From Halopiger aswanensis (GTDB taxonomy: Archaea; Halobacteriota; Halobacteria; Halobacteriales; Natrialbaceae), in the NCBI RefSeq assembly GCF_003610195.1, contig NZ_RAPO01000002.1:1054001-1118000 (forward strand): a stretch of 64,000 nucleotides of DNA, given 5' to 3'. Below, in pieces: positions 1 through 64,000 of the stretch. The notes under the pieces were generated by a model. The model saw nothing but the letters and a program-made list of their open reading frames with translations. It was not told the origin of the DNA and did not search any database. The position numbers were made by a program, and so were the translations under genes. Numbering within the stretch: position 1 is the first letter of the stretch; every line of letters begins with the position of its first letter.

Positions 1-88
1 GGTTTTATAACAGAGAAATAGACAACACAAGATCACATCCTCGTACAAGTGCCATAAATAGTAGAAGTGTAAATTAGCGGGTTTTTGA

Positions 89-384
89 CTACTCTGTGGT
101 CTGGATTACAGTCCGGATATCCGCAAGCTCTGATTTCACTTCGCTTTCAATCTCTTCTAATTCTTTGTCGATCTCATTTGCCGTCTCCTGATTGACGTCG
201 TTTCTTCCGGATCGTGCTGAACCGGTCAATCTAGTTGCTCACCTCACCGACCACGTTTTGAATGATCTCGGGATCCAAGTCAGCCCCCGTATGAAGTGAA
301 ATGCGGCGGGTTGATGACTACGACCTCTGTATGCAGCACGCCATTCCTATCAAGTGCAGAGGGATTCAGCAGAGCCCTTTCCAC
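89..384 (-). pseudogene. Gene debris at the left edge, three frames broken by stops
   Basis: Three open segments follow one another in different frames on the minus strand. The first runs from a GTG at 384 to a TGA at 280-282, the second ends at a TAG at 231-233, and the third ends at a TAG at 89-91. The last segment is Glu/Lys-rich and helix-like. None has a good ATG start and the segments do not overlap as normal genes would. They read like one protein gene broken by two frameshifts. I do not recognise the protein. Separate tiny genes or no gene at all remain possible. Confidence 0.3.
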
Positions 385-411
385 AGATTGCGATCAGAAC
401 AGACGGTAAAG

Positions 412-1191
412 TTACTGCTGGAGCGACTGAAGGAGTGACTGTTGGCACTTAGACTTCTGTCTCCATGACTTGATCTGTCGTTTCATACTGAGGTAGTGGT
501 AGACTTGTTGACGCCAGGTCTGTCGAGGTTCTCGCATCCGTGTCCGGAAGTCGTAGGCAGCTGAATCAGCGGAGTCCAGAGACTCGATGACCCGTGGAAG
601 TTGGAGAGTATCTGTTCCGATACCGAAGGCATGTAACCTGTGTTTGGAGGAGAGGGCGTTTCGGATTTTATGGATGATCTGAGCTGCTGTCTCCGGGTTC
701 CGGTTACTGAGTGAGCCAATTGCCACATACTGTGTAAGTACGCCTTCTTCCCGGAGCTCATCGAGATGAGAAAGGTACTGTTCCGGTTTCCATCCCTGGA
801 GAACAGCGACCGGCTCAGAACCGATATCGGCGTTGTTGTACGTATCAAGCAGTTTTCTGTGGTGACGGGTGGTCCTCTGCTGATGATCTCTAACGGTTCG
901 GTTGAGCTTCCATAGGAGTCCGGGTTCACACGGGTAATCCCTGAGAGCGAACAGCTCCGGCTCATATTCCTTAAGGTACGAGAGATACTGCCTATCGGAG
1001 GACTGGTACTCTCGGTGAGTGTGGAGCTGGCTGTAGCCGCCTGAATCAGTGAAGAGGTTCTCGATCGTCTGGAACGGCGTATTGTTCGCTGTGGCGTGGC
1101 TGATCATCACATTTGGTTCTTCCATCTTCCTCAGTGCTTTCCGGGCGCTGCCTGAGGCACAGCCGTAGTAGAACCGGAACTCATCGGCCAT
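412..1191 (-). CDS. DpdA-like/tRNA-guanine transglycosylase-fold protein (possible DNA deazapurine modification)
   Basis: The 259-residue protein carries features of the tRNA-guanine transglycosylase superfamily, and its compact size and divergence suggest the DpdA branch, whose members insert 7-deazaguanines into DNA. Visible motifs are FTDSGGYS near residue 50 (the family DSGG loop), a RDYP segment near residue 87 that could supply the nucleophilic Asp, VLQGW near residue 133, VAIGSLSNR near residue 160, and HAFGIGT near residue 190. The ATG at 1191 is chosen because GGTGA lies 8 nt upstream; a GTG at 1203 is also in frame. A 49-53 residue ORF lies directly upstream in the same direction. 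No preQ0 synthesis genes are nearby, so the substrate would come from the host archaeosine pathway. The zinc ligands typical of TGT are not evident, so the exact activity is inference. Confidence 0.6.
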   Translation of the reverse strand: MADEFRFYYGCASGSARKALRKMEEPNVMISHATANNTPFQTIENLFTDSGGYSQLHTHREYQSSDRQYLSYLKEYEPELFALRDYPCEPGLLWKLNRTVRDHQQRTTRHHRKLLDTYNNADIGSEPVAVLQGWKPEQYLSHLDELREEGVLTQYVAIGSLSNRNPETAAQIIHKIRNALSSKHRLHAFGIGTDTLQLPRVIESLDSADSAAYDFRTRMREPRQTWRQQVYHYLSMKRQIKSWRQKSKCQQSLLQSLQQ

Positions 1192-1212
1192 AGACGTGGT
1201 CACCGTCGCCGT

Positions 1213-1374
1213 CTACCGGACCGCTCCAGAGTGGGCAGCAAGCTCCACCTCGTAGAGTTTGACCTCGACAGTAGCATCAGTAGGTTTCTCTTCGATTGCC
1301 ACTGGATCAGCACTATTTAATGGGAAGTAGATATACCGCGGGGTGTGGTTGATCTCAATCATATGTAGCACCAT
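1213..1374 (-). CDS. Small hypothetical protein upstream of the DpdA-like gene
   Basis: A 53-codon frame starts at ATG 1374, with an internal ATG at 1362, and stops at 1213-1215. That is 10 nt before the GTG alternative and 21 nt before the chosen ATG of the DpdA-like gene, so the two could be cotranscribed. The peptide is acidic, starts with the aromatic segment YIYFPL, and contains no membrane span or cysteine. It matches no family I recognise. The regular acidic composition and the close spacing support it as a real small gene, but a chance ORF cannot be excluded. Confidence 0.4.
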   Translation of the reverse strand: MVLHMIEINHTPRYIYFPLNSADPVAIEEKPTDATVEVKLYEVELAAHSGAVR

Positions 1375-1502
1375 ACTGACATGGTGAAGAGTTCATCTAG
1401 AAACATGTACTGAGACCCTCTGTTTCATTTGAGCTGCTGGAGTCATGGTTGAAGCAGGGTCTTCGAGGCAACCATCTCTAAAGGAAATGGGATGATGGGA
1501 GG

Positions 1503-2195
1503 TTAGGCCTGTGTCTGATGTTCTGCCATGAGTTCTCGAAGACTTTCTTCCTCCCCTTCCCAGTATGGCTCTGTCTCATCCTGGTCTTCGATAAATTGGT
1601 TAGCCCGATCCTCTACGGTTTCCTTTCCAAGTTTGGTGGCGTCAGGTAGTTCTGAATATCCATTTTCAAGGAGAGCAGCGGCCCGTTCGAAGCCGGTGTC
1701 AAGTTCGTAGTCAGGAACGTCCCGGCTGTAATGGGTGAGTGCACGTGTCGCAGCGTTATATGTCTCCCAGAGTGTCGGACTATCCCTATCATCAATCTCG
1801 TCGTGTAAGGAGTTCAGGAGGTCGGGTACTGGCTGCTCGAGGTACTCTCCGATCCCTTGCTCAAGGAGGACCAGGAGTGCTTCGTCCTGGTTGAGAAAGG
1901 TCTGGTTCTGTGCTTCTTCGATCCGATTTTCGACGATTTCCGGGCTTTCGACAACGCTGTCAACCGCGTTGTAGGCGAGACTCGGTTGGAACGGCTCACT
2001 GTGTGTCTGTTCGAAATGAAGCCGGCCGTCGAACGCCATCATGCCGTTGCTACAGATCTGACGCATCCCTCCGACATCATATTTGACGGCGTGGAAGCCG
2101 GAGTGGCCAGACCGGATCTGGAGCCCGAGGTCGATAGGATCATCGTCGGCTGCGTATACTGTGGTATCGCCGGTGAGGCCGATTTTAGCACTCAT
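1503..2195 (-). CDS. DUF932-like plasmid/phage protein (frame extends upstream without a canonical start)
   Basis: The 230-residue product from ATG 2195 has the core of DUF932, a family common on plasmids and viruses: a block with QICSNGMM near residue 45 followed by a conserved His near residue 65 and a long acidic helical C-terminus. The reading frame stays open for 109 more codons, up to a TAA at 2523-2525, and the extra peptide looks genuine (LYRFDSLDELY, then an acidic stretch). I found no ATG, GTG or TTG in that extension. The native protein was therefore probably about 335 residues, as is usual for the family, and here it either begins at a rare codon (ATT near 2510) or has lost its start. 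The family's function is not established. Confidence 0.65.
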   Translation of the reverse strand: MSAKIGLTGDTTVYAADDDPIDLGLQIRSGHSGFHAVKYDVGGMRQICSNGMMAFDGRLHFEQTHSEPFQPSLAYNAVDSVVESPEIVENRIEEAQNQTFLNQDEALLVLLEQGIGEYLEQPVPDLLNSLHDEIDDRDSPTLWETYNAATRALTHYSRDVPDYELDTGFERAAALLENGYSELPDATKLGKETVEDRANQFIEDQDETEPYWEGEEESLRELMAEHQTQA

Positions 2196-2522
2196 CTTAT
2201 GTGCAGTCGGTGATAGACTAACGGTACCGGTGACATCGAGCTCAGAGCTGTCCTGATGGCGGTCTACTGCATCACCAACTGTCTCTAAGATATCTCCGTA
2301 CTGGATGATGTTGTAGAAGTCCCTTGAGGAGGATACTACGCCGGTTGCCCGTAGATCGTCAGTCCACAGACTGTCTCTATACGGGATTTCTTCCCACTCA
2401 TCTTTGTCCTCATGGTGTGCGTAGACTTCGTGGCGATCGACTACAGGGACTTTTTCAGCGGTTTGGTAGAGTTCGTCGAGACTGTCAAAACGGTAGAGTT
2501 CTTCCGAAATAACGTACCACCC
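2196..2522 (-). pseudogene. Upstream open extension of the DUF932-like gene lacking a start codon
   Basis: This stretch translates in the same frame as the DUF932-like gene with no stop. It encodes a plausible N-terminal domain beginning just after ISEELYRF. A GTG at the left-hand end of the frame (GGGTGGTAC) is out of frame by one base. A TATA-like TTTATTTTC lies near 2541-2549, so a leaderless transcript would begin close to this region. Either a single-base change removed the start, or translation uses a non-standard codon. Confidence 0.5.
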
Positions 2523-2540
2523 TTACCAAATCCGGGGACA

Positions 2541-2557
2541 AGAAAATAAATTATACT
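2541..2557 (-). promoter_or_regulatory. TATA-like box before the DUF932-like gene
   Basis: On the minus strand the sequence reads TATAATTTATTTTC. It lies about 25-30 nt before the first codons of the extended DUF932-like frame, which is the spacing of archaeal leaderless promoters. The call rests on position and composition only. Confidence 0.4.
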
Positions 2558-2599
2558 CGACGGAACACCGTGTTTCACATGAGAAGGGTGAATTGATTA

Positions 2600-2935
2600 T
2601 CAAAGAATTTTGTCTCTGAATCTCTCGTGTATCTCTGCTTGGAGTCCTTCTTGCTCAAGTATTTCTTTGAACTCCTTGATATAGTCTTCCGCATAGGGAG
2701 TTCCCCAGCTGAGTTCGAAACGGCTGTTTTGGATCTGTGGATGGTAGTCTACAAATGCGTGCTGGATGATGCGGTCTAGATCGTCGTTTTCTGGTTCGTC
2801 AACCCAGACTCGGCCATTTATCTGGTAGAGATATTCATTAAGGGCGTTTTCTATGTTTTTCTTGGAGAGTCCCTCAAAGACACCTGATAGGCTGTCTGTT
2901 GAAGGATACATTTCTGTTTTCTCAGCATTGTACAT
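2600..2935 (-). CDS. Hypothetical acidic protein, probably the 3' part of a nonsense-split gene
   Basis: The 111-residue acidic product is not recognised. The frame is open upstream of the ATG at 2935 back to a TAA at 2984-2986. Immediately beyond that stop, in the same frame, lies another 45-codon ORF starting at GTG 3121. Joined, the two would give about 173 residues with even composition. The likely reading is one gene interrupted by a TAA, with the downstream part still translatable from its own ATG. No membrane segment or metal motif is visible. Confidence 0.5.
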   Translation of the reverse strand: MYNAEKTEMYPSTDSLSGVFEGLSKKNIENALNEYLYQINGRVWVDEPENDDLDRIIQHAFVDYHPQIQNSRFELSWGTPYAEDYIKEFKEILEQEGLQAEIHERFRDKIL

Positions 2936-2983
2936 CTGGTCAAGGAATCGGTCTACTGTTTCGCCGGGTTCGGATTCGGTTGC

Positions 2984-3121
2984 TTAAATCCGGTCATCTT
3001 GATAGATTCGAACGGTATATGACACTTCATACCCCTTGTCTTGGATTGCATCTCCGGCTTTTCGAAGATCTTCTACCATCTGGGATTGGAAATCACGCCC
3101 AAGGAAATCGATATGAGCCAC
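2984..3121 (-). pseudogene. 5' part of a nonsense-split hypothetical gene
   Basis: A GTG at 3121 opens a 45-residue peptide (start AHIDFLGRDF, end QDDRI) ending at TAA 2984-2986. The following 2600-2935 gene continues in exactly the same frame. The peptide has mixed charged and hydrophobic composition like real protein. A separate small gene is the alternative. Confidence 0.4.
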
Positions 3122-3180
3122 CCTCTACTGGAGAGTTATCCATTTCTATTTATATGAAAATGTGATCTCTGGGTGAATGG

Positions 3181-4251
3181 TTAGGTCCACCAGATACCGG
3201 GATCTCCTCCTTTTATGAATGGGATAGGGAGGTACAACTTGATACAGGATTCATCGGACTCTGAGGCATCAAAATATTTCCCGCCCCATTCACTGTTGAT
3301 CGGGTTTCCTTTCGGAAGGGTTTCGTCTTGTAATTCTCCGCCAGTATAGGCTAGCCATGAATATCCGAGCCTTCCTGAGTGAGCTCCCCAGATACCAAAC
3401 CCTCCCTTCTTTGGAAGAATCACATCCTTAGTTTCTATCTTTAACCCTTTGAATACTAATGCGGTCTTCCTATTCTTACTATGAGTTCGAAGCTTTTCGA
3501 TATCCTCACTGGAAGAAAGTTCTTGCTCCCATCTAACACCTAACTTATCTAGGTTTTTAGGCGGGATAGAGTGGTCCTCTGTTACGGAAACTACATCATC
3601 GGAAGTCACGCTAATGTTATCTCCATGCCATCTCCCATCTGCTTCCTGTATTAACGGATCAAAAACAGGTTCGACCGGGACGATTCTAACCTTCTGCCCA
3701 TCAAAAGGGGTCCGAGAAGCTAAGTCGATAACACCATCCTTTGATTCTATAAGCTCCCAAGCATCTTCCTTCTCATCTTCTTCCTCCTTCTTCGCCTGTT
3801 GTGGACGGTATCCAATATCGGAGAGTTCCGAGGCACGATACAAACCGTAATCTAGGGGATCATAGATACGGAAGTGTGGTTCTCCGCTTAGATTGGCCTC
3901 AACTGCTGCCTGATAGAATTTTTCAGGAAAGTTTTCATTCCATCTTTTCGGAATCTCTACGTAGTTATCTGTATGGACTTTGTAGTATCCTTCGGCAGGT
4001 GGTCCCTCCTCTTCGGTTTTGACAGCACGGATATACTCTTGTTCACCTTCCTCCATCCATTCTAATCGGATAGTATCCCCCGGGTCTAGATCCAATGCCG
4101 AAAAGACCGAAGGTAGTTTTACCCGGTAATAGGTCTCTCTTTCGTTCGTCTTTACATCAATATCTTGAACCCGGTATTTAATCCAGGTTGTTTCTATTGG
4201 TGTCATTGTCCCAAGGATTTTCTCAGAGCTCAGAGACTCCTGTTGTGTCAT
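3181..4251 (-). CDS. Hypothetical protein with AbrB-like N-terminal segments
   Basis: The 356-residue protein is unknown to me. Near residues 38-62 it has a segment (RVKLPSVFSALDLDPGDTIR) resembling the swapped-hairpin AbrB/SpoVT fold, where a short strand is followed by 'L..GD.i'. A second segment near 95 (YVEIPKRW) may be a repeat of it. A Glu/Lys linker sits near residues 150-165. The C-terminal part is rich in Gly, Trp and Tyr and contains HSGRLGYSWLAYTGG. There is no signal peptide or membrane span. The gene is more AT-rich in codon choice than the neighbouring secretion operon, from which it is divergently transcribed across a 100-bp gap, so it may be a separate acquisition. DNA binding is a guess from the AbrB resemblance. 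Confidence 0.6.
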   Translation of the reverse strand: MTQQESLSSEKILGTMTPIETTWIKYRVQDIDVKTNERETYYRVKLPSVFSALDLDPGDTIRLEWMEEGEQEYIRAVKTEEEGPPAEGYYKVHTDNYVEIPKRWNENFPEKFYQAAVEANLSGEPHFRIYDPLDYGLYRASELSDIGYRPQQAKKEEEDEKEDAWELIESKDGVIDLASRTPFDGQKVRIVPVEPVFDPLIQEADGRWHGDNISVTSDDVVSVTEDHSIPPKNLDKLGVRWEQELSSSEDIEKLRTHSKNRKTALVFKGLKIETKDVILPKKGGFGIWGAHSGRLGYSWLAYTGGELQDETLPKGNPINSEWGGKYFDASESDESCIKLYLPIPFIKGGDPGIWWT

Positions 4252-4295
4252 CTCGAAAATAGTATATTGTTATCCAGATTCTACCCTGGGTTACG

Positions 4296-4326
4296 CGAGC
4301 TTCGACCCGAAGATGTCGAAAGCTCG
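4296..4326. repeat. Inverted repeat in the divergent promoter region of the secretion operon
   Basis: The left arm CGAGCTTCGAC (4296-4306) and right arm GTCGAAAGCTCG (4315-4326) are complementary apart from one extra A, with 8 nt between them. The repeat lies between the divergently transcribed 356-residue gene and the secretion operon, 26 nt before the operon's first ATG. It could be an operator or a transcribed hairpin. Confidence 0.45.
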
Positions 4327-4351
4327 TGAGAAACCGGAGTGAGAAAAGTCA

Positions 4352-4714
4352 ATGTACCAAGCTGTGATCCGGATAGTGGCAACGCTATCCTCGAGAGTCG
4401 AACCGTTTGTAGAAACAGTGTATCCAGCGGTGTCTGTCTTTGATGCTGTTCCCTGTGAAGTTTCTCAAGAGTTCGTTCCGTTGTTTAATCTAATTGATGC
4501 CCTGGTTCAACTGGGGACTTTCATTGCGGTTGCCGCTGCTGTTCTGTCGTTGACGTATGCTGGACTGATCTACATTTTTGGAACAAAAATCCAGATTGAG
4601 AGGGCGAATCGCCGCGTTCGGTCTGTCCTTATTGGAGTAGTGATTGTACTGATGGCGAACTCAGTTATCGTGTTTTTAGCAGTCAACCTTGGCGTCTGTA
4701 ACAGGGGTGTGTAG
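4352..4714 (+). CDS. VirB2/TrbC-like small membrane protein, first gene of the secretion operon
   Basis: The 120-residue protein has two strong hydrophobic helices, about residues 48-75 and 88-112, joined by a short basic loop (KIQIERANRRVR). This layout is that of VirB2/TrbC pilins, which form the pilus or channel lining of type IV secretion systems. The N-terminal 45 residues are amphipathic and hold one Cys. The gene leads a tight seven-gene operon whose later members include a VirB4-like ATPase, and this is the main support for the assignment. Sequence similarity to true VirB2 cannot be judged by eye, and a generic two-span membrane protein remains possible. Confidence 0.5.
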   Translation: MYQAVIRIVATLSSRVEPFVETVYPAVSVFDAVPCEVSQEFVPLFNLIDALVQLGTFIAVAAAVLSLTYAGLIYIFGTKIQIERANRRVRSVLIGVVIVLMANSVIVFLAVNLGVCNRGV

Positions 4715-4716
4715 AG

Positions 4717-5679
4717 ATGCGTTGGAAACTCCTGTTCACCGGCCTACTTCTGGTCTCGGTGGTGCCCGGTGTTAGCCGTGGACAGATACCAGGGTTTAAT
4801 GGAGACGGTTTGATCGAGTCTCTACTTAATGCCCTTGTAGCGGTGTTGGCAAATACGCCGACGATTCATCCGAACCCGCCTGTTCAGGAGGTGCATAGGC
4901 TTTCGTTGATGGTGGTGTACGCCTGTGCGATACTGGTGGTGATGGCCGCTGGACTCCACTATATTGTCGGGGTAGAGATCGGAGTTTCTTACGAGGAAGT
5001 TCGGATCATCTTGCCGCGTCTCATAGTTGCATTGATGTTTTCCACTGTCTCTCTTCATCTTCTCCAGTTCGGGGTTCAGGCAAGTGATGCCTTCGTTGAA
5101 GCATTCCAGCCCCGAGGCTCTTTAGAAGCTTTCCAGGCCCTGGGACTAGCTAGCTCATTTTTCCTTGTCACGGTAGTTAACTCTGTACTCTTGTTATCAC
5201 TAGTTGTCTTCTTTATCATACGGAACGTCTATATCTTATTCGTAGCGGCGATCTCACCGTTACTGGCGTTGGCCTGGGTTTTGCCGAATACCCGGTACTA
5301 TGCCCAGTCGTTCATCAGCGGGTGGTGGGCGCTTTTAGCCGCTGCACCTCTCGACGTTCTGGTACTCCGGTTTAATTTGACGATGTTGGAGGCAAGCGGT
5401 GTATTTGGGTTACAAGGGGTCTCGAACTGGATTCTCGGTGTCGCCAGTTTCACCCTCATGCTATGGGTTCCTCGGCAGTTGTACAGCGTATCCCAGTCAG
5501 CGGTCTTCCGTTCAAATCGTATTGCCTCGCAGTTCTGGCCGGATGATGATGATGATGACGATGATGAGGGTGATGGCGGCGACGATGGCAGACCAGGCAA
5601 CGGTGATGATTACTGGGGTAGTGGCGAGGGGCGTCGTGGGAACCGTAGACGGGATCGACGGAGAGGAGGGAGGTGGTAG
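4717..5679 (+). CDS. VirB6/TrbL-like polytopic membrane protein
   Basis: The 320-residue protein begins with a signal-like hydrophobic stretch (residues 5-22) followed by about five or six membrane helices spread over residues 60-265. It ends in an abrupt Asp-run (near residues 273-285), then Gly/Asp and finally Arg-rich sequence. VirB6/TrbL proteins form the inner-membrane channel of type IV secretion systems, and position between VirB2-like and VirB3-like genes fits. It starts 2 nt after the upstream stop. The charged tail (acidic then basic) is probably cytoplasmic and could contact DNA or the ATPases; that is inference. Confidence 0.55.
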   Translation: MRWKLLFTGLLLVSVVPGVSRGQIPGFNGDGLIESLLNALVAVLANTPTIHPNPPVQEVHRLSLMVVYACAILVVMAAGLHYIVGVEIGVSYEEVRIILPRLIVALMFSTVSLHLLQFGVQASDAFVEAFQPRGSLEAFQALGLASSFFLVTVVNSVLLLSLVVFFIIRNVYILFVAAISPLLALAWVLPNTRYYAQSFISGWWALLAAAPLDVLVLRFNLTMLEASGVFGLQGVSNWILGVASFTLMLWVPRQLYSVSQSAVFRSNRIASQFWPDDDDDDDDEGDGGDDGRPGNGDDYWGSGEGRRGNRRRDRRRGGRW

Positions 5680-5682
5680 ACG

Positions 5683-5949
5683 ATGGTCCGTGTTCCTGGT
5701 GATTTCGATGAACCGGTCCGTTTCTTCGGCTGGTTCACATGGAAGGATTTGGTCCGTCTCGGTATCCCTCTCGTATTGATGTGGTGGATATCGCAAGAAA
5801 TGGGTGCCTCAGTAAGGCAAACAGTTGCCTTACTTTTCTTTGGCTGGCTGCTGAGCTCGTTGTGGTTCCTGTGGCGGCCGTACAGTGATCCGATAGAGGT
5901 GCAGTTGTACCACTTGCTGCGGTGGGTTCTTTCAAAGGTGGTTCCATGA
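5683..5949 (+). CDS. VirB3/PrgI-like small membrane protein
   Basis: The 88-residue protein has an N-terminal VPGDFDEPVRFFGWFTWKD segment and two adjacent hydrophobic helices near residues 28-62. PrgI/VirB3 proteins have this size and two-span form and are encoded directly before VirB4 ATPases, sometimes fused to them. Here the stop codon overlaps the VirB4-like start (ATGA), indicating translational coupling. Role: inner-membrane partner of the VirB4 ATPase. Confidence 0.6.
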   Translation: MVRVPGDFDEPVRFFGWFTWKDLVRLGIPLVLMWWISQEMGASVRQTVALLFFGWLLSSLWFLWRPYSDPIEVQLYHLLRWVLSKVVP

Positions 5950-7802
5950 AAAAGTCAATTCGGCCGCCTAAGCTGACTGTGGAACGCACCTATGCTTCGG
6001 TTGATGGAGATACGTTGATCGGTGTCCTCCAGGTTGTTCCGGTTAACTTTGAGCTGAAGACAAGGGATGGAAAACACGCCTTGCGGCAGTTCTACCAGGA
6101 ACTGTTTGACGCGGTCTCCTTCCCTCTCGAGATCTACTCGAGGCAGGTACGGAAAGATCTCGACACGTATATCGACCTTGTTCGTCGAAGAGATGGTTTC
6201 GAACGGTTCCGAGAAGAGTATGTGGAGTACTGTCGGCAGCTCTCCCAAGACGGGATCGTAGATACGGAGCATTTCATCGTCGTCCGTGTTTCCAGTGTTA
6301 GTAACAGTTCGCTTCAAAAGCTGTACCAACGTCTTCAGACAGTGGCTTCGGCGCTTGTAGGCGGTAGCCCTGATGTTGTACACCTTACAGGGAACGAGCT
6401 TCAAAGGTTTATTCGCCGGGAGATAGACAGGAAGCCGGTTGTGACTCGGGAGTTCTGCAGTTTAGGTACCGAAAAATCTCAGGAGTATAGGAAGCTGTTG
6501 TATATCTCGGGGTTTCCCTCGGATCTTGATATGGACTGGTTGCTGAGGGTTCTCCGTGTGGATGGGTTGGTGGATGTGACGCAAACGGTCGATCCTGTAA
6601 GTATATCGGCGGCAACCCGGAAGCTGAAACGGCACTTAACCAAGTTAAAAGCGGAGATCGCCACCTCCCGTCGAGCTGGCCGCTACGGTGTAAACAACTT
6701 GGAGAAGCTGGTGAATGATATCGAATGGTTCCTTGATCTCCTAGCAGATCAGGAATGTACCCCTGTCCGGTACGGCACGTATATCACGGTCCACGGAGCC
6801 ACTCGAGAAGAGGTGCAGGAGACGTTCGAACAAGTGATCTCTCAGCTCCGAGTATTAGGGCTTGAGGTTAGACAGCCTGGCTACCGTAACGATCACGCCT
6901 ACTGCACGGACTCCGTATTCTATCCAGATCGGTTGGATGAAACCTTTCTGATGCCATCTCTCTCAGCATCTTCCGGCTTTCCCTTTGGCACACAGCCTTT
7001 GGAAGCTGAAAACGGAGTCTTGTACGGGTTTGACGTTGAGGATGGCACTCCGATCCTTCTTGATCGGTTTTCTTGGAGCTCGCATTCAATGACGGTAACA
7101 GGCATTCTCGGCTCTGGGAAGAGCTACACGGCCCACCTCGAGTTGATGCGGTCGATGCTTGTCTACCCTGATCTTCGCCTTATTGTATTGGATCCGAAGA
7201 AGGAGTACGGTTCCACGGTCAAGGCGTTAGGCGGCGAATCACGGCTTATCGACCAGGGGAACGAGTATAACTTCGACCGTGATATCATCAGCTTCGAACC
7301 TCGTGAACGCGGCGAGTTCGAGAACGTTACGGCTTTTGTTGAACTTCTCGACCAGGTCTACTCGAAAGTCTCGAAAGATCAGAGAAAAACATTGGTCCTA
7401 GTTGACGAGGCACACAACATTTTAGATGATGACAGGGGTCGGGCCGTTCTCCGGCAGCTCGTTCTCGAGTCTCGAGATTGCAACATCGCGGTCCATATGA
7501 TTAGTCAAAGTGCGTCACACTTCACAAAGTACCAAGAAGGGAAAGAGATCCTGAAGGAGGTCGTAGGCGAACTGTTCTTCCGGGAAAAGGAAGTCAGCGA
7601 CTCGATGATCGACTACTATCGACTGTCAGACGAGAAGATATGGCGGTTGAAGAACTTACGGATCGGAGAAGACGCAGGGATCGGCGAAGCACTTCTCCAT
7701 GTCAACGACGTTATCGACACCAGGATCCGGATTCCGTCTACCGACTTGGAACACCGAGTGATCGAGAATAGCCGTGAACAAGGATTGGAGGTGGTTCGAT
7801 GA
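5946..7802 (+). CDS. virB4: VirB4-family secretion ATPase
   Basis: The 618-residue protein belongs to the HerA/FtsK-superfamily ATPases that energise type IV secretion. The Walker A is GILGSGKS near residue 388, followed by LIVLDPKKEYG, typical of VirB4/TraC. The Walker B is LVLVDEAHNIL near 485, and an HMISQSASHF sensor-like segment follows near 518. The first 300 residues form the family's N-terminal domain. I place the start at ATG 5946, where it overlaps the previous stop (ATGA), rather than at GTG 5922. The 3' end overlaps the next gene by 4 nt. In conjugation-type systems this protein sits at the inner face of the membrane and drives pilus assembly or DNA translocation. Confidence 0.88.
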   Translation: MKKSIRPPKLTVERTYASVDGDTLIGVLQVVPVNFELKTRDGKHALRQFYQELFDAVSFPLEIYSRQVRKDLDTYIDLVRRRDGFERFREEYVEYCRQLSQDGIVDTEHFIVVRVSSVSNSSLQKLYQRLQTVASALVGGSPDVVHLTGNELQRFIRREIDRKPVVTREFCSLGTEKSQEYRKLLYISGFPSDLDMDWLLRVLRVDGLVDVTQTVDPVSISAATRKLKRHLTKLKAEIATSRRAGRYGVNNLEKLVNDIEWFLDLLADQECTPVRYGTYITVHGATREEVQETFEQVISQLRVLGLEVRQPGYRNDHAYCTDSVFYPDRLDETFLMPSLSASSGFPFGTQPLEAENGVLYGFDVEDGTPILLDRFSWSSHSMTVTGILGSGKSYTAHLELMRSMLVYPDLRLIVLDPKKEYGSTVKALGGESRLIDQGNEYNFDRDIISFEPRERGEFENVTAFVELLDQVYSKVSKDQRKTLVLVDEAHNILDDDRGRAVLRQLVLESRDCNIAVHMISQSASHFTKYQEGKEILKEVVGELFFREKEVSDSMIDYYRLSDEKIWRLKNLRIGEDAGIGEALLHVNDVIDTRIRIPSTDLEHRVIENSREQGLEVVR

Positions 7803-8767
7803 ATCTTTTGAAGCAGAGCTACACAGTTGTCGACGAGGACCAAGCGGAACGGTTACAGCATCCGGGTCCGGACTGTTACTACCCTGTCGAAATCCATCCG
7901 CCTCGAGACGGAGACGTCCCTTCAACGGTCGACAGATTCGTTCGTGGGATACTTGAGATCCAGACGAAGTTATTGAAGACAAGCAATGTTTCCCCGTTAA
8001 TTGCTTATGAGATACGGCGGCCGAACCCTGACCAGTTGCGGCTCCAGTTCTGTACTCCCACTAAACGTTTGGATAGAAAGGTACGGACGCATCTCTCTAA
8101 CACAGTTTCTGGTATAGGGTTCGATACCGGTGTCAATGGGCTTCCCGTCCTCCCCGAGGACACGGTTGGCGGAGGAATACTTACGACAGGCCGGAAAGAC
8201 AGATTCCCGTTACGGACTGATTTTGACTCACCACCGATCAACAGCCTTGTCGCAGCGCTTCACCGCCATGCGATGATGAATACACGTATAGTGGTCCAGA
8301 TCCTGTTTCAGCCGATCGCAGGACGGTCACTGAAGGAATGGTGGCGGAAACGCAGAGCGTATCAGACAGCGGGATTCCTTCGGAAAGAGAAGGAGAAGCT
8401 CTGGGGCAGTCGGTCGGCCACACCTCGTGAACAGAGCCAGGCAGACCTGGTGGAACGGAAAGCCGGTACACGCGGGTTCTATGTATCGATCCGTTTCGCA
8501 GTGATCAGTGCCGGGGAGTATACCGCGTCAAGGGTCAAGGAATTGGCTGGTGCTTTCAACATCTATGAGAACCCGGAAAGCGGGCAGTACCTCAACGCTA
8601 CTCCGGTCAAAAGCCGGCGGCAGAAACACCTTCTAGGCCTCAACCAGGCTATCGCTGACAGAGAGTTCGGGGGTTACAGCCACCGTTTCCGCGTTTCGAC
8701 TGAAGAACTAGCCGGGCTCGTATCGGTTCCTGACCGCAATCAGCAAAACCTGGAAACAGCGTTATGA
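7799..8767 (+). CDS. Secretion-operon protein, probable detached N-terminal part of the coupling ATPase
   Basis: The 322-residue soluble protein lies between VirB4-like and VirD4-like genes and overlaps both by 4 nt. It has a basic middle (a WWRKRR segment near residue 180) and a later stretch (RFAVISAGEYTASRVKEL near 226) that resembles the N-terminal domains found before the ATPase core in many archaeal and Gram-positive VirD4/TraG-type proteins. The following ATPase lacks such a domain, since its Walker A starts at residue 48. The simplest reading is a coupling protein split into two subunits. This is inference from order and size; I recognise no named family. Confidence 0.5.
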   Translation: MNLLKQSYTVVDEDQAERLQHPGPDCYYPVEIHPPRDGDVPSTVDRFVRGILEIQTKLLKTSNVSPLIAYEIRRPNPDQLRLQFCTPTKRLDRKVRTHLSNTVSGIGFDTGVNGLPVLPEDTVGGGILTTGRKDRFPLRTDFDSPPINSLVAALHRHAMMNTRIVVQILFQPIAGRSLKEWWRKRRAYQTAGFLRKEKEKLWGSRSATPREQSQADLVERKAGTRGFYVSIRFAVISAGEYTASRVKELAGAFNIYENPESGQYLNATPVKSRRQKHLLGLNQAIADREFGGYSHRFRVSTEELAGLVSVPDRNQQNLETAL

Positions 8768-10659
8768 CTCCCGAAGAAGCCCGAAAACTGATAGAGAACA
8801 GCGGTACAGGTACGACGTACGTCGGTACACACACCAGTATACTCGGAGTCGAGGAAAACATCGGGATTCCTGACGACAAACGTCTGCTCCACGTCCTGAA
8901 TACCGGGCCAACCGGCTACGGGAAGACCCAGATGATGGTTCATGCTGCGTTACAAGACATCTACAAGGGCCGTGGTGTCTGTATGGCAGTTCCCAAAGGA
9001 GAGGCAATCAGACAGGTACTGGGAAAACTACCTAGAAGTCGTTTTGACGACGTTCTCTACCTCGATCCGTCTATTGACCCGGTTCCTTCGATCAACGTGT
9101 TAGAGCCGTACATCACAGAAGGAATGACTGAGGCACAGAAGGAGAACCAGAAAGAGATCATCGTCTCTGACCTCATCGACCTGTTCAAGCGGCAGAGTGA
9201 GAACTGGGGCGACCGGTTCGGCCGTATCCTTGAAACGTTGCTTAGAGCGCATCTCGACCTCAACATCTATCAAAATGAGACGAACTCGTTGATGGATGTC
9301 TTCCGCTGCGTCATCAACCCAGAACAACTCGTGGAGCTTATCGACAGGACAGAAAACACCGTTGTCAGGGAACAGCTCGTCCGTGTGAAGGAGGATCTGT
9401 CGAGCTACCATCTGGAACCGCTTCAACGCCGGTTGAACGACTTCATTATGAACTCAACCATACGGAGGATCGTCTCCTCGGAAGAATCTACAGTCAACTT
9501 CCGAGACGCGGTCAACCAGGGGAAGATCATCCTCCTCAATATACAGAAAGGCGAAGTCGGTGATACTGTCTCAACACTTATAGCAAGCATCGTGGTCACC
9601 AAGATCTGGGCTGCGGCACAGAGCCGTATCACCCAGAAACCCGGGGAGCGGACTCCATTCTACCTGTATATAGACGAACTACAAAACTTCGCCTCGGAAG
9701 GATCGGCGGTAGCGAAGATGTTGAGCGAGGCACGGGAGTACCGCCTTGGCTGCTGGCTTGCCACACAGTACCTCTCCAACCTCGACTCGAGTACAATGAG
9801 GGAAGCGGTTATCAACAACTGTCGTACCAAGATCGCCTTCAATCCCCTTGGATCCGACAATGAACGCCGACTACTCAACATGTTTACTGGTGTCAACAAA
9901 AGGGAGGTAGAAAACCTTGGAAAGTACCGTGCTGTTCTCCAGACACCAGGAGAACAGAAACAACGCTCAGCTATTATCGTCGATACATACCCGCCCTGGG
10001 ACGGCGACCCCCAACAGACTCAGGAGTTGAAGAAAAGGAGGATAGTGACAGGGACAACTTCTCCCGTCAAAGTGGAAGAGTCGTTAGGTAGAGGCAGAAA
10101 CGCAGGAGGAGAAAAACACGGAGAACTCCTGAGGAAGGCAAGGAACCTACTTGAGGAACGAGGAATACAGGTCAACCTTCTCTACCAGGGTGAAGGTGAC
10201 AGCAAGCCTGATGCAAAGGTATCTCTCCCCAATGGTTCAGTAGCTCATCTTGAGGCAGAAACTGGTACTCTGACGAAGCCGGCGAAAGTGCTGAAGAACT
10301 TCAAGAGAGCGGTCGAAAACGATGCGGAGTGCATCTTCGTTGTTGAACAGGGTAACGCAGCTAAACTACGGAGTATCGTTGAGGACCCTGTCAACCGTAA
10401 TGGGGACAAGTACGAGGATGAGTTCGGCAGTTACAGCTACTACACTGATGACGGCGACGAGTTCACCGATACCGAACTGATTCTGGATGGTGAGTACCGG
10501 GTTATTGAGATCAGTGAGAACGATCTTACAGTCCACAACAATATATCGGAGTGTCCTGAACTCGAGCACCAATCTCGGGAGGATTTGGAGCAGTTCTGTC
10601 TCTACCGGGAAGATGACGGGTTCTGTACTGAGTTGGAACAGAGGTGTGTTTTCAAATGA
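8764..10659 (+). CDS. VirD4/TraD-like coupling ATPase with C-terminal PD-(D/E)XK-like domain
   Basis: The 631-residue protein has a Walker A (GPTGYGKT) near residue 49, a Walker B/DEL segment (FYLYIDELQNF) near 300, and a Q-rich sensor (WLATQYLSNL) near 335, all typical of VirD4/TraD-type coupling proteins that feed DNA to a type IV channel. From about residue 440 a new domain begins. It has a helix, an acidic KPDAKV strand near 481, then HLEAETG near 495 followed by TKPAKVLKNFKRA, and a strand ECIFVVEQG. This D...ExE...K pattern is that of PD-(D/E)XK nucleases. No relaxase gene is seen in the operon, so the fused nuclease may process the transferred DNA. The nuclease reading is pattern-based and unproven. 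Confidence 0.75.
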   Translation: MTPEEARKLIENSGTGTTYVGTHTSILGVEENIGIPDDKRLLHVLNTGPTGYGKTQMMVHAALQDIYKGRGVCMAVPKGEAIRQVLGKLPRSRFDDVLYLDPSIDPVPSINVLEPYITEGMTEAQKENQKEIIVSDLIDLFKRQSENWGDRFGRILETLLRAHLDLNIYQNETNSLMDVFRCVINPEQLVELIDRTENTVVREQLVRVKEDLSSYHLEPLQRRLNDFIMNSTIRRIVSSEESTVNFRDAVNQGKIILLNIQKGEVGDTVSTLIASIVVTKIWAAAQSRITQKPGERTPFYLYIDELQNFASEGSAVAKMLSEAREYRLGCWLATQYLSNLDSSTMREAVINNCRTKIAFNPLGSDNERRLLNMFTGVNKREVENLGKYRAVLQTPGEQKQRSAIIVDTYPPWDGDPQQTQELKKRRIVTGTTSPVKVEESLGRGRNAGGEKHGELLRKARNLLEERGIQVNLLYQGEGDSKPDAKVSLPNGSVAHLEAETGTLTKPAKVLKNFKRAVENDAECIFVVEQGNAAKLRSIVEDPVNRNGDKYEDEFGSYSYYTDDGDEFTDTELILDGEYRVIEISENDLTVHNNISECPELEHQSREDLEQFCLYREDDGFCTELEQRCVFK

Positions 10660-11078
10660 GAGGGGATGAGTTGCCGTTAAGGGAGGAAGATATCGATGTC
10701 CTTGTCGAGATCAGTCACGGGAAAGATCTCCAGGAGATCACTTCGACTACGGTCTACGACAACGGGCAGGTAAACCACTGCTTCAGAAAACTCGAGGAAC
10801 TCGACCTGATCCAGGTGGACCGGCCTGACGGCTATACAACCAGATCTGTAAACGGTCAGAAACGGACATTTCGGACGCCGAAGAGAGGTACATTGACGAA
10901 TAAAGGCGAAGAAGTCGTGTCGGACCTAGAAAGGGACAGGGAGAGGTATGAGAGTTGGAGTCGAGAAGAACTTGTCCGAGAGGTCCAGGAGTTGAAACAG
11001 CAACTCAACGAGTTTGAAACCCGGTTCCAGACCTTCAAAGAGCAGGTGAGAACCCGGTTTAATGAAGAAAGGGATTAG
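10656..11078 (+). CDS. Winged-helix/coiled-coil protein closing the secretion operon
   Basis: The 140-residue protein starts at ATG 10656, overlapping the coupling ATPase stop (ATGA); a GTG at 10644 is less likely. Residues 5-75 form a MarR/PadR-like winged helix (helix, VNHCFRKLEELDLI recognition region, then a wing). Residues 90-138 are a charged coiled coil for dimerisation. It probably regulates the operon or acts as an accessory DNA-binding subunit. Its stop codon overlaps the convergent HerA stop. Confidence 0.6.
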   Translation: MRGDELPLREEDIDVLVEISHGKDLQEITSTTVYDNGQVNHCFRKLEELDLIQVDRPDGYTTRSVNGQKRTFRTPKRGTLTNKGEEVVSDLERDRERYESWSREELVREVQELKQQLNEFETRFQTFKEQVRTRFNEERD

Positions 11079-12715
11079 ATCAGGGCGTCTCTGTCTTCGA
11101 CTCCTTCCTCTTCGTCCGCTTCAGTAAGTCCGGAGGGTTCCGTGTCTTGACCGTTCCAGGCGTCAGTCCAGAGTTCTGTGGCGGGAAGGCTTTCCGCCTC
11201 GTGGCTGGTATACCGTTCACGTATCTGTGCTAGGAACGGGGTGTTCACGCTGTCACCGGCGATGATTGCTTGACCTGGTGTAAGGCCGGGAAGCTCATCC
11301 AGAAGGTCTTCTCCGACATCTTCAACCCCTTTCTTCACAGCGTCCTGATCTAAGGGGTTCTGTATCTGCATGATGATCTGGGTCTTACACTGTGAGAGGA
11401 CGTCGTCATCTATCTTGCTCGGACGTTGACTGATGATACCGACTCCGATACCGAACTTGCGGCCTTCGCTTAGGATCGTTCCCAAGATGCCTAGTGAGCG
11501 GGCGTCACCGTCGGCAGGGGCGAACCTGTGGCCTTCTTCTAAAAGTGTGAAGACAGGGAAATCAAGCTCGCTGTCCCTACCCTTTACGTGTTCTACCCGT
11601 GCATGGTTGATCTTTCTGAACAAGACGCTGAGAAGCATCTGTTGGTCACGGAGATCAAGGGTGTCGAGCTGGAGCACGGTGCATCGACCGGGTTGAAGTA
11701 GTTCTGGGAGTGAGAGATGCTTGCTGTGGTGGAAGAGGTCGCCGCCAAGTGCTTTCTCGATACGCCAGTCCAGGGCGCGGGCGCTACTCTCTAATCCTTT
11801 CTCTTTCCCGACCTCTTGGCACTTCTGCTGGAGATCGTTGGTCGAGATGTATTCGCTGTTGCCGTCACTACCTGACTGAAGTTCATCCCATGCTTCTGCC
11901 AGTACTTGTTCCTGAGCGTCCGATGGGTCGTCAAGCAGCGAGAACAGGTCGGAGACCGTGAGTTCGGAGATACGGATATGGATATCTTCAGGTTTTATCT
12001 TCTTGACCTCCGGACTGTACCCATCGTCTCCCTGAAACCGGTCGTCAGTCTCCATCTCTTGGAGTGATCCGTACTCGCCGTGTGGATCTGCGATAAGGAT
12101 GGAAGCGCGGGAATCCGGCTGCATCATCTCTTCGATCAGGACAGAAGAGGTGTAGGATTTCCCGCTGCCGGTCGAGGCTAACACCGAAAGGTGGGTCGAT
12201 GCGAAGTTGTCTATCGGGAGATCGATCTGTGTCTTTCCTGGCGGTCTGTGAAGCAGTTCTCCGATACGTGCGGAGCCTTCCTCCTCTGGGTCGACGTCTG
12301 TCAGATACTCCTCTAGGTCTGTATCTGAAGCGAGTTCAATAGTTGTCCCGGGCTGGGGAACGATACGGGGGTTGGTGAAGTCACCAAGCTTTTCATCGAA
12401 GTATCCGATGATGGTCGCCGTTATTTTGTAGAGGTCGACACCTTCTGTTGAGATACCGAGTCTACGGGCGACGGACTCCGGAGAGACACCGGGGTCGGCC
12501 ATGAAGTTGTCTGGGAAGCCTCGTTTCTGCTCACGGCTGGTTACCCGGGCGAAAATCTTCTTCTTCTCCTCTACGAGATCGCCATCGTCGTTTTCTACAG
12601 TAACGCTGCTTTCGTAGAAGATGAACTCACCTGTCTTCAACTCGGTATCGTCAGGTGTAACGAATACGAATTCGTTAGCCTGTTCTCCTGGTTCACAGAC
12701 TATTCCAACGGTCAT
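11075..12715 (-). CDS. herA: HerA-family DNA translocase, last gene of the Argonaute operon
   Basis: The 546-residue protein is a HerA hexameric translocase. It has an N-terminal HAS-barrel (residues 1-110), a Walker A (STGSGKS near residue 184) followed by IADPHGEYG, the arrangement characteristic of HerA, and a late FTLLEEGHRFAP segment (Walker B region) followed by GIISQRPSKID. HerA pumps DNA into its partner nuclease NurA during 5'-strand resection in archaea. NurA is encoded two genes upstream in the same operon. Only a small HAS-barrel gene lies between them, and its stop (12719) is 3 nt from this start. Haloarchaea usually have their own HerA, so this copy is element-borne. Confidence 0.9.
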   Translation of the reverse strand: MTVGIVCEPGEQANEFVFVTPDDTELKTGEFIFYESSVTVENDDGDLVEEKKKIFARVTSREQKRGFPDNFMADPGVSPESVARRLGISTEGVDLYKITATIIGYFDEKLGDFTNPRIVPQPGTTIELASDTDLEEYLTDVDPEEEGSARIGELLHRPPGKTQIDLPIDNFASTHLSVLASTGSGKSYTSSVLIEEMMQPDSRASILIADPHGEYGSLQEMETDDRFQGDDGYSPEVKKIKPEDIHIRISELTVSDLFSLLDDPSDAQEQVLAEAWDELQSGSDGNSEYISTNDLQQKCQEVGKEKGLESSARALDWRIEKALGGDLFHHSKHLSLPELLQPGRCTVLQLDTLDLRDQQMLLSVLFRKINHARVEHVKGRDSELDFPVFTLLEEGHRFAPADGDARSLGILGTILSEGRKFGIGVGIISQRPSKIDDDVLSQCKTQIIMQIQNPLDQDAVKKGVEDVGEDLLDELPGLTPGQAIIAGDSVNTPFLAQIRERYTSHEAESLPATELWTDAWNGQDTEPSGLTEADEEEGVEDRDALI

Positions 12716-12718
12716 CGT

Positions 12719-13333
12719 TTACATCCCCTCCATCTTGGTTTCCCATTCCAGATTTTTCTGTATCACATCGAGTGCGTCAGCCTCCTCAGGCCGTTTCTGT
12801 TTCAGTTGGTCCAGTATCTGTGATAGAATATCTTCAGCGAACCCGCCAGCTACGTCCACGATCCTCTGGTAGTATTCTAGGTGGAGTTCGTCGTTCAGTT
12901 CGTGGAACCGGACAACCTGGTCTTCCGGAAGCTTCCGGACGACGTCATCGACCTCTAAGGTCCATCGGGGGATCGAGTGGTCTGCCTCAACGATTTCACC
13001 GTCCTCCAGGTCTGCGTGTCCAAGGATGGCGATACCTGTCAGTATCTGTTTTTCGTCGACGTAGCTGGGCTGGAACACGTTCTGCTCTTCTGGCTGTGCA
13101 AGTCGTGGCCCCGTCCGTCCCTGGTCAGGATCTACGATCTGGGTGTCGTAGATAACGCCTATGAAGGCGCATTCTTGGTTTTCGATTGTCTTTTTGATGT
13201 AGACGAACTCGCCGAACTCGTAATCGGTGGGGTTCGGGGAGTTTTCACGCATTCGTTCTGTGTAGATCTCACAGATGTAATCGATGTGTGAGTTTGATCC
13301 AATGATTTTCCCGATTTCAGTGTTGTCTGTCAT
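12719..13333 (-). CDS. Stand-alone HAS-barrel protein between NurA and HerA
   Basis: The product from ATG 13333 has 204 residues. The start is chosen because GGAGG lies about 12 nt upstream and the preceding NurA stop (13338) is adjacent; longer in-frame extensions run into the NurA coding region. Residues 1-125 read like the HAS-barrel seen at the N-terminus of HerA (IGKIIGSNSHIDYICEI, then FGEFVYIK, then GVIYDTQIVDP, later PRWTLEVDDVVRKL). The rest is helical. HAS-barrels mediate assembly of HerA rings with partners, so the protein could be an adaptor between HerA and NurA or Rad50. The assignment is by pattern. Confidence 0.6.
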   Translation of the reverse strand: MTDNTEIGKIIGSNSHIDYICEIYTERMRENSPNPTDYEFGEFVYIKKTIENQECAFIGVIYDTQIVDPDQGRTGPRLAQPEEQNVFQPSYVDEKQILTGIAILGHADLEDGEIVEADHSIPRWTLEVDDVVRKLPEDQVVRFHELNDELHLEYYQRIVDVAGGFAEDILSQILDQLKQKRPEEADALDVIQKNLEWETKMEGM

Positions 13334-13337
13334 ATTT

Positions 13338-14555
13338 TTATCGTCGCCTCCGTTTTTTGCTGAGTGCTTTGCTGTCCCATTTGATGTCAATATTATGTTC
13401 GTTCGAAAAGTCTTGGAACATCCGTAGGAACTCCTCCCGTTCCTGCTTGCTGATAACGGCGTCTGCGTCAACCGCTTGTAGTATCTCCGGGTATCCACGG
13501 CCGATCCCACATTCTGCGCGGAGCGCTGAGAGAACGTGGTCTACCAATCCTTCGCGGTAGATCCACCGTGGGAAGTCCACCCGATCCATCTGCGGACCGG
13601 GACCGATGTTGAGGTATGTAAATAGGATGTCTTCTGAAAAGTCGTAGCTTTCTCCACGGTAGGTCGCAGTAAGCCAGTTGAGAGAGTTATCTCGCCGTGA
13701 GTTGAAGATGATGGAGCGGTCTCCCCAGTTTTCCATGAACTCGTTTAATACCTGGTAGTCTCGAAGTGTGACGTTGGTATCAGCGAGTTCAAGCGATTCA
13801 AGCATTTTGGCGAGATCACTGGCTTTTGAACCGGCGGTATAGCCAACAACCGGGACTTTGTGGTGTTTGCTGGCGGCTAAGACTTTGGCCAGTGATTCGA
13901 TATACCGTTTCTGCGTACTGTCATTGAACATCTGAGCGAACGAGAGGATTAACGGCCCGTCGTACATGACGACAGGCGGTGTCTCGTCCTCACTGTGTTC
14001 TTCAATCCGGTTGGCAAGTACCTCCATTTCGGATTCAAACCGGGTGAGAGAGGTCTCCTCATCGTCGATAAGGATATGACCGCTTTCCGGATCCTCGTAC
14101 AGAAGGTCTTCAGGTGTCAGGACTTCTGTTTCGACACCTCGTTGGTAATCCCCGTCTATTGTATGGTTATTAGCCATCCAGACAGCTTGGACAAGGGCAA
14201 CAGGCTGTTCAAACTCTGTCACCGGATCGATCTGTGAGCCGTCTGCGGCGATAGTAGTCGTGTTCTCGAGGTGGCTTCGAGCCCAGTCGTTAACCGCTTC
14301 ATGTGACTCCCAGTCCTTACTGTCCTCAAACGGGACGATCAAACCGTCTTGTTCGTTGAGTTCTTCTGTAGGAAGTGCGCCGGGGAGCGTGTAGTCGGCT
14401 AACTCCTCTTCGATCTCTGTTTTCGTATAGTCGGTGGTGGCTGACGTAGCTGCTTGACGGTACTCCTCGATCACTTCGTCTTGAACTGATTTGCCCTCGA
14501 ACTCGCTTCGTTTATTCTCGAGGTCTTGAGCCACGTGTTTCCTGTAAAGCGGCAT
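13338..14555 (-). CDS. nurA: NurA-family nuclease
   Basis: The 405-residue protein has the NurA signature. A catalytic DGS motif (IAADGSQ) lies near residue 105 and a second metal-binding Asp (VVMYDGPL) near 199, with a WYR-like segment and a highly basic C-terminal tail (KKRRRR). NurA is the RNase H-fold 5'-3' exonuclease that works inside the HerA ring. I chose ATG 14555, directly after the Rad50 stop (14557). ATG 14585 and TTG 14597 would lie inside the rad50 end. Close spacing with rad50 upstream and the HAS-barrel gene downstream points to one resection complex. Confidence 0.85.
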   Translation of the reverse strand: MPLYRKHVAQDLENKRSEFEGKSVQDEVIEEYRQAATSATTDYTKTEIEEELADYTLPGALPTEELNEQDGLIVPFEDSKDWESHEAVNDWARSHLENTTTIAADGSQIDPVTEFEQPVALVQAVWMANNHTIDGDYQRGVETEVLTPEDLLYEDPESGHILIDDEETSLTRFESEMEVLANRIEEHSEDETPPVVMYDGPLILSFAQMFNDSTQKRYIESLAKVLAASKHHKVPVVGYTAGSKASDLAKMLESLELADTNVTLRDYQVLNEFMENWGDRSIIFNSRRDNSLNWLTATYRGESYDFSEDILFTYLNIGPGPQMDRVDFPRWIYREGLVDHVLSALRAECGIGRGYPEILQAVDADAVISKQEREEFLRMFQDFSNEHNIDIKWDSKALSKKRRRR

Positions 14556-14556
14556 C

Positions 14557-17241
14557 CTACTGATCCACCACCTTTGAAGCTCCATTCTGTTTTTCAACAG
14601 CGATCACGTGTTCCGTCATCGACTCAAAGGTATCATCGTGACTGACGACGGTCAACTGCTCGAAACCGTTGAGTTCCTGGATCTGGTCGACGAGGTTGCC
14701 CTTCTTCTCGCTGTCGAGGTTGGTCGTCGGTTCATCCAGGAAGACGATATCAACGTCACTCAAGAGCTGAAGGATCGCCAGTCTTACAGCGAGTGCAGCG
14801 CTCATCTTTTCACCGCCGCTGAGTTTCTGGAACGGTTTCCGCTGGTCGTTTTCTTCGACAATAATTTTGTAGTCTTTCCGCCACTCCAGTTTCTCACCGG
14901 GATTGCCTCGAAGCTGGCGGTAGATCCGGTCTGCTTCCTTCGAGATCTTCTTGATCATGACTTCTCGGACCTGTTCACCGGCGTCCCTCATCTTGGTCCG
15001 GAGGAACTCCCCGTACTCCAGATCCTTCTTGAGTTCTGTGTATTCGTCTTCCTTCTCCTCGAGATCCTGCTTCGCTTCTTCCATCTCCTCGATCTCGTCC
15101 TCCAGGTCATCCACCTGGCCTTCTTTCTCCTCAATCCGGGTTTCGTACTCCCGAATATCGCCTTTCAAGTCATCGACTTCTGACTCCAGCTGTTCCAGTT
15201 CTTCTGGATCAAGCTGTTCTTCTTTCTCACTGAGCTGGTCCTCAAACTCTTCAACCTCTGACTCGAGGCCTTCAATTTCCTGTTCGAGATCGTCTACCCG
15301 TTCCTGTCTTTCCTCGACCTTTTCCGCTGTTTCTTCCTTGCTGACGTACTTCCGGTGGTCGTCCTCAAGCTCGTCTAAACGGTCCTCGATCTCCTCGATC
15401 TTTGTTTCAATATCCCCGAACTCATCCAGTTCGTCCTGTTTCTCTTCCTTCTTCTCCTCCCATTCTTCTAACTCCTCTTCGACCTCCTCAAGGCCGGACT
15501 CCGCATCCTTGTTGTTCTGGTAGGTGACTTCTGCTTCCTTGTAATCGGAGCGTGGGTCGTCCAGTTCCTCCAGTTCAGACTCAACCTTGTCTTTGGAGTC
15601 GATTTCTTCCTCCAAGCTTTTGATCTCCTTCTTGATCTCCTTGATCTCCGTTTCCTGCTCCTGTTTCTCCTCCTGTTTCTCTTTGAGTTGAGGGTTGAGG
15701 TCGTCAAGACGCTGGACCTGCCGTTGAGCTTCTTCGGCCTCTTCAATCTCCTCTTCTAACTCCTCAAGCTTGGAGTCGATTTCCTGAATCCTGTTCTCAG
15801 CACTCTCCTTCTCCTCCCGTTTTTCGGTTAGGACTTTTTGCCGGTGTTCCGCATCTAAATCCTGGCCACAGGTCGGGCAGTCGGCGCCTTCTGCGTCTTC
15901 AAGGATAGAGATCGCCTCTTTGTAGTCGTCGATATTCGCTTCGAGACGGGACTTCTCATCACGGAATTCCTGTTCTTTCTCTTCAAGACTCTCCAGCTTT
16001 TCCGCTGTCTCCTTCTTTTCCTTGATCTCCTCTATTTCCTTCTCGAGATCCTTTATCTCCGTCTCCAGCTCGTCTAACTCGTCTTCAGCGTCTTCTAAGT
16101 CGGTTTTCAGTTCCTCGATCTTATCTTCCTTATCTTCAATCCCGTCTAACTTGTCTTCTAACTCTTTCTGACGCTTCTTCTTATCTTCCAACTCATCCAT
16201 CTTCTCCTGCGCTTTTTCGGCCTTCTCGACTTGTTCCTCCAGGTTCTCCTTTTTCGCCTCTAACTGGCTGATCTTTTTCTCGATCTCTGTGATCCGATCC
16301 TCTACGTCGTCTTTCTCCTGTTTTCTCTCACGTAGCTTTTCCAGTTCCTCGTCTTTCTCTTCATACTCCTCGTATGCATCCTCGACCTCGTCGATGATTT
16401 CCTGGGCTTCCTCCGCTTCCTCTAATGCTTTTTCCGCTTCTCCCAAGCTTTCTTCCCGGTTCTCTATAGTATTCTCTTTCTCCTTGATCTTCTTTTCCAG
16501 CTCCTCGATCTCATCATCTATTTCTTGAAGCGTTTCCAGACGATCTTCCTTGTCCTCTAACTGCTCCTCAGCATCTTCTAGATCGGTTTCCAGCTCCTCG
16601 ATATCATCCTCGAGATCGTCTTTCTCCTCCCGGGTTTCTTCAAGTCCTTCAACCTGTGCGTGGAGTCCTTCAAGATCCTTCTCTATCTCGTTGATTTCCT
16701 TACGGAGCTCATCGTTTACGTCTTTGAGCTCGCTCCAGAGATCGTCGTAGACATCGACGTCGAGAAGCGGGTTGAAAACGCCTTCCCGTTTCGACTGGCT
16801 TTTCGCGAAGTCGTTTGTGAACTGTGTTTGTGGAACCCCGATACTGGACTTCCAAAGCTTTTCAAGACTGTTAGACTCGGGGACGCCAAGATGTTCTTTC
16901 AGCCATTGTACCCGTTCGTCCTTGTCGGTTAGATCCAGTTTGTTCCCATCCTCGTCGAGGATTCGGTGTATGGATCGGTCGGCGTACCGTTCGACAGTGT
17001 ACTCCTTCCCGTTCTTGTTGGAGATGAACTTGACCGCGACTTTTCCACTGTTTTCCCCGTCTCTCACGAATTCGGACTGGGTGAGGCGGAGATGGTCGAA
17101 TAATGCGAACCCGACAGCTTCCTGGACGGTGGATTTGCCTGCGCCGTTCTGTCCGATGACTGCGTTTACGCCTTCAGTGAGTTTGATAGTGCCTTGTTTG
17201 TAGCTCTTGATGTTGGATAAGTCGACTTCAGTAATCTTCAT
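14557..17241 (-). CDS. rad50: Rad50-family SMC-like ATPase
   Basis: The 894-residue protein has Walker A (GQNGAGKST, residues 31-38), a very long charged coiled coil (about 190-750), a zinc hook CPTCGQDL near residue 453-460, the ABC signature LSGGEKMSAAL near 805 and Walker B (VFLDEPTTNLD). This is the Rad50 architecture. With Mre11 it forms the complex that detects and opens DNA ends. Its start overlaps the mre11 stop (17238), showing coupling. It is probably a second, element-borne copy in addition to a chromosomal Rad50. The Glu-rich coil produces spurious reading frames on the other strand. Confidence 0.92.
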   Translation of the reverse strand: MKITEVDLSNIKSYKQGTIKLTEGVNAVIGQNGAGKSTVQEAVGFALFDHLRLTQSEFVRDGENSGKVAVKFISNKNGKEYTVERYADRSIHRILDEDGNKLDLTDKDERVQWLKEHLGVPESNSLEKLWKSSIGVPQTQFTNDFAKSQSKREGVFNPLLDVDVYDDLWSELKDVNDELRKEINEIEKDLEGLHAQVEGLEETREEKDDLEDDIEELETDLEDAEEQLEDKEDRLETLQEIDDEIEELEKKIKEKENTIENREESLGEAEKALEEAEEAQEIIDEVEDAYEEYEEKDEELEKLRERKQEKDDVEDRITEIEKKISQLEAKKENLEEQVEKAEKAQEKMDELEDKKKRQKELEDKLDGIEDKEDKIEELKTDLEDAEDELDELETEIKDLEKEIEEIKEKKETAEKLESLEEKEQEFRDEKSRLEANIDDYKEAISILEDAEGADCPTCGQDLDAEHRQKVLTEKREEKESAENRIQEIDSKLEELEEEIEEAEEAQRQVQRLDDLNPQLKEKQEEKQEQETEIKEIKKEIKSLEEEIDSKDKVESELEELDDPRSDYKEAEVTYQNNKDAESGLEEVEEELEEWEEKKEEKQDELDEFGDIETKIEEIEDRLDELEDDHRKYVSKEETAEKVEERQERVDDLEQEIEGLESEVEEFEDQLSEKEEQLDPEELEQLESEVDDLKGDIREYETRIEEKEGQVDDLEDEIEEMEEAKQDLEEKEDEYTELKKDLEYGEFLRTKMRDAGEQVREVMIKKISKEADRIYRQLRGNPGEKLEWRKDYKIIVEENDQRKPFQKLSGGEKMSAALAVRLAILQLLSDVDIVFLDEPTTNLDSEKKGNLVDQIQELNGFEQLTVVSHDDTFESMTEHVIAVEKQNGASKVVDQ

Positions 17242-18611
17242 TCGTTGTCACCTCCGGTTTCAGGGAACAGTTCGCGGCGGCGTTCTTTGACGGTTTCAGC
17301 GACTGACTCCGGTGAATCACCGGCTAACAAGCTGTTCTTTACCGAGGAAAGGGTTTCTGCGACGCCCTCGACATCGGTTTCGTACCGGGAGTCTTGACCG
17401 GCTAGCTGCTGGAAAACAGCGTGTTCTAGCTTGTCTCTATCGATCTGGCCGTCCTCGTTCTGTATCTCCTCTTCGCCTTCTTCGAGGTCTTGGATGACGC
17501 TGATGGCTTCCCGTGACTCGGTTGCGTCTTTCAAGCTGACGTGTAACGCATCGGTTTTCTGTTCGACGATCTCACGGATCCGTTCGATATCCAGCTGGGA
17601 CCGGTTGAAGTTGAGGAGGCCTTCGAGGTGAAGGTCGATAACCGGGTTCCGTGGCTGTCCTTGATTGGTGTACCGATCTTTCTGCTGTACTTGTTGAAGA
17701 CCCGGGATTTCATCCATAACCTTCTGTTTGAAGCCTTGTTCGAGTTCCTCCGGTGTGTCGTACTGGTCGACCTCGAAGTCGATTCTGTAGAAGGGACGGC
17801 GTTTCGAGAGGCGGTGTTCAGCCTCAAAGCTTCCGTCCGGTTCAACATCAACAAGGTAGTATCCGAGGTCCCACCGTGCCTGTCGTGTGTTATGTGCTTC
17901 AGGAGAGCCAGGGTTGAAGATCCAGTCGCCGTGGCTGTACTGTTTATGGAGGTGGCCGAGTCCGAGGTAGTCGACTAGTTCTTCGACCGGTTCAAGCTGG
18001 TTGTATGAGATGCCGCCGCTCATCCCGGGAATATGGCCTTCGATGCCGAAGTGGCCGAGGAGAACGGTGGTATCGGGTTCGCCCTTCTCTTCGTTGACCT
18101 GGCGGATTCCTTCCGCAACGGTTTCTAGGTACCGTCCGGTTTGTTGGCCAAGGTACTGAAGCCCGAATATCCTGACACCGTTTATCTCGATGTAGCCTGA
18201 TGAGGTTCCAGGGTTCTCCGGGTCGTGTTCCTCAAATACTGGGCCATCGCCATCGAGATCGGCGTTCAGCAGCACCAGGTTTTCCTTGGTATGAAGGTAT
18301 TCGAGCCAGTGAAGATCTTCTTTGTAGAGCTTGGCATCGTGGTTTCCCCGAATACCGACGACCGGGATATCTTCTTCACGTAGTTTTTCGAGTCCTCTCT
18401 CTGCGTCACTGAGGGCGAGTGCGTTAACGTTCTTGTTGTGGAAGAGATCGCCGCCGAAGACCGTGAAGTCTACGTCGTGTTCAATGGCTTGGTGGATCAC
18501 CCAGTTGTAGGTAAGGTTCATGTCGTCCCGCCGTTTCTTCAGGTTGTACTGTCGGTGCCCGATATGGGCGTCCGAGAAGTGGAGGAACCGCGTATTGTTT
18601 GATTTTGACAT
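17238..18611 (-). CDS. mre11: Mre11-family nuclease
   Basis: The 457-residue protein carries the metallophosphoesterase motifs of Mre11 in order: SDAHIG (residues 13-18), GGDLFH (53-58), GNHD (89-92), LLGHFG near 206 and GLGHLHK near 245. Mn2+-dependent Mre11 cleaves DNA at ends and hairpins and is gated by Rad50, which is encoded next. The C-terminal 180 residues include the Rad50-binding region. It starts 26 nt after the Argonaute stop. The tight order Argonaute-Mre11-Rad50-NurA-HerA suggests a joint role in degrading targeted DNA. Confidence 0.92.
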   Translation of the reverse strand: MSKSNNTRFLHFSDAHIGHRQYNLKKRRDDMNLTYNWVIHQAIEHDVDFTVFGGDLFHNKNVNALALSDAERGLEKLREEDIPVVGIRGNHDAKLYKEDLHWLEYLHTKENLVLLNADLDGDGPVFEEHDPENPGTSSGYIEINGVRIFGLQYLGQQTGRYLETVAEGIRQVNEEKGEPDTTVLLGHFGIEGHIPGMSGGISYNQLEPVEELVDYLGLGHLHKQYSHGDWIFNPGSPEAHNTRQARWDLGYYLVDVEPDGSFEAEHRLSKRRPFYRIDFEVDQYDTPEELEQGFKQKVMDEIPGLQQVQQKDRYTNQGQPRNPVIDLHLEGLLNFNRSQLDIERIREIVEQKTDALHVSLKDATESREAISVIQDLEEGEEEIQNEDGQIDRDKLEHAVFQQLAGQDSRYETDVEGVAETLSSVKNSLLAGDSPESVAETVKERRRELFPETGGDNE

Positions 18612-18637
18612 ATTTTAGACCTCTTTTCCTTAGTGTC

Positions 18638-20929
18638 TTAAATCATTGCCATATTTTCCGGGATATCGATTCCTGCGGACAGATTTTCTCCTAGGTTTTG
18701 GGTGAGTATCTGTGGAAGCGCGTACTTGCCTTGTTTAAAGACTGAGGACCAGTTGAGATGGCTGAGAGCGTAATATTCCTTCAACAGGTGTTCCGCGGAG
18801 GGTTGAGGTATGTCCTCCCTGTTGAGGGAGACGTGGTCTTTCGCAGTGATCTCGAGTGGTTGAGCGGTTCCACGATCCGGTTTGTGGGAGACGAGGAGCC
18901 CGCTGTCGTCTCCGTACATGACTGCGCTTCCACCTGAGGCGTTGGTGAACCGTGTTCCATCTCGTGAGATCAGGCGTTTGTTCGGCGACTTGTTCACGCT
19001 GATCACGTCGATGATCATATCGTCGGGAAGCAGGCTGTCTTCCTCCAGAATCTGTTTGATCGGCCGCTTGTTCTCGCTGGGAACCCCTTCCCGGATCACT
19101 TCTTTCATCATCCGCTGTTCCTTCCAGGAGATCTTCCCGTCCTTTGCGAAGACGAGGCGTTCGAAGTGGAACGGTTTCTCACCGCTGGATTCCTGTCTTC
19201 TATGGAAGGCTGAAACCTTTCTCAAGAGTTCGTTCAGGATGTCGTGGAACACAGATTCCTTCAAACGTTCTCCGCCACTCGGCTGTGAACCGGTTGCGAT
19301 GTACCGTCCGTAGGAGTCGGTAGTGGCGCTGTACGCAGTGGCTGCGGACTTCTTGTCAGGCCTCCGGGAGACGTCGTGGTATGCGTAACAGGTGCTTCCC
19401 GGCGTTACACCTGGTATATGGGCGTCCGCGGGTTCATCAAGTATCCAGACAGCGGATCCGACGTTCCCGAGTTTGACGTAGACTTGGGAAGAGGTGTTCA
19501 CCCCGATGAAGTATCCGTTATCATTAGCGAGCTTGACCACGTTCTTGTACTCGATTCCCTGGGCAGGGACAGGACTGCTTCCGAACAACCGTTCGAACAG
19601 TTTTCCCCGTGCTTGGAAGTAGACATCTGACTGCTGGCCGGGAAGAACGACGAAAGCCAACAGATCGGAGTCTACTTGATCGAGCTCGGAACGGATCTCG
19701 GTTATCCTGTTGGCGTATGCGTTACTGTTCTGGCTTCCGACGTCGATGATCCCGTTGTCACCGACTTCCGTACACCGTTCTATACTGCCGAGGTTTAGCT
19801 GGCTGTAGATCGATTCGAGCTCTTTGAATCCCCGGTCGATTTCCGGTCCGTTCTGTGGAGTGATTACGACGTACTTACCATTGACCTGGTCAGCATATGG
19901 ACCGTGGTTTTTCAAAGCGGTATGGAGGTCGGTGACACTGGTTTTGAAACCGTCTCCGAGACGGACGTCGAATTCGTAAGCGTTCCTGAACTTTTCAGTC
20001 TTGAACCCGAGTTCGGAAGTGGTGGTGAGTTTGCTGAAGTCGGCTTCTTCGCCGCCGAACTTCATGGAGCCGAAGCAACTTTCCACCATGTTGGCGGCTT
20101 CAGACACCCGTGTCTTCGGATCTTTCTTGAGTTCGTCAGGAAGACTGCGGCCTCTGCTGTAGCTGCTGAAGACGCAGGACCGTGGGTACGGTAGCTCCTT
20201 GTCGAAGGATGGAACGTAGATATTGACCATCTCTTCGTCCGGGTCCACGAACCCGATATCGTGTTTCTTCTTCCAGTATTTCGGGGTCGGGTATGTTTTG
20301 CCGTTGAGCTCGAATGATTTCTCCGAGGCGGTGACTCCTGCCCGCCCGGTTAACCGGCCTCCTCTCCAGCTCGGAAGGATCTGGACGTTGACCTGGGAAT
20401 CGGTTCTGTCTGCTTCCTCGATTTCTTTCTCGGTCAACGTCTCCATGATACGGGTGCAGGGATCTACCGCTACCGTGGCTTTCCCGTTGATGTACTCCGC
20501 CTGTATCTCGTATGCTTCTTTGAAGTCGGTATCCTCATTCAATAGGTCGTCAACCTTGACGTACTTCCGACCGACTTTCTGGAACCCGTTTTCCGCGAGA
20601 TGGGTGCGGACGCGGTGTTTCCAGGCCTCTTTCAGTTCATACAGTGTTGCGTCGGTCTCGCTGTGGAACTCCGGTTTGAACGAGTTGTAGATCGATGAGA
20701 CCGCTGTCAGGTAGCTGCGGTCCGGGTCGATCAACGTAATATCTGCTTCTGTGTCTCGAGGTGCTAATGTGCAGTCGATCCCGTTCTTGTTGAGGTTAGA
20801 GATGATCGACTGGAGGAAGGAGATCCTGTCCTTTCTCTCATCGACAGGTAGTCCTTTCATTGAGACACGGCGCACCTTAGCACCCTTTTCGGGCGAGTTC
20901 CGCATCTGGAAGATGTTGGTGAACATCAT
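18638..20929 (-). CDS. ago: Long prokaryotic Argonaute (PIWI protein)
   Basis: The 763-residue protein has the Argonaute layout: N and PAZ-like regions (about 1-340), MID (about 350-500) and PIWI (about 500-763). In MID, PAQGIEYKN (455-463) and VYVKLGN (483-489) match the guide-5'-end and 'KLGG.pW' regions. PIWI shows D519 in HDVSR, E554 in GGERL as the likely glutamate finger, and D597 in FAKDG. The fourth catalytic position, H or D in active enzymes, aligns by eye with Q744/N745 after YALPQ, so nuclease activity may be altered or absent. Argonautes use small guide nucleic acids to bind or cut targets. The start overlaps the upstream gene's stop (ATGATG), and Mre11 follows. The long-pAgo call is solid; activity is open. 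Confidence 0.88.
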   Translation of the reverse strand: MMFTNIFQMRNSPEKGAKVRRVSMKGLPVDERKDRISFLQSIISNLNKNGIDCTLAPRDTEADITLIDPDRSYLTAVSSIYNSFKPEFHSETDATLYELKEAWKHRVRTHLAENGFQKVGRKYVKVDDLLNEDTDFKEAYEIQAEYINGKATVAVDPCTRIMETLTEKEIEEADRTDSQVNVQILPSWRGGRLTGRAGVTASEKSFELNGKTYPTPKYWKKKHDIGFVDPDEEMVNIYVPSFDKELPYPRSCVFSSYSRGRSLPDELKKDPKTRVSEAANMVESCFGSMKFGGEEADFSKLTTTSELGFKTEKFRNAYEFDVRLGDGFKTSVTDLHTALKNHGPYADQVNGKYVVITPQNGPEIDRGFKELESIYSQLNLGSIERCTEVGDNGIIDVGSQNSNAYANRITEIRSELDQVDSDLLAFVVLPGQQSDVYFQARGKLFERLFGSSPVPAQGIEYKNVVKLANDNGYFIGVNTSSQVYVKLGNVGSAVWILDEPADAHIPGVTPGSTCYAYHDVSRRPDKKSAATAYSATTDSYGRYIATGSQPSGGERLKESVFHDILNELLRKVSAFHRRQESSGEKPFHFERLVFAKDGKISWKEQRMMKEVIREGVPSENKRPIKQILEEDSLLPDDMIIDVISVNKSPNKRLISRDGTRFTNASGGSAVMYGDDSGLLVSHKPDRGTAQPLEITAKDHVSLNREDIPQPSAEHLLKEYYALSHLNWSSVFKQGKYALPQILTQNLGENLSAGIDIPENMAMI

Positions 20930-21648
20930 CTGTCGACACCTCGCAGCGTCTTCTGGAACGTTTCAACGCCTAGGCTGGAAACCACTTCATCCGTGATGTA
21001 CCGGAGGATCTCTACCTGAACGTCTTCAGGTATCTTTCTGCCGTGGACCGTGACCTTCCCTTTCTCGTAGAAGCTGACGTTGTAGATCGCTTTGTCGGGG
21101 AGATCGACCTTGACCTTCTCCAACGGTTCGGATCCGTACTTCTCCCAAAAGCTCGTGTCCTGTAAGCCGGGGAGGTACCGTGCTGAAACGTTGTCGGGTC
21201 TCTGGCTGGACGGTGCGAAGTCTGCTTCACGGACCTTGTCCGACCGGTCTACAATACTGTGTAATGTATCGCGGTCAAACTCCACAGGTTCGTAGAAGAT
21301 GTCCTCATTGAGGAGGTCCGCAACCGTTTGAACGACTTCGTTCTCAACGTCCTTGTTGGGAAGGTTGGCGTCGTAGGCCACGTACCCGTTTCCGAGGAAG
21401 ATGATGGGGTACATGTCCGCGACTTTGATCTCTTCATCATCGCCTTCTAGAGTGGTTACTTCGGTTTTCTCCTCTTTCGCGTACTCGACGTAACACATCC
21501 CGTCTTGGAACGTTTCAAAGGTTCGTGGCAAGGTGCCAGACCGTAGTTCCTCGGATGATTCCAAGGCGGACATGTGTTCTACACGGTTTTGAAGGGTTTC
21601 AAGGTCGATTCCGTCTTCTTGAAGTGGAAGGATTTTATAACTCGCCAT
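20926..21648 (-). CDS. Unknown protein between ATPase and Argonaute genes
   Basis: The 240-residue protein (ATG 21648; a GTG at 21657 is possible) is not recognised. It is acidic with mixed alpha/beta character, contains no Cys cluster, membrane span or nuclease motif that I can see, and ends with a region (VSFYEKGKVTVHGRKIPEDVQ) that has the look of a beta-hairpin plus helices. It overlaps the upstream ATPase gene (stop 21635) and its stop overlaps the Argonaute start, so the three are made together. Many prokaryotic Argonautes have small dedicated partners; this could be one, supplying a missing domain or guide handling. That is inference from position only. Confidence 0.7.
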   Translation of the reverse strand: MASYKILPLQEDGIDLETLQNRVEHMSALESSEELRSGTLPRTFETFQDGMCYVEYAKEEKTEVTTLEGDDEEIKVADMYPIIFLGNGYVAYDANLPNKDVENEVVQTVADLLNEDIFYEPVEFDRDTLHSIVDRSDKVREADFAPSSQRPDNVSARYLPGLQDTSFWEKYGSEPLEKVKVDLPDKAIYNVSFYEKGKVTVHGRKIPEDVQVEILRYITDEVVSSLGVETFQKTLRGVDR

Positions 21649-22759
21649 GGTACTCACTGGTTTGATTTATTCTAGTCTGGATGAATGGTTTGACTGGTTC
21701 TTTGATCTGGTAGTATGCTGAACGCCCCTGCTTCTCTGACTCAACTAACCCCGCTGATCGGAGGTCTTTCAGGTGGTAGGATACGGTGGACTTGTCGCGA
21801 TCGATCAGGTCCACGAGCTGTGATGGACGTATCCCGCTCTTGTCGTGCCATAGGACCATGTGTGTCAGTATTGTTAGTTTAGTTTCCGACAGGTCGTACA
21901 CTTCCTCTTCCAATCCAACTAGGTTCATCTTCTCCGCTGCGGCGTCCACAGCTTCTGCATCACCGATCTCCGTCTCTTTCAGGAACGTCTCTCTCAGCGT
22001 CTCCAACGCCAGTAGGGTGAAAAGCCGTGGAATACCGGAGCTGTAACCGTGGATCTTCTGGAGAAGTGCCTCTGGGAGCTCCAGCCCGTCATCGGCCACT
22101 ACTCTGAATATCTGTTCTAAGGCGTCAACCGTCTCGTCTTCCTGGAAAGAGGTGAGGTGGATCTCTTTGGACGCTGGAACCACGTCTTCAACGTCTTCCC
22201 GGTGATGGTTCCAGTACTCCGGCGTCCAAGAGGTGAGGAATAAGGCGTCATCGACGACAGTATCGATCACGCGCAGTGCTTCAGTCAGGCTCTCTATCCG
22301 TTTCCATTCGCAGTTATCGATGAAGATGACAACTTTCTCGAGGTCACGGAGTTCATCCCGTATCTCGAATATCTGCTCTTCTTCGTCTTCGATATCGGTG
22401 AATCTGTCTGCCTTAAGATACTTCTGTGTGATCTCCGGTTCTGTCTGTTTGAGAAGGTGCTGTACAGTGTGGAGAAACTGGGTCTTCCCTATTCCGGAGA
22501 CTCCAATTATCGGTAGGTGGTAGATGTTGCTTCTCTGCGAGAAAAAGCCGAGGTATTCAGCAGTAGATTCAAGCTGTTCCTCGTGATTAACCGTTTTTTC
22601 CGGGTTTTCGTAGAAGTACTTAGTGAGATACTCTATACTACTTTTGTTCGGATCGATTCCTTTGTCCTGTAGCCAGGTCTCGTAGTTGCTGACCTGGCCT
22701 TTTTGGCCTCTCTGAAAGGCTTCTTCGAACCGATTCAGCTTGTCAGATTCATCAACCAT
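21635..22759 (-). CDS. P-loop ATPase with C-terminal winged helix, first gene of the Argonaute operon
   Basis: The 374-residue protein has an AAA/STAND-type ATPase core with Walker A GVSGIGKTQ near residue 86, Walker B VVIFIDNCE near 143, and a sensor-like LFLTSW near 174. A lid region (GYSSGIPRLFTLLAL near 239) follows, and a winged-helix domain (SQLVDLIDRDKSTVSYHLKDL near 323) lies at the C-terminus. Orc1/Cdc6 shares this order, but the motifs fit the wider archaeal ATPase/STAND group better. It may sense invading DNA or repress its own operon, since a pair of CAAACTAT repeats lies just upstream of it. It leads the operon and overlaps the next gene. Confidence 0.75.
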   Translation of the reverse strand: MVDESDKLNRFEEAFQRGQKGQVSNYETWLQDKGIDPNKSSIEYLTKYFYENPEKTVNHEEQLESTAEYLGFFSQRSNIYHLPIIGVSGIGKTQFLHTVQHLLKQTEPEITQKYLKADRFTDIEDEEEQIFEIRDELRDLEKVVIFIDNCEWKRIESLTEALRVIDTVVDDALFLTSWTPEYWNHHREDVEDVVPASKEIHLTSFQEDETVDALEQIFRVVADDGLELPEALLQKIHGYSSGIPRLFTLLALETLRETFLKETEIGDAEAVDAAAEKMNLVGLEEEVYDLSETKLTILTHMVLWHDKSGIRPSQLVDLIDRDKSTVSYHLKDLRSAGLVESEKQGRSAYYQIKEPVKPFIQTRINQTSEYHGEL

Positions 22760-22782
22760 ATCTCAAACCACTACTGTCTTTT

Positions 22783-22819
22783 CAAACTATACTTCTACCA
22801 CCAAACTATTTAAACCTTG
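22783..22819. promoter_or_regulatory. Divergent promoter region of the Argonaute and PLD-helicase genes, with direct repeats
   Basis: The 134-bp gap between the two divergent genes holds two copies of CAAACTAT (22783-22790 and 22802-22809), 19 bp apart, and a TATA-like ACTATTTAAACC at 22805-22816. Repeats about two helical turns apart near a start site are typical of an operator. The winged-helix protein encoded next door is an obvious candidate binder. Confidence 0.45.
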
Positions 22820-22893
22820 GGTCAGATACTCAACAATAGAGGGAATCAGTCCAGAAACCGGCGGTAAAGCACAGTCAATCCCCGGGATCCAGT

Positions 22894-24936
22894 ATGAGCG
22901 AGAACCCAAACACCATTCTCGAAACGGCAATCCAGCTCGAACAGACCAACGAAAACGCGGAACTAGAACTTGCAACACTGAAAACAAGAAACAACTTTGA
23001 AACCTACTTCACGGACGACATAGTCCATATCCGCGCCATAACATACTCAGACTCTCCAGAAACCCTTCTCAACCTGTTAGAAAACGTTGGAACCGACGAC
23101 ATCTCACTCGAAGTCGTTATCGGCGACAACACCCTCGACTACCGAAAAAAGCTCCGGGGAAAAGAACAGCTCGCCACCAAACTCGACAGACTCCAACGGG
23201 ACAACCGTCTTCAAATCCTCCTCGCCGCCACCAAAGGAAACGAGGTCCACACCAAACTATACATACTACAGCATAGAGACGGCTCAAGAACCAACATCCT
23301 CGGATCACCCAACCTCAGCGAACAAGGATGGGGATCAACACGGCAGAAAAACGCGATCGCCGTCTTCCGAACCGACGGGGACCAACCCCTCGACAACGTC
23401 TTCGACCACTGGTACGACGAACACAAACGGTACGGCGAACCCTTCATGGAAGACCTCACAGAACAGCTAGAAGACGTTGACAGCGATGAGAAACGTGAAG
23501 AGATCATCCATGCATGGATAGACGGACGCACTACCTCACAAGAAGAGGAAGCCGAACTCGAACAGGAACTCACAGAAAAACTCGACGAAGCCAACGTCGA
23601 AACAGCCACTATCATCGGAGAGTTTGAAGACCCGGACCTCACATTAGCAGTCACCGACAACCCTGAAGAGGCGGACGAAACGCTCTCCCAATCACTCAAC
23701 GGCTACAGCGACTACCTGCCAAAACTCGAGGAAGAAACCCGGTCGTTCGACGCCTCCGTCGACGGGAAAACACTTCGAGCCTCTCCAGGCGCGATCAGTA
23801 AACACGCGAAAGAGAAGTTCGGAGCGCCGAAAATGTGGTTCAACAGCGATGACCAACTGATACTACAGACACCGACCCAGAAACAGCTGAAACTAACGCG
23901 GGAACTTCCTGACGATCCCGACCGAATAGACCAAGCCCTCGAATACCTCGAGGAATACTTTGAAACGGTCGATAACTTCGGGCGAACCGACCACGCAAAA
24001 GCAGTCAAGGCCCAGATGTGGGAAGCCATTATCTGGTTCTTCTGGGCACCATTCATCAACCGGTACGCCGCCGTCTACAAGGAACACGGGATCGACCTCG
24101 ACAAGTACCTTCCCAGCCTCTACGTGTACGGAGAACCAGGCAGCGGAAAAGGAACGCTCTCACGGTACGCATTCCACCTCCTCTCCGACGGCCACGTAGA
24201 GGAACCGGAGGACGGCGACTCACTCAACAAGACACGGCTCCGATCCGTAAGAAATGTTGACTCAGTCTTCCCCGTCGTGTTCGACGATATCGACCCCAAC
24301 GATCTAGACACTGAAACCTTCCTCAACTTCCGGCAGAAACACTGGACCGGAGAAGTAGATATCCCCGCGCTCGCATTCATCAGCAACGACAACCTACCCC
24401 GCAACCGGATCCAACACCGAGCTAAGATCCTCAACTTCGATATCCAGTTCAAAGACACCCATAGAACAGCTAAATACGTGAACGACCTTACAAACCGTTC
24501 TAACCCGGTGTTCACATGGTTCGCCCACCTGTTCAAAGACCGGGACGTGATCATGCGTTCAGAGGACGCTGATACGCTTGCTGAAGCACGTGAAGTCTTC
24601 AAAGAGCTCTACCAAAGGGCGGATCGTGAACTTCCAGAGTATTTCCCCGATGAGCCTGCGGAGAAGAAGTACGATATCGGGAAATGGATGTGGGAAGACG
24701 CGTACGAAAGCGGCCTAGTCGAGTTCAAAAGACGTAACGGCAACCTCATCGCCGAGTTCGACGACTCGCTCAGCGTCTACAGCAGCGTCAGAAAATACGC
24801 GCGTACACTGCCCAAAGAGACCCGGGCACAACAAGACGGTAACCAGATACTTATCCGGGCAGAACAACAAGCACTCGACTGGTTCCCCTTCGACACAGAC
24901 TCAAACGGAGGATTCCTGAACCGCCTCCTTAGCTGA
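22894..24936 (+). CDS. PLD-family nuclease fused to AAA+/SF3-like helicase
   Basis: The 680-residue protein has two parts. Residues 30-170 carry one phospholipase-D active site: H119-x-K121 with GSPN at 137-140, as in Nuc-type and BfiI-type nucleases, which dimerise to form a catalytic site. Residues 370-600 form a P-loop ATPase: Walker A GEPGSGKGT (413-421), Walker B VVFDDID (461-467) and a sensor ISND (about 497) followed by Arg residues, similar to superfamily-3/AAA+ helicases of viruses and plasmids. The middle (180-290) is acidic. It is divergent from the Argonaute operon. PLD nucleases are a known neighbour of prokaryotic Argonautes, so a defence role is plausible, while the helicase part could instead serve element replication. 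Codon use is GC-richer than neighbours. Confidence 0.75.
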   Translation: MSENPNTILETAIQLEQTNENAELELATLKTRNNFETYFTDDIVHIRAITYSDSPETLLNLLENVGTDDISLEVVIGDNTLDYRKKLRGKEQLATKLDRLQRDNRLQILLAATKGNEVHTKLYILQHRDGSRTNILGSPNLSEQGWGSTRQKNAIAVFRTDGDQPLDNVFDHWYDEHKRYGEPFMEDLTEQLEDVDSDEKREEIIHAWIDGRTTSQEEEAELEQELTEKLDEANVETATIIGEFEDPDLTLAVTDNPEEADETLSQSLNGYSDYLPKLEEETRSFDASVDGKTLRASPGAISKHAKEKFGAPKMWFNSDDQLILQTPTQKQLKLTRELPDDPDRIDQALEYLEEYFETVDNFGRTDHAKAVKAQMWEAIIWFFWAPFINRYAAVYKEHGIDLDKYLPSLYVYGEPGSGKGTLSRYAFHLLSDGHVEEPEDGDSLNKTRLRSVRNVDSVFPVVFDDIDPNDLDTETFLNFRQKHWTGEVDIPALAFISNDNLPRNRIQHRAKILNFDIQFKDTHRTAKYVNDLTNRSNPVFTWFAHLFKDRDVIMRSEDADTLAEAREVFKELYQRADRELPEYFPDEPAEKKYDIGKWMWEDAYESGLVEFKRRNGNLIAEFDDSLSVYSSVRKYARTLPKETRAQQDGNQILIRAEQQALDWFPFDTDSNGGFLNRLLS

Positions 24937-25005
24937 AAACCCATTTCTACCTTGTCCCAAGTCAAACTAATCAGCTCTAGGTAGTCACCGATAATTCGAC
25001 GGAAA

Positions 25006-25037
25006 GATTTTACACCTTGCAAGTGTACTACTACTTG
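25006..25037. promoter_or_regulatory. Promoter and inverted repeat of the toxin-antitoxin operon
   Basis: A TATA-like GATTTTA (25006-25012) lies 31-37 nt before the antitoxin ATG at 25043. Overlapping the predicted transcription start is an inverted repeat CAAGT-N8-ACTTG (25020-25037). Toxin-antitoxin operons are commonly autoregulated at such sites, but the arms are short. Confidence 0.45.
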
Positions 25038-25042
25038 TACAG

Positions 25043-26056
25043 ATGCTCACTCTCGGGGACGAGGATGACCTTCTCAAAGATATTGAAGAAGGCATTCAGA
25101 TCGCCATGGAGCGTGAGGGGTATCCCTCTGATGCGATCGATCCAATTAAAGTTAATAAGTTAGCTCATTTTGCTATTCAGGACATAGGTGTTCCTCTCAC
25201 CTATGGCTGGTACAAATATGGTCCAGCCCCTGTATTCGATACTAGTACTGCACGGCTTGAACCAACCCCAAAGAGAGAAGTTAAAGCAGCTGAGGAACCA
25301 CGCCTCCCTGATCCAAGTAATGAATTCTATAGTCCAGATGAGTACGCATATTACTTTACTCGAGACTGCACCTATTTCGATAGAATCCTTCAGACTCCAA
25401 CCAAAGAGTACCTGATTGAGTTCTATGAGGATCATGCTCCGTCCCCCTATGGAACGCTATATGAGCAAAGTGTGCAGGTTCAGGTCATCCTAGATAGTAT
25501 TATCGAAGATGACGATTGGCATTCAGAGGCAGAGTCCTATTCCAAGTCACTCAGCAAAGAACTCACAGAACTTCACCGGGAGTTACTCGGAATTGATGCG
25601 CTGAGCGAAGTGGTTGATACCTTTAGCGATTACTCAAAACTTCTTAAGCGAGTCCTTGCTGAAGCCTCTACTCAGGAAGAGCTGACCCCCTCACAAGACC
25701 GATATATTAGAAAAGTTGCTAACTTCTTCTATTCACATGTTTGGAAATATGCGGCCCTGATTATTTCGAAAAACACAGTTCATCTATCACCTGGAGACAA
25801 TGATGACAAATTGCTGAATGCTATTGATAGTGATCTCCAGAAACTCAGGGGCGAGATCAAAGACGAAATCCATAGTTTGGAGAAGCAGGGGGGTTCACGG
25901 GGACTCTATGTCAATTATCAGCCTGACAGCCTGGATAGTAATTCAACATCTCTCGAAGAAACTTTTACCGAATCAAACATCGAACCATGGACAAAAGCTG
26001 CTGCAGTTCCAGTTCGAAGGAAACTATCAAGAAATCCTGAAGAAGTCGACAGATAG
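25043..26056 (+). CDS. Panacea-like (SocA-like) antitoxin candidate
   Basis: The 337-residue protein has, at residues 39-61, a KLAHFAIQDIGVPLTYGWYK segment and then YGPAP. The Panacea/SocA family shares this pattern (a helix, then '.t..wygyGP'), and this domain neutralises many different toxins. The rest is long, helical and acidic, with no catalytic motif visible. The next gene, 5 nt downstream, is a MazF-like toxin, so the pair looks like a toxin-antitoxin module. It is more AT-rich than its neighbours, suggesting separate acquisition. The antitoxin assignment is inferred from the motif and context. Confidence 0.6.
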   Translation: MLTLGDEDDLLKDIEEGIQIAMEREGYPSDAIDPIKVNKLAHFAIQDIGVPLTYGWYKYGPAPVFDTSTARLEPTPKREVKAAEEPRLPDPSNEFYSPDEYAYYFTRDCTYFDRILQTPTKEYLIEFYEDHAPSPYGTLYEQSVQVQVILDSIIEDDDWHSEAESYSKSLSKELTELHRELLGIDALSEVVDTFSDYSKLLKRVLAEASTQEELTPSQDRYIRKVANFFYSHVWKYAALIISKNTVHLSPGDNDDKLLNAIDSDLQKLRGEIKDEIHSLEKQGGSRGLYVNYQPDSLDSNSTSLEETFTESNIEPWTKAAAVPVRRKLSRNPEEVDR

Positions 26057-26061
26057 GAATA

Positions 26062-26445
26062 ATGTCTTCGGTATCAAGAGGAGATGTGGTCTGGGTTACG
26101 TTTCCAGATCCTGATGATATTCCAGATGAAGAGTTTGAAAACCCACACCCGGCTGTTGTAGTCCAAAACGACACTCGGAACCAGAGATATGATACTACAA
26201 TCGTAGCACCACTAACGACAAGCCAAGACTCTCCTGAAGAGTTCGCTGATGTGGCAGTCCCTTCAACAAGTGAGGGAGTTGAAGAAGACAGTATAGCAAA
26301 ACTTGGAATGCTTAGTACTGTCTCTGTTCCAGGGAGAATTATGGATCAGAGTGAGAACTCCGATGTATGGAAAATGGGCGAACTTTCAGCCAGCAAAATG
26401 AATGAGATTGAGGCACGTCTAGAAGTTCTATTGGGAATTGCCTGA
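26062..26445 (+). CDS. MazF/PemK-family toxin (ribonuclease)
   Basis: The 127-residue protein matches the MazF/PemK fold: an N-terminal RGDVVWVTFPDP strand, then HPAVVVQNDTRN near residue 29, and IVAPLTT near 48 with the usual Ser/Thr. MazF toxins cut mRNA at short sequences. Its fit to the family size (110-130 residues) and its position 5 nt after a Panacea-like gene support the toxin role. It is followed by a hairpin at 26459-26471. Confidence 0.8.
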   Translation: MSSVSRGDVVWVTFPDPDDIPDEEFENPHPAVVVQNDTRNQRYDTTIVAPLTTSQDSPEEFADVAVPSTSEGVEEDSIAKLGMLSTVSVPGRIMDQSENSDVWKMGELSASKMNEIEARLEVLLGIA

Positions 26446-26458
26446 GATCATGCCTTTA

Positions 26459-26471
26459 AGAGCGTAGCTCT
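26459..26471 (+). terminator. Small hairpin between convergent genes
   Basis: AGAGC-GTA-GCTCT forms a perfect 5-bp stem with a 3-nt loop right after the MazF stop, followed by an A-rich stretch, and precedes the stop of the convergent gene at 26481. The stem is short, so a bidirectional terminator role is only likely. Confidence 0.35.
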
Positions 26472-26480
26472 ACTAAAAAG

Positions 26481-28568
26481 CTATTCTACTTTCTCTCCGG
26501 ACAGTTCCTTCAACCGTCTTTCGTCCGCCTCCGTTAACAGTTGGACGTCGTACTCTTCCTCGAGTTTTGCGATAGACCGGAATAGCTCCAGTGCTGTTTC
26601 CTCGTTGCCTTGGTCGATATGGTACTTCCCCTGTTTCCTCGAGACCTTCGCCACTCCTTGTTTTCCGTCGTACCACGGCAGGATCTCAGTGTAGTACGCT
26701 TTGGCCTGGTTCAGATGCTGCCACCACTCATCCGTATCATACTCAGTGTTTTGAGCCAACGACCAGTGGGTGTCCGCCAGCTTCCGCGCAACGTTCTTCT
26801 GTTCGTTCTCTTCTTCAGCTAGTTCGTAAGCCTCCTCCAGTAGATCGAGTGCTTCCTCTAAATCATCTGTCCGGCTGCTTTCCATCAACTGTTGCAGCCG
26901 TTCCTGCCGCTGTAGCTCCTCGCTCTTCCAGATCACTTCGCCTTCTAAATCGATAGCGTACAACGGATCCTCATCTCGGTTCTCGAAAAGATATAGGTGT
27001 AAACCATCATCGTCGCTACGGAACTCGATATCCGTCTTGTTCCCATCAAGGTTCTCGTGTTTCAGAACCTGTTCTCCCCTTTCTACGTCGAAGATGTAGG
27101 TGCTGCAGTCAGGGTTCAAAGTTGCTGCCGCTGCATACCTACCGTCTTCAGAAACGGTGCACGCCTCCACGTTTGCGTTAAGGAAATGGCCTAACAGTTG
27201 TTCACCGGAGGAATCGAATACGTAGAGTTTGCCAGACAGCTCTTCCTGATCCAAGTTATCGATGACAGCCGCTACACCGTTATTTGAGACTGCGGCTTTC
27301 CCATCTAATGTACCTACGTTTTCAAGAGGCTCTGTAACACGGATATTGTCTCCCCCAAAAAGGAAGAAACGGTCGTCTGTATCATGTGACCGGCCGTACG
27401 CAGCTCTCCACCGGCCGGTAGGTGAGTCACTGTACTGGTAGTGGAACCTGTTACCTTTGTACTCCAGACTGTTGATCTGGAACCCTGAATCCGGTTCAGT
27501 ATCTACAGAATCTTCGACTACCGGGGCTTCTTCTTGATCTTGACCGGAATCACCACTTTCAGAACCTTCCAACGTGGTTTCTACTGATAGATCCGCTGAT
27601 ACTGACGGCTCGAGATTACGGCGTTTCCAGAGGTATATGAGGCCTGGAACTACTGCGATGATCCAGACCAGCGACGGAAGGATGTACGCCCATCTGTACT
27701 TCGGCCAGTCCGTGTACTGCTTGACTTCTGCTGCATCTTTGTAGAGCGCTATAGGAAGCAGGATCCAGGAAAACAGGACAAGGAATCCGCCTAAAGCATC
27801 AGGAAGCACACTGAGACCGAACAGTACGACTATCCATCCACCTGTAGCTGCCATTACACCCTTACGCCACTTCGTATCCGGTAGACCGACTTCTTTCTCG
27901 ACTTGAGTATGAGAGCGAGAGGTTTTCTCTGAAACAGCGGTAGTTGGTTCAGTAGTGCTTTCTGAAGGTGAGACCTGTTCAGCAACGTTATCACGTGTTT
28001 CAACTGTCTCTAATGCTTCTTCCGCCTCCTCCGTCTCTTCCTCCGAAAGGTCGAGGTATTCCTCAAGTAAGCCGTAAGCATCCAAATCATCGATAATATC
28101 CAGAAGCTGGTTTCCATCAACCAGTTTGACGTTCAGCTCTCGGCCTCGTTTCTCTGCGTCACGTGAGAACGAGCTTGTGGTAACGATTACTGAGGCGTCG
28201 ACACCGTCTTTCTGCTGTTTCAAAGCCGAGTACTGCTGTACATCGCTGCTGCTGACCGTGTTTCCTTCGGAGTACCGTTTGGCCTGGATCAACTGTTTCT
28301 GAGGATACGGCTTCTCCTTCTCGGCAACAACGTCGATACCAGCGTCAGCAGAAGCCTGTGTAACCTCGGTCTCCCATCCCAGTTTCTGCCAGAGATCAGC
28401 GACAAAATGCTCGAACTCGATCTCGTCCATCTCCCGTAGCCCGTTCAGAATCCTGCTCGAATCAACGTCAAAATTGATGGCATCGGGCTCCGAGAGGTCT
28501 GCGCCGCAGTCACTACAGTACTTATCGTCCGCGGATATCTCTGCCCCACAAGCTGAACACTTACGCAT
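26481..28568 (-). CDS. Mrr-type restriction endonuclease with zinc ribbon, membrane helices, propeller and TPR-like parts
   Basis: The 695-residue protein starts at ATG 28568 (an upstream TTG is rejected). Domains in order: a zinc ribbon (CSACG and CSDCG, residues 4-22); an Mrr-type PD-(D/E)XK core (GIDV at 77-80, QAK at 95-97, RDAEKRGRELNVKLVD near 133-150); a Ser/Thr/Glu-rich linker; about three membrane helices (near 235-320); a beta-propeller-like repeat region (about 355-560); and a TPR-like helical tail. Mrr cores cut methylated or foreign DNA. The membrane anchor and sensor-like repeats are unusual and suggest action at the membrane. It faces the toxin genes convergently. Confidence 0.75.
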   Translation of the reverse strand: MRKCSACGAEISADDKYCSDCGADLSEPDAINFDVDSSRILNGLREMDEIEFEHFVADLWQKLGWETEVTQASADAGIDVVAEKEKPYPQKQLIQAKRYSEGNTVSSSDVQQYSALKQQKDGVDASVIVTTSSFSRDAEKRGRELNVKLVDGNQLLDIIDDLDAYGLLEEYLDLSEEETEEAEEALETVETRDNVAEQVSPSESTTEPTTAVSEKTSRSHTQVEKEVGLPDTKWRKGVMAATGGWIVVLFGLSVLPDALGGFLVLFSWILLPIALYKDAAEVKQYTDWPKYRWAYILPSLVWIIAVVPGLIYLWKRRNLEPSVSADLSVETTLEGSESGDSGQDQEEAPVVEDSVDTEPDSGFQINSLEYKGNRFHYQYSDSPTGRWRAAYGRSHDTDDRFFLFGGDNIRVTEPLENVGTLDGKAAVSNNGVAAVIDNLDQEELSGKLYVFDSSGEQLLGHFLNANVEACTVSEDGRYAAAATLNPDCSTYIFDVERGEQVLKHENLDGNKTDIEFRSDDDGLHLYLFENRDEDPLYAIDLEGEVIWKSEELQRQERLQQLMESSRTDDLEEALDLLEEAYELAEEENEQKNVARKLADTHWSLAQNTEYDTDEWWQHLNQAKAYYTEILPWYDGKQGVAKVSRKQGKYHIDQGNEETALELFRSIAKLEEEYDVQLLTEADERRLKELSGEKVE

Positions 28569-28614
28569 TAACAAGACAGTTGATACTTATCTCTAATAAA
28601 ACGGGGGACTCACT

Positions 28615-28848
28615 CTACTCGATAAGTTCCAGGTCGTGTCTCCGGAAATTGAGGCTGGGTACTTCACTGTTGTCGAGTTTGACGGTGTAGATGAAGTTAT
28701 CCTCTGAGTCTCCTGTAACGGAAGCGGCATCATCAAATTCTACATCGATGATCTCGCCGGTTTCCCCGTGTAGATGGTTGTCTGGGCCGAGTTCTTTGTC
28801 GAGTATGAGTTTGACTCGGTCGCCTTTCCGGTATGCGTCTGTAATCAG
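28615..28848 (-). CDS. Small KOW-like protein frame without a canonical start codon
   Basis: An open frame of about 78 codons from a CTG at 28848 (or 83 from a CTG at 28863) ends at TAG 28615-28617. The peptide has a beta-barrel look (GDRVKLILDKELG, then TGEIIDVEFDD) similar to KOW/SH3-like domains. No ATG, GTG or TTG lies in the open part. It overlaps the stop of the upstream HTH gene (28853), so translation by frameshift or re-initiation at CTG is possible. It may be a real gene with an unusual start. Confidence 0.35.
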   Translation of the reverse strand: MITDAYRKGDRVKLILDKELGPDNHLHGETGEIIDVEFDDAASVTGDSEDNFIYTVKLDNSEVPSLNFRRHDLELIE

Positions 28849-28852
28849 TGGT

Positions 28853-29095
28853 TCACCTTTCAGATTGTTTGTAGGCTTGTCTAAGGAGTTTGTCTGTGGT
28901 CAGTGAGGCGATGAGTTGTCCTCGTTCCAGGTCAGTCATTTTGTCGAAGGCTTTCTTGTACCGGTTGACCGTGTCACGTGAGACCTCGAGTTCTTCAGCG
29001 GCCTCTGTCTGGTTCATCCGTGTGATGGCGTCGATGTACCGGGTTGTGGTCTCTTTCGTGAGACCGTATTTTTCGAGTATATCCTCAGCCTTCAT
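28853..29095 (-). CDS. Helix-turn-helix DNA-binding protein
   Basis: The 80-residue acidic protein contains TEAAEELEVSRDTVNRYKKAF (residues 30-50), a classic homeodomain-like helix-turn-helix, preceded by two short helices. It may control the small plasmid-type genes around it. A TATA-like AATAAAAAATG lies about 30-35 nt upstream of the ATG, suggesting its own leaderless transcript. Confidence 0.7.
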   Translation of the reverse strand: MKAEDILEKYGLTKETTTRYIDAITRMNQTEAAEELEVSRDTVNRYKKAFDKMTDLERGQLIASLTTDKLLRQAYKQSER

Positions 29096-29119
29096 CTCTA
29101 TAGATAGTTCTGCGAACTC

Positions 29120-29137
29120 ATTTTTTATTAGAGGAAG
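29120..29137 (-). promoter_or_regulatory. TATA-like element before the HTH gene
   Basis: On the minus strand the sequence CTCTAATAAAAAATGAG lies about 30-40 nt before the ATG at 29095, the spacing expected for a haloarchaeal leaderless promoter. Confidence 0.4.
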
Positions 29138-29144
29138 TGTCGGT

Positions 29145-29510
29145 TCACTGAGCTAGTTCTTGTTCTTTGGCTGCGTCGACGAATCCTTGGATTCTCAGGT
29201 TGCGGCTCCACTCCTTGACGAACTCTTGGACTGGCTCTAACCCGTCTTCATCGTGCTGATGGACTCCCGGGTTCTGTGTGTACCGTACAGGTATCCAGTC
29301 CCCGTTTCGGACTTTGAAGACTATTTCAGGGTCAGCCGTGCGGTCGCCCATCTGTCTGTAGTAGTGGCCGACGACAACCCGCTCTTCACCAACTTTCTCG
29401 ATAACCAAGTCCATGTACCCGTTGTTTTCGACTGTAATCGTTTGACCTGTCTCGAGTTCACTGATCGAGTTGATTCCGAACTGTTCCAGGATCTCTTTGA
29501 CCGTTTTCAC
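29145..29510 (-). CDS. DUF6908-like small haloarchaeal plasmid protein
   Basis: The 121-residue protein has a layout common to small haloarchaeal plasmid proteins of the DUF6908 kind: MDLVIE strand, HYYRQMGDRTADPEIVF, WIPVRY, and a C-terminal EEFVKEW-type helix. Function is unknown. It overlaps the upstream gene by 4 nt (start 29510, stop 29507). Family naming is from memory of the pattern and should be taken as tentative. Confidence 0.5.
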   Translation of the reverse strand: MKTVKEILEQFGINSISELETGQTITVENNGYMDLVIEKVGEERVVVGHYYRQMGDRTADPEIVFKVRNGDWIPVRYTQNPGVHQHDEDGLEPVQEFVKEWSRNLRIQGFVDAAKEQELAQ

Positions 29511-30028
29511 CTCTGGTTCTCACCCTTAGTCATCCAGTTGTTGTCGAGGTACCGGGTCATGATCTTGATATAGTTCTCTACAACCTGTTCAGGGTCTTGG
29601 TCGGTAGCGATTGTTTTCGTAAGAAGATGTTCGCCGCCGTTGTTGTGCATCTGGAGTGAGATCCCGGTATCTTGTTGACTACAAGGCGTTGCGTAGAGCT
29701 TGAGTGAGAGACCCCGGTTGCCGGCGTAGGTCCAGTAGAGGCTGTGACTCATCTTGTCGTACCGGAGCTTCCAGCCTCGATGTTCTGTCCCTGCGTACTG
29801 TTCTTTGAGTACACGTGTTCCTTCCTGTCTGTAGAGATGTTTCTTGGCCTTTTCTTCGGCGTCTATTCCTTCCCACTCTTCGCCGCAACAGCACTCCACG
29901 TAGTCGCCGGTTGAGTGGCCGGGACAGTGTTCTTCCCCGATAACCGTTTCTTTGACCGTGCCGTCGTCAGCCAGTTTGAAGGTTTTCACGACTTTTGTCG
30001 GAAACCTGCCGGAAAGCGCATGATCCAC
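29507..30028 (-). CDS. Hypothetical protein with Cys/His cluster
   Basis: The 173-residue protein starts at GTG 30028. It has EHCPGHSTGDYVECCCGEEW near residues 33-52, a possible metal-binding cluster, then a mixed alpha/beta region with no recognised motif. A TATA-like TATATGTTTTTAAATC lies about 35-50 nt upstream. It is translationally coupled to the next gene by a 4-nt overlap. Confidence 0.55.
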   Translation of the reverse strand: MDHALSGRFPTKVVKTFKLADDGTVKETVIGEEHCPGHSTGDYVECCCGEEWEGIDAEEKAKKHLYRQEGTRVLKEQYAGTEHRGWKLRYDKMSHSLYWTYAGNRGLSLKLYATPCSQQDTGISLQMHNNGGEHLLTKTIATDQDPEQVVENYIKIMTRYLDNNWMTKGENQR

Positions 30029-30061
30029 ACCAAACCACCCTATCTTACAAATAGCAAGACA

Positions 30062-30077
30062 GATTTAAAAACATATA
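30062..30077 (-). promoter_or_regulatory. TATA-like element before the Cys/His protein gene
   Basis: On the minus strand the sequence TATATGTTTTTAAATC lies 34-49 nt before the GTG at 30028, suitable for a leaderless or short-leader transcript. Confidence 0.4.
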
Positions 30078-30113
30078 CCGCACAAAGTAATATAGGTTGA
30101 AAAGGTTCGTGAG

Positions 30114-30192
30114 ATCAGCCTGAAATCAGCCTTGAATCATCCTCCAACGATCAACGATCAGCTTTGAAAAACAGTTCTAAATCAGCCTTGAA
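30114..30192 (+). repeat. Four short direct repeats ATCAGC(C/T)TTGAA
   Basis: Copies begin at 30114 (one base shorter), 30125, 30157 and 30181, with offsets of 11, 32 and 24 nt. They lie between the leftward small-gene operon and the rightward restriction gene. Such iteron-like repeats often bind a replication or regulatory protein. A perfect palindrome ACTGTACAGT (30210-30219) follows. The function is not shown by sequence alone. Confidence 0.5.
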
Positions 30193-30336
30193 AACAGGAA
30201 CGACTATACACTGTACAGTAAATCACAGAAGAAACCGAACCGGGAAGCCTTGGACAGAGTTGAATCGTTAGCTGAAGACCGTGATTGGCTCCAGCCACCT
30301 ATCTACAAGAGGGCCAAAGATCTCTTCGACAAGTGA
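30181..30336 (+). pseudogene. 51-codon fragment resembling a TFB cyclin-fold segment
   Basis: The frame from 30181 to TGA 30334-30336 has no ATG, GTG or CTG start near its beginning, though an internal TTG and CTG exist. The latter half (REALDRVESLAEDRDWLQPP, then IYKRAKDLFDK) has the spacing of a helix pair from archaeal TFB cyclin folds. It could be a remnant of a transcription factor gene. A chance frame is also possible. Confidence 0.25.
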
Positions 30337-30470
30337 TTCCTTCCAGTTCTGGAACAGAAACCATGGGACAGCTATCTCCTGAAAGGGTTTTCAGATGATA
30401 TCACTGCTTGGGTTACTTTCAGGATGTAGCATACACCTCTTTTACTTTGAGTTGTGTGGTATCATGGCTC

Positions 30471-32189
30471 ATGGAGGGAGCGTTAGGGATATCTGCCAAT
30501 GAGGATTCGATAGAGAGCGCTTTGAGACGGGGTTACAGGTATCGAGTTCCTGACTATCAGCGGCGGTACTCGTGGAAGAAGCAGCAGTGGCGAGAGCTAT
30601 GGAACGATCTGCGAGCGTTGGAGGATGAGCAGACCCATTTTCTCGGAGCGGTCGTGGTCGTTGAGAGGCCGGGGAACTTGAACCAGTTAGACACTCTCGA
30701 GGTAGTTGATGGACAGCAAAGGCTTGCCACGGTCTCACTTCTTCTTGTGGCGATGAGGGATAGATACCGGAAGGAGGGAGAGATCAGTCAGGCAAGAGCT
30801 ATCAACAATGACTATCTCTGGGTGTCAGACCTTGATCAGAACAAGCACCAGAACCTTACACTCAACACGTTTGACAACGAGATCTACAATACGCTGTTGA
30901 CTACTGAAGCAGACCGGGCACAGGACAGCCAGCTCAAATCAGCGCTACAGTATTTCCACAATCGAGTGGACCAGACATCTTTGGACGAGTTAGATACGTT
31001 GAGAAAACGTCTTCTGAGGTCGTTTACGCTGGTTTCGATTGAATGTAACAGTGACCATTCTGCCTTTCGCTTGTTTGAGACGCTCAACAACCGCGGGTTA
31101 GAACTCACGGCGGACGATCTTATCAAGAACCATCTCTTCAACGTCGCGTCCAGCAACCGGGAGGTAGAATATGAGCGTATCAAGAAGCAGTGGCTTCGAA
31201 TAATTGAGAACATCATACCTACAGATGTAAAGCCAGCTCTCTTCTTCCGGCACTATCTCATGTCATCACCGCTTCTAGATATCCAAGAGTCGATTACGGA
31301 GTACACTCTCTACGATAGAGCTCGTAAAATCATTGATAAGGAAATCCCTCAACGAGAATTGTCTCTTGAGAATTTGATTCGGGATATGGCTGATGCAGCA
31401 GAACTCTACGCATCTATCCTACTAGCAGACATACAGAAGTTCGACGATACATCAAACAGTTCGGTAAACAGGAAGCTCAAAGATATCCACGCAATCGGGA
31501 TGGGTGCATCAGGCACCCTTCTACTCCGGCTCTTTCAGGAGATCGATAACCCCAACAAGGCTTTCGAAATCCTCCAGTTGCTCGAGGCATTCCTTCTGAG
31601 GCAGAAGATCGTGGGCTACCCTAGTGGAGCGGCATCCGACAGACTGTATGCACGTCTCTGCTCAAACGCCTTCGATCAGAATAACCCTGTGAAACGGATT
31701 AAGCAACGGTTCTTAGAGGAAGTTCCGAGCGATACTGAGTTCCGGGCCGGTATCGTGGAAAAACGTGCGACGCTAAACTCGAGAACACGTTACATGCTGA
31801 GACGGATAGAGTCCGATCACTACCACGGCATCGATGTTGGAAACGGAGCAGATGCCGAACTGGAGCACATTGCTCCACGGGCGGCCTTCTCAGCGAAGAA
31901 GTACAGCACGTGGCCAGGCCACCTCGGTGTCGATGAAGAGGTCTTTGAACAGTACAAAGACAGGCTTGGAAACATTACCCTTCTTGAAAGCCGGCACAAC
32001 GCAGCCTCCGGAAAACACCCATTTCAGCAGAAGAAGAGGGAGTACGCATCCTCCAAGTATTCAATGAGTCAGGAGATCGCTGACCAACACCAAGAATGGT
32101 CGACTGAGAAGATACAGAGCAGGACTGAGTATCTCGCCGATGTTGCCACCCAGATCTGGAAAATAGAGCCAGTAAACAACCACCGATAG
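30471..32189 (+). CDS. GmrSD-like type IV restriction protein (DUF262 + DUF1524)
   Basis: The 572-residue protein starts at ATG 30471 (upstream TTG/GTG starts are less likely) with a TATA-like CTTTTACTTTGAG about 25 nt before. The DUF262 half shows VPDYQRRYSW (26-35) and VVDGQQRLAT (78-87), the nucleotide-binding/hydrolysis motifs of the GmrS-type half. The C-terminal half has ELEHIAP near residue 465 and GNITLL, the HNH-like DUF1524 nuclease. GmrSD enzymes restrict DNA with modified bases, using nucleotides. The two halves are fused here, as in many homologues. It lies next to the integrase and convergent with it. Confidence 0.82.
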   Translation: MEGALGISANEDSIESALRRGYRYRVPDYQRRYSWKKQQWRELWNDLRALEDEQTHFLGAVVVVERPGNLNQLDTLEVVDGQQRLATVSLLLVAMRDRYRKEGEISQARAINNDYLWVSDLDQNKHQNLTLNTFDNEIYNTLLTTEADRAQDSQLKSALQYFHNRVDQTSLDELDTLRKRLLRSFTLVSIECNSDHSAFRLFETLNNRGLELTADDLIKNHLFNVASSNREVEYERIKKQWLRIIENIIPTDVKPALFFRHYLMSSPLLDIQESITEYTLYDRARKIIDKEIPQRELSLENLIRDMADAAELYASILLADIQKFDDTSNSSVNRKLKDIHAIGMGASGTLLLRLFQEIDNPNKAFEILQLLEAFLLRQKIVGYPSGAASDRLYARLCSNAFDQNNPVKRIKQRFLEEVPSDTEFRAGIVEKRATLNSRTRYMLRRIESDHYHGIDVGNGADAELEHIAPRAAFSAKKYSTWPGHLGVDEEVFEQYKDRLGNITLLESRHNAASGKHPFQQKKREYASSKYSMSQEIADQHQEWSTEKIQSRTEYLADVATQIWKIEPVNNHR

Positions 32190-32221
32190 AAAAGTAGAGA
32201 ACCCCCACGGATCAGAGAGTC

Positions 32222-33343
32222 TTAGTCCCAGTTGTTGACTGTTTCCTGTCGGTCTTCCACCGGTGCTTGGTCGTACCGGACAGCCATCTCATACGACTTC
32301 TGTCGGAGTTGTTGTTGGACTGCAGCAGGTCCCTGATCACGGCTCATCTGCGTGCCCACACTGTGTCTGATGGAGTACCAGGACATGTCCCTGTGTTTCA
32401 CCGGTATATCGGCTTCCTCACACAGCTTTCCGAGTAACCGGTTGAGCGAGGAACTACCGTACGGGTTTCCGTACTTGGTCAGCCATAGTGCTTCTGTCCC
32501 CCGGTACTTGTCGTAGTTTTCTCGTTCGCTCACCCATTTTCGGAGGATGTTGGCTGTGCGTTCGCTGAGTGCGACGTGCCAGTTGTCCGTATTCTTTGTA
32601 GACTCTCCTTTTGGGATACGGAGCATCCCGTTCTCGAGATCCAACCAGCTCGTCTTGGCGCGTCCGACCTCTTTGGGTCTCAGTCCTGCGTCCATCGATG
32701 TGTAGACGATGGAGGGGTATTTCCAGCCGTTCGCTTTTTCCCAGTCACTCCTTGTCACATCGTTTTTCGGCTTTTCGAACCGTTGCGCTAGATGAGCCTT
32801 CCACTTGTCTCGTTCCTGCGGATCGAGGGAGTTGTAGTGGGGTATGGATCCGTACTCGAGGCTGGCCTGTTTGATCTTCCGTCGTTCGTCTCCTGTCAGG
32901 AAGTCTCGTATCTGGTGTGTGGCTCCGCCGCTGGAGAACTTGATTTCCGGTTCCCAGTCGATACTCCGCCCTCGTTCATGGTTCAGATATTTGAATAGCG
33001 ATTTGATCGCTTTCTGGACGGCAGCTTTGTGTGTCTTCGACAGTTCCTCGTACACCAGCTCCTTGCAGTACTCGTCCGCATGGTCGGTCGTGACGCGGAG
33101 CGTGTACCCCTCTTCTTGCTTCCAGATCCACCGGTAGAACTGGTCGATTTTGTATCCTCTTTGCCGCGTAGTGTCGAACGCGTAGCCTTCAGCTTTCTCC
33201 GGATCCTTTCCCAGGTTGAGTAGCCATTTGAGTAACTGTTTTCGGAAGCTGTGGTAGTCCTCGAGCTGCCGCTGGTTCAGGTATTTCTCCGACTGCTCCG
33301 GAACTACAACGATGCCGTCGACCTTGTCACGTTCATCCTGCAT
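32222..33343 (-). CDS. Tyrosine recombinase/integrase of the element
   Basis: The 373-residue protein has a SAM-like N-terminal domain (about 30-125) and a catalytic domain with Arg in DAGLRPKEVGR (near 218), Lys near 240, YSIRHSVGT (the H/R box, near 324) and a candidate catalytic Tyr in VRYDQA (near 357). It lies 186 bp from a tRNA-Gly gene on the same strand, as expected for an integrase that targets the 3' end of a tRNA. It marks the right boundary of the element. The gene is GC-moderate, like the element rather than the host. Confidence 0.85.
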   Translation of the reverse strand: MQDERDKVDGIVVVPEQSEKYLNQRQLEDYHSFRKQLLKWLLNLGKDPEKAEGYAFDTTRQRGYKIDQFYRWIWKQEEGYTLRVTTDHADEYCKELVYEELSKTHKAAVQKAIKSLFKYLNHERGRSIDWEPEIKFSSGGATHQIRDFLTGDERRKIKQASLEYGSIPHYNSLDPQERDKWKAHLAQRFEKPKNDVTRSDWEKANGWKYPSIVYTSMDAGLRPKEVGRAKTSWLDLENGMLRIPKGESTKNTDNWHVALSERTANILRKWVSERENYDKYRGTEALWLTKYGNPYGSSSLNRLLGKLCEEADIPVKHRDMSWYSIRHSVGTQMSRDQGPAAVQQQLRQKSYEMAVRYDQAPVEDRQETVNNWD

Positions 33344-33528
33344 AAGCCCTCACCTCTGGCTCCGCGAAAACAGGGGAACCGCTGACTCTAGGTCTAGTAA
33401 GCCTGAAACTTTTTATAATCCGGGGACGGCTCCGGGGTGCGATACACCAACCCACGTTGTAAGCTTCGAATGGCATAGTCGGGTCATTGCTGGAAACCCG
33501 GAAAACCAACGAGAGAAGGCGTGAGGAG
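33344..33528. other. Integrase-tRNA gap, element-host junction zone
   Basis: No gene is seen in these 185 bp. The integration (att) site should be at or just inside the tRNA 3' end, from about 33529. I looked for a second copy of the tRNA 3' half in the first kilobase of the window and found none, so the other att site must be further left than position 1. Confidence 0.4.
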
Positions 33529-33599
33529 TGCGCGGACCGGGATTTGAACCCGGGCCATGAGCTTGGAAGGCTCAGGTCCTACCACTAGACCATCCGCGC
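33529..33599 (-). tRNA. tRNA-Gly (anticodon UCC)
   Basis: The 71-nt gene folds as a cloverleaf: acceptor stem GCGCGGA/TCCGCGC, a D arm with AGTGGTA, an anticodon stem TGAGC/GCTCA with loop CTTCCAA (anticodon TCC), and a T arm with the TTTGAAT loop. The discriminator is A, and CCA is not encoded. Its 3' end faces the integrase, so it is the target site of the mobile element. It is likely the only tRNA in the window. Confidence 0.95.
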
Positions 33600-33617
33600 G
33601 CACTCCCCGATTTTCGC

Positions 33618-33632
33618 TCCGAGTTTAAGGGT
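33618..33632 (-). promoter_or_regulatory. Promoter-like TATA upstream of tRNA-Gly
   Basis: On the minus strand CCCTTAAACTCGG lies about 25-30 nt before the 5' end of the tRNA at 33599. The stretch between 33600 and 33863 holds no gene that I can support. Confidence 0.4.
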
Positions 33633-33863
33633 CTTCCTGTTTCGTCTGTCGATTCGGTTGGGGCACTGACTCGAACCGACTCGCTCAACTACCGACTCGA
33701 GACTCGGAAACGAAGAAGCAGGAGCCGATCGGTGATCGGTCCGGAGACGATCGGTGGGTGGTAAGGGGGGTGAGGGGAGGGAGGGGAAACGATCGAACCG
33801 GCAGTGAGCCGGCTCCGGATTACCGGGGCGGACGCGATGACAACGGTGGTGGTACCGGTACCG

Positions 33864-34811
33864 TTACTTCTCGAGGACCTCGGCACCGGAGCCGACGGCG
33901 ATATCGACGTCGCCGGTGGCGACGGCCTTGAGGTTCTCGCCGGTCGGGGTCTGGACCTGCGACCACTTGCCGTCGGTCTGTTCGAAGATCACGCCGCCGC
34001 TGCCGACGGTGACGCCGCCGTTGTCGTCGGTTTCGACGTCGAAGAGGTCGGCGTCCCCGAGGCTCTCGGGGACCCACTGGCTGCCGTCGTACTCGAAGAC
34101 GGAGGCGTTGCCGCCGGTGACGACGACGTCGTCTTCGGCGTCGCTGTCGAGACCGTAGAACGTGACGCCGGCGTCCTCGATGCCGATCGGGTTCCAAGTG
34201 GTGCCGTCGTCGGTGGCGAACACCTTCCCGTTCGTGTCGATGACGTGGCCGGCGCCGTCGGCGTAGAACTCGATGGCGTTGAAGCCGGAGCCGCTGCCGG
34301 GCGTGGCGTACTCCCAGGTGCCTTCCTCGCCGTTCTCGAAGCTGTAATGGATCGAACCGGAGTCGTCGGCCACGTAGACGTCCGCGTCACCCGCGGGGCC
34401 GGTGACTGCGACGTCGTTGAAGTTGGCCGTGAAGTCGTTGGGCGCGGAGCGGTCGACGAGGTTGCCCGTCGTCACGTCGTACTCACCGATCGCGCCGCTG
34501 GCGCCGACGATCCAAAGGCGTTCGCCGTCGTCGGTGGTGTCGACGCCGTAGAGGTCGTTCCCGTTACCGGTCGGACCGCCCTGGAGGACGACCTCCCAGC
34601 CCTCGTCGGCGCGTTCGATGACGAGGCCCCCGCTCGCGACCGCGTGGGCGTTCGTCGTCGTGTGGATAACGTCGTGGATCGTGCTGTCGATGGGGGTCTC
34701 GGAGACCGTCCACGTGGATTCCTCCTCGGCGGCGGCCGTCGCGGGGAGGGTAGCTGCGGCAAGCGATGCGCCTGCGGCCTTCAGCGTCGAACGTCGAGTG
34801 AAGCGCGTCAT
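33864..34811 (-). CDS. Tat-exported beta-propeller-like protein
   Basis: The 315-residue protein starts with a twin-arginine signal (RRSTLKAAGASLAAA, then cleavage near ATAAA) and continues with repeated blocks of about 40 residues ('..vyavdstdDg..lwivGasG.i', 'dvavtGpaGdadvyvaDdsGsi'), like a YCF48/propeller fold. Such proteins are secreted, often as cell-surface stress or adhesion proteins. No lipobox Cys is seen. A TATA-like TATAAGTTAAAAG lies about 100 nt upstream on the minus strand. It is the first host gene right of the tRNA. Function is unknown beyond the fold. Confidence 0.7.
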   Translation of the reverse strand: MTRFTRRSTLKAAGASLAAATLPATAAAEEESTWTVSETPIDSTIHDVIHTTTNAHAVASGGLVIERADEGWEVVLQGGPTGNGNDLYGVDTTDDGERLWIVGASGAIGEYDVTTGNLVDRSAPNDFTANFNDVAVTGPAGDADVYVADDSGSIHYSFENGEEGTWEYATPGSGSGFNAIEFYADGAGHVIDTNGKVFATDDGTTWNPIGIEDAGVTFYGLDSDAEDDVVVTGGNASVFEYDGSQWVPESLGDADLFDVETDDNGGVTVGSGGVIFEQTDGKWSQVQTPTGENLKAVATGDVDIAVGSGAEVLEK

Positions 34812-35026
34812 AGCGCATCCGGTGCTGGGGGACGAGATGAGGATAAAAGCCGGCGGCGTTTTGCACAGTTGCCGCCGTTTGCGAACGTTTTATTCGATTT
34901 ACTTTTAACTTATACATACTCAATTGATTCGAAAACTACAGTCTTAGTCGGGTGGGAAGTAACTTTTAGTAATCTGTTGAAAAGTGTCCTCATTTGACGG
35001 GTTGCGTGTCCGTCACACGCCCGCAT

Positions 35027-35746
35027 TCACCCGGAGCCGGCCACTTCGGCGTAGCAGTTGCCGCTCGAGACTTCCCACTCGAGCAGGTCGAGGTCGCTGG
35101 TCGCGAGGTCGGCCTCGAACTCCGCGGGCGCGTAGATGTGGTAGAACCGATCGACCGCGTCGCCGCCGGGGAGCGTCCACTCGACGGTCGTATCGAACCC
35201 CTCCTCGGCGTCGGCGGTCGCGTCGAACCGGTCGTGGGCCGTCGACCACGCGCTGACGAGCGCGCGGCCGTCCGGCGAGAGCACTCGTGCGAGTTCGTTC
35301 AGACTCGCTCGCCGCACCTCTCGGGTCGGAAGGTGGTGCAGCGTCGCGACGTAGACCGCGAGATCGACGCAGTCGGCTGCCAGCGGCAGCGAACTCGCGT
35401 CGCCCTGACAGAGCGCGACGTCGAATCCGTGCTCCCGTGCGCGCTCCCGGCCCGTCTCGAGGAGCCCGCGGCTCGCGTCGAGGCCGACGACGGTCTCGCA
35501 GTGGTCCGCGAGCAGTTCGGCGTGGCGGCAGTTGCCGCAGCCGAGATCGAGGCCGACGGCGGGCTCGTCCTCGTCCCCGTTCTCGAGGACGGCCGCGTGG
35601 TCGTCGACGAACGATTCGACCTCGGGCCACGCGTACTCCCGCGTCGACGCGAAGTGGCTCGCGATCCGGTCGTAGGTCGCGCGGACGCTCCCGCGATCCG
35701 GCTGGCTCGGCGCCGACTCGTCGTCACCGTTGTCGCCCGTTCCCAT
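35027..35746 (-). CDS. Trm9/ALKBH8-like class I SAM methyltransferase
   Basis: The 239-residue protein has the SAM-binding motifs LDLGCGNCR near residue 65, GLDASRGLL near 88 and GDASSLPL near 112, and a YDRIASHF...TREYAWPEV opening like Trm9-type tRNA wobble-uridine methyltransferases. The ending WEVSSGNCYAEV also fits that group. Trm9 enzymes need the zinc protein Trm112, and a Trm112-like gene lies in the host part of this window at 48103. A general small-molecule methyltransferase remains possible. Confidence 0.65.
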   Translation of the reverse strand: MGTGDNGDDESAPSQPDRGSVRATYDRIASHFASTREYAWPEVESFVDDHAAVLENGDEDEPAVGLDLGCGNCRHAELLADHCETVVGLDASRGLLETGRERAREHGFDVALCQGDASSLPLAADCVDLAVYVATLHHLPTREVRRASLNELARVLSPDGRALVSAWSTAHDRFDATADAEEGFDTTVEWTLPGGDAVDRFYHIYAPAEFEADLATSDLDLLEWEVSSGNCYAEVAGSG

Positions 35747-35807
35747 CAGTGCGGAGTGGTCGGGGCGCGTGCAAAAAGCGTTCGCACCGTCGGCGGGGAA
35801 TCGGTGG

Positions 35808-37925
35808 TCAGACGACGACGGCGAACAGCAGGACCGAGAGCGCGAGCATCGCGGCCGCGTGTTTCGCGCCGGCCCTGACGTCGCCGGTGCTCAGCTGGCC
35901 GGCGATCAGCCCCGAGAGCAGCCCCTGGACCAGCGTCGCGTGGTAGAACAGCGTGTTGTACTGCGTGGCGGCGGTCTGGGAGAGCCCTCCGAGCCCGTCG
36001 ATGGTGCCGCCCCCGCCGCCGGCGGCCTCGATCCCCTCCGTGGGGAGATTCGGCAGGAGATAGGCCGCGAGCACGGTGATGATAAACAGGAAGACGAAAA
36101 ACGCGATGTAGACGACGACCAGGTACTCGACCATCGCCTGCTTGCGCTCGCGCTTGAGTCGCCGGTCGGCCGCCGCCTGTCTGGCGGCGATGGTGAGCAC
36201 CGTCGCGAGGTTGCCGCTCGCGTTCATCGCCTCCGTCACCAACGTGACGACTCGAGACGTCGCGCGCGTGCGGACGCGCCGGCCGAACCGTTCGAGGGCG
36301 GTCTGGAGGTCGGCACCCCACTGGACGTCCGCCCAGATGCGGTCGAGTTCGGCCCCGAGCGGCCCCAGATCGGACCCGCGGACCTGATCGATCGCGGACA
36401 CCGGTGCCATTCCGGCGTCGTTGACGCTCGCGAGGCGCTCGAGGAGGTCGGGAATCGCGCCCTCGATCGCCTCGATCCGCCGGCGGTGGAGTTCGTAACA
36501 GAGAGCGAAGACGGCGACGACGAACAGCGCGCCGATAGCGACGGCGTCGTCGATGACGGTGACGTCGAATCCGCCGTCGGCGAACGCTACCGGCAACCGC
36601 CACAGGACTGCGGCGAGTGCGATCGGAACGGTGAGGACGAGCGAGAGCCGAGGGCGCTCGCGCAGCGTCGACAGGGGCGACCCGACGCGCTCGCGGAGCC
36701 GCTGCAGTCGACGGTAGTACCGGACTCGTTCGACGTTTCGCTGCTCGCGATCCCGTCCGCGATCGGTCGGTCGCGCCGCGTTCCGGCCGCCGTCGGGCCG
36801 GGGTTGTTCACGCGCCACGGCGACGGGGCTCGGCACGGCCGCGTCGTCTTCGTCCGAATCCGGTTCGGCGACGCCCCCCGGCGTGATCGTGTCGGTCACC
36901 ATGCTCAGGTAGACGATAAAGGCGAGGTTCCCCAGCGGCAGGATGAGGTAGATCAACGCCCGGAGCGGATCGAACGTGTTGCCGACGGAGATGCCGATGA
37001 CTACCAGAATCGTGATGAGAAAGAGCGGCCCGGCGACCAGCACCGTGACGTACGCCTCGGCGAGCGTCCCGAGCAACTCGATGGTCGACTCCTGCTGGGA
37101 CTCGGATTCCTCCTGGAAGTCCCGATACTGGGTCTCGAGGAACGTCGAGAGGCTATTACCGCTCTGGAGGACGCTGACGAGGTTCTCGACGAAGTCGGCG
37201 AACTTCGGGCTCGGGGACCGCCGGCCCGTCGTCTGGAGTGCGGTGATGACGTCCATGCCGAAGGTGTCCATGTTCCGCACTGCGACGCTGAACTCCGCGG
37301 CCGCCTCGCCGTAGGTGTCTTCGTGGCGCGCGAGGATGCGGACGATCTTCGGGAACTCCATGCCACTGCGCGAGAGGGCGTACATGAACGCGACCGTCGA
37401 GGGAAGGCTCGTCTCGATCCGCCGGGCGCGACCGTCGGCCACGTAACTCGGGTACCACCAGCGGAGCCAGTACGCGCCGAAGCCCGCGAGGGTTCCGATC
37501 GTCAGACAGGAGAGGGCAAAGAGGCCGAACAGTTCGGTCGCCGACAGCGACGGGACGCCGCCGAGGTTCGCCAGGAACGCGAGCGCTCCGGGAAGCGCCT
37601 CGCGCATGGCCGCGGGATCGACCGCGAGGACGAGCAGCAGACCCCAGATGACGTAGATGCCGACGATCGCGCCGGCGATCGCGAACAGCGTCGCGTACAG
37701 CATCGTCATCGCGCCGTACTCTCGGTAGGTCGTCGCGAAGTGTGCCGCCCGGAGCGCCGACTGTCTGTCCGGATGCTCGCCCTTGAACTCGGCGACGTAG
37801 CCGCCGAACAGCCCGATCGCTGCTCGAGTCAGTACCCGATCGAGTCCGACGTGAACCCGCGCGAGGGCGGCGAGCGAACAGAGCGCGGCGGCACAGACCA
37901 GCGGCAGGAAGTTCGAGAGCGCCAT
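35808..37925 (-). CDS. pilC: PilC/TadC-type membrane protein of type IV pili
   Basis: The 705-residue protein has two GspF-like halves, each of about 120 helical residues followed by membrane segments, with clear hydrophobic spans near residues 1-20, 60-100, 260-330, 415-470 and 640-705. It follows the secretion ATPase gene by 9 nt, the usual pilB-pilC order in haloarchaea. PilC is the inner-membrane platform that works with PilB to extrude pilins. No pilin gene is directly adjacent. In haloarchaea several pilB-pilC pairs occur, so the exact pilus served is not clear. Confidence 0.85.
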   Translation of the reverse strand: MALSNFLPLVCAAALCSLAALARVHVGLDRVLTRAAIGLFGGYVAEFKGEHPDRQSALRAAHFATTYREYGAMTMLYATLFAIAGAIVGIYVIWGLLLVLAVDPAAMREALPGALAFLANLGGVPSLSATELFGLFALSCLTIGTLAGFGAYWLRWWYPSYVADGRARRIETSLPSTVAFMYALSRSGMEFPKIVRILARHEDTYGEAAAEFSVAVRNMDTFGMDVITALQTTGRRSPSPKFADFVENLVSVLQSGNSLSTFLETQYRDFQEESESQQESTIELLGTLAEAYVTVLVAGPLFLITILVVIGISVGNTFDPLRALIYLILPLGNLAFIVYLSMVTDTITPGGVAEPDSDEDDAAVPSPVAVAREQPRPDGGRNAARPTDRGRDREQRNVERVRYYRRLQRLRERVGSPLSTLRERPRLSLVLTVPIALAAVLWRLPVAFADGGFDVTVIDDAVAIGALFVVAVFALCYELHRRRIEAIEGAIPDLLERLASVNDAGMAPVSAIDQVRGSDLGPLGAELDRIWADVQWGADLQTALERFGRRVRTRATSRVVTLVTEAMNASGNLATVLTIAARQAAADRRLKRERKQAMVEYLVVVYIAFFVFLFIITVLAAYLLPNLPTEGIEAAGGGGGTIDGLGGLSQTAATQYNTLFYHATLVQGLLSGLIAGQLSTGDVRAGAKHAAAMLALSVLLFAVVV

Positions 37926-37934
37926 CGGCGACGA

Positions 37935-39803
37935 TCACCCGTCCTCGTCGGGACCGGCTCCTGCGAGCGGGTTGCTGACGATCGAGTCGGCCGCCGGATC
38001 GGTCGCCGTCGGGTCCGCACCGTCGCCGTCGTCCTCGTCGGCCGCAATCGTCTCGAGCACGCGCTCCGTGTCGGCGTAGTACTCGTTGACCAGTGCGGTA
38101 AAGCGTCGGTAGTCCGAGATATCGTTGTTCCGCAGGTACTCGAGGAATCGCTCGCGGTTTCGGAGTTCGGTCAACAGTTCGGTCCGGGACCAGCCCTGCT
38201 CGTCGCGGATCTCCTCTAAGACGCGGCTGCCGGTGCCGCGGAACGCGTCGGCCTCGCTGTCCCAGGTGTAGGCCGTCGAGTAGTCGAGTTCCCCGGTCCG
38301 CTGGTCGATCCCCTCGATTTCGGCGAGCACCTTGTTCCGGCGGACGCGGCCCTCACCGAGCCGGGTTAAGGTCTGCACCGAGAGGATGTCCAGGCTCTGG
38401 ACCATCGACCGCGGGACGTTGATCGGCTCGTTCTCGAGCCGGTTGATGACCGTCTGAACCGAGTCGGCGTGCATCGTCGAGTAGGTCGTGTGGCCCGTGT
38501 TCATCGCCTGGAAGAGCGTGATCGCTTCCTCCCCCCGGACCTCGCCGACGACGATGTACTCGGGCCGATGGCGCAACGCGGAGCGCAGCAGGTCGTACAT
38601 CGTCACGTCCTTCCCTTCGTGGACGCGCTCGCGCGTGACCGAGGAGAGCCAGTTGTCGTGGTAGAGTTCGAGTTCGCGGGTGTCCTCGATCGTGAGCACC
38701 TTCGCCCGCGGCGGGATGAACATCGAGATCGCGTTCATGCTCGTGGTCTTGCCCGACGCGGTCCCGCCCGCGAACAGCAGGCTCTTGTTGTGTTCGATGG
38801 CCAGCCAGAGGTAGGCCATCTGCTCGACGCTGAAGGTGCCGTACTCGAGCAGATCGACGGGCGTGAACGGCTCGCTGGCGTACTTTCGGATGGTAAACGC
38901 GGAGCCTCGCGGCGTCACCTCCTTCCCCAGCGCCAGTTCGGCCCGCGAGCCGTCCGGGAGCGTCGTCTCGACCATCGGCTCGCCGATGGAGATGTGCCGG
39001 CCCGAGTGCTGGGCCAACCGGACGACGAACCCGTCGAGTTCGTCGGTGCCGAAGGCGACGTTCGTCTCGATGTCGGTGTACTCGTCGTGGTAGACGAAGA
39101 TCGGCAGGTCGTAGCCGTCACAGGAGATGTCCTCGACGTGGGGATCGTGCATGATCGGCTCCAGCCGGCCGTAGCCCCGGAAATCCCGGTGGATGTAGTA
39201 AAAGAGCCGGTAGAAGGTCGCCATGTCGATTTCAGCGCCGTAGCGTTCGAGGTACTCGTGGATCGTCTCCCGCAGCAGGTCCTCGACGTCCCCGGCGTCG
39301 TCGGCCCGGTACAGCAGGGGATCGCGGACGTCCTCGAAGAGCGTCTCGAGCAGGACCCGTTCTTCCTCGGTCAGTTGCGGTTCGATGACGCGGTAGCGGT
39401 GTTGGCTGGCCGAGGCGTCGTAGGCGATCGAGACGAACGAAAACGGCGCGTCGACCCAGTACCGGTCGACCTCCTCGAGGCCGTCGACGGCCTCGTACTC
39501 GACCAGCGGGCCGTGATCGCGCGGATCGTAGTCGTCGACCTCGATCGTCGACCCGCGCAGCGTCTCGAGGACCCGGCGGATCGTCCGTTTGGCGGTTTCG
39601 AACGTGGACTCCGGCCGGGAGTCACCGGAGTCGGTGGCTGCACGAGCGTCGTCGGCATCGTCGGCTGGACGGGAGTCGTCGTGGGCGGCAGCGTCAGTAT
39701 TAGCGTCAGCGTCGCCGCCACCGACGGCTGCGGCGGGATCCGGACGCGACGCTGCGCGGTCAGCGTCCGAACCGTCCCGAGCCGAATCGGTGCGTTCTGA
39801 CAT
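37935..39803 (-). CDS. pilB: PilB/TadA-type secretion ATPase of type IV pili
   Basis: The 622-residue protein has an acidic, low-complexity N-terminal region (1-70), a helical N-domain, then Walker [10 protein letters not shown] near residue 345, Asp-box IEDTREL near 372, and Walker [10 protein letters not shown] near 422 with [10 protein letters not shown] near 442. This is the type II/IV secretion ATPase family. It powers pilus assembly with the PilC-like protein encoded next. A TATA-like element on the minus strand near 39866-39876 could drive it. Confidence 0.88.
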
Positions 39804-40079
39804 CAGTATAGGGCCTCGCCGCCGGGAGGACGGTGTGTTCGTCGCATATCACGACCGCACCATCATAAATATCCCGACCGTCTCCGTCGCCGACGGGTCG
39901 ACCGTTTCCGTGGCCGTAGCCCGTTGACGAACCGAGCGACGACTACCGGCGGCGCGAACCGACGACGACAGACAATCGACGAGTGCCGACGCGACCGGGC
40001 GATCGTCCCGGACGTGTTCGTTCGAAGACCGGTTGTGCGTTACGTTCATACGGCGGGAGCGCTAATCCGTGCGTACGGA

Positions 40080-40556
40080 ATGAGGCGCGAGGACTTCACG
40101 CTAAACGTTACTAATATTGACTGGGTCGAAACCGACGGCGAGCCGCGCAAACCCGCGGTATCGATCGACTTTACCGGCCCGTCGACGATGCTTCGCGAGC
40201 GCCTTACCGGTCCCGAGGGAGACCTCCTCGACGCCGACGAAACCGACGTCGCACTCCGGCTGCAGGAGCCACTCGGCAACGACACCGCCGGCGTCGTCAG
40301 CGTCACGAACAGAATCACGGGTGAGTTCATCCTCGAGCTCAACGAGGACGCCGACGACGTTCTGCAGTTCATCCGGGCAGCCCGCGGCTACGGCGAGGAC
40401 GCCACCGAGGACGAGGGGCGCTACACCGTCGAGATCACGCTCGAGGGAGACGACGAGCCGTTCGTCACCTACGACAAACGGACCTTTCTCGTCTACGACG
40501 ACGAGGGCAGTCTCCTGCGCCAGCACAGCCTGATCCCGAGCGGCGTCGAGCTCTAA
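40080..40556 (+). CDS. DUF5793-like haloarchaeal protein
   Basis: The 158-residue protein begins at ATG 40080 (longer in-frame starts back to 39924 give a basic, unlikely N-terminus). It is acidic, with mostly beta structure (VSIDFTG, VTNRITGEFILEL, YTVEITLEG, FVTYDKRTF) and no membrane segment. It resembles the conserved haloarchaeal family DUF5793, of unknown function. It is divergent from pilB. Confidence 0.6.
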   Translation: MRREDFTLNVTNIDWVETDGEPRKPAVSIDFTGPSTMLRERLTGPEGDLLDADETDVALRLQEPLGNDTAGVVSVTNRITGEFILELNEDADDVLQFIRAARGYGEDATEDEGRYTVEITLEGDDEPFVTYDKRTFLVYDDEGSLLRQHSLIPSGVEL

Positions 40557-40642
40557 CACGCCGATTTGCGATTTACGACAGTTCCAGCGACCGTTTTACG
40601 CCGGCTCCGAGTCTGCTCCCAACCGGCGGGAACTGACCGGCA

Positions 40643-40669
40643 AGTATAAGTGTTTTAGGAGTGCCTAAA
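40643..40669 (+). promoter_or_regulatory. TATA box with TTTAGG-N4-CCTAAA operator before the ABC ATPase
   Basis: A TATA-like AGTATAAG (40643-40650) is followed by a perfect inverted repeat TTTAGG-AGTG-CCTAAA (40654-40669). TTAGG...CCTAA is the core of sites bound by DtxR-family metal regulators, so iron- or manganese-responsive control of the following gene is likely. It lies about 40 nt before the chosen ATG. Confidence 0.55.
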
Positions 40670-40707
40670 CCGAATGAACGCCGGTACCGGGCCGGCCGGA
40701 GTTGATT

Positions 40708-41889
40708 ATGCCGAACGGAGACCTACTCACGACCGCAGCCGACGAATCGGCGCCCGAGCCCGCGTCCGCACCCGAGTCCGCTGGGACGGACGACGTCGTC
40801 CTCGAGCTCGACGGCGTCGCGAAGCGGTACGGGAGCGAGGCCGTCATCCCGGACCTGTCGCTGTCGGTTCGGGACGGCGAGATCCTCACGCTGTTGGGGC
40901 CGTCGGGCTGTGGAAAGACGACCACGCTGCGGCTGATCGCCGGCCTCGAGAAACCCGACACGGGCCGGATTCGACTGCAGGACGCCCCCGTCGCGGTCGC
41001 GGACGAGGGTCGGTTCGTCCCGCCGGAGAACCGCGGTGTCGGCATCGTCTTTCAGGAGTTCGCGCTCTTTCCCCACCTGACCGCGCGGGAGAACATCGCA
41101 TTCGGTCTGCAGGACTGGGCAGCAGCGGAACAGGAGGCCCGCGTCGACGAACTACTCGACCTCGTCGGTCTCGAGGCCCACGGCGACGACTATCCGGACG
41201 AACTCTCGGGCGGGCAGCAACAGCGGGTTGCGCTGGCCCGCTCGCTCGCGCCGGAACCCGAGATGTTGCTCCTGGACGAGCCCTTCTCGAATCTCGACGT
41301 CGATCTGCGCGTCGAGATGCGCGAGGAAGTGCGCCGGATCATCAAGGAAGCCGGCGTCACCGCCGTCTCCGTGACCCACGACCAGGAGGAGGCGCTGTCG
41401 ATCTCGGATCGGGTCGCCGTGATGAACGAGGGCGACATCGAGCAGATCGGCGCGCCCGAACGGGTGTTCCAGCAGCCCAGATCGCGGTTCGTCGCCGGCT
41501 TCCTCGGCCACGCGAGTTTCGTCTCCGGCGAGGTCCGAGAGGACCACGTCGAGACGGCGGTCGGGCGCGTTCTCCGTGACGACGTCAACGGGCTCGTCGA
41601 GGAGTACACCGGCTCGGCGATCGACCTGCTCGTGCGACCGGACGACGTCGTGGCCGTACCGGGTGACGAGACTGCGGAGCCAAACGGCCGCGTGGTCTAC
41701 CGGCGCTACCTCGGCCCGACCGTCCTCTACCGCGTCGAACTCGACTCGGGCGAAACCATCGAGTGCATGCACAACCACTCCGACCGGATCGACTTGGACG
41801 AGCGGGTCGGCGTCCGCGTCGTCGCCGACCACGAACTCGCGTGGTTCCCCGCGGGCCAGCGCGAGCGCGACGTCTCCGTCGCCGACTAA
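40708..41889 (+). CDS. ABC transporter ATP-binding subunit (Fbp/Pot-type)
   Basis: The 393-residue protein has an ABC ATPase with Walker A GPSGCGKTT near residue 62, Q-loop FQEFALFP near 120, signature LSGGQQQR near 168 and Walker B LLLLDEPFSNLD near 188, then a TOBE-like C-terminal domain. Long CUT-type ATPases like this energise uptake of ferric iron, polyamines, sugars and other substrates. No permease or binding-protein gene is next to it, so it is an orphan subunit. The upstream DtxR-type operator suggests iron uptake. ATG 40708 is preferred to an in-frame TTG at 40702. Confidence 0.75.
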   Translation: MPNGDLLTTAADESAPEPASAPESAGTDDVVLELDGVAKRYGSEAVIPDLSLSVRDGEILTLLGPSGCGKTTTLRLIAGLEKPDTGRIRLQDAPVAVADEGRFVPPENRGVGIVFQEFALFPHLTARENIAFGLQDWAAAEQEARVDELLDLVGLEAHGDDYPDELSGGQQQRVALARSLAPEPEMLLLDEPFSNLDVDLRVEMREEVRRIIKEAGVTAVSVTHDQEEALSISDRVAVMNEGDIEQIGAPERVFQQPRSRFVAGFLGHASFVSGEVREDHVETAVGRVLRDDVNGLVEEYTGSAIDLLVRPDDVVAVPGDETAEPNGRVVYRRYLGPTVLYRVELDSGETIECMHNHSDRIDLDERVGVRVVADHELAWFPAGQRERDVSVAD

Positions 41890-41967
41890 CAGCGCTTCCG
41901 CGTTCGATTCTGCGGTCCGATCACCCACTTTGATAGCGGCGCGGTTCGATAGCTACCGGTCACCCCA

Positions 41968-42636
41968 ATGGGAGGAACGCAGCGTCGACGCCGGCCCCGC
42001 AGTTCGACCGCCGCTCGAGTCGCAACGCACTGCGGGCTCGCCGCGGCCGTCGTCGGCCTGGGCGCGGTCCTCCTCGCGACGGTCATCGCCGCCCCGGAGA
42101 CGTTCACCTGGCGCGGTGCCGCCCTCTCGGATATGGGCCGGTACGGGACCCGCACGTTTCCGCTGTTCAACGGCGGGCTCGTCCTGAGCGGCCTGCTCGG
42201 CGTCCCCTTCGGCTGGCGGCTCTGGCACGCGAGCGAGACCGCCCTCGAGCGGGTCGGCGTCGCCCTGCTGGTCGTCGCGACGATCGGACTGGTCGGCGTC
42301 GGCGTCTTCTTTCTCGGCCACACCGAGTGGTACCTCGAGCGGAGTTTCCACGGCCCGGCCGCGCTGACGTACTTCGCCGCCGCGCCGCTGGCGCAGTGGT
42401 GTTACGGCACCGGTGCGGTGCTCGCCGGTCGGCTCCGTCGCGGCCTCGTCTCGATCTGGCTCGCCGTTGTGCATCCGCTGGCCTGGCTGGGCTGGCTTAG
42501 CTTCCTCGTCGCCGGCGGCGACGCCGGCGCGTGGTTCGCCGTCCCCGAGTTCGTCGCCGCCGTCGCGTTCGGGGCGTGGATCGGCTTCCTTGCGGTCGAT
42601 CTCGAGGCACGCTCGCGCCCCGGAGACGCAGCATAA
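41968..42636 (+). CDS. DUF998-like membrane protein
   Basis: The 222-residue protein has six predicted membrane helices (about 25-45, 65-85, 98-118, 128-150, 160-178, 185-205) after a basic N-terminal tail. SDMGRYGTR and FNGG after the first helix, and HTEWYLERSFHG further in, match the DUF998 family of archaeal membrane proteins, whose function is unknown. No signal peptide. Confidence 0.65.
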   Translation: MGGTQRRRRPRSSTAARVATHCGLAAAVVGLGAVLLATVIAAPETFTWRGAALSDMGRYGTRTFPLFNGGLVLSGLLGVPFGWRLWHASETALERVGVALLVVATIGLVGVGVFFLGHTEWYLERSFHGPAALTYFAAAPLAQWCYGTGAVLAGRLRRGLVSIWLAVVHPLAWLGWLSFLVAGGDAGAWFAVPEFVAAVAFGAWIGFLAVDLEARSRPGDAA

Positions 42637-42684
42637 CTCGCGTTCCCACCCGACTCGCGCCAGATTTTGCGACGCGTATGCACA

Positions 42685-42696
42685 CAATCCTTAAGC
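42685..42696 (+). promoter_or_regulatory. TATA-like element before the UPF0058 gene
   Basis: ACAATCCTTAAG lies about 25-35 nt before the ATG at 42720, the position expected of a leaderless haloarchaeal promoter. Confidence 0.4.
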
Positions 42697-42719
42697 CGAG
42701 ACCGTCCATACACGCGGGT

Positions 42720-42998
42720 ATGCACAAAGACGAACTCCTCGAGCTGCACGAAGAACTCGTGACCATAATGGAGTACTTCGCCCAGCGCGAGGAGGTCGAC
42801 GAAGAGCTCTTCGAACCGTACCGCCAGCTCGACGTCGACCCCTCCCACGTCCACAAATCGAAGAGCGAACACAAGCACGCGGTTTTCGTCCTCGGCAACG
42901 CCCTCGCGAAGGGGATGAGCGAAGACGAGTTCTCGAGCGCCGGCCGGATTGGCAAGCGGATGAAAGAACTCGCCGAAGACGCCGAGTCGAAGATTTAG
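42720..42998 (+). CDS. UPF0058-like small helical protein
   Basis: The 92-residue protein is acidic and mainly helical, with MHKDELLELHEELVTIMEYF at the start and later HKSKSEHKHAVFVLG. This matches UPF0058, a family of small archaeal proteins without known function. The ATG at 42720 follows a TATA-like element closely; a start at 42531 inside the DUF998 gene is unlikely. Confidence 0.7.
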   Translation: MHKDELLELHEELVTIMEYFAQREEVDEELFEPYRQLDVDPSHVHKSKSEHKHAVFVLGNALAKGMSEDEFSSAGRIGKRMKELAEDAESKI

Positions 42999-43064
42999 TC
43001 GGGCGACATATAGCGGCGAACATCTAGGCGAAACGTATTTGTTTCAGTTACCGCTTGTTGAACT

Positions 43065-45659
43065 ATGGACTCGCGCACGCAAGAGCGCGTCGAACAATGG
43101 GATTCTCGCCCGTTCAACGGCGGCTACGATGGGCTCGCTGATCTCGCCGAGAGCGGCTTTTCGGGGGCCGTAACGACGGGTACAGGCGGCACCTGGCTCT
43201 TTATGCTTAACGGCCGTATCGTCGGCGTCTTCGAGGGGGCGATCGAAGACTTCGACGGCGCCTCGGGCACGATCTATCAGGCGCCGCATCCGTCGCTGCC
43301 GTTGCTCTGCTCGATGGAGGAACAGGGGGGCGACACCCGGGCCAAGTACTACACGAACGAAACACCGCTGCGGGAGGTCGACGAGACGCTCCAGGACGGC
43401 TCGTTTACGGGCTACATCGTACTGAGCGAGAACGTCCTCAGCGGCGACTACTACGCCGTCTACTACGGCGGTCGCCGGATGGCCGCCGCCTACATCGGTA
43501 ACGCCGAGCGGCTGGTTACCGGCGACGAGGCGTTCGAACGCGCCGACGACGAGGTCGGAATCTACGAGGTCATCGACGTCGACGTCGAGGTGACCGACGT
43601 TCCGGGCGCGGACGACACGCCGGCCGGAGACGCGAACGCCGAGACGGGCGCGACGACCGACAGCACCGACGTCGGCTCGACCGACGAGCCGTCCGTCGGC
43701 GGCGTCTCGGGCGTCGAACCGATCGACATCTCCGGCGGCTCGAGCACCGGCTCGTCGGCCGATACCGGCAGCAGTACCGACGATGCAGTGACCGGAAACG
43801 ACGGCCCGACGGGGATCACGGCGACGGACTCGGACGCAACCGCTCGCGAGTCGACGACGCCGGGAATCACGGACGCCGATTCGATTTCGACCGACGCTGC
43901 CGTAGATCCCGATTCCTCCGATACGGCAGCTGATTCGGTCGCTGCCGTCGAATCTGAACCCGAACCCGGACCTGAGCCGGACCCGGAACCGAACCCGGAA
44001 CCGAACCCGAACGGCGTCGAACTCGAGACCGGAACCGATCACGAACCCGGACTCGAGACCGAGCCTGACCCTGACGCGTCGACCGCAGCCGAAGCCGACG
44101 CCGACTCCGTCGGTGGTGACCCCGATTCCGGGGCATCCCCAGCGAGGACGTCCGAAACTGGACACGAAACCGAGACCGAGACCAGCTCTAGCTCGCCGGA
44201 TCCGGCCGAAGTCGAGGCGGCCGCCGAACAGCTCGATCAGAACGACATCTCCTGGACCGGTGACGACGACGAGCCCGAGCAGCCCCAGACGACGGCCGGA
44301 GACGTCCGCCCACCGGGCGGGGCCGAGCGAATGGAGTCGAAAGCCGCCGACGCCGACTCACCAAGTGGTGCCGAGGCGGACGACGAGGATCAACTCGAGG
44401 AGCGATTCGAGGAGGAAGAACAGTGGCGCGAAACCCGGCGGATTCCGTCGATCGATCCGGAGAAGACGACCGCAGACGGCTCGACGAGTGCCGTCTCGGG
44501 ATCGAGGACAGGGTCGGGGTCCCAATCCGCAAGCCAGTCCGCTCGTGAGGATGCCGGTACCCGAACCGAGGCCCGGCGATCGACCGGATCGACCACGCAG
44601 GGCTCCGCGAACGGACCGCGCGGCTCCGGACAGGCGGACAGTGGCGCCAGCGCTGGAACCGGGACGACAGCACCGAGCGGCGCCACCGCCGACCGAAACC
44701 AGACCGAGCGCATGGAACGGCTCGCCGACCGAATCGAACGCCTCGAGGAGCAGCGCGAGGCCCTCGAGTCGAAGAACAAAGAGCTCGTCTCCGAACGCGA
44801 TCAACTTCGCGAGAAGAACCAGCAGCTGTCCGAGACGATCGACCGCCTCGAATCCCGTATCGAGGAACTCGAGTCTGAACTGGAGGCGGCACGAGCCGGC
44901 GACGGTGCAGGTTCGGGTGTGAACGCCGCGGGCACCGAACTCTCGCCCGACCGGGCGCTGGCCGGGACGAACCTCTTCGTCCGGTACCGCTCGAAGAGCC
45001 AACCGACCCTCGAGACCGCCCACGAGGGCGACGCCGACCGCGACGAGGTCGCGTCGAACCTGCAACTCGAGCACCACACCGAGTTCGACGCCTCGGACGT
45101 CGCCGTCGAGGGCGCGCCGTACGAGGAGTTCCTCACCGGGACGATGGCCTACCGGTTCGTGAAGTGGCTGACCGACACGACGCTCTACGAAATCCGCGAC
45201 ACCGGCCACGCGAACGGGCTGTCGGACCTCTACGACGCGATCCCGCAGATCGACCGGGCCGAACTCGACGCGACGATCTCGCTCGCGGACGACGACACCG
45301 ACGACGTTCCCGACGAGGTCACCTTCGACGTCGTCGCGTTCGACAAGATGGGGAACCCGCTGCTCGTCGCGATGCTCAACGACTCGCGCAAGCCGGTCAG
45401 CGAGGACACCCTCGCGGGCCTCGAGGAAGCGGCGTCGGCGGTCAAGGCGAACTACCCCGACCTCGCGGCCGCGATCGCCGTCACCTCGAGTTACTTCGAG
45501 TCCGGCGCCCACGAGGTGACCGAGGAGGCGACGAGCAGCGGCTTCCTTAGCCGGAGCTCGAAGCTGAGCTACGTCAGCCTCTCGCGAAAGCAGGGCTATC
45601 ACCTCTGTCTGGTCGAGTCGCGCTCGGAAGGGTTCCACATGACCGTTCCCGAGCTCTAA
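43065..45659 (+). CDS. Large acidic haloarchaeal protein with disordered middle and coiled coil
   Basis: The 864-residue protein has an N-terminal alpha/beta domain (1-165, with GTGGTWLFMLNGRIVGVFEG) and a long low-complexity, Asp/Ser/Thr/Pro/Glu-rich middle (170-530). Next come a charged coiled coil (about 545-610) and a conserved C-terminal domain (630-864, with VAFDKMGNPLLVAML and SSYFESGAHEVTEEA). Such two-domain proteins with disordered linkers are seen across haloarchaea, but I cannot name a function. No signal peptide or membrane helix. Confidence 0.6.
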   Translation: MDSRTQERVEQWDSRPFNGGYDGLADLAESGFSGAVTTGTGGTWLFMLNGRIVGVFEGAIEDFDGASGTIYQAPHPSLPLLCSMEEQGGDTRAKYYTNETPLREVDETLQDGSFTGYIVLSENVLSGDYYAVYYGGRRMAAAYIGNAERLVTGDEAFERADDEVGIYEVIDVDVEVTDVPGADDTPAGDANAETGATTDSTDVGSTDEPSVGGVSGVEPIDISGGSSTGSSADTGSSTDDAVTGNDGPTGITATDSDATARESTTPGITDADSISTDAAVDPDSSDTAADSVAAVESEPEPGPEPDPEPNPEPNPNGVELETGTDHEPGLETEPDPDASTAAEADADSVGGDPDSGASPARTSETGHETETETSSSSPDPAEVEAAAEQLDQNDISWTGDDDEPEQPQTTAGDVRPPGGAERMESKAADADSPSGAEADDEDQLEERFEEEEQWRETRRIPSIDPEKTTADGSTSAVSGSRTGSGSQSASQSAREDAGTRTEARRSTGSTTQGSANGPRGSGQADSGASAGTGTTAPSGATADRNQTERMERLADRIERLEEQREALESKNKELVSERDQLREKNQQLSETIDRLESRIEELESELEAARAGDGAGSGVNAAGTELSPDRALAGTNLFVRYRSKSQPTLETAHEGDADRDEVASNLQLEHHTEFDASDVAVEGAPYEEFLTGTMAYRFVKWLTDTTLYEIRDTGHANGLSDLYDAIPQIDRAELDATISLADDDTDDVPDEVTFDVVAFDKMGNPLLVAMLNDSRKPVSEDTLAGLEEAASAVKANYPDLAAAIAVTSSYFESGAHEVTEEATSSGFLSRSSKLSYVSLSRKQGYHLCLVESRSEGFHMTVPEL

Positions 45660-45964
45660 TCGCGACGGGCGCTTTCAGGGACGGCGGTCCGATGGACGAC
45701 CGTCTCATTTGCTCACGCCACTATTTTCGAACGCGAGCCGTCAACTGAGCCCTGCAGTCGCCGCGACGTTTCCGCAGTTTCGGCTCCGGAGAGAGTGTCT
45801 CGAGTCCGCGAACCGGCGAACGGATAGTCGCAGTCGCTGCGAATAGAGCGGGAGTCGAAGAAGAGGCCGCGAACGCGCCGACCGGTTGCACCCGTTCAGT
45901 CGTTATACCGGTCGTTGCAGCGGACGCGACGATCGATCGATGCGAACCCGCGGCGATCGAACAG
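45660..45964. other. Intergenic gap between convergent genes, no gene seen
   Basis: The 305-bp stretch is GC-rich and holds no ORF, tRNA or clear repeat that I can support. It lies between two convergent genes and should contain their terminators, though no strong hairpin is evident. Confidence 0.4.
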
Positions 45965-46270
45965 TTAGCCTTCGATTTCGGCGACGTCTTCGATCTTCAT
46001 CCCGTCGAGCTTGCCGATGATGTCGTCGAGCTTGTCGTCGAGTTCGTCGACGAATTCGACGGTGCGCTCGGTCTTGATCGCACCCTGGCTCGAGGGCTCG
46101 ATGAGGTTTTCTTCCTCGAGAACGCGCAGCGAGTAGCGAACTTTGTGGTGGGGGTAGCCGGTCTCGTTGGACATCTTGACGATGCCGATCGGCTCGTTTT
46201 CGATGACCATCTTCAGGACCTGCAGATGACGTTCCAGCATATCGACTTCCTTCTCAAGTCGGTCTATCAT
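45965..46270 (-). CDS. Winged-helix transcription regulator
   Basis: The 101-residue acidic protein has a winged-helix pattern: helix (VLKMVIENEPIGIVKMS), recognition helix (HKVRYSLRVLEEENLI near 45-60), then a wing and a dimerising helix with KLDDIIGKL. It resembles small haloarchaeal predicted regulators. A TATA-like ATTTAAAGG lies about 30-38 nt before its ATG. Confidence 0.7.
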   Translation of the reverse strand: MIDRLEKEVDMLERHLQVLKMVIENEPIGIVKMSNETGYPHHKVRYSLRVLEEENLIEPSSQGAIKTERTVEFVDELDDKLDDIIGKLDGMKIEDVAEIEG

Positions 46271-46599
46271 GGCATTTGTTAACTTGTCTTTGGGGCCTTT
46301 AAATGTTACCCTCGAAAGCCGAACAGTCTACGCAACGTTTTGATTACTATTGAGAGTAGTTAACGATTCCGTTCCGATACGGCCGTGATGGTGCCGACGA
46401 TCCGACGAACGGTGTCTCGCCGCTGAAACCCTATAGACTCGTCGGTTGGGGAGCCTGCGACGGGCCGGCCCGAACGCAGTATCGACGGTCGACACGCCCA
46501 TGGGTGACGATATCAACGCACGCACACTCGAGTTGTGCCCCTGAATGGGCCGGCAATACCGTAATCTGTTTATCGGCCCGGCAAGAATCCGCCGCTGTT
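46271..46599. promoter_or_regulatory. Divergent promoter region of the HTH gene and purA
   Basis: The 329-bp gap holds a TATA-like AACATTTAAAGG (minus strand, near 46299-46310) before the regulator and CTGTTTATCGG (46565-46575) before purA, about 25-35 nt from its ATG. No gene is supported between them. Confidence 0.5.
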
Positions 46600-47979
46600 A
46601 TGACCGTCACAATCGTCGGGTCGCAACTCGGCGACGAAGGCAAGGGTGGCGTCGTCGATCTCTACGGCGACGCCGCCGATGTCGTCGCCCGGTATCAGGG
46701 CGGCGACAACGCTGGACATACCGTCGTCCACGACGGCGAGACGTACAAGCTATCGCTCGTTCCCTCCGGGGCCGTCCGGGGGAAGATCGGCGTGCTCGGC
46801 AACGGTTGCGTGATCAACCCGCGAACCCTCTTCGACGAGATCTCTACCCTCCAGGAGAAGGGCCTCAACCCGGACGTTCGGGTCGCGGAACGGGCTCACG
46901 TCATCCTGCCGTTCCACCGCGTACTCGACGGCATCGAGGAAGACGTCAAGAGCGAATCGGACCAGGAAGTCGGGACGACCGGTCGCGGAATCGGCCCGAC
47001 CTACGAGGACAAGGCCGGCCGCCGCGGCGTCCGCATCGGCGACCTGCTCGACCCTGACGTGCTCCGGGAGAAACTCGAGTACGTCGTGCCCCAGAAGCGG
47101 GCGATCGTCGAGGACGTCTACGGGCTCGATATCGACGACCTGGACGATCCTGACGCGTTCGACGTCGACGCGCTCTTCGAGGAGTTCCGCGACATCGGCG
47201 AACGCCTCGAGGATGAGGATATGACCGTCAACGCCAGCGCGTTCCTCACCGACGCGATGGACGACGGCCAGACCGTCATGTTCGAGGGCGCGCAGGGGAC
47301 CATCATCGATATCGATCACGGGAACTTCCCCTACGTCACGTCCTCGAACCCAACCGCCGGCGGCGCCGCAGTCGGGACGGGCCTTAGTCCCGGCGTCATC
47401 GGCGACGGCGAGATCATCGGTATCGTCAAGGCCTACCTCACCCGCGTCGGCAGCGGCCCGCTCCCGACCGAACTCGGCGGCGTCGAAGGCGACACGCCGG
47501 GCTACGACGAACAGGGCGAGGGCGAAAACGAAGAGCTGGCGACCTACATTCGCGAGGAGGGCGGCGAGTACGGGACCGTCACCGGCCGACCCCGTCGCGT
47601 CGGCTGGCTCGACATGCCGATGCTGCGCCACTCCGCGCGCGTGAACGGCTTCACCGGTCTCGCGGTTAACCACGTCGACGTGCTCGCCGGCTTGGACGAG
47701 GTGAAGGTTGGGCACAGCTACGACTTAGATGGCGAGGAAGTCTTCACGATGCCCGCGACCACCGAGGAGTGGGGTCGCTGCGAGGCGAACCTCCGCACGT
47801 TCGACGGCTGGGACGAGGTCGACTGGGAAGCGGTCGCCGAGGACGGCTACGACACCATCCCCGAGAACGCCCGAACTTATCTCGAGTACCTCAGCGACGA
47901 ACTCGACGCACCGATCTACGCAGTCGGCGTCGGCCCCGGCCGCGAAGAGACCGTCGTCGTCGAAGACCCCTACGAGTAA
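46600..47979 (+). CDS. purA: Adenylosuccinate synthetase
   Basis: The 459-residue protein joins IMP and Asp with GTP to make adenylosuccinate, the first step from IMP to AMP. Motifs are the GTP-binding GSQLGDEGKGG (residues 6-16), the nucleotide loop GGDNAGHT near 37, QGTIIDIDHGNFPYVT near 234, and GRPRRVGWLD near 327. The start at ATG 46600 is set by the family N-terminus; upstream ATGs are in frame but poor. TTTATCGG upstream is a leaderless promoter signal. Confidence 0.96.
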   Translation: MTVTIVGSQLGDEGKGGVVDLYGDAADVVARYQGGDNAGHTVVHDGETYKLSLVPSGAVRGKIGVLGNGCVINPRTLFDEISTLQEKGLNPDVRVAERAHVILPFHRVLDGIEEDVKSESDQEVGTTGRGIGPTYEDKAGRRGVRIGDLLDPDVLREKLEYVVPQKRAIVEDVYGLDIDDLDDPDAFDVDALFEEFRDIGERLEDEDMTVNASAFLTDAMDDGQTVMFEGAQGTIIDIDHGNFPYVTSSNPTAGGAAVGTGLSPGVIGDGEIIGIVKAYLTRVGSGPLPTELGGVEGDTPGYDEQGEGENEELATYIREEGGEYGTVTGRPRRVGWLDMPMLRHSARVNGFTGLAVNHVDVLAGLDEVKVGHSYDLDGEEVFTMPATTEEWGRCEANLRTFDGWDEVDWEAVAEDGYDTIPENARTYLEYLSDELDAPIYAVGVGPGREETVVVEDPYE

Positions 47980-48102
47980 TCGGCGCGTCGATTCGCGCCA
48001 TCTGATCGGCCGCGCCCGCCAGCCCCCTCGAGACGAGCCGCGGGCGCGAAAGCGCGGGCTCGTTCCCGAAACCTTTTGCTGGATGCGGCCAGCCTACGTA
48101 CT

Positions 48103-48303
48103 ATGAAGGAGTCCTTGCTGGATATTCTCCGCTGTCCGCTCGACAAACACGAGCTCGAACTCGAAGACGCCGAGTACGGCGACGACGGCGAGGAAGTCGT
48201 CGGCGGCGACCTCGTCTGTACCGAGTGCGGCGAACGATATCCCGTCGACGACGGCATTCCGAACCTGCTCCCGCCGGACATGCGGGAGGAGACGCCCGCC
48301 TGA
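48103..48303 (+). CDS. Trm112-like zinc-ribbon methyltransferase activator
   Basis: The 66-residue protein has LRCPLDKHEL near residue 9 and VCTECGERYPVDDGIPNLLP near 38-57. Together these show the Trm112/UPF0434 pattern, although the first Cys pair is reduced to a single Cys. Trm112 binds and stabilises methyltransferases for tRNA and translation factors, and a Trm9-like enzyme is present at 35027-35746. ATG 48103 is preferred to an upstream in-frame GTG or TTG. Confidence 0.75.
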   Translation: MKESLLDILRCPLDKHELELEDAEYGDDGEEVVGGDLVCTECGERYPVDDGIPNLLPPDMREETPA

Positions 48304-48343
48304 ACCGGTCGAACAACTCCATCCCCGTGCGCGCACCGTAACC

Positions 48344-48961
48344 GTGTCCCGATCCCGAACCGGAACCGAGGTCACCGTCCACGTCAACCGCGAGTCGCCC
48401 GATACGCTCGAGGCAGCGACGACTACGGTGTCGACTCGCGGTTCGTTCGTCCTCGCGTTACGGGGCCACGAATCGCCCGCACACGTTCACTGTCGGCTCG
48501 CTGACGCCGACCCGTCCTTTTCGCGGCACGTCTCGATCGACCAGTCGAACTACTACGTCGAAGCGGGCGAGACGATCGCGGTTCCGGTCGGTGTCGACGC
48601 CGAGGGGATCGACGAGCCCGTCACGGGTCGCCTCGAGGTGGTGACCGGGTACGGCTCCGAGTCGGTGACGATCGACGTCACCGTCAAACCCAAGCCGGCT
48701 GCGGTCGACGTCGACGAGTCGCTCTCCAAACCGCCGTCGCGGGATCAGTCGACCGACCGAACGGCCGCCGAGAAGGTGCTGAAGCGGCTGTTCGGAGCGG
48801 GCGGCCTCGATGCGGGGACGCTCGCGGTGCTCGCGCTGGGACTGATCGCGCTCGCCATCGCGACCGCGACGGCCGCGACGATCGGCGGACTCGCCGCAAC
48901 CTTCGGGTTCGTCGTCGTCGCCGGCGGCGTCGTCATCGCACTCGCGTTGCTGATCACGTAG
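48344..48961 (+). CDS. Haloarchaeal membrane-anchored beta-domain protein (DUF7524-like)
   Basis: The 205-residue protein starts at a GTG. It has an N-terminal beta-rich domain (about 1-120, with DVTVHV-type strands) and two membrane helices at 160-180 and 185-205, at the C-terminus. It looks like a surface-anchored protein of unknown role, similar to DUF7524. The beta domain lacks a signal sequence, so topology is uncertain. Confidence 0.5.
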   Translation: MSRSRTGTEVTVHVNRESPDTLEAATTTVSTRGSFVLALRGHESPAHVHCRLADADPSFSRHVSIDQSNYYVEAGETIAVPVGVDAEGIDEPVTGRLEVVTGYGSESVTIDVTVKPKPAAVDVDESLSKPPSRDQSTDRTAAEKVLKRLFGAGGLDAGTLAVLALGLIALAIATATAATIGGLAATFGFVVVAGGVVIALALLIT

Positions 48962-48973
48962 CTCGAGTACGCT

Positions 48974-50131
48974 TTACTCCGAGTCCGCGGATGCGGACCG
49001 CTCTCGAATCTCGAGAGCGCCATCGTCGTCGAACCGCTTGGCTCGCAGGTACCTGGCCCGGTAGCGGTTCGCGCCGTCGTTGACGTCGGCCTCGCGGATT
49101 TCGTCGGTTCGTCCGTCGGCGACCGCCTCGATCAACTCCTCGAGTTGGTTGCGTTCGCTCGGGGTCAACTCGAGTTCGTAGGTGCGCTCGTCCTCGGACT
49201 CGAGGACGGTCCACTGACGCGCGGCGGCGATGACGAGCGAGCAGGGCTCGCGGCAGGGGAACGGGCCGTCGCCGCCCGGCGGCTCGAGGTCGTCGCCCGC
49301 CTCGTACTCCCACTCGCGCCGTCGGAGACACTGCGAGTCGACGCAGCACGCTTCAGCCACCCAGTCGACGGCTTCGCGGGGCAGTTCGTCGAGGATGTCG
49401 TAGATTCCGGTCTGTCGCTCGGCGGTTTCCCGCCAGTGATCGACGTCCAAGTTCCCCCGCAGTTCGCGGTGCCAGTTGGCGACGGTCGCGGGGTAGAAGA
49501 ACTCGACCGCCTCCACGAGTTCGTCGCCGGAGAGGCCGGTGAACGCCCACCCCGAGGGCAGCGTCGGCGCGGTCTTCAGGGGCCGGTAGCGCCCGTCCTC
49601 GTCGTAAGTCGCGATCTCGCGGGCCTCGCGGGGATCGTCGGAGACCTCGAGCTCGGCCAGATCCGTCCCGGCGTCGTCGACGTGCCAGAGGTCGTAGACG
49701 CGCTCGCCGTCGGGCTCGGCGACGTCGACGAACCGGGCGGTGATCGAGAGCTGGCCCCACTCGCGATCGACGCCGTCCCGCAGGGCCGCGTAGCGTTCGG
49801 GAACGGCGAGCGGGTCCTCGGTCGGCGCTCCGGCGCCGTCCTGGGCGATCGGGGCCCGTTCGCACCACCGGAGGAAGGCCCGGCGGTAGGTTCCCTCGCC
49901 GCCGACCGACTCCTGCCAGTAGCGCCAGTTCGTCGCGTACGCCGCGACCGCGTCGAGAGCCGTCGGGAGGTCGTCCGCGTCGACCCGCCGCGGGTCGATC
50001 TCGGGCGTCTCGAGGACGTACTCGTCGCCGTCGCGCTCGAGGGAAAGGCCGTCAAATTCGATAGTGGCGTCCGCCCGGTCCTCAAGCGCCGCACTCAACG
50101 CGTCGACGGCGTCGGTTGTCGCATCCGCCAC
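48974..50131 (-). CDS. DR2241-family protein linked to cobalamin biosynthesis
   Basis: The 385-residue acidic protein has a late cysteine cluster (CCVDSQCLRRREWEYE near residue 265, then CREPCSLV near 298) that can hold an iron-sulfur cluster. This matches the DR2241 family, which is found next to or fused with the cobaltochelatase CbiX. Here CbiX is the gene just upstream (50134-51066), and the two stops and starts nearly touch. Confidence 0.75.
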   Translation of the reverse strand: MADATTDAVDALSAALEDRADATIEFDGLSLERDGDEYVLETPEIDPRRVDADDLPTALDAVAAYATNWRYWQESVGGEGTYRRAFLRWCERAPIAQDGAGAPTEDPLAVPERYAALRDGVDREWGQLSITARFVDVAEPDGERVYDLWHVDDAGTDLAELEVSDDPREAREIATYDEDGRYRPLKTAPTLPSGWAFTGLSGDELVEAVEFFYPATVANWHRELRGNLDVDHWRETAERQTGIYDILDELPREAVDWVAEACCVDSQCLRRREWEYEAGDDLEPPGGDGPFPCREPCSLVIAAARQWTVLESEDERTYELELTPSERNQLEELIEAVADGRTDEIREADVNDGANRYRARYLRAKRFDDDGALEIRERSASADSE

Positions 50132-50133
50132 GG

Positions 50134-51066
50134 TCAGTCACCCGCACCCGCGCCGGCACCCGCTCCTGTGTCGGTTCCCGACTCGAGTTCGCTGCTGTCG
50201 GTACCCGTTGCGGCCCGTTCGTTCGCCCGGACGATCTCGAGGGCGTCACCAAGGTCCGCGCCGGCATCCGCCGCGCGCTCAAGGATGACGTCAGCCATCA
50301 ACCCCTCGGTGCCGACCGCGCCGGCGTACCAGATCCGGTGGCCGTCGACGTCCGCGGGGACGTCCCAGCCCAGTCGGTAGTCCTCGGTCAGGCCCATGTC
50401 CTCGGGGATGTCCTCCTGGGTGTGGTAGCCGTCGGCGATAAAGAGCGGGACGACGACGATGTCGTCGCTTTCGAAGTAGTCCGTGACGTCGTCGACCTCG
50501 GGCTCTTCGTCCATGAACAGGGCCTTCACCTCGTCGAAGCGGTCCCGTTCGCGGATCCGCTCGGCGTGGTACTCGACGGCCTTCGCGGAGTTTTCGTTGC
50601 GCTCGGTGCCGTGGCCGACGACCGCGAGGCCGAACCCCTCCCCGACGTCGGGGTCCTCGGTGACCGTCTCGGCGCGCTGAACGATCACGTCCGTCATCGC
50701 GTCGTGGGTCCCGACCGGCCCGCAGTAGTGGACCGTCTTGTCGACGTCGGTCGCCTCGAGCGTGACCTGCGAGGCGCTCGTGCCGTCGGAGTCCCACTTT
50801 GCGGGGTGCCACTCGTCGAGGCGGAGTTCGCGGGGAATCACTTGCTCGGTGAAGTACCCCTCGCTGATAAAGAGCGGGACGACGAAGACTTCGTCCGACT
50901 CGAGAGTGCGAATCACCTCGCGGAAGTGCGGTTCCTCCTTCCAGAAGGCCTCGCGGACCTCGTCGAACGCGCCCGTCTCGCGGACGGCGTCCGCGTGGGC
51001 GTAGGTGGGGTCCGAGGCGTCCGGATTGAGATGAGAGCCGTGTGCCGCGACGACCAGCGCTTGCAT
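50134..51066 (-). CDS. cbiX: Sirohydrochlorin cobaltochelatase CbiX, long form
   Basis: The 310-residue protein carries two CbiX/CbiK-like halves: AAHGSHLNPDASDP at the start (metal-binding His) with VPLFISEGYFTEQ near 85, and VVGHGTERNENS near 160 with VVPLFIADGYHTQ near 233. CbiX inserts cobalt into sirohydrochlorin in the anaerobic vitamin B12 pathway. The double form is the usual haloarchaeal type. The last 30 residues are acidic and likely flexible. It is transcribed with the DR2241 gene. Confidence 0.9.
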   Translation of the reverse strand: MQALVVAAHGSHLNPDASDPTYAHADAVRETGAFDEVREAFWKEEPHFREVIRTLESDEVFVVPLFISEGYFTEQVIPRELRLDEWHPAKWDSDGTSASQVTLEATDVDKTVHYCGPVGTHDAMTDVIVQRAETVTEDPDVGEGFGLAVVGHGTERNENSAKAVEYHAERIRERDRFDEVKALFMDEEPEVDDVTDYFESDDIVVVPLFIADGYHTQEDIPEDMGLTEDYRLGWDVPADVDGHRIWYAGAVGTEGLMADVILERAADAGADLGDALEIVRANERAATGTDSSELESGTDTGAGAGAGAGD

Positions 51067-51228
51067 ATCCGCCCGTTGGGACGACGCCCGCTTATACCCT
51101 CTGCCAACCAGTCTAAACCTCGCGTACGTCGAAAACGACCGGCCAATCGGGGCACAGCTTTCCCGAATGCGAACCGGTTTCGATCGTACCGTCGCCCGCG
51201 CCTCGAGACGCAGCGTCGGCGCGGGCCG

Positions 51229-51588
51229 CTACTCGGACTCGGGAACGCGAAACTCGGTTCGAGCCTCGCAGGACGCGTCCTGCGCGCGCAACTCGGCGAC
51301 GGCGGTGTACTCGCCCGGCCGCGGCTCCTCCCACTCGCCGTCGTAGGTCGTCGACTCCTCCGGGGCGAGCCGCTCGGCACTGAGCATCTGCATGAACGCT
51401 CGCCCCTCGGTGAACCGCCAGACCTCCTGACCCGCGTTCTGCACGACGAACTCGGCTTTGGCCGCGTCCGAGAACTGCAACTCGATCGGCTCCGGCCCCG
51501 CGTTCGTCACGGTGAACCTGAACGCGACCGCCGACGACCCCGTCCCGTCCGTCGATACCCTCGCCTCGAGCGATCCCTCGAGTGTCAT
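51229..51588 (-). CDS. BsuPI-domain protein
   Basis: The 119-residue protein, from ATG 51588, is an immunoglobulin-like beta sandwich with 'FRFTVTNAGPEPIELQFSD', 'VVQNAGQEVWRF' and 'PEESTTYDGEWEE.RPGEYTAVAEL', the BsuPI pattern. Homologues are intracellular proteinase inhibitors or structural domains. No signal peptide. A longer upstream frame to 51765 lacks support. Confidence 0.75.
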   Translation of the reverse strand: MTLEGSLEARVSTDGTGSSAVAFRFTVTNAGPEPIELQFSDAAKAEFVVQNAGQEVWRFTEGRAFMQMLSAERLAPEESTTYDGEWEEPRPGEYTAVAELRAQDASCEARTEFRVPESE

Positions 51589-52004
51589 GGCCGGAAGTTC
51601 GCCGGTCGGACGTATAACCGTTCGCCGGCACGGGCGGTTGCGGTAGGCGGGACAGTCGCAACTATAGCGGGTGGGAATAACAAGCACACCAGTTATATGG
51701 GTCGGCCGCGGACGACAGACTGTCACCGGACGATAGCAAGCCCGGTGAACGGCTGGTCGACGCATCGCGTGCGAGCCACCCGCGACGAGACGGGCCGCGC
51801 CTCCGCCGGATCGGGATCGTGCTATGTGCTACGTGCGGAGCCGAACCACACATTCGCGCGGCCCGTTTCAGCGAACAGCGAGCCCCGCGCGACGACGGGG
51901 TCGGTTTCCACCGTTCCCGTCCCCGTCCTTGTCCCGGGATCGCGGAGAGTCGTCCACACCGTCGATCCCGGTACAGCTATCCGTTTTCGTTTCCAACTCC
52001 GACC
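51589..52004. other. Intergenic gap between divergent genes, no gene seen
   Basis: The 416-bp GC-rich stretch has stop-interrupted frames and no conserved ORF that I can support. It should hold the promoters of the BsuPI gene (leftwards) and the DUF2797 gene (rightwards). TATA-like TATAACC (51613-51619) and TTATATGG (51694-51701) are weak candidates. Confidence 0.4.
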
Positions 52005-52766
52005 GTGCAACTGGTGGGCTACGAGCCGAGCGGTCGCGGGTCCGCACTGTTGCTGGCCGACGACAGCGGCGCACTCGAGCGCCGACCGCTCGAGGCCGGC
52101 GACACCCTTTCCTACGCGCTCGGGGAGCGACGCTGCGCCGGCACGATCGACGACGGCGAGCACGTCGCCTGCGACCGCCCGGCGGCGCCGTACTGTGAAT
52201 ATCACACCAGCACGTGGGTCTGCGCCCGCTGTACCGGCACCTGCCTCAAGGACGAGATGGACTGCTACGAGGAGCACGCGGTCTACATCGCCGCGTTCGC
52301 TCCGGACACGTTCAAGGTCGGCGTCACCAAGTCGCGGCGCCTCGAGACCCGCCTGCGCGAGCAGGGTGCCGACCGGGCGGCCCACGTCCACACCGTCTCG
52401 AACGGCCGCATCGCCCGCGAGATCGAGGCCGAGATCGCCCGGCGGCTGACCGACCGCGTCCGCACCGGGCCGAAAGTCGCCTCGCTCGCGGCGACTGTCG
52501 ACGAGGACGCCTGGGAACGGACGCTCGACTCCCTCGAGGCCGACGTCATCGACCGCTTTTCGTTCGACTACGGGCTCGAACTCCGAGATCGGCCCGTCCG
52601 CGAGACGATCGCGTCCGGGACGGTCGCCGGCGTCAAGGGTCGGCTGCTCGTCCTCGCGAACGGCGGCACGACCTACGCCGTCGACATGCGCGATCTGGTC
52701 GGTTACGAACTCGAGGCCGGCGAAACCGGTCGACGGTTGCAGTCGTCGCTCGGTTCGTTCGGCTGA
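52005..52766 (+). CDS. DUF2797-family protein
   Basis: The 253-residue protein starts at GTG 52005. It has a CEYHTSTWVCARCTGTCLKDEMDCYEEH-type zinc-binding region near residues 65-90, then AVYIAAFAPDTFKVGVTKSRRLETRLREQGA, the GIY-YIG-like core of DUF2797. The catalytic status is unknown; the family is named from its conserved haloarchaeal pattern. It is acidic elsewhere. Confidence 0.7.
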   Translation: MQLVGYEPSGRGSALLLADDSGALERRPLEAGDTLSYALGERRCAGTIDDGEHVACDRPAAPYCEYHTSTWVCARCTGTCLKDEMDCYEEHAVYIAAFAPDTFKVGVTKSRRLETRLREQGADRAAHVHTVSNGRIAREIEAEIARRLTDRVRTGPKVASLAATVDEDAWERTLDSLEADVIDRFSFDYGLELRDRPVRETIASGTVAGVKGRLLVLANGGTTYAVDMRDLVGYELEAGETGRRLQSSLGSFG

Positions 52767-52853
52767 GACGCAGCCGCGGCCGGCGAACGTATTCGGTCGA
52801 CGGATAGTCAACGGTCAGACAGTTCTTAGGACCACGGCCTCGTACGCCCGGGC

Positions 52854-54443
52854 ATGGCTTTCGGCAGCGACCGCGTCCGTCGGTACCTCGCCGGCGGGTG
52901 CGTCTCCGGACTCGGTGCGGTACTCCTGCTCGTCCCGCTGTACGACATCTGGGACGACCTCCGCAACCTCTCGTGGGACGTGACGTGGACGCTCCTCGAG
53001 AACAGCGCCTTACTCGTGCTCGCGTTCGGCCTCATCGTCGCGGGGGTGTGGCTCGTCCGGCTGGACTGGGAGACCGACTACGTCGTGACGGTCGCGAAGT
53101 GGAACCTGCTGGTCGGCGGGGCGATCGCGGCGCTGTTCCTGTGGATCGTCCTGATCCAACTGCGGGTAATGTCCGAACCGAAACCGTACGTGCTCGCGCT
53201 CAACGGCGTCCTCTTCGGCGTCGTCGCCGCCTTCGGGATCGGCGTCTACAACGCCAACCAGCAGCGCTACACCGACAAACTCGAGGCCCAGGAGCGACGG
53301 CTGCTCGAGCTGTGCGAGCGCGTGTCGGCGTCCGAACGGCGCTACCGGACTCTCGCGGAGCGGTTTCCCGACGGCATCGTCGCCCTGTTCGACGAGGAGC
53401 TGACCTTCTCCCTCTCGGCCGGCGAAGGGTTCGATCGGGTGCCGCTCGGCCCCGGGGACGTCGACGGTCGAACCCCCAGCGAGGGATTCGGCGAGGCGTT
53501 CGCCGAGACGGTAACGCCGGCGCTCCGGCGCGCGCTGGACGGCGACCGGGAGACGGTCGAACTCGAGTACGCGGACCGCCACTGGCTCGTCCGAACGATC
53601 CCCATCGAAGATGACGACGAGACGATAGTTGCGGGGATGCTGATGGCGCAGGATATCACCGACCTCATCGACTACCAGCGCGAACTCGAGGCGTCGAACG
53701 AACGACTCGAGCAGTTCGCCTCCGCCGTCTCCCACGACCTGCAGGAGCCCCTGCGGATGGTCACGAGCTACCTCGAGTTGCTCGAGGGGCGGTACGGCGA
53801 CGAACTCGACGAGGACGGCCGGGAGTTTCTCGACTACGCCGTCAACGGCGCGGATCGCATGGGCGAGATGATCGACGGCCTGCTCGAGTACGCCCGCGTG
53901 GAAACGCGGGGCGAGTCGTTCGAACCGGTCGATCTCAACGCCGTCGTCGCCGACGTTCGCGAGGATCTCCAGGTGAAACTCGACGAAAGCGACGCCGACC
54001 TCACCGTCGAAGATCTCCCCCGTGTCACGGGTGATCGGAGCCAACTTCGGCGCGTCTTCCAGAACCTGCTGGAAAACGCCCTCGAGTACAGCGGCGACGA
54101 CCCACCCCGCGTGCACGTCGGCGCCGAACCCGCAGCGGACGGCGGGGCCGGCTGGATCGTCTCGGTTCGGGACGAGGGGATCGGCCTCGATCCCGAGCAC
54201 GCCGACCGCATCTTCGACCTCTTCGAACGGCTCCACGCGAAGGCGGACCACCAGGGGACGGGAATCGGCCTCGCGCTGTGCGAGCGGATCGTCGACCGCC
54301 ACGGCGGCGAGATCTGGGTCGACTCCGAACCCGGGGAGGGGACGACGTTCTACGTCGAACTGCCCGCCGCATCGGCGGATAGACGGGAAATCGACTCTGA
54401 CGGAGCGAATACGTCAGACGGAGGCGATACCGTAGCGCAGTAG
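52854..54443 (+). CDS. Membrane sensor histidine kinase
   Basis: The 529-residue protein has about four membrane helices in the first 130 residues, a PAS-like sensor domain (about 155-270), a HisKA domain with SAVSHDLQEPLRM (His near residue 293) and a HATPase with NLLENALEYS, VRDEGIGLDP and GTGIGLA. It is a typical haloarchaeal histidine kinase. No response regulator is adjacent, so its partner is elsewhere. The acidic tail (DSDGANTSDGGD) is probably disordered. Confidence 0.9.
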   Translation: MAFGSDRVRRYLAGGCVSGLGAVLLLVPLYDIWDDLRNLSWDVTWTLLENSALLVLAFGLIVAGVWLVRLDWETDYVVTVAKWNLLVGGAIAALFLWIVLIQLRVMSEPKPYVLALNGVLFGVVAAFGIGVYNANQQRYTDKLEAQERRLLELCERVSASERRYRTLAERFPDGIVALFDEELTFSLSAGEGFDRVPLGPGDVDGRTPSEGFGEAFAETVTPALRRALDGDRETVELEYADRHWLVRTIPIEDDDETIVAGMLMAQDITDLIDYQRELEASNERLEQFASAVSHDLQEPLRMVTSYLELLEGRYGDELDEDGREFLDYAVNGADRMGEMIDGLLEYARVETRGESFEPVDLNAVVADVREDLQVKLDESDADLTVEDLPRVTGDRSQLRRVFQNLLENALEYSGDDPPRVHVGAEPAADGGAGWIVSVRDEGIGLDPEHADRIFDLFERLHAKADHQGTGIGLALCERIVDRHGGEIWVDSEPGEGTTFYVELPAASADRREIDSDGANTSDGGDTVAQ

Positions 54444-54682
54444 TCGCCGAGCGGCTGCACGATAATCGAGTCGGTTCCGCCGATACTGAGTCTGCCAGGG
54501 TGGAGCGACGGGTTCAGCGAGCGGAGTGACACTCGAGTCCCGAGCGAGATCAGATCAACTGGTCGGCGTCATTGAGGAGCGACGCGACCGTCGCGCAGAC
54601 TGCCGACGGGTGCCGCCCAGTCGATCCGTGTGAATATTGCGCAAAGAAGTGGTATTTCAGTGATGTGTGTGGGAGTAGTTGC

Positions 54683-56047
54683 ATGGCACCGGATCGGAAC
54701 GAAGTTTCGGCGTCGACCCGCGCCGAGATCGAGGCGCTCGTCGCGGAGTGGATGGAGTCCGAATCGATTCCGGGCGTCAGCATCGTCGTCGCGGATCGGG
54801 ACGGGATCCGCTACGCGAACGGTTTCGGCGTTCGAGACGTCGAGTCGGAAGCTCCCACAACCCCCGATACTCTGTACGCGGTCGCGTCGCTGACGAAGTC
54901 CGTCACCGCGATCGCCGTCCTGCAACTGGTCGACCGCGGCGCTCTCGACCTCGAGGACGAACTCCGCGAGTACGTCGCCGTCCTGAACGAGGCGCCGGGA
55001 CCGCCGATCACGGTTCGGGAGTTGTTAGCCCACTCCTCGGGGATGCCCCAGGACTTCGTCGCGCGCCGCCCGGCCATCGACGACGGACGGGACCTCGACC
55101 TGTTCGAACACGTCGACGGCGCGGCCGACCACCGACTGGTCGGCGACGAGCGGTACATGTACTACAACGGCGGGTACTTCGTCCTCGGCGAACTCGTCGA
55201 AGCCGTCGACGGGCGACCGTACGAGGCGTACGTTCGGGACGAGATCTTCGAGCCGCTGGGCATGGACCGTTCGACGTACGACCCCGACGCGCTCGATCGG
55301 GACGACGACGCGATGACCGGCTACACGAGGGTCGACGGCGAGCTCACGCCGGACGCGTACGACGGCGGCGCCGGGCCGGCCGGCGGACTGATCAGCTCCG
55401 CGCGGGAACTCGCGACGGTGCTTCGCTGCGTGCTGAACGACGGGACGGTCGACGGGACGCGGATTCTCGAGTCGGACCTCGTCGCGGCGATGTGCGGTCG
55501 CCAGTCGCCGTCCCTGCCGACCGTCGACGGGACGTACCGCGGGTACGGGTACGGCTGGGAAGTCAGCGAGTTCCTCGAGGAGACGCTCGTCTCTCACCTC
55601 GGCGGCATCGGCGTTTCCGGGGCCTACATGGGCTGTCTGCGGGAGCACGATGTCGCCGTCGCACTGGCGTTCAACACGCACGGGCCGTCGGTGACGGCGG
55701 TCGGCGCGGGGATTCTGGCTGCGCTGTGCGGCGAGCGACCCGAGGACGCCGTCCGGGCGCTCCGAGTGCGCGAGGCGATCGACGCCGTCGCCGGCACCTA
55801 CGAATCGTATCGCGGCGCGTTGACCGCGACCGTCGAACCGGCGGCCGGCGGGCGGATCAGGATCCGCGTCCCGGAACGAGACGTCGCGTTCACCGCCTCT
55901 CCGGACGCCGTCGAGCGCCCGCCGTACTCGTTTTCGGCGGCGACGGGAAGCGGGGTTCGGTGGACCGCGGCGTTTCGCGACCTCGAGACGGAGCCCCGAC
56001 TGATCCTTTCGATGGGCAAGTGGACCGCCGTCCTGACGGGCCGGTAG
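54683..56047 (+). CDS. Serine hydrolase, class C beta-lactamase/DD-peptidase family
   Basis: The 454-residue protein starts at ATG 54683. SLTK near residue 67 is the SxxK catalytic Ser-Lys pair, YYNGG near 160 the YxN motif, and HLGGIG near 308 the HxG motif. The N-terminal 350 residues are the lactamase fold and the rest a beta domain. It lacks a signal peptide, so it may be cytoplasmic or exported by another route. Archaea have no peptidoglycan, so esterase or peptidase activity is likely, and the true substrate is unknown. Confidence 0.8.
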   Translation: MAPDRNEVSASTRAEIEALVAEWMESESIPGVSIVVADRDGIRYANGFGVRDVESEAPTTPDTLYAVASLTKSVTAIAVLQLVDRGALDLEDELREYVAVLNEAPGPPITVRELLAHSSGMPQDFVARRPAIDDGRDLDLFEHVDGAADHRLVGDERYMYYNGGYFVLGELVEAVDGRPYEAYVRDEIFEPLGMDRSTYDPDALDRDDDAMTGYTRVDGELTPDAYDGGAGPAGGLISSARELATVLRCVLNDGTVDGTRILESDLVAAMCGRQSPSLPTVDGTYRGYGYGWEVSEFLEETLVSHLGGIGVSGAYMGCLREHDVAVALAFNTHGPSVTAVGAGILAALCGERPEDAVRALRVREAIDAVAGTYESYRGALTATVEPAAGGRIRIRVPERDVAFTASPDAVERPPYSFSAATGSGVRWTAAFRDLETEPRLILSMGKWTAVLTGR

Positions 56048-56048
56048 C

Positions 56049-56303
56049 CTACGCCGCCTCGCCGATCGCCGCCGTCCGTTCGGCCACGTCGACCAGCGAG
56101 AACCAGGTGTTCAATGCGGCTCGCAGCGCGACGACGTCGGCGGCGTCGATCGTAATCCGTACCGTCGCGCCGTCGCGCTCGAGCGTCGTCTGCGACCGAT
56201 CGTCGTCGATCTCGCCGATTTCGCGGGCGACGCTCTCGGCGACGATGCGAGCGCGATCGACACTCTCGTAGTCGAACTCGAGCGTTGCGTCGTGAGAAGA
56301 CAC
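56049..56303 (-). CDS. pcc1: KEOPS complex subunit Pcc1
   Basis: The 84-residue protein has the Pcc1 fold pattern (LEFDYESVDRARIVAESVARE, then VRITIDAADVVALRAALNTW). Pcc1 dimerises within KEOPS, which makes the t6A modification of tRNA. It lies near rpoP and eL43, a haloarchaeal arrangement. Confidence 0.85.
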   Translation of the reverse strand: MSSHDATLEFDYESVDRARIVAESVAREIGEIDDDRSQTTLERDGATVRITIDAADVVALRAALNTWFSLVDVAERTAAIGEAA

Positions 56304-56322
56304 GGGCAGAGCGGAGACGACG

Positions 56323-56457
56323 TTACTGGACGTCGACTTCCTTGACGTCGCGGCTGCGCTCTTTCAGCAGGACGCGGTGGCCGCAGTAGGGACAGCGGAC
56401 GCCACCGTATTCGTCGAGTTGAACGTCGCGTTTACATCGGGAGCACTTGTAGCTCAT
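56323..56457 (-). CDS. rpoP: RNA polymerase subunit P (RpoP/Rpb12)
   Basis: The 44-residue protein has the zinc ribbon CSRCKRDV (Cys at 5 and 8) and CPYCGHRVL (Cys at 22 and 25), matching RpoP. It binds zinc and stabilises the archaeal RNA polymerase. The ATG at 56457 is supported by the family length. Confidence 0.92.
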
Positions 56458-56485
56458 TGGTGGACTCGAACGGGAAGGGAGACGG

Positions 56486-56746
56486 TTATTCGTCCTCGGC
56501 CAGCGCGGCGCGGATCGAGCGCTGGACGGTGCGGCCGGCGGGGGTCTCCGGACGGTAGGCACCGCCGGTGAAGACCTCGCCGGTTTCTTCGTTCTTCCAG
56601 ATGCCGGTTCCAATGCGGGTGACGTCGTCGCCGTCGACCTGCGCGTTCTCCATGTCGTCTTCGATCTCGCTGACGCGACGTCGTGCGACGCGACCGTAGC
56701 GTGCGCCGAAACGGCCCGCGCTACCAACGCTTCCTTTGTCGGCCAT
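56486..56746 (-). CDS. Ribosomal protein eL43 (L37Ae), variant without the zinc cysteines
   Basis: The 86-residue protein has [18 protein letters not shown] at the start and [22 protein letters not shown], then RSIRAAL, the eL43/L37Ae pattern. The four Cys that bind zinc in most homologues are absent; the protein contains no Cys at all. ATG 56746 is preferred, since an upstream M at 56794 lacks support. The gene sits with rpoP and pcc1. A Cys-minus form means it must fold without zinc. Confidence 0.9.
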
Positions 56747-56843
56747 AGTAGGGATATCTATCGCCAGCGGATTCTTAAACCTGTTGAGTCGCACCTGCGC
56801 TGGCGGCAGTAGCGGAACGCCCGGCCCCCGCCGCGGCGAGCAC

Positions 56844-57044
56844 TCATCGCATCCGTTTCGCGACCGGGCCAGTCAGCAGTTCTCGAAAGACGAGCGCGAG
56901 CGCTGCGAGGTACCCCACCGGCGCGAGGGGTGCTGCGAGCAGTCCCGTCCCTACGCCCGTCACCGCGATCACCGAGCGGAGGACGAGACCACTGAGCGCG
57001 AGCAGCGGAATCGCAGCCAGGACGGCGTCTGGACGCTCGAGCAT
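56844..57044 (-). CDS. Small membrane protein
   Basis: The 66-residue protein has two hydrophobic helices (about 8-28 and 32-55) and a short basic tail. I recognise no family. It is transcribed in the same direction as the eL43 and rpoP genes but 98 bp upstream. Confidence 0.45.
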
Positions 57045-57150
57045 GGCTAATTATATCTAATTACGCCGAGCCCGTAAAGGCGGTGGCTACCAGCAGACAG
57101 TGTCTCTTCCATCGGCTCGCGACAATACTTGCGCGAACACCGTCATCGAC

Positions 57151-57927
57151 TCACTGAAATTCCGCCTCGGTGAGGACGTCGTTCAAATCCTCGCGAATCC
57201 GTTCACCCATCTCGCGGTCGCGAGCGGTCGTCACGACGCGGTTTTCCTGCACGCTCGAGCCGTCGCGAAGAAGCATGCGAACGTTGCCGCCATCGTCGGC
57301 GCGGGTGACCTTCGCCCGCAGGCCGGACTGGGACCCCTTCCCGCCGGCGTCGATGGGGCCCGGAATCACCTTCTTGACGTGCGGATGGCCGGCGACGGCT
57401 CGGATAGCCTCCATCCCCGTTCGACCGCCGATGAGCGTCGAGTGGCTGCCGCCGATCTTCTCGATCGGCGGCGTCTCGACGACGTCGAGCGCGCGGTTAC
57501 CGCGACGCTCGATGACGGTTTCGACGGGGTTCTCGTCGTCGACGCGGTACAGCGAGTGGTGAATGTCTTCGCGGACGGCGCGGATGACCGCCCGCTCGCC
57601 GCCGGCGTAGACCTCCTCGGGACGCTTGCGACGGATCTCGTCGCCGATCAGCCCCGCGAAGTTCCGGAGTTCGACGGGTTCGTTCTCGCCGTCCTCGGGC
57701 GTCGTCGTGATGGTCGTCTGTCCGAGAACGGGATCGTCGTCCGCGCCGCGTCCCCGTCCGTGGCCGCGGTCGTGATCGTCACCCTCGTCGGCCTCGCCGG
57801 CCAACATCGTCAGCGTCGCCCGCTCGCGCCCCACCTCGAGGACGACCGCCTCGGTATTTCGCTCCCGGCAGACGAGACAGAAATCGCCGGGTTTCTCGAG
57901 AGGCGAGGCACAGTGACGACACTCCAT
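57151..57927 (-). CDS. DUF2103-like zinc-binding protein
   Basis: The 258-residue protein starts with a zinc ribbon (CRHCASPL and CLVCRERN, residues 3-23), followed by a His/Gly/Asp-rich linker and a conserved domain with GGSHSTLIGGRTGMEAIRAV near 160 and IPGPIDAGGKGSQSGLRAKV near 188. This matches DUF2103 of haloarchaea. Metal binding is likely; function is unknown. A Gly- and Asp-rich DNA stretch gives many false frames in this gene. Confidence 0.7.
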   Translation of the reverse strand: MECRHCASPLEKPGDFCLVCRERNTEAVVLEVGRERATLTMLAGEADEGDDHDRGHGRGRGADDDPVLGQTTITTTPEDGENEPVELRNFAGLIGDEIRRKRPEEVYAGGERAVIRAVREDIHHSLYRVDDENPVETVIERRGNRALDVVETPPIEKIGGSHSTLIGGRTGMEAIRAVAGHPHVKKVIPGPIDAGGKGSQSGLRAKVTRADDGGNVRMLLRDGSSVQENRVVTTARDREMGERIREDLNDVLTEAEFQ

Positions 57928-58065
57928 ACCGGCGGTTGCCGTCGGAGGTGTAAAACGACCCCGTTTCGGCGTCGGTCAGCAGCGAGCGATCGGCTCGAGC
58001 GTGCTGTTCGTCCCCTGCTGCGTCCTCCCGAATCCTCAAGACTCGCCCCGTCGTACGACGGACCG

Positions 58066-58461
58066 ATGCACCGTCGCTCGTTCCTCGCGGCTCCGGTCGG
58101 TCTCCTCGCGCTCGCTGGCGGGTGCCTCGAGTTCGTCGAGGACGACGGCGAACCGATCACCGATCCGGGCGACGTCGAGGTCGTCTGGTCCGACCTCGTC
58201 CGGGACGATCCCGGGACGGAGGAGGAACGCGTCACCGTCTGGGGAATCGTCAGGAACGTCGGCGACCGAACGCTGAGCTACGTCGAACTCCGGGCGACCT
58301 TCTTCGACGCCGAGGGCGAGGAACTCGAGAGCGTCATCGAGAACGTCGACGTGGACGTCTCGGCCGACGAGGAGTGGCCGTTCGAGGTCGAGTATCCACA
58401 CTTCGGCGAGGCCGCCGCCGAGGTCGAAACGTACGAACTCGAGCCGGCGACGGGCGTCTGA
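58066..58461 (+). CDS. Secreted lipoprotein with FxLYD-like domain
   Basis: The 131-residue protein has an RR signal (MHRRSFLAAPVGLLALAGGC) with lipobox Cys at residue 20. It is then a small Ig-like FxLYD domain (VWGIVRNVGDRTLSYVELRA), a common haloarchaeal cell-surface lipoprotein. ATG 58066 is chosen for this signal; the longer frame upstream is spurious. Its role is unknown. Confidence 0.75.
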   Translation: MHRRSFLAAPVGLLALAGGCLEFVEDDGEPITDPGDVEVVWSDLVRDDPGTEEERVTVWGIVRNVGDRTLSYVELRATFFDAEGEELESVIENVDVDVSADEEWPFEVEYPHFGEAAAEVETYELEPATGV

Positions 58462-58598
58462 GATGGGGGTTAGATCGTGCCCCCGACTGTGATCGTCGCC
58501 TTGACCCTTGCGACCCGGGCGCGACGGACGCTGTCGCCCCGCCGTGAACCAGGCGGCCACAGCCGACGGAGCGAACGCGTCGAACACGACCCGCGGAC

Positions 58599-60119
58599 AT
58601 GACCGAACGCGACGAGGGACACGACGAAGGCGTCACGACGCTGGCGAAACAGGGGAGTATCACGTTCGTCGGCAACGTCATCAACGGCGCGTTCGGGTTC
58701 GCGATCGTCATGCTGATGACCCGGTTCGTCAGTCCCTCGGTGTACGGGCTGTGGGTCCTGTCGACGTCGGTGATCCTGTTCGCGCAGGTCTTCGCCAACC
58801 TGGGACTCCCGCTGGCGATCGACTACTTCGTACCGCAGTATCTGGACGACGGCGAACGGGGAAAGGCGAAGGGCGTCATCCTCCAGGTGACCGCGACCGT
58901 CCTCGTCACGTCGTCGCTGGTCGCGTTCGCGCTCGCAGCGGGCTCGCGGGTCGTCGGTGACTTCTTCCAGGAGCCGGCGATGCAGATCGCGCTCCTGTTG
59001 CTCTCGGTGACGATTCCGATGCTGGCGATCTACAACGTCCTGCTGACCTCCTACTACAGCATCAAGAAGCTCCAGTACCGGGTCGTCATGCGGGATCTGG
59101 TCCGGCCGACGGTTCGCTTTGCCGTCACCGCGGGGCTCCTGCTGTCGGGGTTCGGACTGTTGGGGCTGATCGCCGGCTACGTCGTCGGCCTCTTCGTCGC
59201 GATCGCGGTCGGGACGGTCCTGTTCGTCTACAAGGCCTGGGACCTGCTGACGACGACTACCGAACTCGTCGCGGCGAAGCCGCTCGTAACGTACTCGGTG
59301 CCGCTGGCGATGACCAGCGTCGTCTTCGTGTTGATGGGGCAGGTCGACTACTTCGTCGTCGGCTACTTCCTGAACGCCGACGACGTCGGGATCTACCGGG
59401 TCGGCTACATGCTCGGCTCCGGGCTGATGATCATCTTCAACTCGCTGTCGCCGGTGTTCAAGCCGCTGATCGCCGAGACCAGAGAGGACGTCGATCTGGT
59501 CGAACAGCGGTTCCGGATCATGGCCCGCTGGATCGTCGGGATCACGCTCCCGATCGCGATCGTCCTCTCGCTGGGCGCGAGTTCGTACCTCGCCGTCCTC
59601 TACACGCCCCAGTACGCCGCGGCGAGTCTCGTCGTCGTCCTGCTCTGTGGCGCCTTCCTGTTCAACGTCACCTTCGGCGGTCCGGACGGCTCCCTGCTCC
59701 AGGGGATGGGCTACTCCCGGTTCGTCTTCGTCAACACGCTCGTCCTCTTCGGCGCGAACTTCTTCATCTCGGCGGCGCTCGTCCCGCTCATCGGCATCGA
59801 GGGCGCGGCGGTCGGCTCGGCGACGGCACTCGTCCTCGTCGGCTGTCTCTCGCTCGCCGAGATCTACTACCTCGACGGCATCCATCCGTTCACCAGAGAT
59901 TTCGCCAAGGTCGTCGCCGCTGGCATCCCGGCGACCGTCGCGGGCGCACCGATCGTCGTCTTCCTCGAGTCGGACGCGCTAATCGTCGCCCTGCTGCCGG
60001 TCGTGGTGATCGGTTCCTATCTGGGAACGCTGCTCGCGACCGACGCCTTCACCGACGAAGACGCGCGGATGCTCGGGGAGTTCAGCCCGACCCTCGAGAA
60101 GTGGCTGCCGGTCGGGTAG
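58599..60119 (+). CDS. Polysaccharide flippase (MATE/Wzx-type)
   Basis: The 506-residue protein has about 12-14 membrane helices starting near residue 20 and no soluble domain. GSITFVGNVINGAFGFAIVM at the start and the even helix spacing are typical of MOP-superfamily flippases that move lipid-linked sugars across the membrane. It could serve S-layer glycosylation or exopolysaccharide export. No glycosyltransferase is adjacent in this window. Confidence 0.82.
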   Translation: MTERDEGHDEGVTTLAKQGSITFVGNVINGAFGFAIVMLMTRFVSPSVYGLWVLSTSVILFAQVFANLGLPLAIDYFVPQYLDDGERGKAKGVILQVTATVLVTSSLVAFALAAGSRVVGDFFQEPAMQIALLLLSVTIPMLAIYNVLLTSYYSIKKLQYRVVMRDLVRPTVRFAVTAGLLLSGFGLLGLIAGYVVGLFVAIAVGTVLFVYKAWDLLTTTTELVAAKPLVTYSVPLAMTSVVFVLMGQVDYFVVGYFLNADDVGIYRVGYMLGSGLMIIFNSLSPVFKPLIAETREDVDLVEQRFRIMARWIVGITLPIAIVLSLGASSYLAVLYTPQYAAASLVVVLLCGAFLFNVTFGGPDGSLLQGMGYSRFVFVNTLVLFGANFFISAALVPLIGIEGAAVGSATALVLVGCLSLAEIYYLDGIHPFTRDFAKVVAAGIPATVAGAPIVVFLESDALIVALLPVVVIGSYLGTLLATDAFTDEDARMLGEFSPTLEKWLPVG

Positions 60120-60235
60120 CCGGCGCTGCAGTTCCCCTCGAGCGGAACGAAAGCGAACGTCCCACGTCGTTCGACGCCGAAAATTAGACTATCGATCACG
60201 TATCTCGAATCATGTGAATTAGTTTAAACTACATT

Positions 60236-60247
60236 AATTTTATACGG
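60236..60247 (+). promoter_or_regulatory. TATA-like box before the GH97 gene
   Basis: TTAATTTTATAC lies about 27-37 nt upstream of the ATG at 60273, in an AT-rich stretch beginning near 60200 that also holds the palindrome AGTTTAAACT. The spacing fits a haloarchaeal promoter. Confidence 0.5.
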
Positions 60248-60272
60248 AATAACGTTGCAGCCACGGAAGGAG

Positions 60273-63200
60273 ATGTCTGAGGAAAAATTACGACATACGT
60301 CAAACGGGTCGAGCAGACGGCGCTTCCTCGGCGGTGCGGCGTCGCTGATCGCCGCGGCGGCGTACGCGCGGACGGTCCCCGACGACGTCGCGGCGCAGGT
60401 GACCGACGGCGACGACGACCCGATCCAGCGGGTACGCTCGCCCGACGGATCGGTCGCGGTCACCGTCGACGTCTCGAGCGGGACGCCGACCTACGCGGTC
60501 GCGGTCGACGGGACGACCTACCTCGAGCCCTCGCCGCTGGGCTTCGACTTCCGGAATCAGCCGTCGTTCGGAGCAACCGAGGACGGGAGCAACGGCCCCG
60601 CCCTCACGGTCACCGGTACCGAACGCCGCTCCGCGACCGAAGAATGGGAGCCCGTCTGGGGCGCCTACGACAGCGTCTCGGCCGACTACAACGCGCTCCT
60701 CGTCGGCCTCGAGGAAACGGAGGGGCCGGGACGAACGGCCAACCTCGAGCTCCGGGTCTTCGACGACGGGCTCGGGTTCCGGGTCGTCTTCGACGAGAGC
60801 TTCGCGAGCAACGCCGACAAAGCGGTCCTCGAGTCGGAGAACACCGCCTTCAACTTCGCGGACGACTACACCGCGTGGTGGATCCGCAACGAGGTCACCA
60901 ACCCGCGGTTCGAGCAGGAGTACGAGGAGACGCCGCTGAGCGAGATTCCCGGCGGCCGACGGGAGACCCGACCGACGGGCACGCCGATGCGGACCGGCGC
61001 ACACACGCCGCTGACCGTCGAGGCCGGCGACGGCGACGCCTACCTCAGCGTCCACGAGGCCGACCTCGAGGACTACGCGGCCGCGACGCTCGCGCCCCGC
61101 TCGGACGAGGGCGACACCGAGTTCACCACGGAACTGACGCCGCTGCCCGACGGGACGAAAGCCTCGCTCGAGGTGCCGAACGCGACGCCCTGGCGGACGG
61201 TGCAGATCGGTCGGCAACCGGGCGATCTGATCGAGTCCCAACTGATCCCGCTGTTGAGTTCCGACCTCGAGGAGTCGGCGCTGCCGACGGTCGACGGCGA
61301 ACCCGACACGGACTGGATCGAACCCCGCAAGTACGTCGGCATCTGGTGGACGATGATCGCCGGCTCCGCGAACTGGGAGTACAAGAGCGACGACGAGATT
61401 CGGGCCGAGGGCGGCGACCCCGCGTCGTACGTCCACGGCGCCCGCACCGAGCGGATGAAACGGTACATGGCCTTCGCCGCCGAAAACGGCATCGACAGCG
61501 TCCTCGTCGAGGGGTGGAACCAGGGCTGGGACACCTACCCCGGCGACGGCACCGGCCTGCAGTTCGGCGTCGACGACTCCTACCCCGACTTCGACGTCCG
61601 CGACGTGACCGACTTCGGCCGGTCGCTCGAGTCCGAGGTGGAGATGACGATCCACAACGAGACCGCCGGCGCCCTGCCCCACTACGAGGACCAGATCCTG
61701 AACGACGACATCTTCCAGCAGTACGAGGACGTCGGCATTCACTCGATCAAGAACGGCTACGTCTCCGATTCGGGGCTGGGCATCGACGGCGACGGCTCGG
61801 AGCCGACGCACAACCAGCACAACCAACTCGCGGTCAACCACCACCGGCTGGTCATCGAAGCCGCCGCGGCCGATCGCCAGCTGCTGGAGATCCACGAGGG
61901 GATCAAGCCGACCGGCGAGATCCGCACCTACCCGAACGTGGCCAACCGCGAGGTCGTCAAGGCCCAGGAGTACGACGGCTTCGGGCAGTTGAGCGCGGAC
62001 GTCGCCCCGGACCACCACGTCACGCTGCCGTTCACGCGGAACCTGGCGGGTCCGGTTAGCTTCCAGCCGGGCATCTTCGACCTCACCTTCACCGACGACC
62101 GCGGCGGGCAGATCCAGACGACGCGGGCGAAGCAACTCGCGATGTACCCGACCTACCTGAGCGGCCTGCAGATGGCCGCCGACCGAATCGAGGCCTACGT
62201 CGACGAGACGCTCGCGGTCGGCGAGTGCCTGCAGGCCGCCTCGGGCGACATCGACGGCTTCGTCACGGTCGACGAGTGGCGCAACGCCTTCGGCACGAAC
62301 TACGTCGCCGTCGACCCCAACCGCGTCCCGTCGGGCTCGTCGGTGTCGTTCACCGTCGAAGACGCCGACGCGGGCACGTACGACCTCCACCTCCGGTACG
62401 CGGCCGCACCCGAGGACAACGCCCAGCGCGTGATCGACGCGGGCGCGCCCCAGGCGACCCTGCGAGTCAACGATTCGACGCGGACGATTAATCCGGCGTT
62501 CACCGATTACTGGGACCAGTGGGAAGTGTTCACGACGGAAATCGAACTCGAGGACGGCGACAACGAGATCGCGATCGAACTGCACTACGACGACTCGGGC
62601 GAGCAGTTCGAGGGCGACGTCGGCGGCTTCAACCTCAACACGATCGGCGTCAGCGAACCGGGCGCGCCGTCTCCCGTGCCCGCCGACTACGAGGGCTACA
62701 CGCCCGCAAACGAGAACTTCGACGCGAAACCCGAGTTCGAATTCCTCGAGGCCGTCCCGGCGGCCGGCTGGGACGAGACGCGGGTCGTCGACGCCGAGAT
62801 CGGCGACTACACCGTCCTCGCTCGCCGGAAGGGCGAGGAGTGGTACGTCGGCGCGATGACCGACGACGGCGGCCGCGCGGTCGACGTACCGCTTTCGTTC
62901 CTCGCGCCGGGCAATTCCGAGGGTAAGGGGAACGGAAACGGTCCGCGGGGGCCGAAGTACGTCGCCGAAATCTACTCGGACGGCGTCGGCGGCGGCTACG
63001 AGGCCGATCCCGAACCCGTCCGGATCGACGAGGCCGTCGTCGATCCGAGCACGACGCTGCTGGCCTCGATGGCCCGCAGCGGCGGCACGGCGGTTCGCAT
63101 TCGCCCCGCGAAGGGCGCGGAACGGAAGGACCTCCCGACATACGAGCGCCCCGAACAGGACGTCCAGTACAGCATCGACGAGCAGGCGGATCTCGGCGAT

Positions 63201-64000
63201 CCGTTCATCACCGCTACCGGTTCCAATTACGGCGATTTCGTCGGCGGGACGACCGTCGCGATCGAGGTCGACGGCGAACGCGAGACGGTCGACAACGTCC
63301 GGCTCCCGCCCGGCGCGACCGACGAGACGGTGCAACTGGGGTACGCGATCACGTCGATCGGCACCTACGACGTCGTCCTGCGCGATCCCGAGGACGGCAG
63401 CGTCCTCGAGTCCGGGACGGTCACCGTCGCCCCCGGCGACCTCGTCGCCGAGTTCGACGATCCGCAGGGGGACGACCGCGGCCCCGGCTCGTACACCTAC
63501 CCGACCAGCGACGACTTCCGCGACGGCGCGTTCGACCTGCGGTCGTTCGCCGTCTACGAGACCGAGGACGCCTACCGGTTCGTCTTCGAGGTCGAGGAAC
63601 TGTACGACACCTTCGGCGGGCAGTTCTCGCCCCACTACTTCGTCGTCTACCTCCGCGATCCGTCCAGCGACGGCGGCCGGACGACGGAACTGGGCGACCT
63701 CGAGGTCACCGCCGAATTCGAGGACGCCTGGCACTACCGCGTCGCCGCCAGCGGCTTCGGCTCGAGCGTCGTCGCCGCGGACGGCACCGGTCTCGGAGGG
63801 CCGGAAACGGTCGTCGACTTCGAGAGCGACACGGCCATCCTCTCGGTCCCGAAGAGCGCGCTGGACCTCGACGTCGCGGGCGCCGAAGTCCTGCCCGTCG
63901 TCGGCTCCGAGGATCGGGGAACCTTCCGCGACGTCGCCGTCGAGGCGGAACCGTACGTCTTCGGCGGCGCAAAGGAAGGCGCGGCCGACAACGCGCCGCG
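60273..64000 (+). CDS. Tat-exported GH97-like glucosidase, 3' end beyond window
   Basis: The frame is open from ATG 60273 to the window's end (over 1,240 codons), so the gene is partial. It begins with a twin-arginine signal (SSRRRFLGGAASLIAAAA). Residues 60-650 match glycoside hydrolase family 97: an N-terminal beta sandwich with EEWEPVWGAYDSV, then the barrel with YVGIWWTMIAG, VLVEGWNQGW and EIHEGIKPTGE, which supply acidic catalytic candidates. An inserted beta domain (about 690-790) looks like a carbohydrate-binding module. From about residue 1050 the product resembles the C-terminal glucodextranase-type sugar-binding domain. Alpha-glucosidase or alpha-galactosidase activity outside the cell is likely. 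Confidence 0.8.
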   Translation, partial: MSEEKLRHTSNGSSRRRFLGGAASLIAAAAYARTVPDDVAAQVTDGDDDPIQRVRSPDGSVAVTVDVSSGTPTYAVAVDGTTYLEPSPLGFDFRNQPSFGATEDGSNGPALTVTGTERRSATEEWEPVWGAYDSVSADYNALLVGLEETEGPGRTANLELRVFDDGLGFRVVFDESFASNADKAVLESENTAFNFADDYTAWWIRNEVTNPRFEQEYEETPLSEIPGGRRETRPTGTPMRTGAHTPLTVEAGDGDAYLSVHEADLEDYAAATLAPRSDEGDTEFTTELTPLPDGTKASLEVPNATPWRTVQIGRQPGDLIESQLIPLLSSDLEESALPTVDGEPDTDWIEPRKYVGIWWTMIAGSANWEYKSDDEIRAEGGDPASYVHGARTERMKRYMAFAAENGIDSVLVEGWNQGWDTYPGDGTGLQFGVDDSYPDFDVRDVTDFGRSLESEVEMTIHNETAGALPHYEDQILNDDIFQQYEDVGIHSIKNGYVSDSGLGIDGDGSEPTHNQHNQLAVNHHRLVIEAAAADRQLLEIHEGIKPTGEIRTYPNVANREVVKAQEYDGFGQLSADVAPDHHVTLPFTRNLAGPVSFQPGIFDLTFTDDRGGQIQTTRAKQLAMYPTYLSGLQMAADRIEAYVDETLAVGECLQAASGDIDGFVTVDEWRNAFGTNYVAVDPNRVPSGSSVSFTVEDADAGTYDLHLRYAAAPEDNAQRVIDAGAPQATLRVNDSTRTINPAFTDYWDQWEVFTTEIELEDGDNEIAIELHYDDSGEQFEGDVGGFNLNTIGVSEPGAPSPVPADYEGYTPANENFDAKPEFEFLEAVPAAGWDETRVVDAEIGDYTVLARRKGEEWYVGAMTDDGGRAVDVPLSFLAPGNSEGKGNGNGPRGPKYVAEIYSDGVGGGYEADPEPVRIDEAVVDPSTTLLASMARSGGTAVRIRPAKGAERKDLPTYERPEQDVQYSIDEQADLGDPFITATGSNYGDFVGGTTVAIEVDGERETVDNVRLPPGATDETVQLGYAITSIGTYDVVLRDPEDGSVLESGTVTVAPGDLVAEFDDPQGDDRGPGSYTYPTSDDFRDGAFDLRSFAVYETEDAYRFVFEVEELYDTFGGQFSPHYFVVYLRDPSSDGGRTTELGDLEVTAEFEDAWHYRVAASGFGSSVVAADGTGLGGPETVVDFESDTAILSVPKSALDLDVAGAEVLPVVGSEDRGTFRDVAVEAEPYVFGGAKEGAADNAP

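What the first reader, a model, noticed from the sequence alone, without database searches (positions are those of the whole stretch)
11075..22759. Argonaute encoded in one operon with Mre11, Rad50, NurA, a HAS-barrel protein and HerA
Eight leftward genes with overlaps or gaps of mostly under 30 nt run ATPase-wHTH, unknown, Argonaute, Mre11, Rad50, NurA, HAS-barrel, HerA. Mre11-Rad50-NurA-HerA is the known archaeal DNA end-resection set (established knowledge). Placing an Argonaute at its head on a mobile element suggests guide-directed targeting or guide production coupled to processive DNA destruction. Whether this exact arrangement has been described I cannot verify. It would make sense as element-borne defence against rival plasmids or viruses, or as competition between elements.
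Basis: partly seen in the sequence, partly recalled or inferred. Interest (0 to 1): 0.92.

Follow-up and report, generated by a model that had tools for sequence, protein, structure and literature searches.

The report
Argonaute operon with built-in DNA-shredding machinery
A mobile element in a salt-loving archaeon carries an Argonaute (a guide-directed DNA-targeting protein) in one tight operon with a complete set of enzymes that chew up DNA from its ends, and the same gene set recurs in other archaea in ways that point to a linked defence machine.

Summary
Eight leftward genes (11075-22759) run ATPase-wHTH, X243, Argonaute, Mre11, Rad50, NurA, HAS-barrel, HerA, with gaps of at most 26 nt. 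A ninth gene, a PLD nuclease, diverges from the head. The locus sits in a 63.8-kb integrative element with 44-bp att repeats in tRNA-Gly.

The arrangement is not chance. Halobellus clavatus has the identical nine-gene locus at 60-81% protein identity under purifying selection. Among 392 related genomes, 12 hold both NurA and Ago, and in 9 of them the two lie within 10 kb. This link arose at least four times on both the Ago and the NurA trees. Of 48 haloarchaeal Ago loci, 30 carry some end-resection module: this cassette, a parallel Mre11-Rad50-NurA-like-HerA set, or an AddAB-type helicase-nuclease.

Best explanation: a mobile defence system in which Ago/PLD opens invader DNA and a dedicated resection complex destroys it, perhaps also supplying guides. 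The coupling is supported by comparative genomics; every step of the mechanism is inferred. Held papers describe Ago-PLD in haloarchaea and CbAgo with RecBCD, but I found none describing Ago with Mre11/NurA/HerA. Two say HerA/NurA are absent from, or not apparent in, the haloarchaea they discuss.

The parts
22894..24936 (+). PLD-family nuclease with C-terminal P-loop domain (homologue of Ago-associated PLD proteins)
   Evidence: HTK...GSPN motif; Pfam PLDc_2 5.8e-4 and NgoFVII 4.5e-4, both under cut-off; homologous to PLD genes at many haloarchaeal Ago loci; 81% identical in Halobellus clavatus
22760..22893 (.). divergent intergenic region, presumed promoters of the operon and of the PLD gene
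   Evidence: only gap over 30 nt in the locus; TTTAAATA box about 47 nt before the ATPase-wHTH start, read by eye
21635..22759 (-). ATPase (Walker A GVSGIGKT) with C-terminal winged HTH; first gene of operon
20926..21648 (-). X243, unknown protein found next to the ATPase-wHTH gene
   Evidence: no Pfam, PADLOC or NCBIfam match; low-confidence model
18638..20929 (-). Argonaute, divergent long type, D519-E554-D597 plus probable N745
   Evidence: PADLOC pAgo 6.5e-52; hhalign to haloarchaeal Agos P=97.8, E=6.7e-13; alignments
17238..18611 (-). Mre11 phosphodiesterase, motifs intact
   Evidence: Pfam Metallophos 1.3e-11; NCBIfam Mre11 models 3e-21, below curated cut-off; motifs
14557..17241 (-). 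Rad50, Walker A, CPTC zinc hook, LSGGE signature, Walker B
13338..14555 (-). NurA nuclease (listed ORF runs to 14597; homologues start at 14555)
   Evidence: Pfam NurA 1.3e-31; start by alignment
12719..13333 (-). HAS-barrel-like protein (listed ORF runs to 13510; start at M60)
   Evidence: conserved between NurA and HerA in 37 cassettes; no Pfam hit
11075..12715 (-). HerA translocase
   Evidence: Pfam DUF87 9.1e-36; NCBIfam HerA 9.6e-53, below curated cut-off
32222..33343 (-). tyrosine integrase of the element
   Evidence: Pfam Phage_integrase 3.4e-16
33529..33572 (.). attR, 44-bp repeat inside tRNA-Gly; attL copy 63,761 bp to the left at G000:C2:1023768, outside the window
5922..10659 (+). 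VirB4-like and TraG/TraD-like conjugation ATPase genes of the element (not part of the defence locus)

Best explanation
A nine-gene defence locus carried by an integrative, probably conjugative element. Ago and its PLD partner recognise and open invading or multicopy DNA. The operon's own Mre11-Rad50 then processes the ends, and NurA-HerA with the HAS-barrel protein translocates along the duplex and degrades it. Short fragments from that degradation may return to Ago as guides, so recognition and destruction reinforce each other, as proposed for CbAgo with RecBCD in E. coli. The ATPase-wHTH/X243 pair is most likely the sensor or regulator that switches the locus on. Shown here: gene content, intact motifs, operon spacing, conservation under purifying selection, repeated independent linkage of Ago to end-resection modules, and carriage on a mobile element. 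Inferred: DNA as target, guide supply, the order of steps, and physical contact between Ago and the resection complex.
For: Tight operon. Identical nine-gene order in Halobellus clavatus with pN 0.11-0.24 against pS 0.62-0.89 and no internal stops. Twelve of 392 genomes hold both genes; nine have them within 10 kb (binomial 1.4e-18, and 1.2e-9 if proximity is assumed ten times likelier in islands). Linkage needs four changes on the Ago tree and five (at least four forced) on the NurA tree. Two other resection modules sit beside other haloarchaeal Agos: 22 of 48 Ago loci against 0 of 30 cassette loci without intact Ago. The ATPase-wHTH/X243 pair also heads CD-NTase/TGT/2TM operons. Literature: Ago-PLD restricts plasmids and a virus in a haloarchaeon (PMC11442185); CbAgo works with RecBCD (PMC10164581); HerA-NurA degrades duplex DNA and is suggested to be antiviral (PMC12977600).
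Against: No expression, interaction or interference data. The five-gene Mre11-HerA cassette usually occurs without Ago (28 of 37 genomes) and is then sometimes preceded by other genes, so it has a function of its own. Eighteen of 48 Ago loci show no resection module within the stretch read. Close relatives inflate the counts. The fourth catalytic Ago residue is unresolved and the structure model failed.
Confidence: 0.6

Rival explanations
1. Two independent defence modules share a promoter and an island. Ago/PLD acts alone, the Mre11-Rad50-NurA-HAS-HerA cassette acts alone against linear or broken DNA, and their adjacency reflects defence-island clustering.
For: The cassette is commoner without Ago (28 of 37 genomes) and sits near other defence-like genes such as McrB-like AAA, GmrSD-type and TerB/DEAD-helicase genes.
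Against: Short overlaps and 26-nt junctions, exact order kept between families, repeated independent linkage, and convergent pairing of Ago with other resection enzymes, which island clustering alone would not predict.
Confidence: 0.2
2. The locus serves the element's own DNA processing: transfer, replication completion or repair after conjugation. NurA-HerA prepares or trims transferred DNA and Ago helps finish replication or separates copies.
For: The element carries VirB4/TraG-like genes. A NurA-like and a HerA-like protein of ICEth1 are needed for DNA transfer in Thermus (PMC5365140). Argonautes of Thermus and cyanobacteria aid completion of replication (PMC7776575, PMC10269773).
Against: The conjugation genes form a separate converging cluster; homologous loci are found in settings where no transfer genes were seen in the stretches read; the head pair is shared with CBASS-like operons.
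Confidence: 0.12
3. A repair operon with Ago as a recent passenger.
For: Mre11-Rad50-NurA-HerA is a textbook archaeal repair operon, and in G179 Ago is reduced to a C-terminal remnant while the cassette is intact.
Against: Ago is conserved at 72% identity with the same neighbours in Halobellus clavatus, and other Ago clades joined similar cassettes independently.
Confidence: 0.08

Closest known systems
APAP, haloarchaeal long-A Argonaute-PLD system (PMC11442185)
   Same: Haloarchaeal Ago with a homologous PLD-type partner that has HxK and GSxN motifs; expected to act on plasmids and viruses
   Different: PLD gene is divergent, not in the ago operon; HxK to GSxN spacing about 15 residues instead of 49; eight-gene operon adds ATPase-wHTH, X243 and a complete Mre11-Rad50-NurA-HAS-HerA set; Ago only about 20% identical to the others. 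The words Mre11, Rad50, HerA and NurA do not occur in the main text
CbAgo working with RecBCD (PMC10164581, PMC10269773)
   Same: An Ago together with a helicase-nuclease that resects ends, for destruction and possibly guides
   Different: RecBCD is the host's housekeeping enzyme; here an unrelated archaeal resection set is encoded in the ago operon itself
Archaeal mre11-rad50-nurA-herA operon (PMC7776575, PMC12977600)
   Same: Same four enzymes, clustered
   Different: Mobile, patchy and accessory in haloarchaea (37 of 392 genomes); an additional HAS-barrel gene; linked to Ago. [quoted passage not shown]
HerA-based anti-phage systems (SIR2-HerA, HerA-DUF; cited in PMC12977600)
   Same: HerA translocase with a nuclease or other effector
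   Different: No Ago, Mre11 or Rad50; the effector is not NurA
Methanocaldococcus jannaschii Ago beside Rad50 and Mre11 (MJ1321-MJ1323)
   Same: Recalled adjacency of Ago with Mre11-Rad50
   Different: From memory only and not verified here; no NurA/HAS/HerA/PLD set recalled

Membership tests
Prokaryotic Argonaute, catalytically active long-A type | PIWI domain homologous to known pAgos | tested here: met
   PADLOC pAgo 6.5e-52; hhalign P 97.8, E 6.7e-13; Pfam Piwi just below cut-off
Prokaryotic Argonaute, catalytically active long-A type | DEDX catalytic tetrad | tested here: inconclusive
   D519, E554 and D597 align with the family's D-E-D; the fourth position is not aligned, N745 being the conserved candidate
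Prokaryotic Argonaute, catalytically active long-A type | N-PAZ-MID-PIWI domain order | tested here: inconclusive
   Residues 99-731 align to full-length haloarchaeal Agos; AlphaFold model unusable, pLDDT 32
APAP (Ago-PLD) | PLD-family partner gene next to ago with HxK and GSxN motifs | tested here: met
   Gene 22894-24936, HTK and GSPN; it lies 1.96 kb from ago, with two genes between
APAP (Ago-PLD) | ago and agaP in one operon, HxK(x)49GSxN spacing | tested here: not met
   PLD gene is divergent and the spacing is about 15 residues; L103 shows the spacing described for N. pellirubrum
Archaeal Mre11-Rad50-NurA-HerA operon | All four genes contiguous and co-directional with intact motifs | tested here: met
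Archaeal Mre11-Rad50-NurA-HerA operon | Role in host homologous recombination | not testable with these tools
   The host has a separate Mre11; function needs genetics
Integrative (conjugative) element | Integrase, tRNA target, direct att repeats, transfer ATPases | tested here: met
   transfer itself not testable

The most novel reading that the evidence does not exclude
Haloarchaeal Argonautes as a group work with dedicated DNA end-resection machines encoded beside them (Mre11-Rad50-NurA-HerA, a parallel Mre11-Rad50-NurA-like-HerA set, or AddAB-type enzymes), forming self-contained guide-directed DNA-demolition systems in which resection both destroys the target and produces Ago guides. The window carries the fullest mobile version.
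Probability: 0.45. Interest if true: 0.9.

Novelty: new variant of a known kind. Interest (0 to 1): 0.77.

Why it matters
How DNA-guided Argonautes get their guides, and what finishes off the targeted DNA, is still open. In E. coli the link to RecBCD was seen with a foreign Ago and a host enzyme. Here the resection enzymes are encoded with Ago, so the question can be tested by deleting single genes in a genetically tractable haloarchaeon that lacks HerA and NurA. It also shows that haloarchaea, described in the literature as lacking nurA/herA, carry them as mobile accessory modules, which supports the recent proposal that HerA-NurA is antiviral rather than purely a repair enzyme.

Tried and rejected
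AlphaFold of the Ago (pLDDT 32) and X243 (pLDDT 48) with five-row alignments: unusable, so no fold search was run. phmmer of the Ago against PDB sequences: nothing. Viral contigs with Ago and NurA: nothing. PLSDB with the Ago: nothing; with NurA: four haloarchaeal megaplasmid records, and no annotated Ago in the two neighbourhoods read. Pfam Piwi search of the own genome missed this Ago, so family-model searches under-count it. A first search for the att repeat with a seed one base off found nothing; alignment found it. Rejected: chance adjacency; 'ATPase-wHTH and X243 are Ago-specific' (they also head CBASS-like operons); 'resection genes are simply the host's repair set'. The M. jannaschii adjacency could not be checked.

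Full report
WHAT IS THERE. Eight minus-strand genes occupy 11075-22759. In order of transcription they are: ATPase with a C-terminal winged helix, X243, Argonaute, Mre11, Rad50, NurA, a HAS-barrel-like protein and HerA. Family searches support Ago, Mre11, Rad50, NurA and HerA. Mre11, Rad50, NurA and HerA keep their hallmark motifs. Using the starts conserved in homologues (NurA 14555, HAS 13333), every junction is a short overlap or a gap of at most 26 nt.

Divergent from the operon head, 134 nt away, lies a PLD-family gene (22894-24936) with HTK and GSPN motifs and a C-terminal P-loop. Homologous PLD genes accompany many haloarchaeal Agos, as described for the APAP system (PMC11442185). In the Halobellus locus below it is the most conserved of the nine genes.

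THE ELEMENT. The 51% GC region is flanked by 66% GC chromosome. A 44-bp perfect direct repeat of the tRNA-Gly 3' part bounds 63,761 bp: window 33529-33572 and a copy at -30232, that is G000:C2:1023768. A tyrosine integrase abuts the tRNA end and VirB4/TraG-like genes lie at 5922-10659. The host has a diverged Mre11 on another contig, no other NurA match and only distant HerA-family matches.

IS THE ARRANGEMENT REAL BIOLOGY? (a) Halobellus clavatus CGMCC 1.10118 (NZ_FNPB01000001.1, L152) has the identical nine-gene order. Identities are 60-81%; non-synonymous differences are 0.11-0.24 per site against 0.62-0.89 for synonymous ones; there are no internal stops. (b) NurA occurs in 37 of 392 Halobacteriales genomes. 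It was read there as part of a conserved Mre11-Rad50-NurA-HAS-HerA cassette, apart from a few broken or contig-cut copies. An Ago profile hits 59 of the same genomes. Twelve have both; in nine they lie within 10 kb (one of the nine Agos is a remnant). The binomial probability is 1.4e-18, and 1.2e-9 if island proximity is assumed tenfold likelier; these ignore relatedness. (c) On trees the Ago-cassette link needs four changes on the Ago side, and five (at least four forced by well-supported branches) on the NurA side. The trees are quick ones and the window's Ago sits on a very long branch, so its exact place is unsure. (d) The configurations differ: co-directional ATPase-wHTH-X243-Ago-cassette (window, L152); divergent HhH/RNaseH-Ago-DUF2797-X243-ATPase-wHTH against the cassette, usually with a PLD gene at its end (G304, G119, G011, G211, G248; named records Halopiger djelfimassiliensis, Halobellus inordinatus, Natrinema hispanicum); Ago-PLD-cassette (G174); Ago-cassette with a broken Ago (G273); and an Ago remnant before an intact cassette (G179).

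A WIDER PATTERN. Reading 48 Ago loci, 30 carry an end-resection module nearby: 8 this cassette; 7 a parallel set of Mre11, Rad50-like, a 430-457 aa protein and HerA; 15 AddB-like/PD-(D/E)XK/UvrD or AddA/AddB pairs (Pfam). The 457-aa protein is probably NurA-like: hhalign E 3.3e-5 but probability only 72%. Of 30 cassette loci without an intact Ago, none has either of the other two modules (Fisher 3e-6 for 22 of 48 against 0 of 30). Eleven of the 15 AddAB-type loci form one close clade, so counts overstate the number of events. Labels come from profile scores, not curated annotation.

THE HEAD PAIR. X243 was found in 11 of 392 genomes, and in every well-scored case read the ATPase-wHTH gene sits beside it. 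In G167 and G367 the pair heads an operon with a TGT-like protein (PADLOC 5.9e-136 in G167), a SMODS cyclase and a two-TM/SLATT-like effector, as in CBASS; G155 has the cyclase and TM genes (only the G167 proteins were scanned, the other two are matched by size and sequence start). It is therefore best read as a shared defence sensor or regulator, not an Ago subunit. This also argues that the window locus is a defence system.

THE ARGONAUTE. It is about 20% identical to other haloarchaeal Agos. Profile comparison aligns residues 99-731 with P 97.8. D519, E554 and D597 match the catalytic D-E-D. The fourth residue is unresolved; N745 is conserved in the two complete homologues and the remnant, and N is an accepted variant (PMC11442185). 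Cleavage activity is likely but not shown.

MECHANISM, BY ANALOGY AND MARKED AS INFERENCE. Ago-PLD expels plasmids and limits a virus in Haloarcula hispanica (PMC11442185). CbAgo breaks DNA that RecBCD then degrades, and RecBCD shapes the guide pool (PMC10164581, PMC10269773). HerA-NurA digests duplex DNA and has been proposed to be antiviral (PMC12977600). Putting these together: Ago/PLD opens the target, Mre11-Rad50 processes the ends, NurA-HerA-HAS degrades, and fragments may become guides. No step is shown for this locus.

LITERATURE STATUS. Ten full-text searches in open-access papers found no report of Ago co-encoded with Mre11, Rad50, NurA or HerA. The main texts of Makarova 2009 (PMC2743648) and of the 2018 pAgo survey (PMC6299218) do not mention Mre11, Rad50 or a HerA partner. 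PMC7776575 states that HerA and NurA are not present in H. volcanii and PMC12977600 that they are not apparent in halophilic archaea; the present data show a patchy accessory presence. My recollection that M. jannaschii Ago lies beside Rad50 and Mre11 could not be verified and, if right, would be an early hint of the same link.

VERDICT. Observation confirmed and extended to a nine-gene mobile locus. Coupling of Ago with DNA end resection is well supported by comparative genomics; the mechanism is inferred. I file it as a new variant of the haloarchaeal Ago-PLD kind; it is not a strict APAP member, because the PLD gene is divergent and its motif spacing differs.

Noticed in passing
L107, L110, L111, L112, L114, L122, L140: A second, distinct Mre11 / Rad50-like / NurA-like (about 457 aa) / HerA cassette beside haloarchaeal Agos, including G009, a genome of the same genus as the window's host, where it runs co-directionally Mre11-Rad50-457-HerA-PLD-Ago.
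   Followed up: partly
L117, L119, L120, L121, L123, L124, L125, L129-L131, L135, L137, L141, L142: Other Ago or Ago-PLD loci are followed by AddB-like, PD-(D/E)XK and UvrD/AddA genes, i.e. RecBCD/AddAB-type enzymes.
   Followed up: partly
L169, L170, L171: The ATPase-wHTH/X243 pair heads CBASS-like operons (TGT-like, SMODS cyclase, two-TM/SLATT-like effector), suggesting a sensor or regulator shared by unrelated defence systems.
   Followed up: partly
L174 (CP002989.1), L175 (NZ_CP084885.1): The Mre11-Rad50-NurA-HAS-HerA cassette on haloarchaeal megaplasmids follows a TerB-N / ATPase / DEAD-helicase trio, so the cassette may be a portable effector used by several front ends.
   Followed up: no
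window 25043-26445 (+): A 337-aa protein resembling a Panacea-type antitoxin (by eye, no Pfam hit) followed by a PemK/MazF-like 127-aa protein: probable toxin-antitoxin pair of the element.
   Followed up: no
window 26481-28574 (-) and 30408-32189 (+): Mrr-type restriction protein with zinc ribbon, and a GmrSD-type enzyme, both inside the element near its integrase end.
   Followed up: no
L004 9307-11173 (G179): Ago next to an intact cassette is reduced to about 160 C-terminal residues preceded by an ORF without detectable Ago similarity; either decay or a remodelled small protein.
   Followed up: no
L156 (Halorubrum vacuolatum): Related locus with X243 split into two ORFs and no recognisable Ago, while the cassette and the HhH/RNaseH gene remain.
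   Followed up: no
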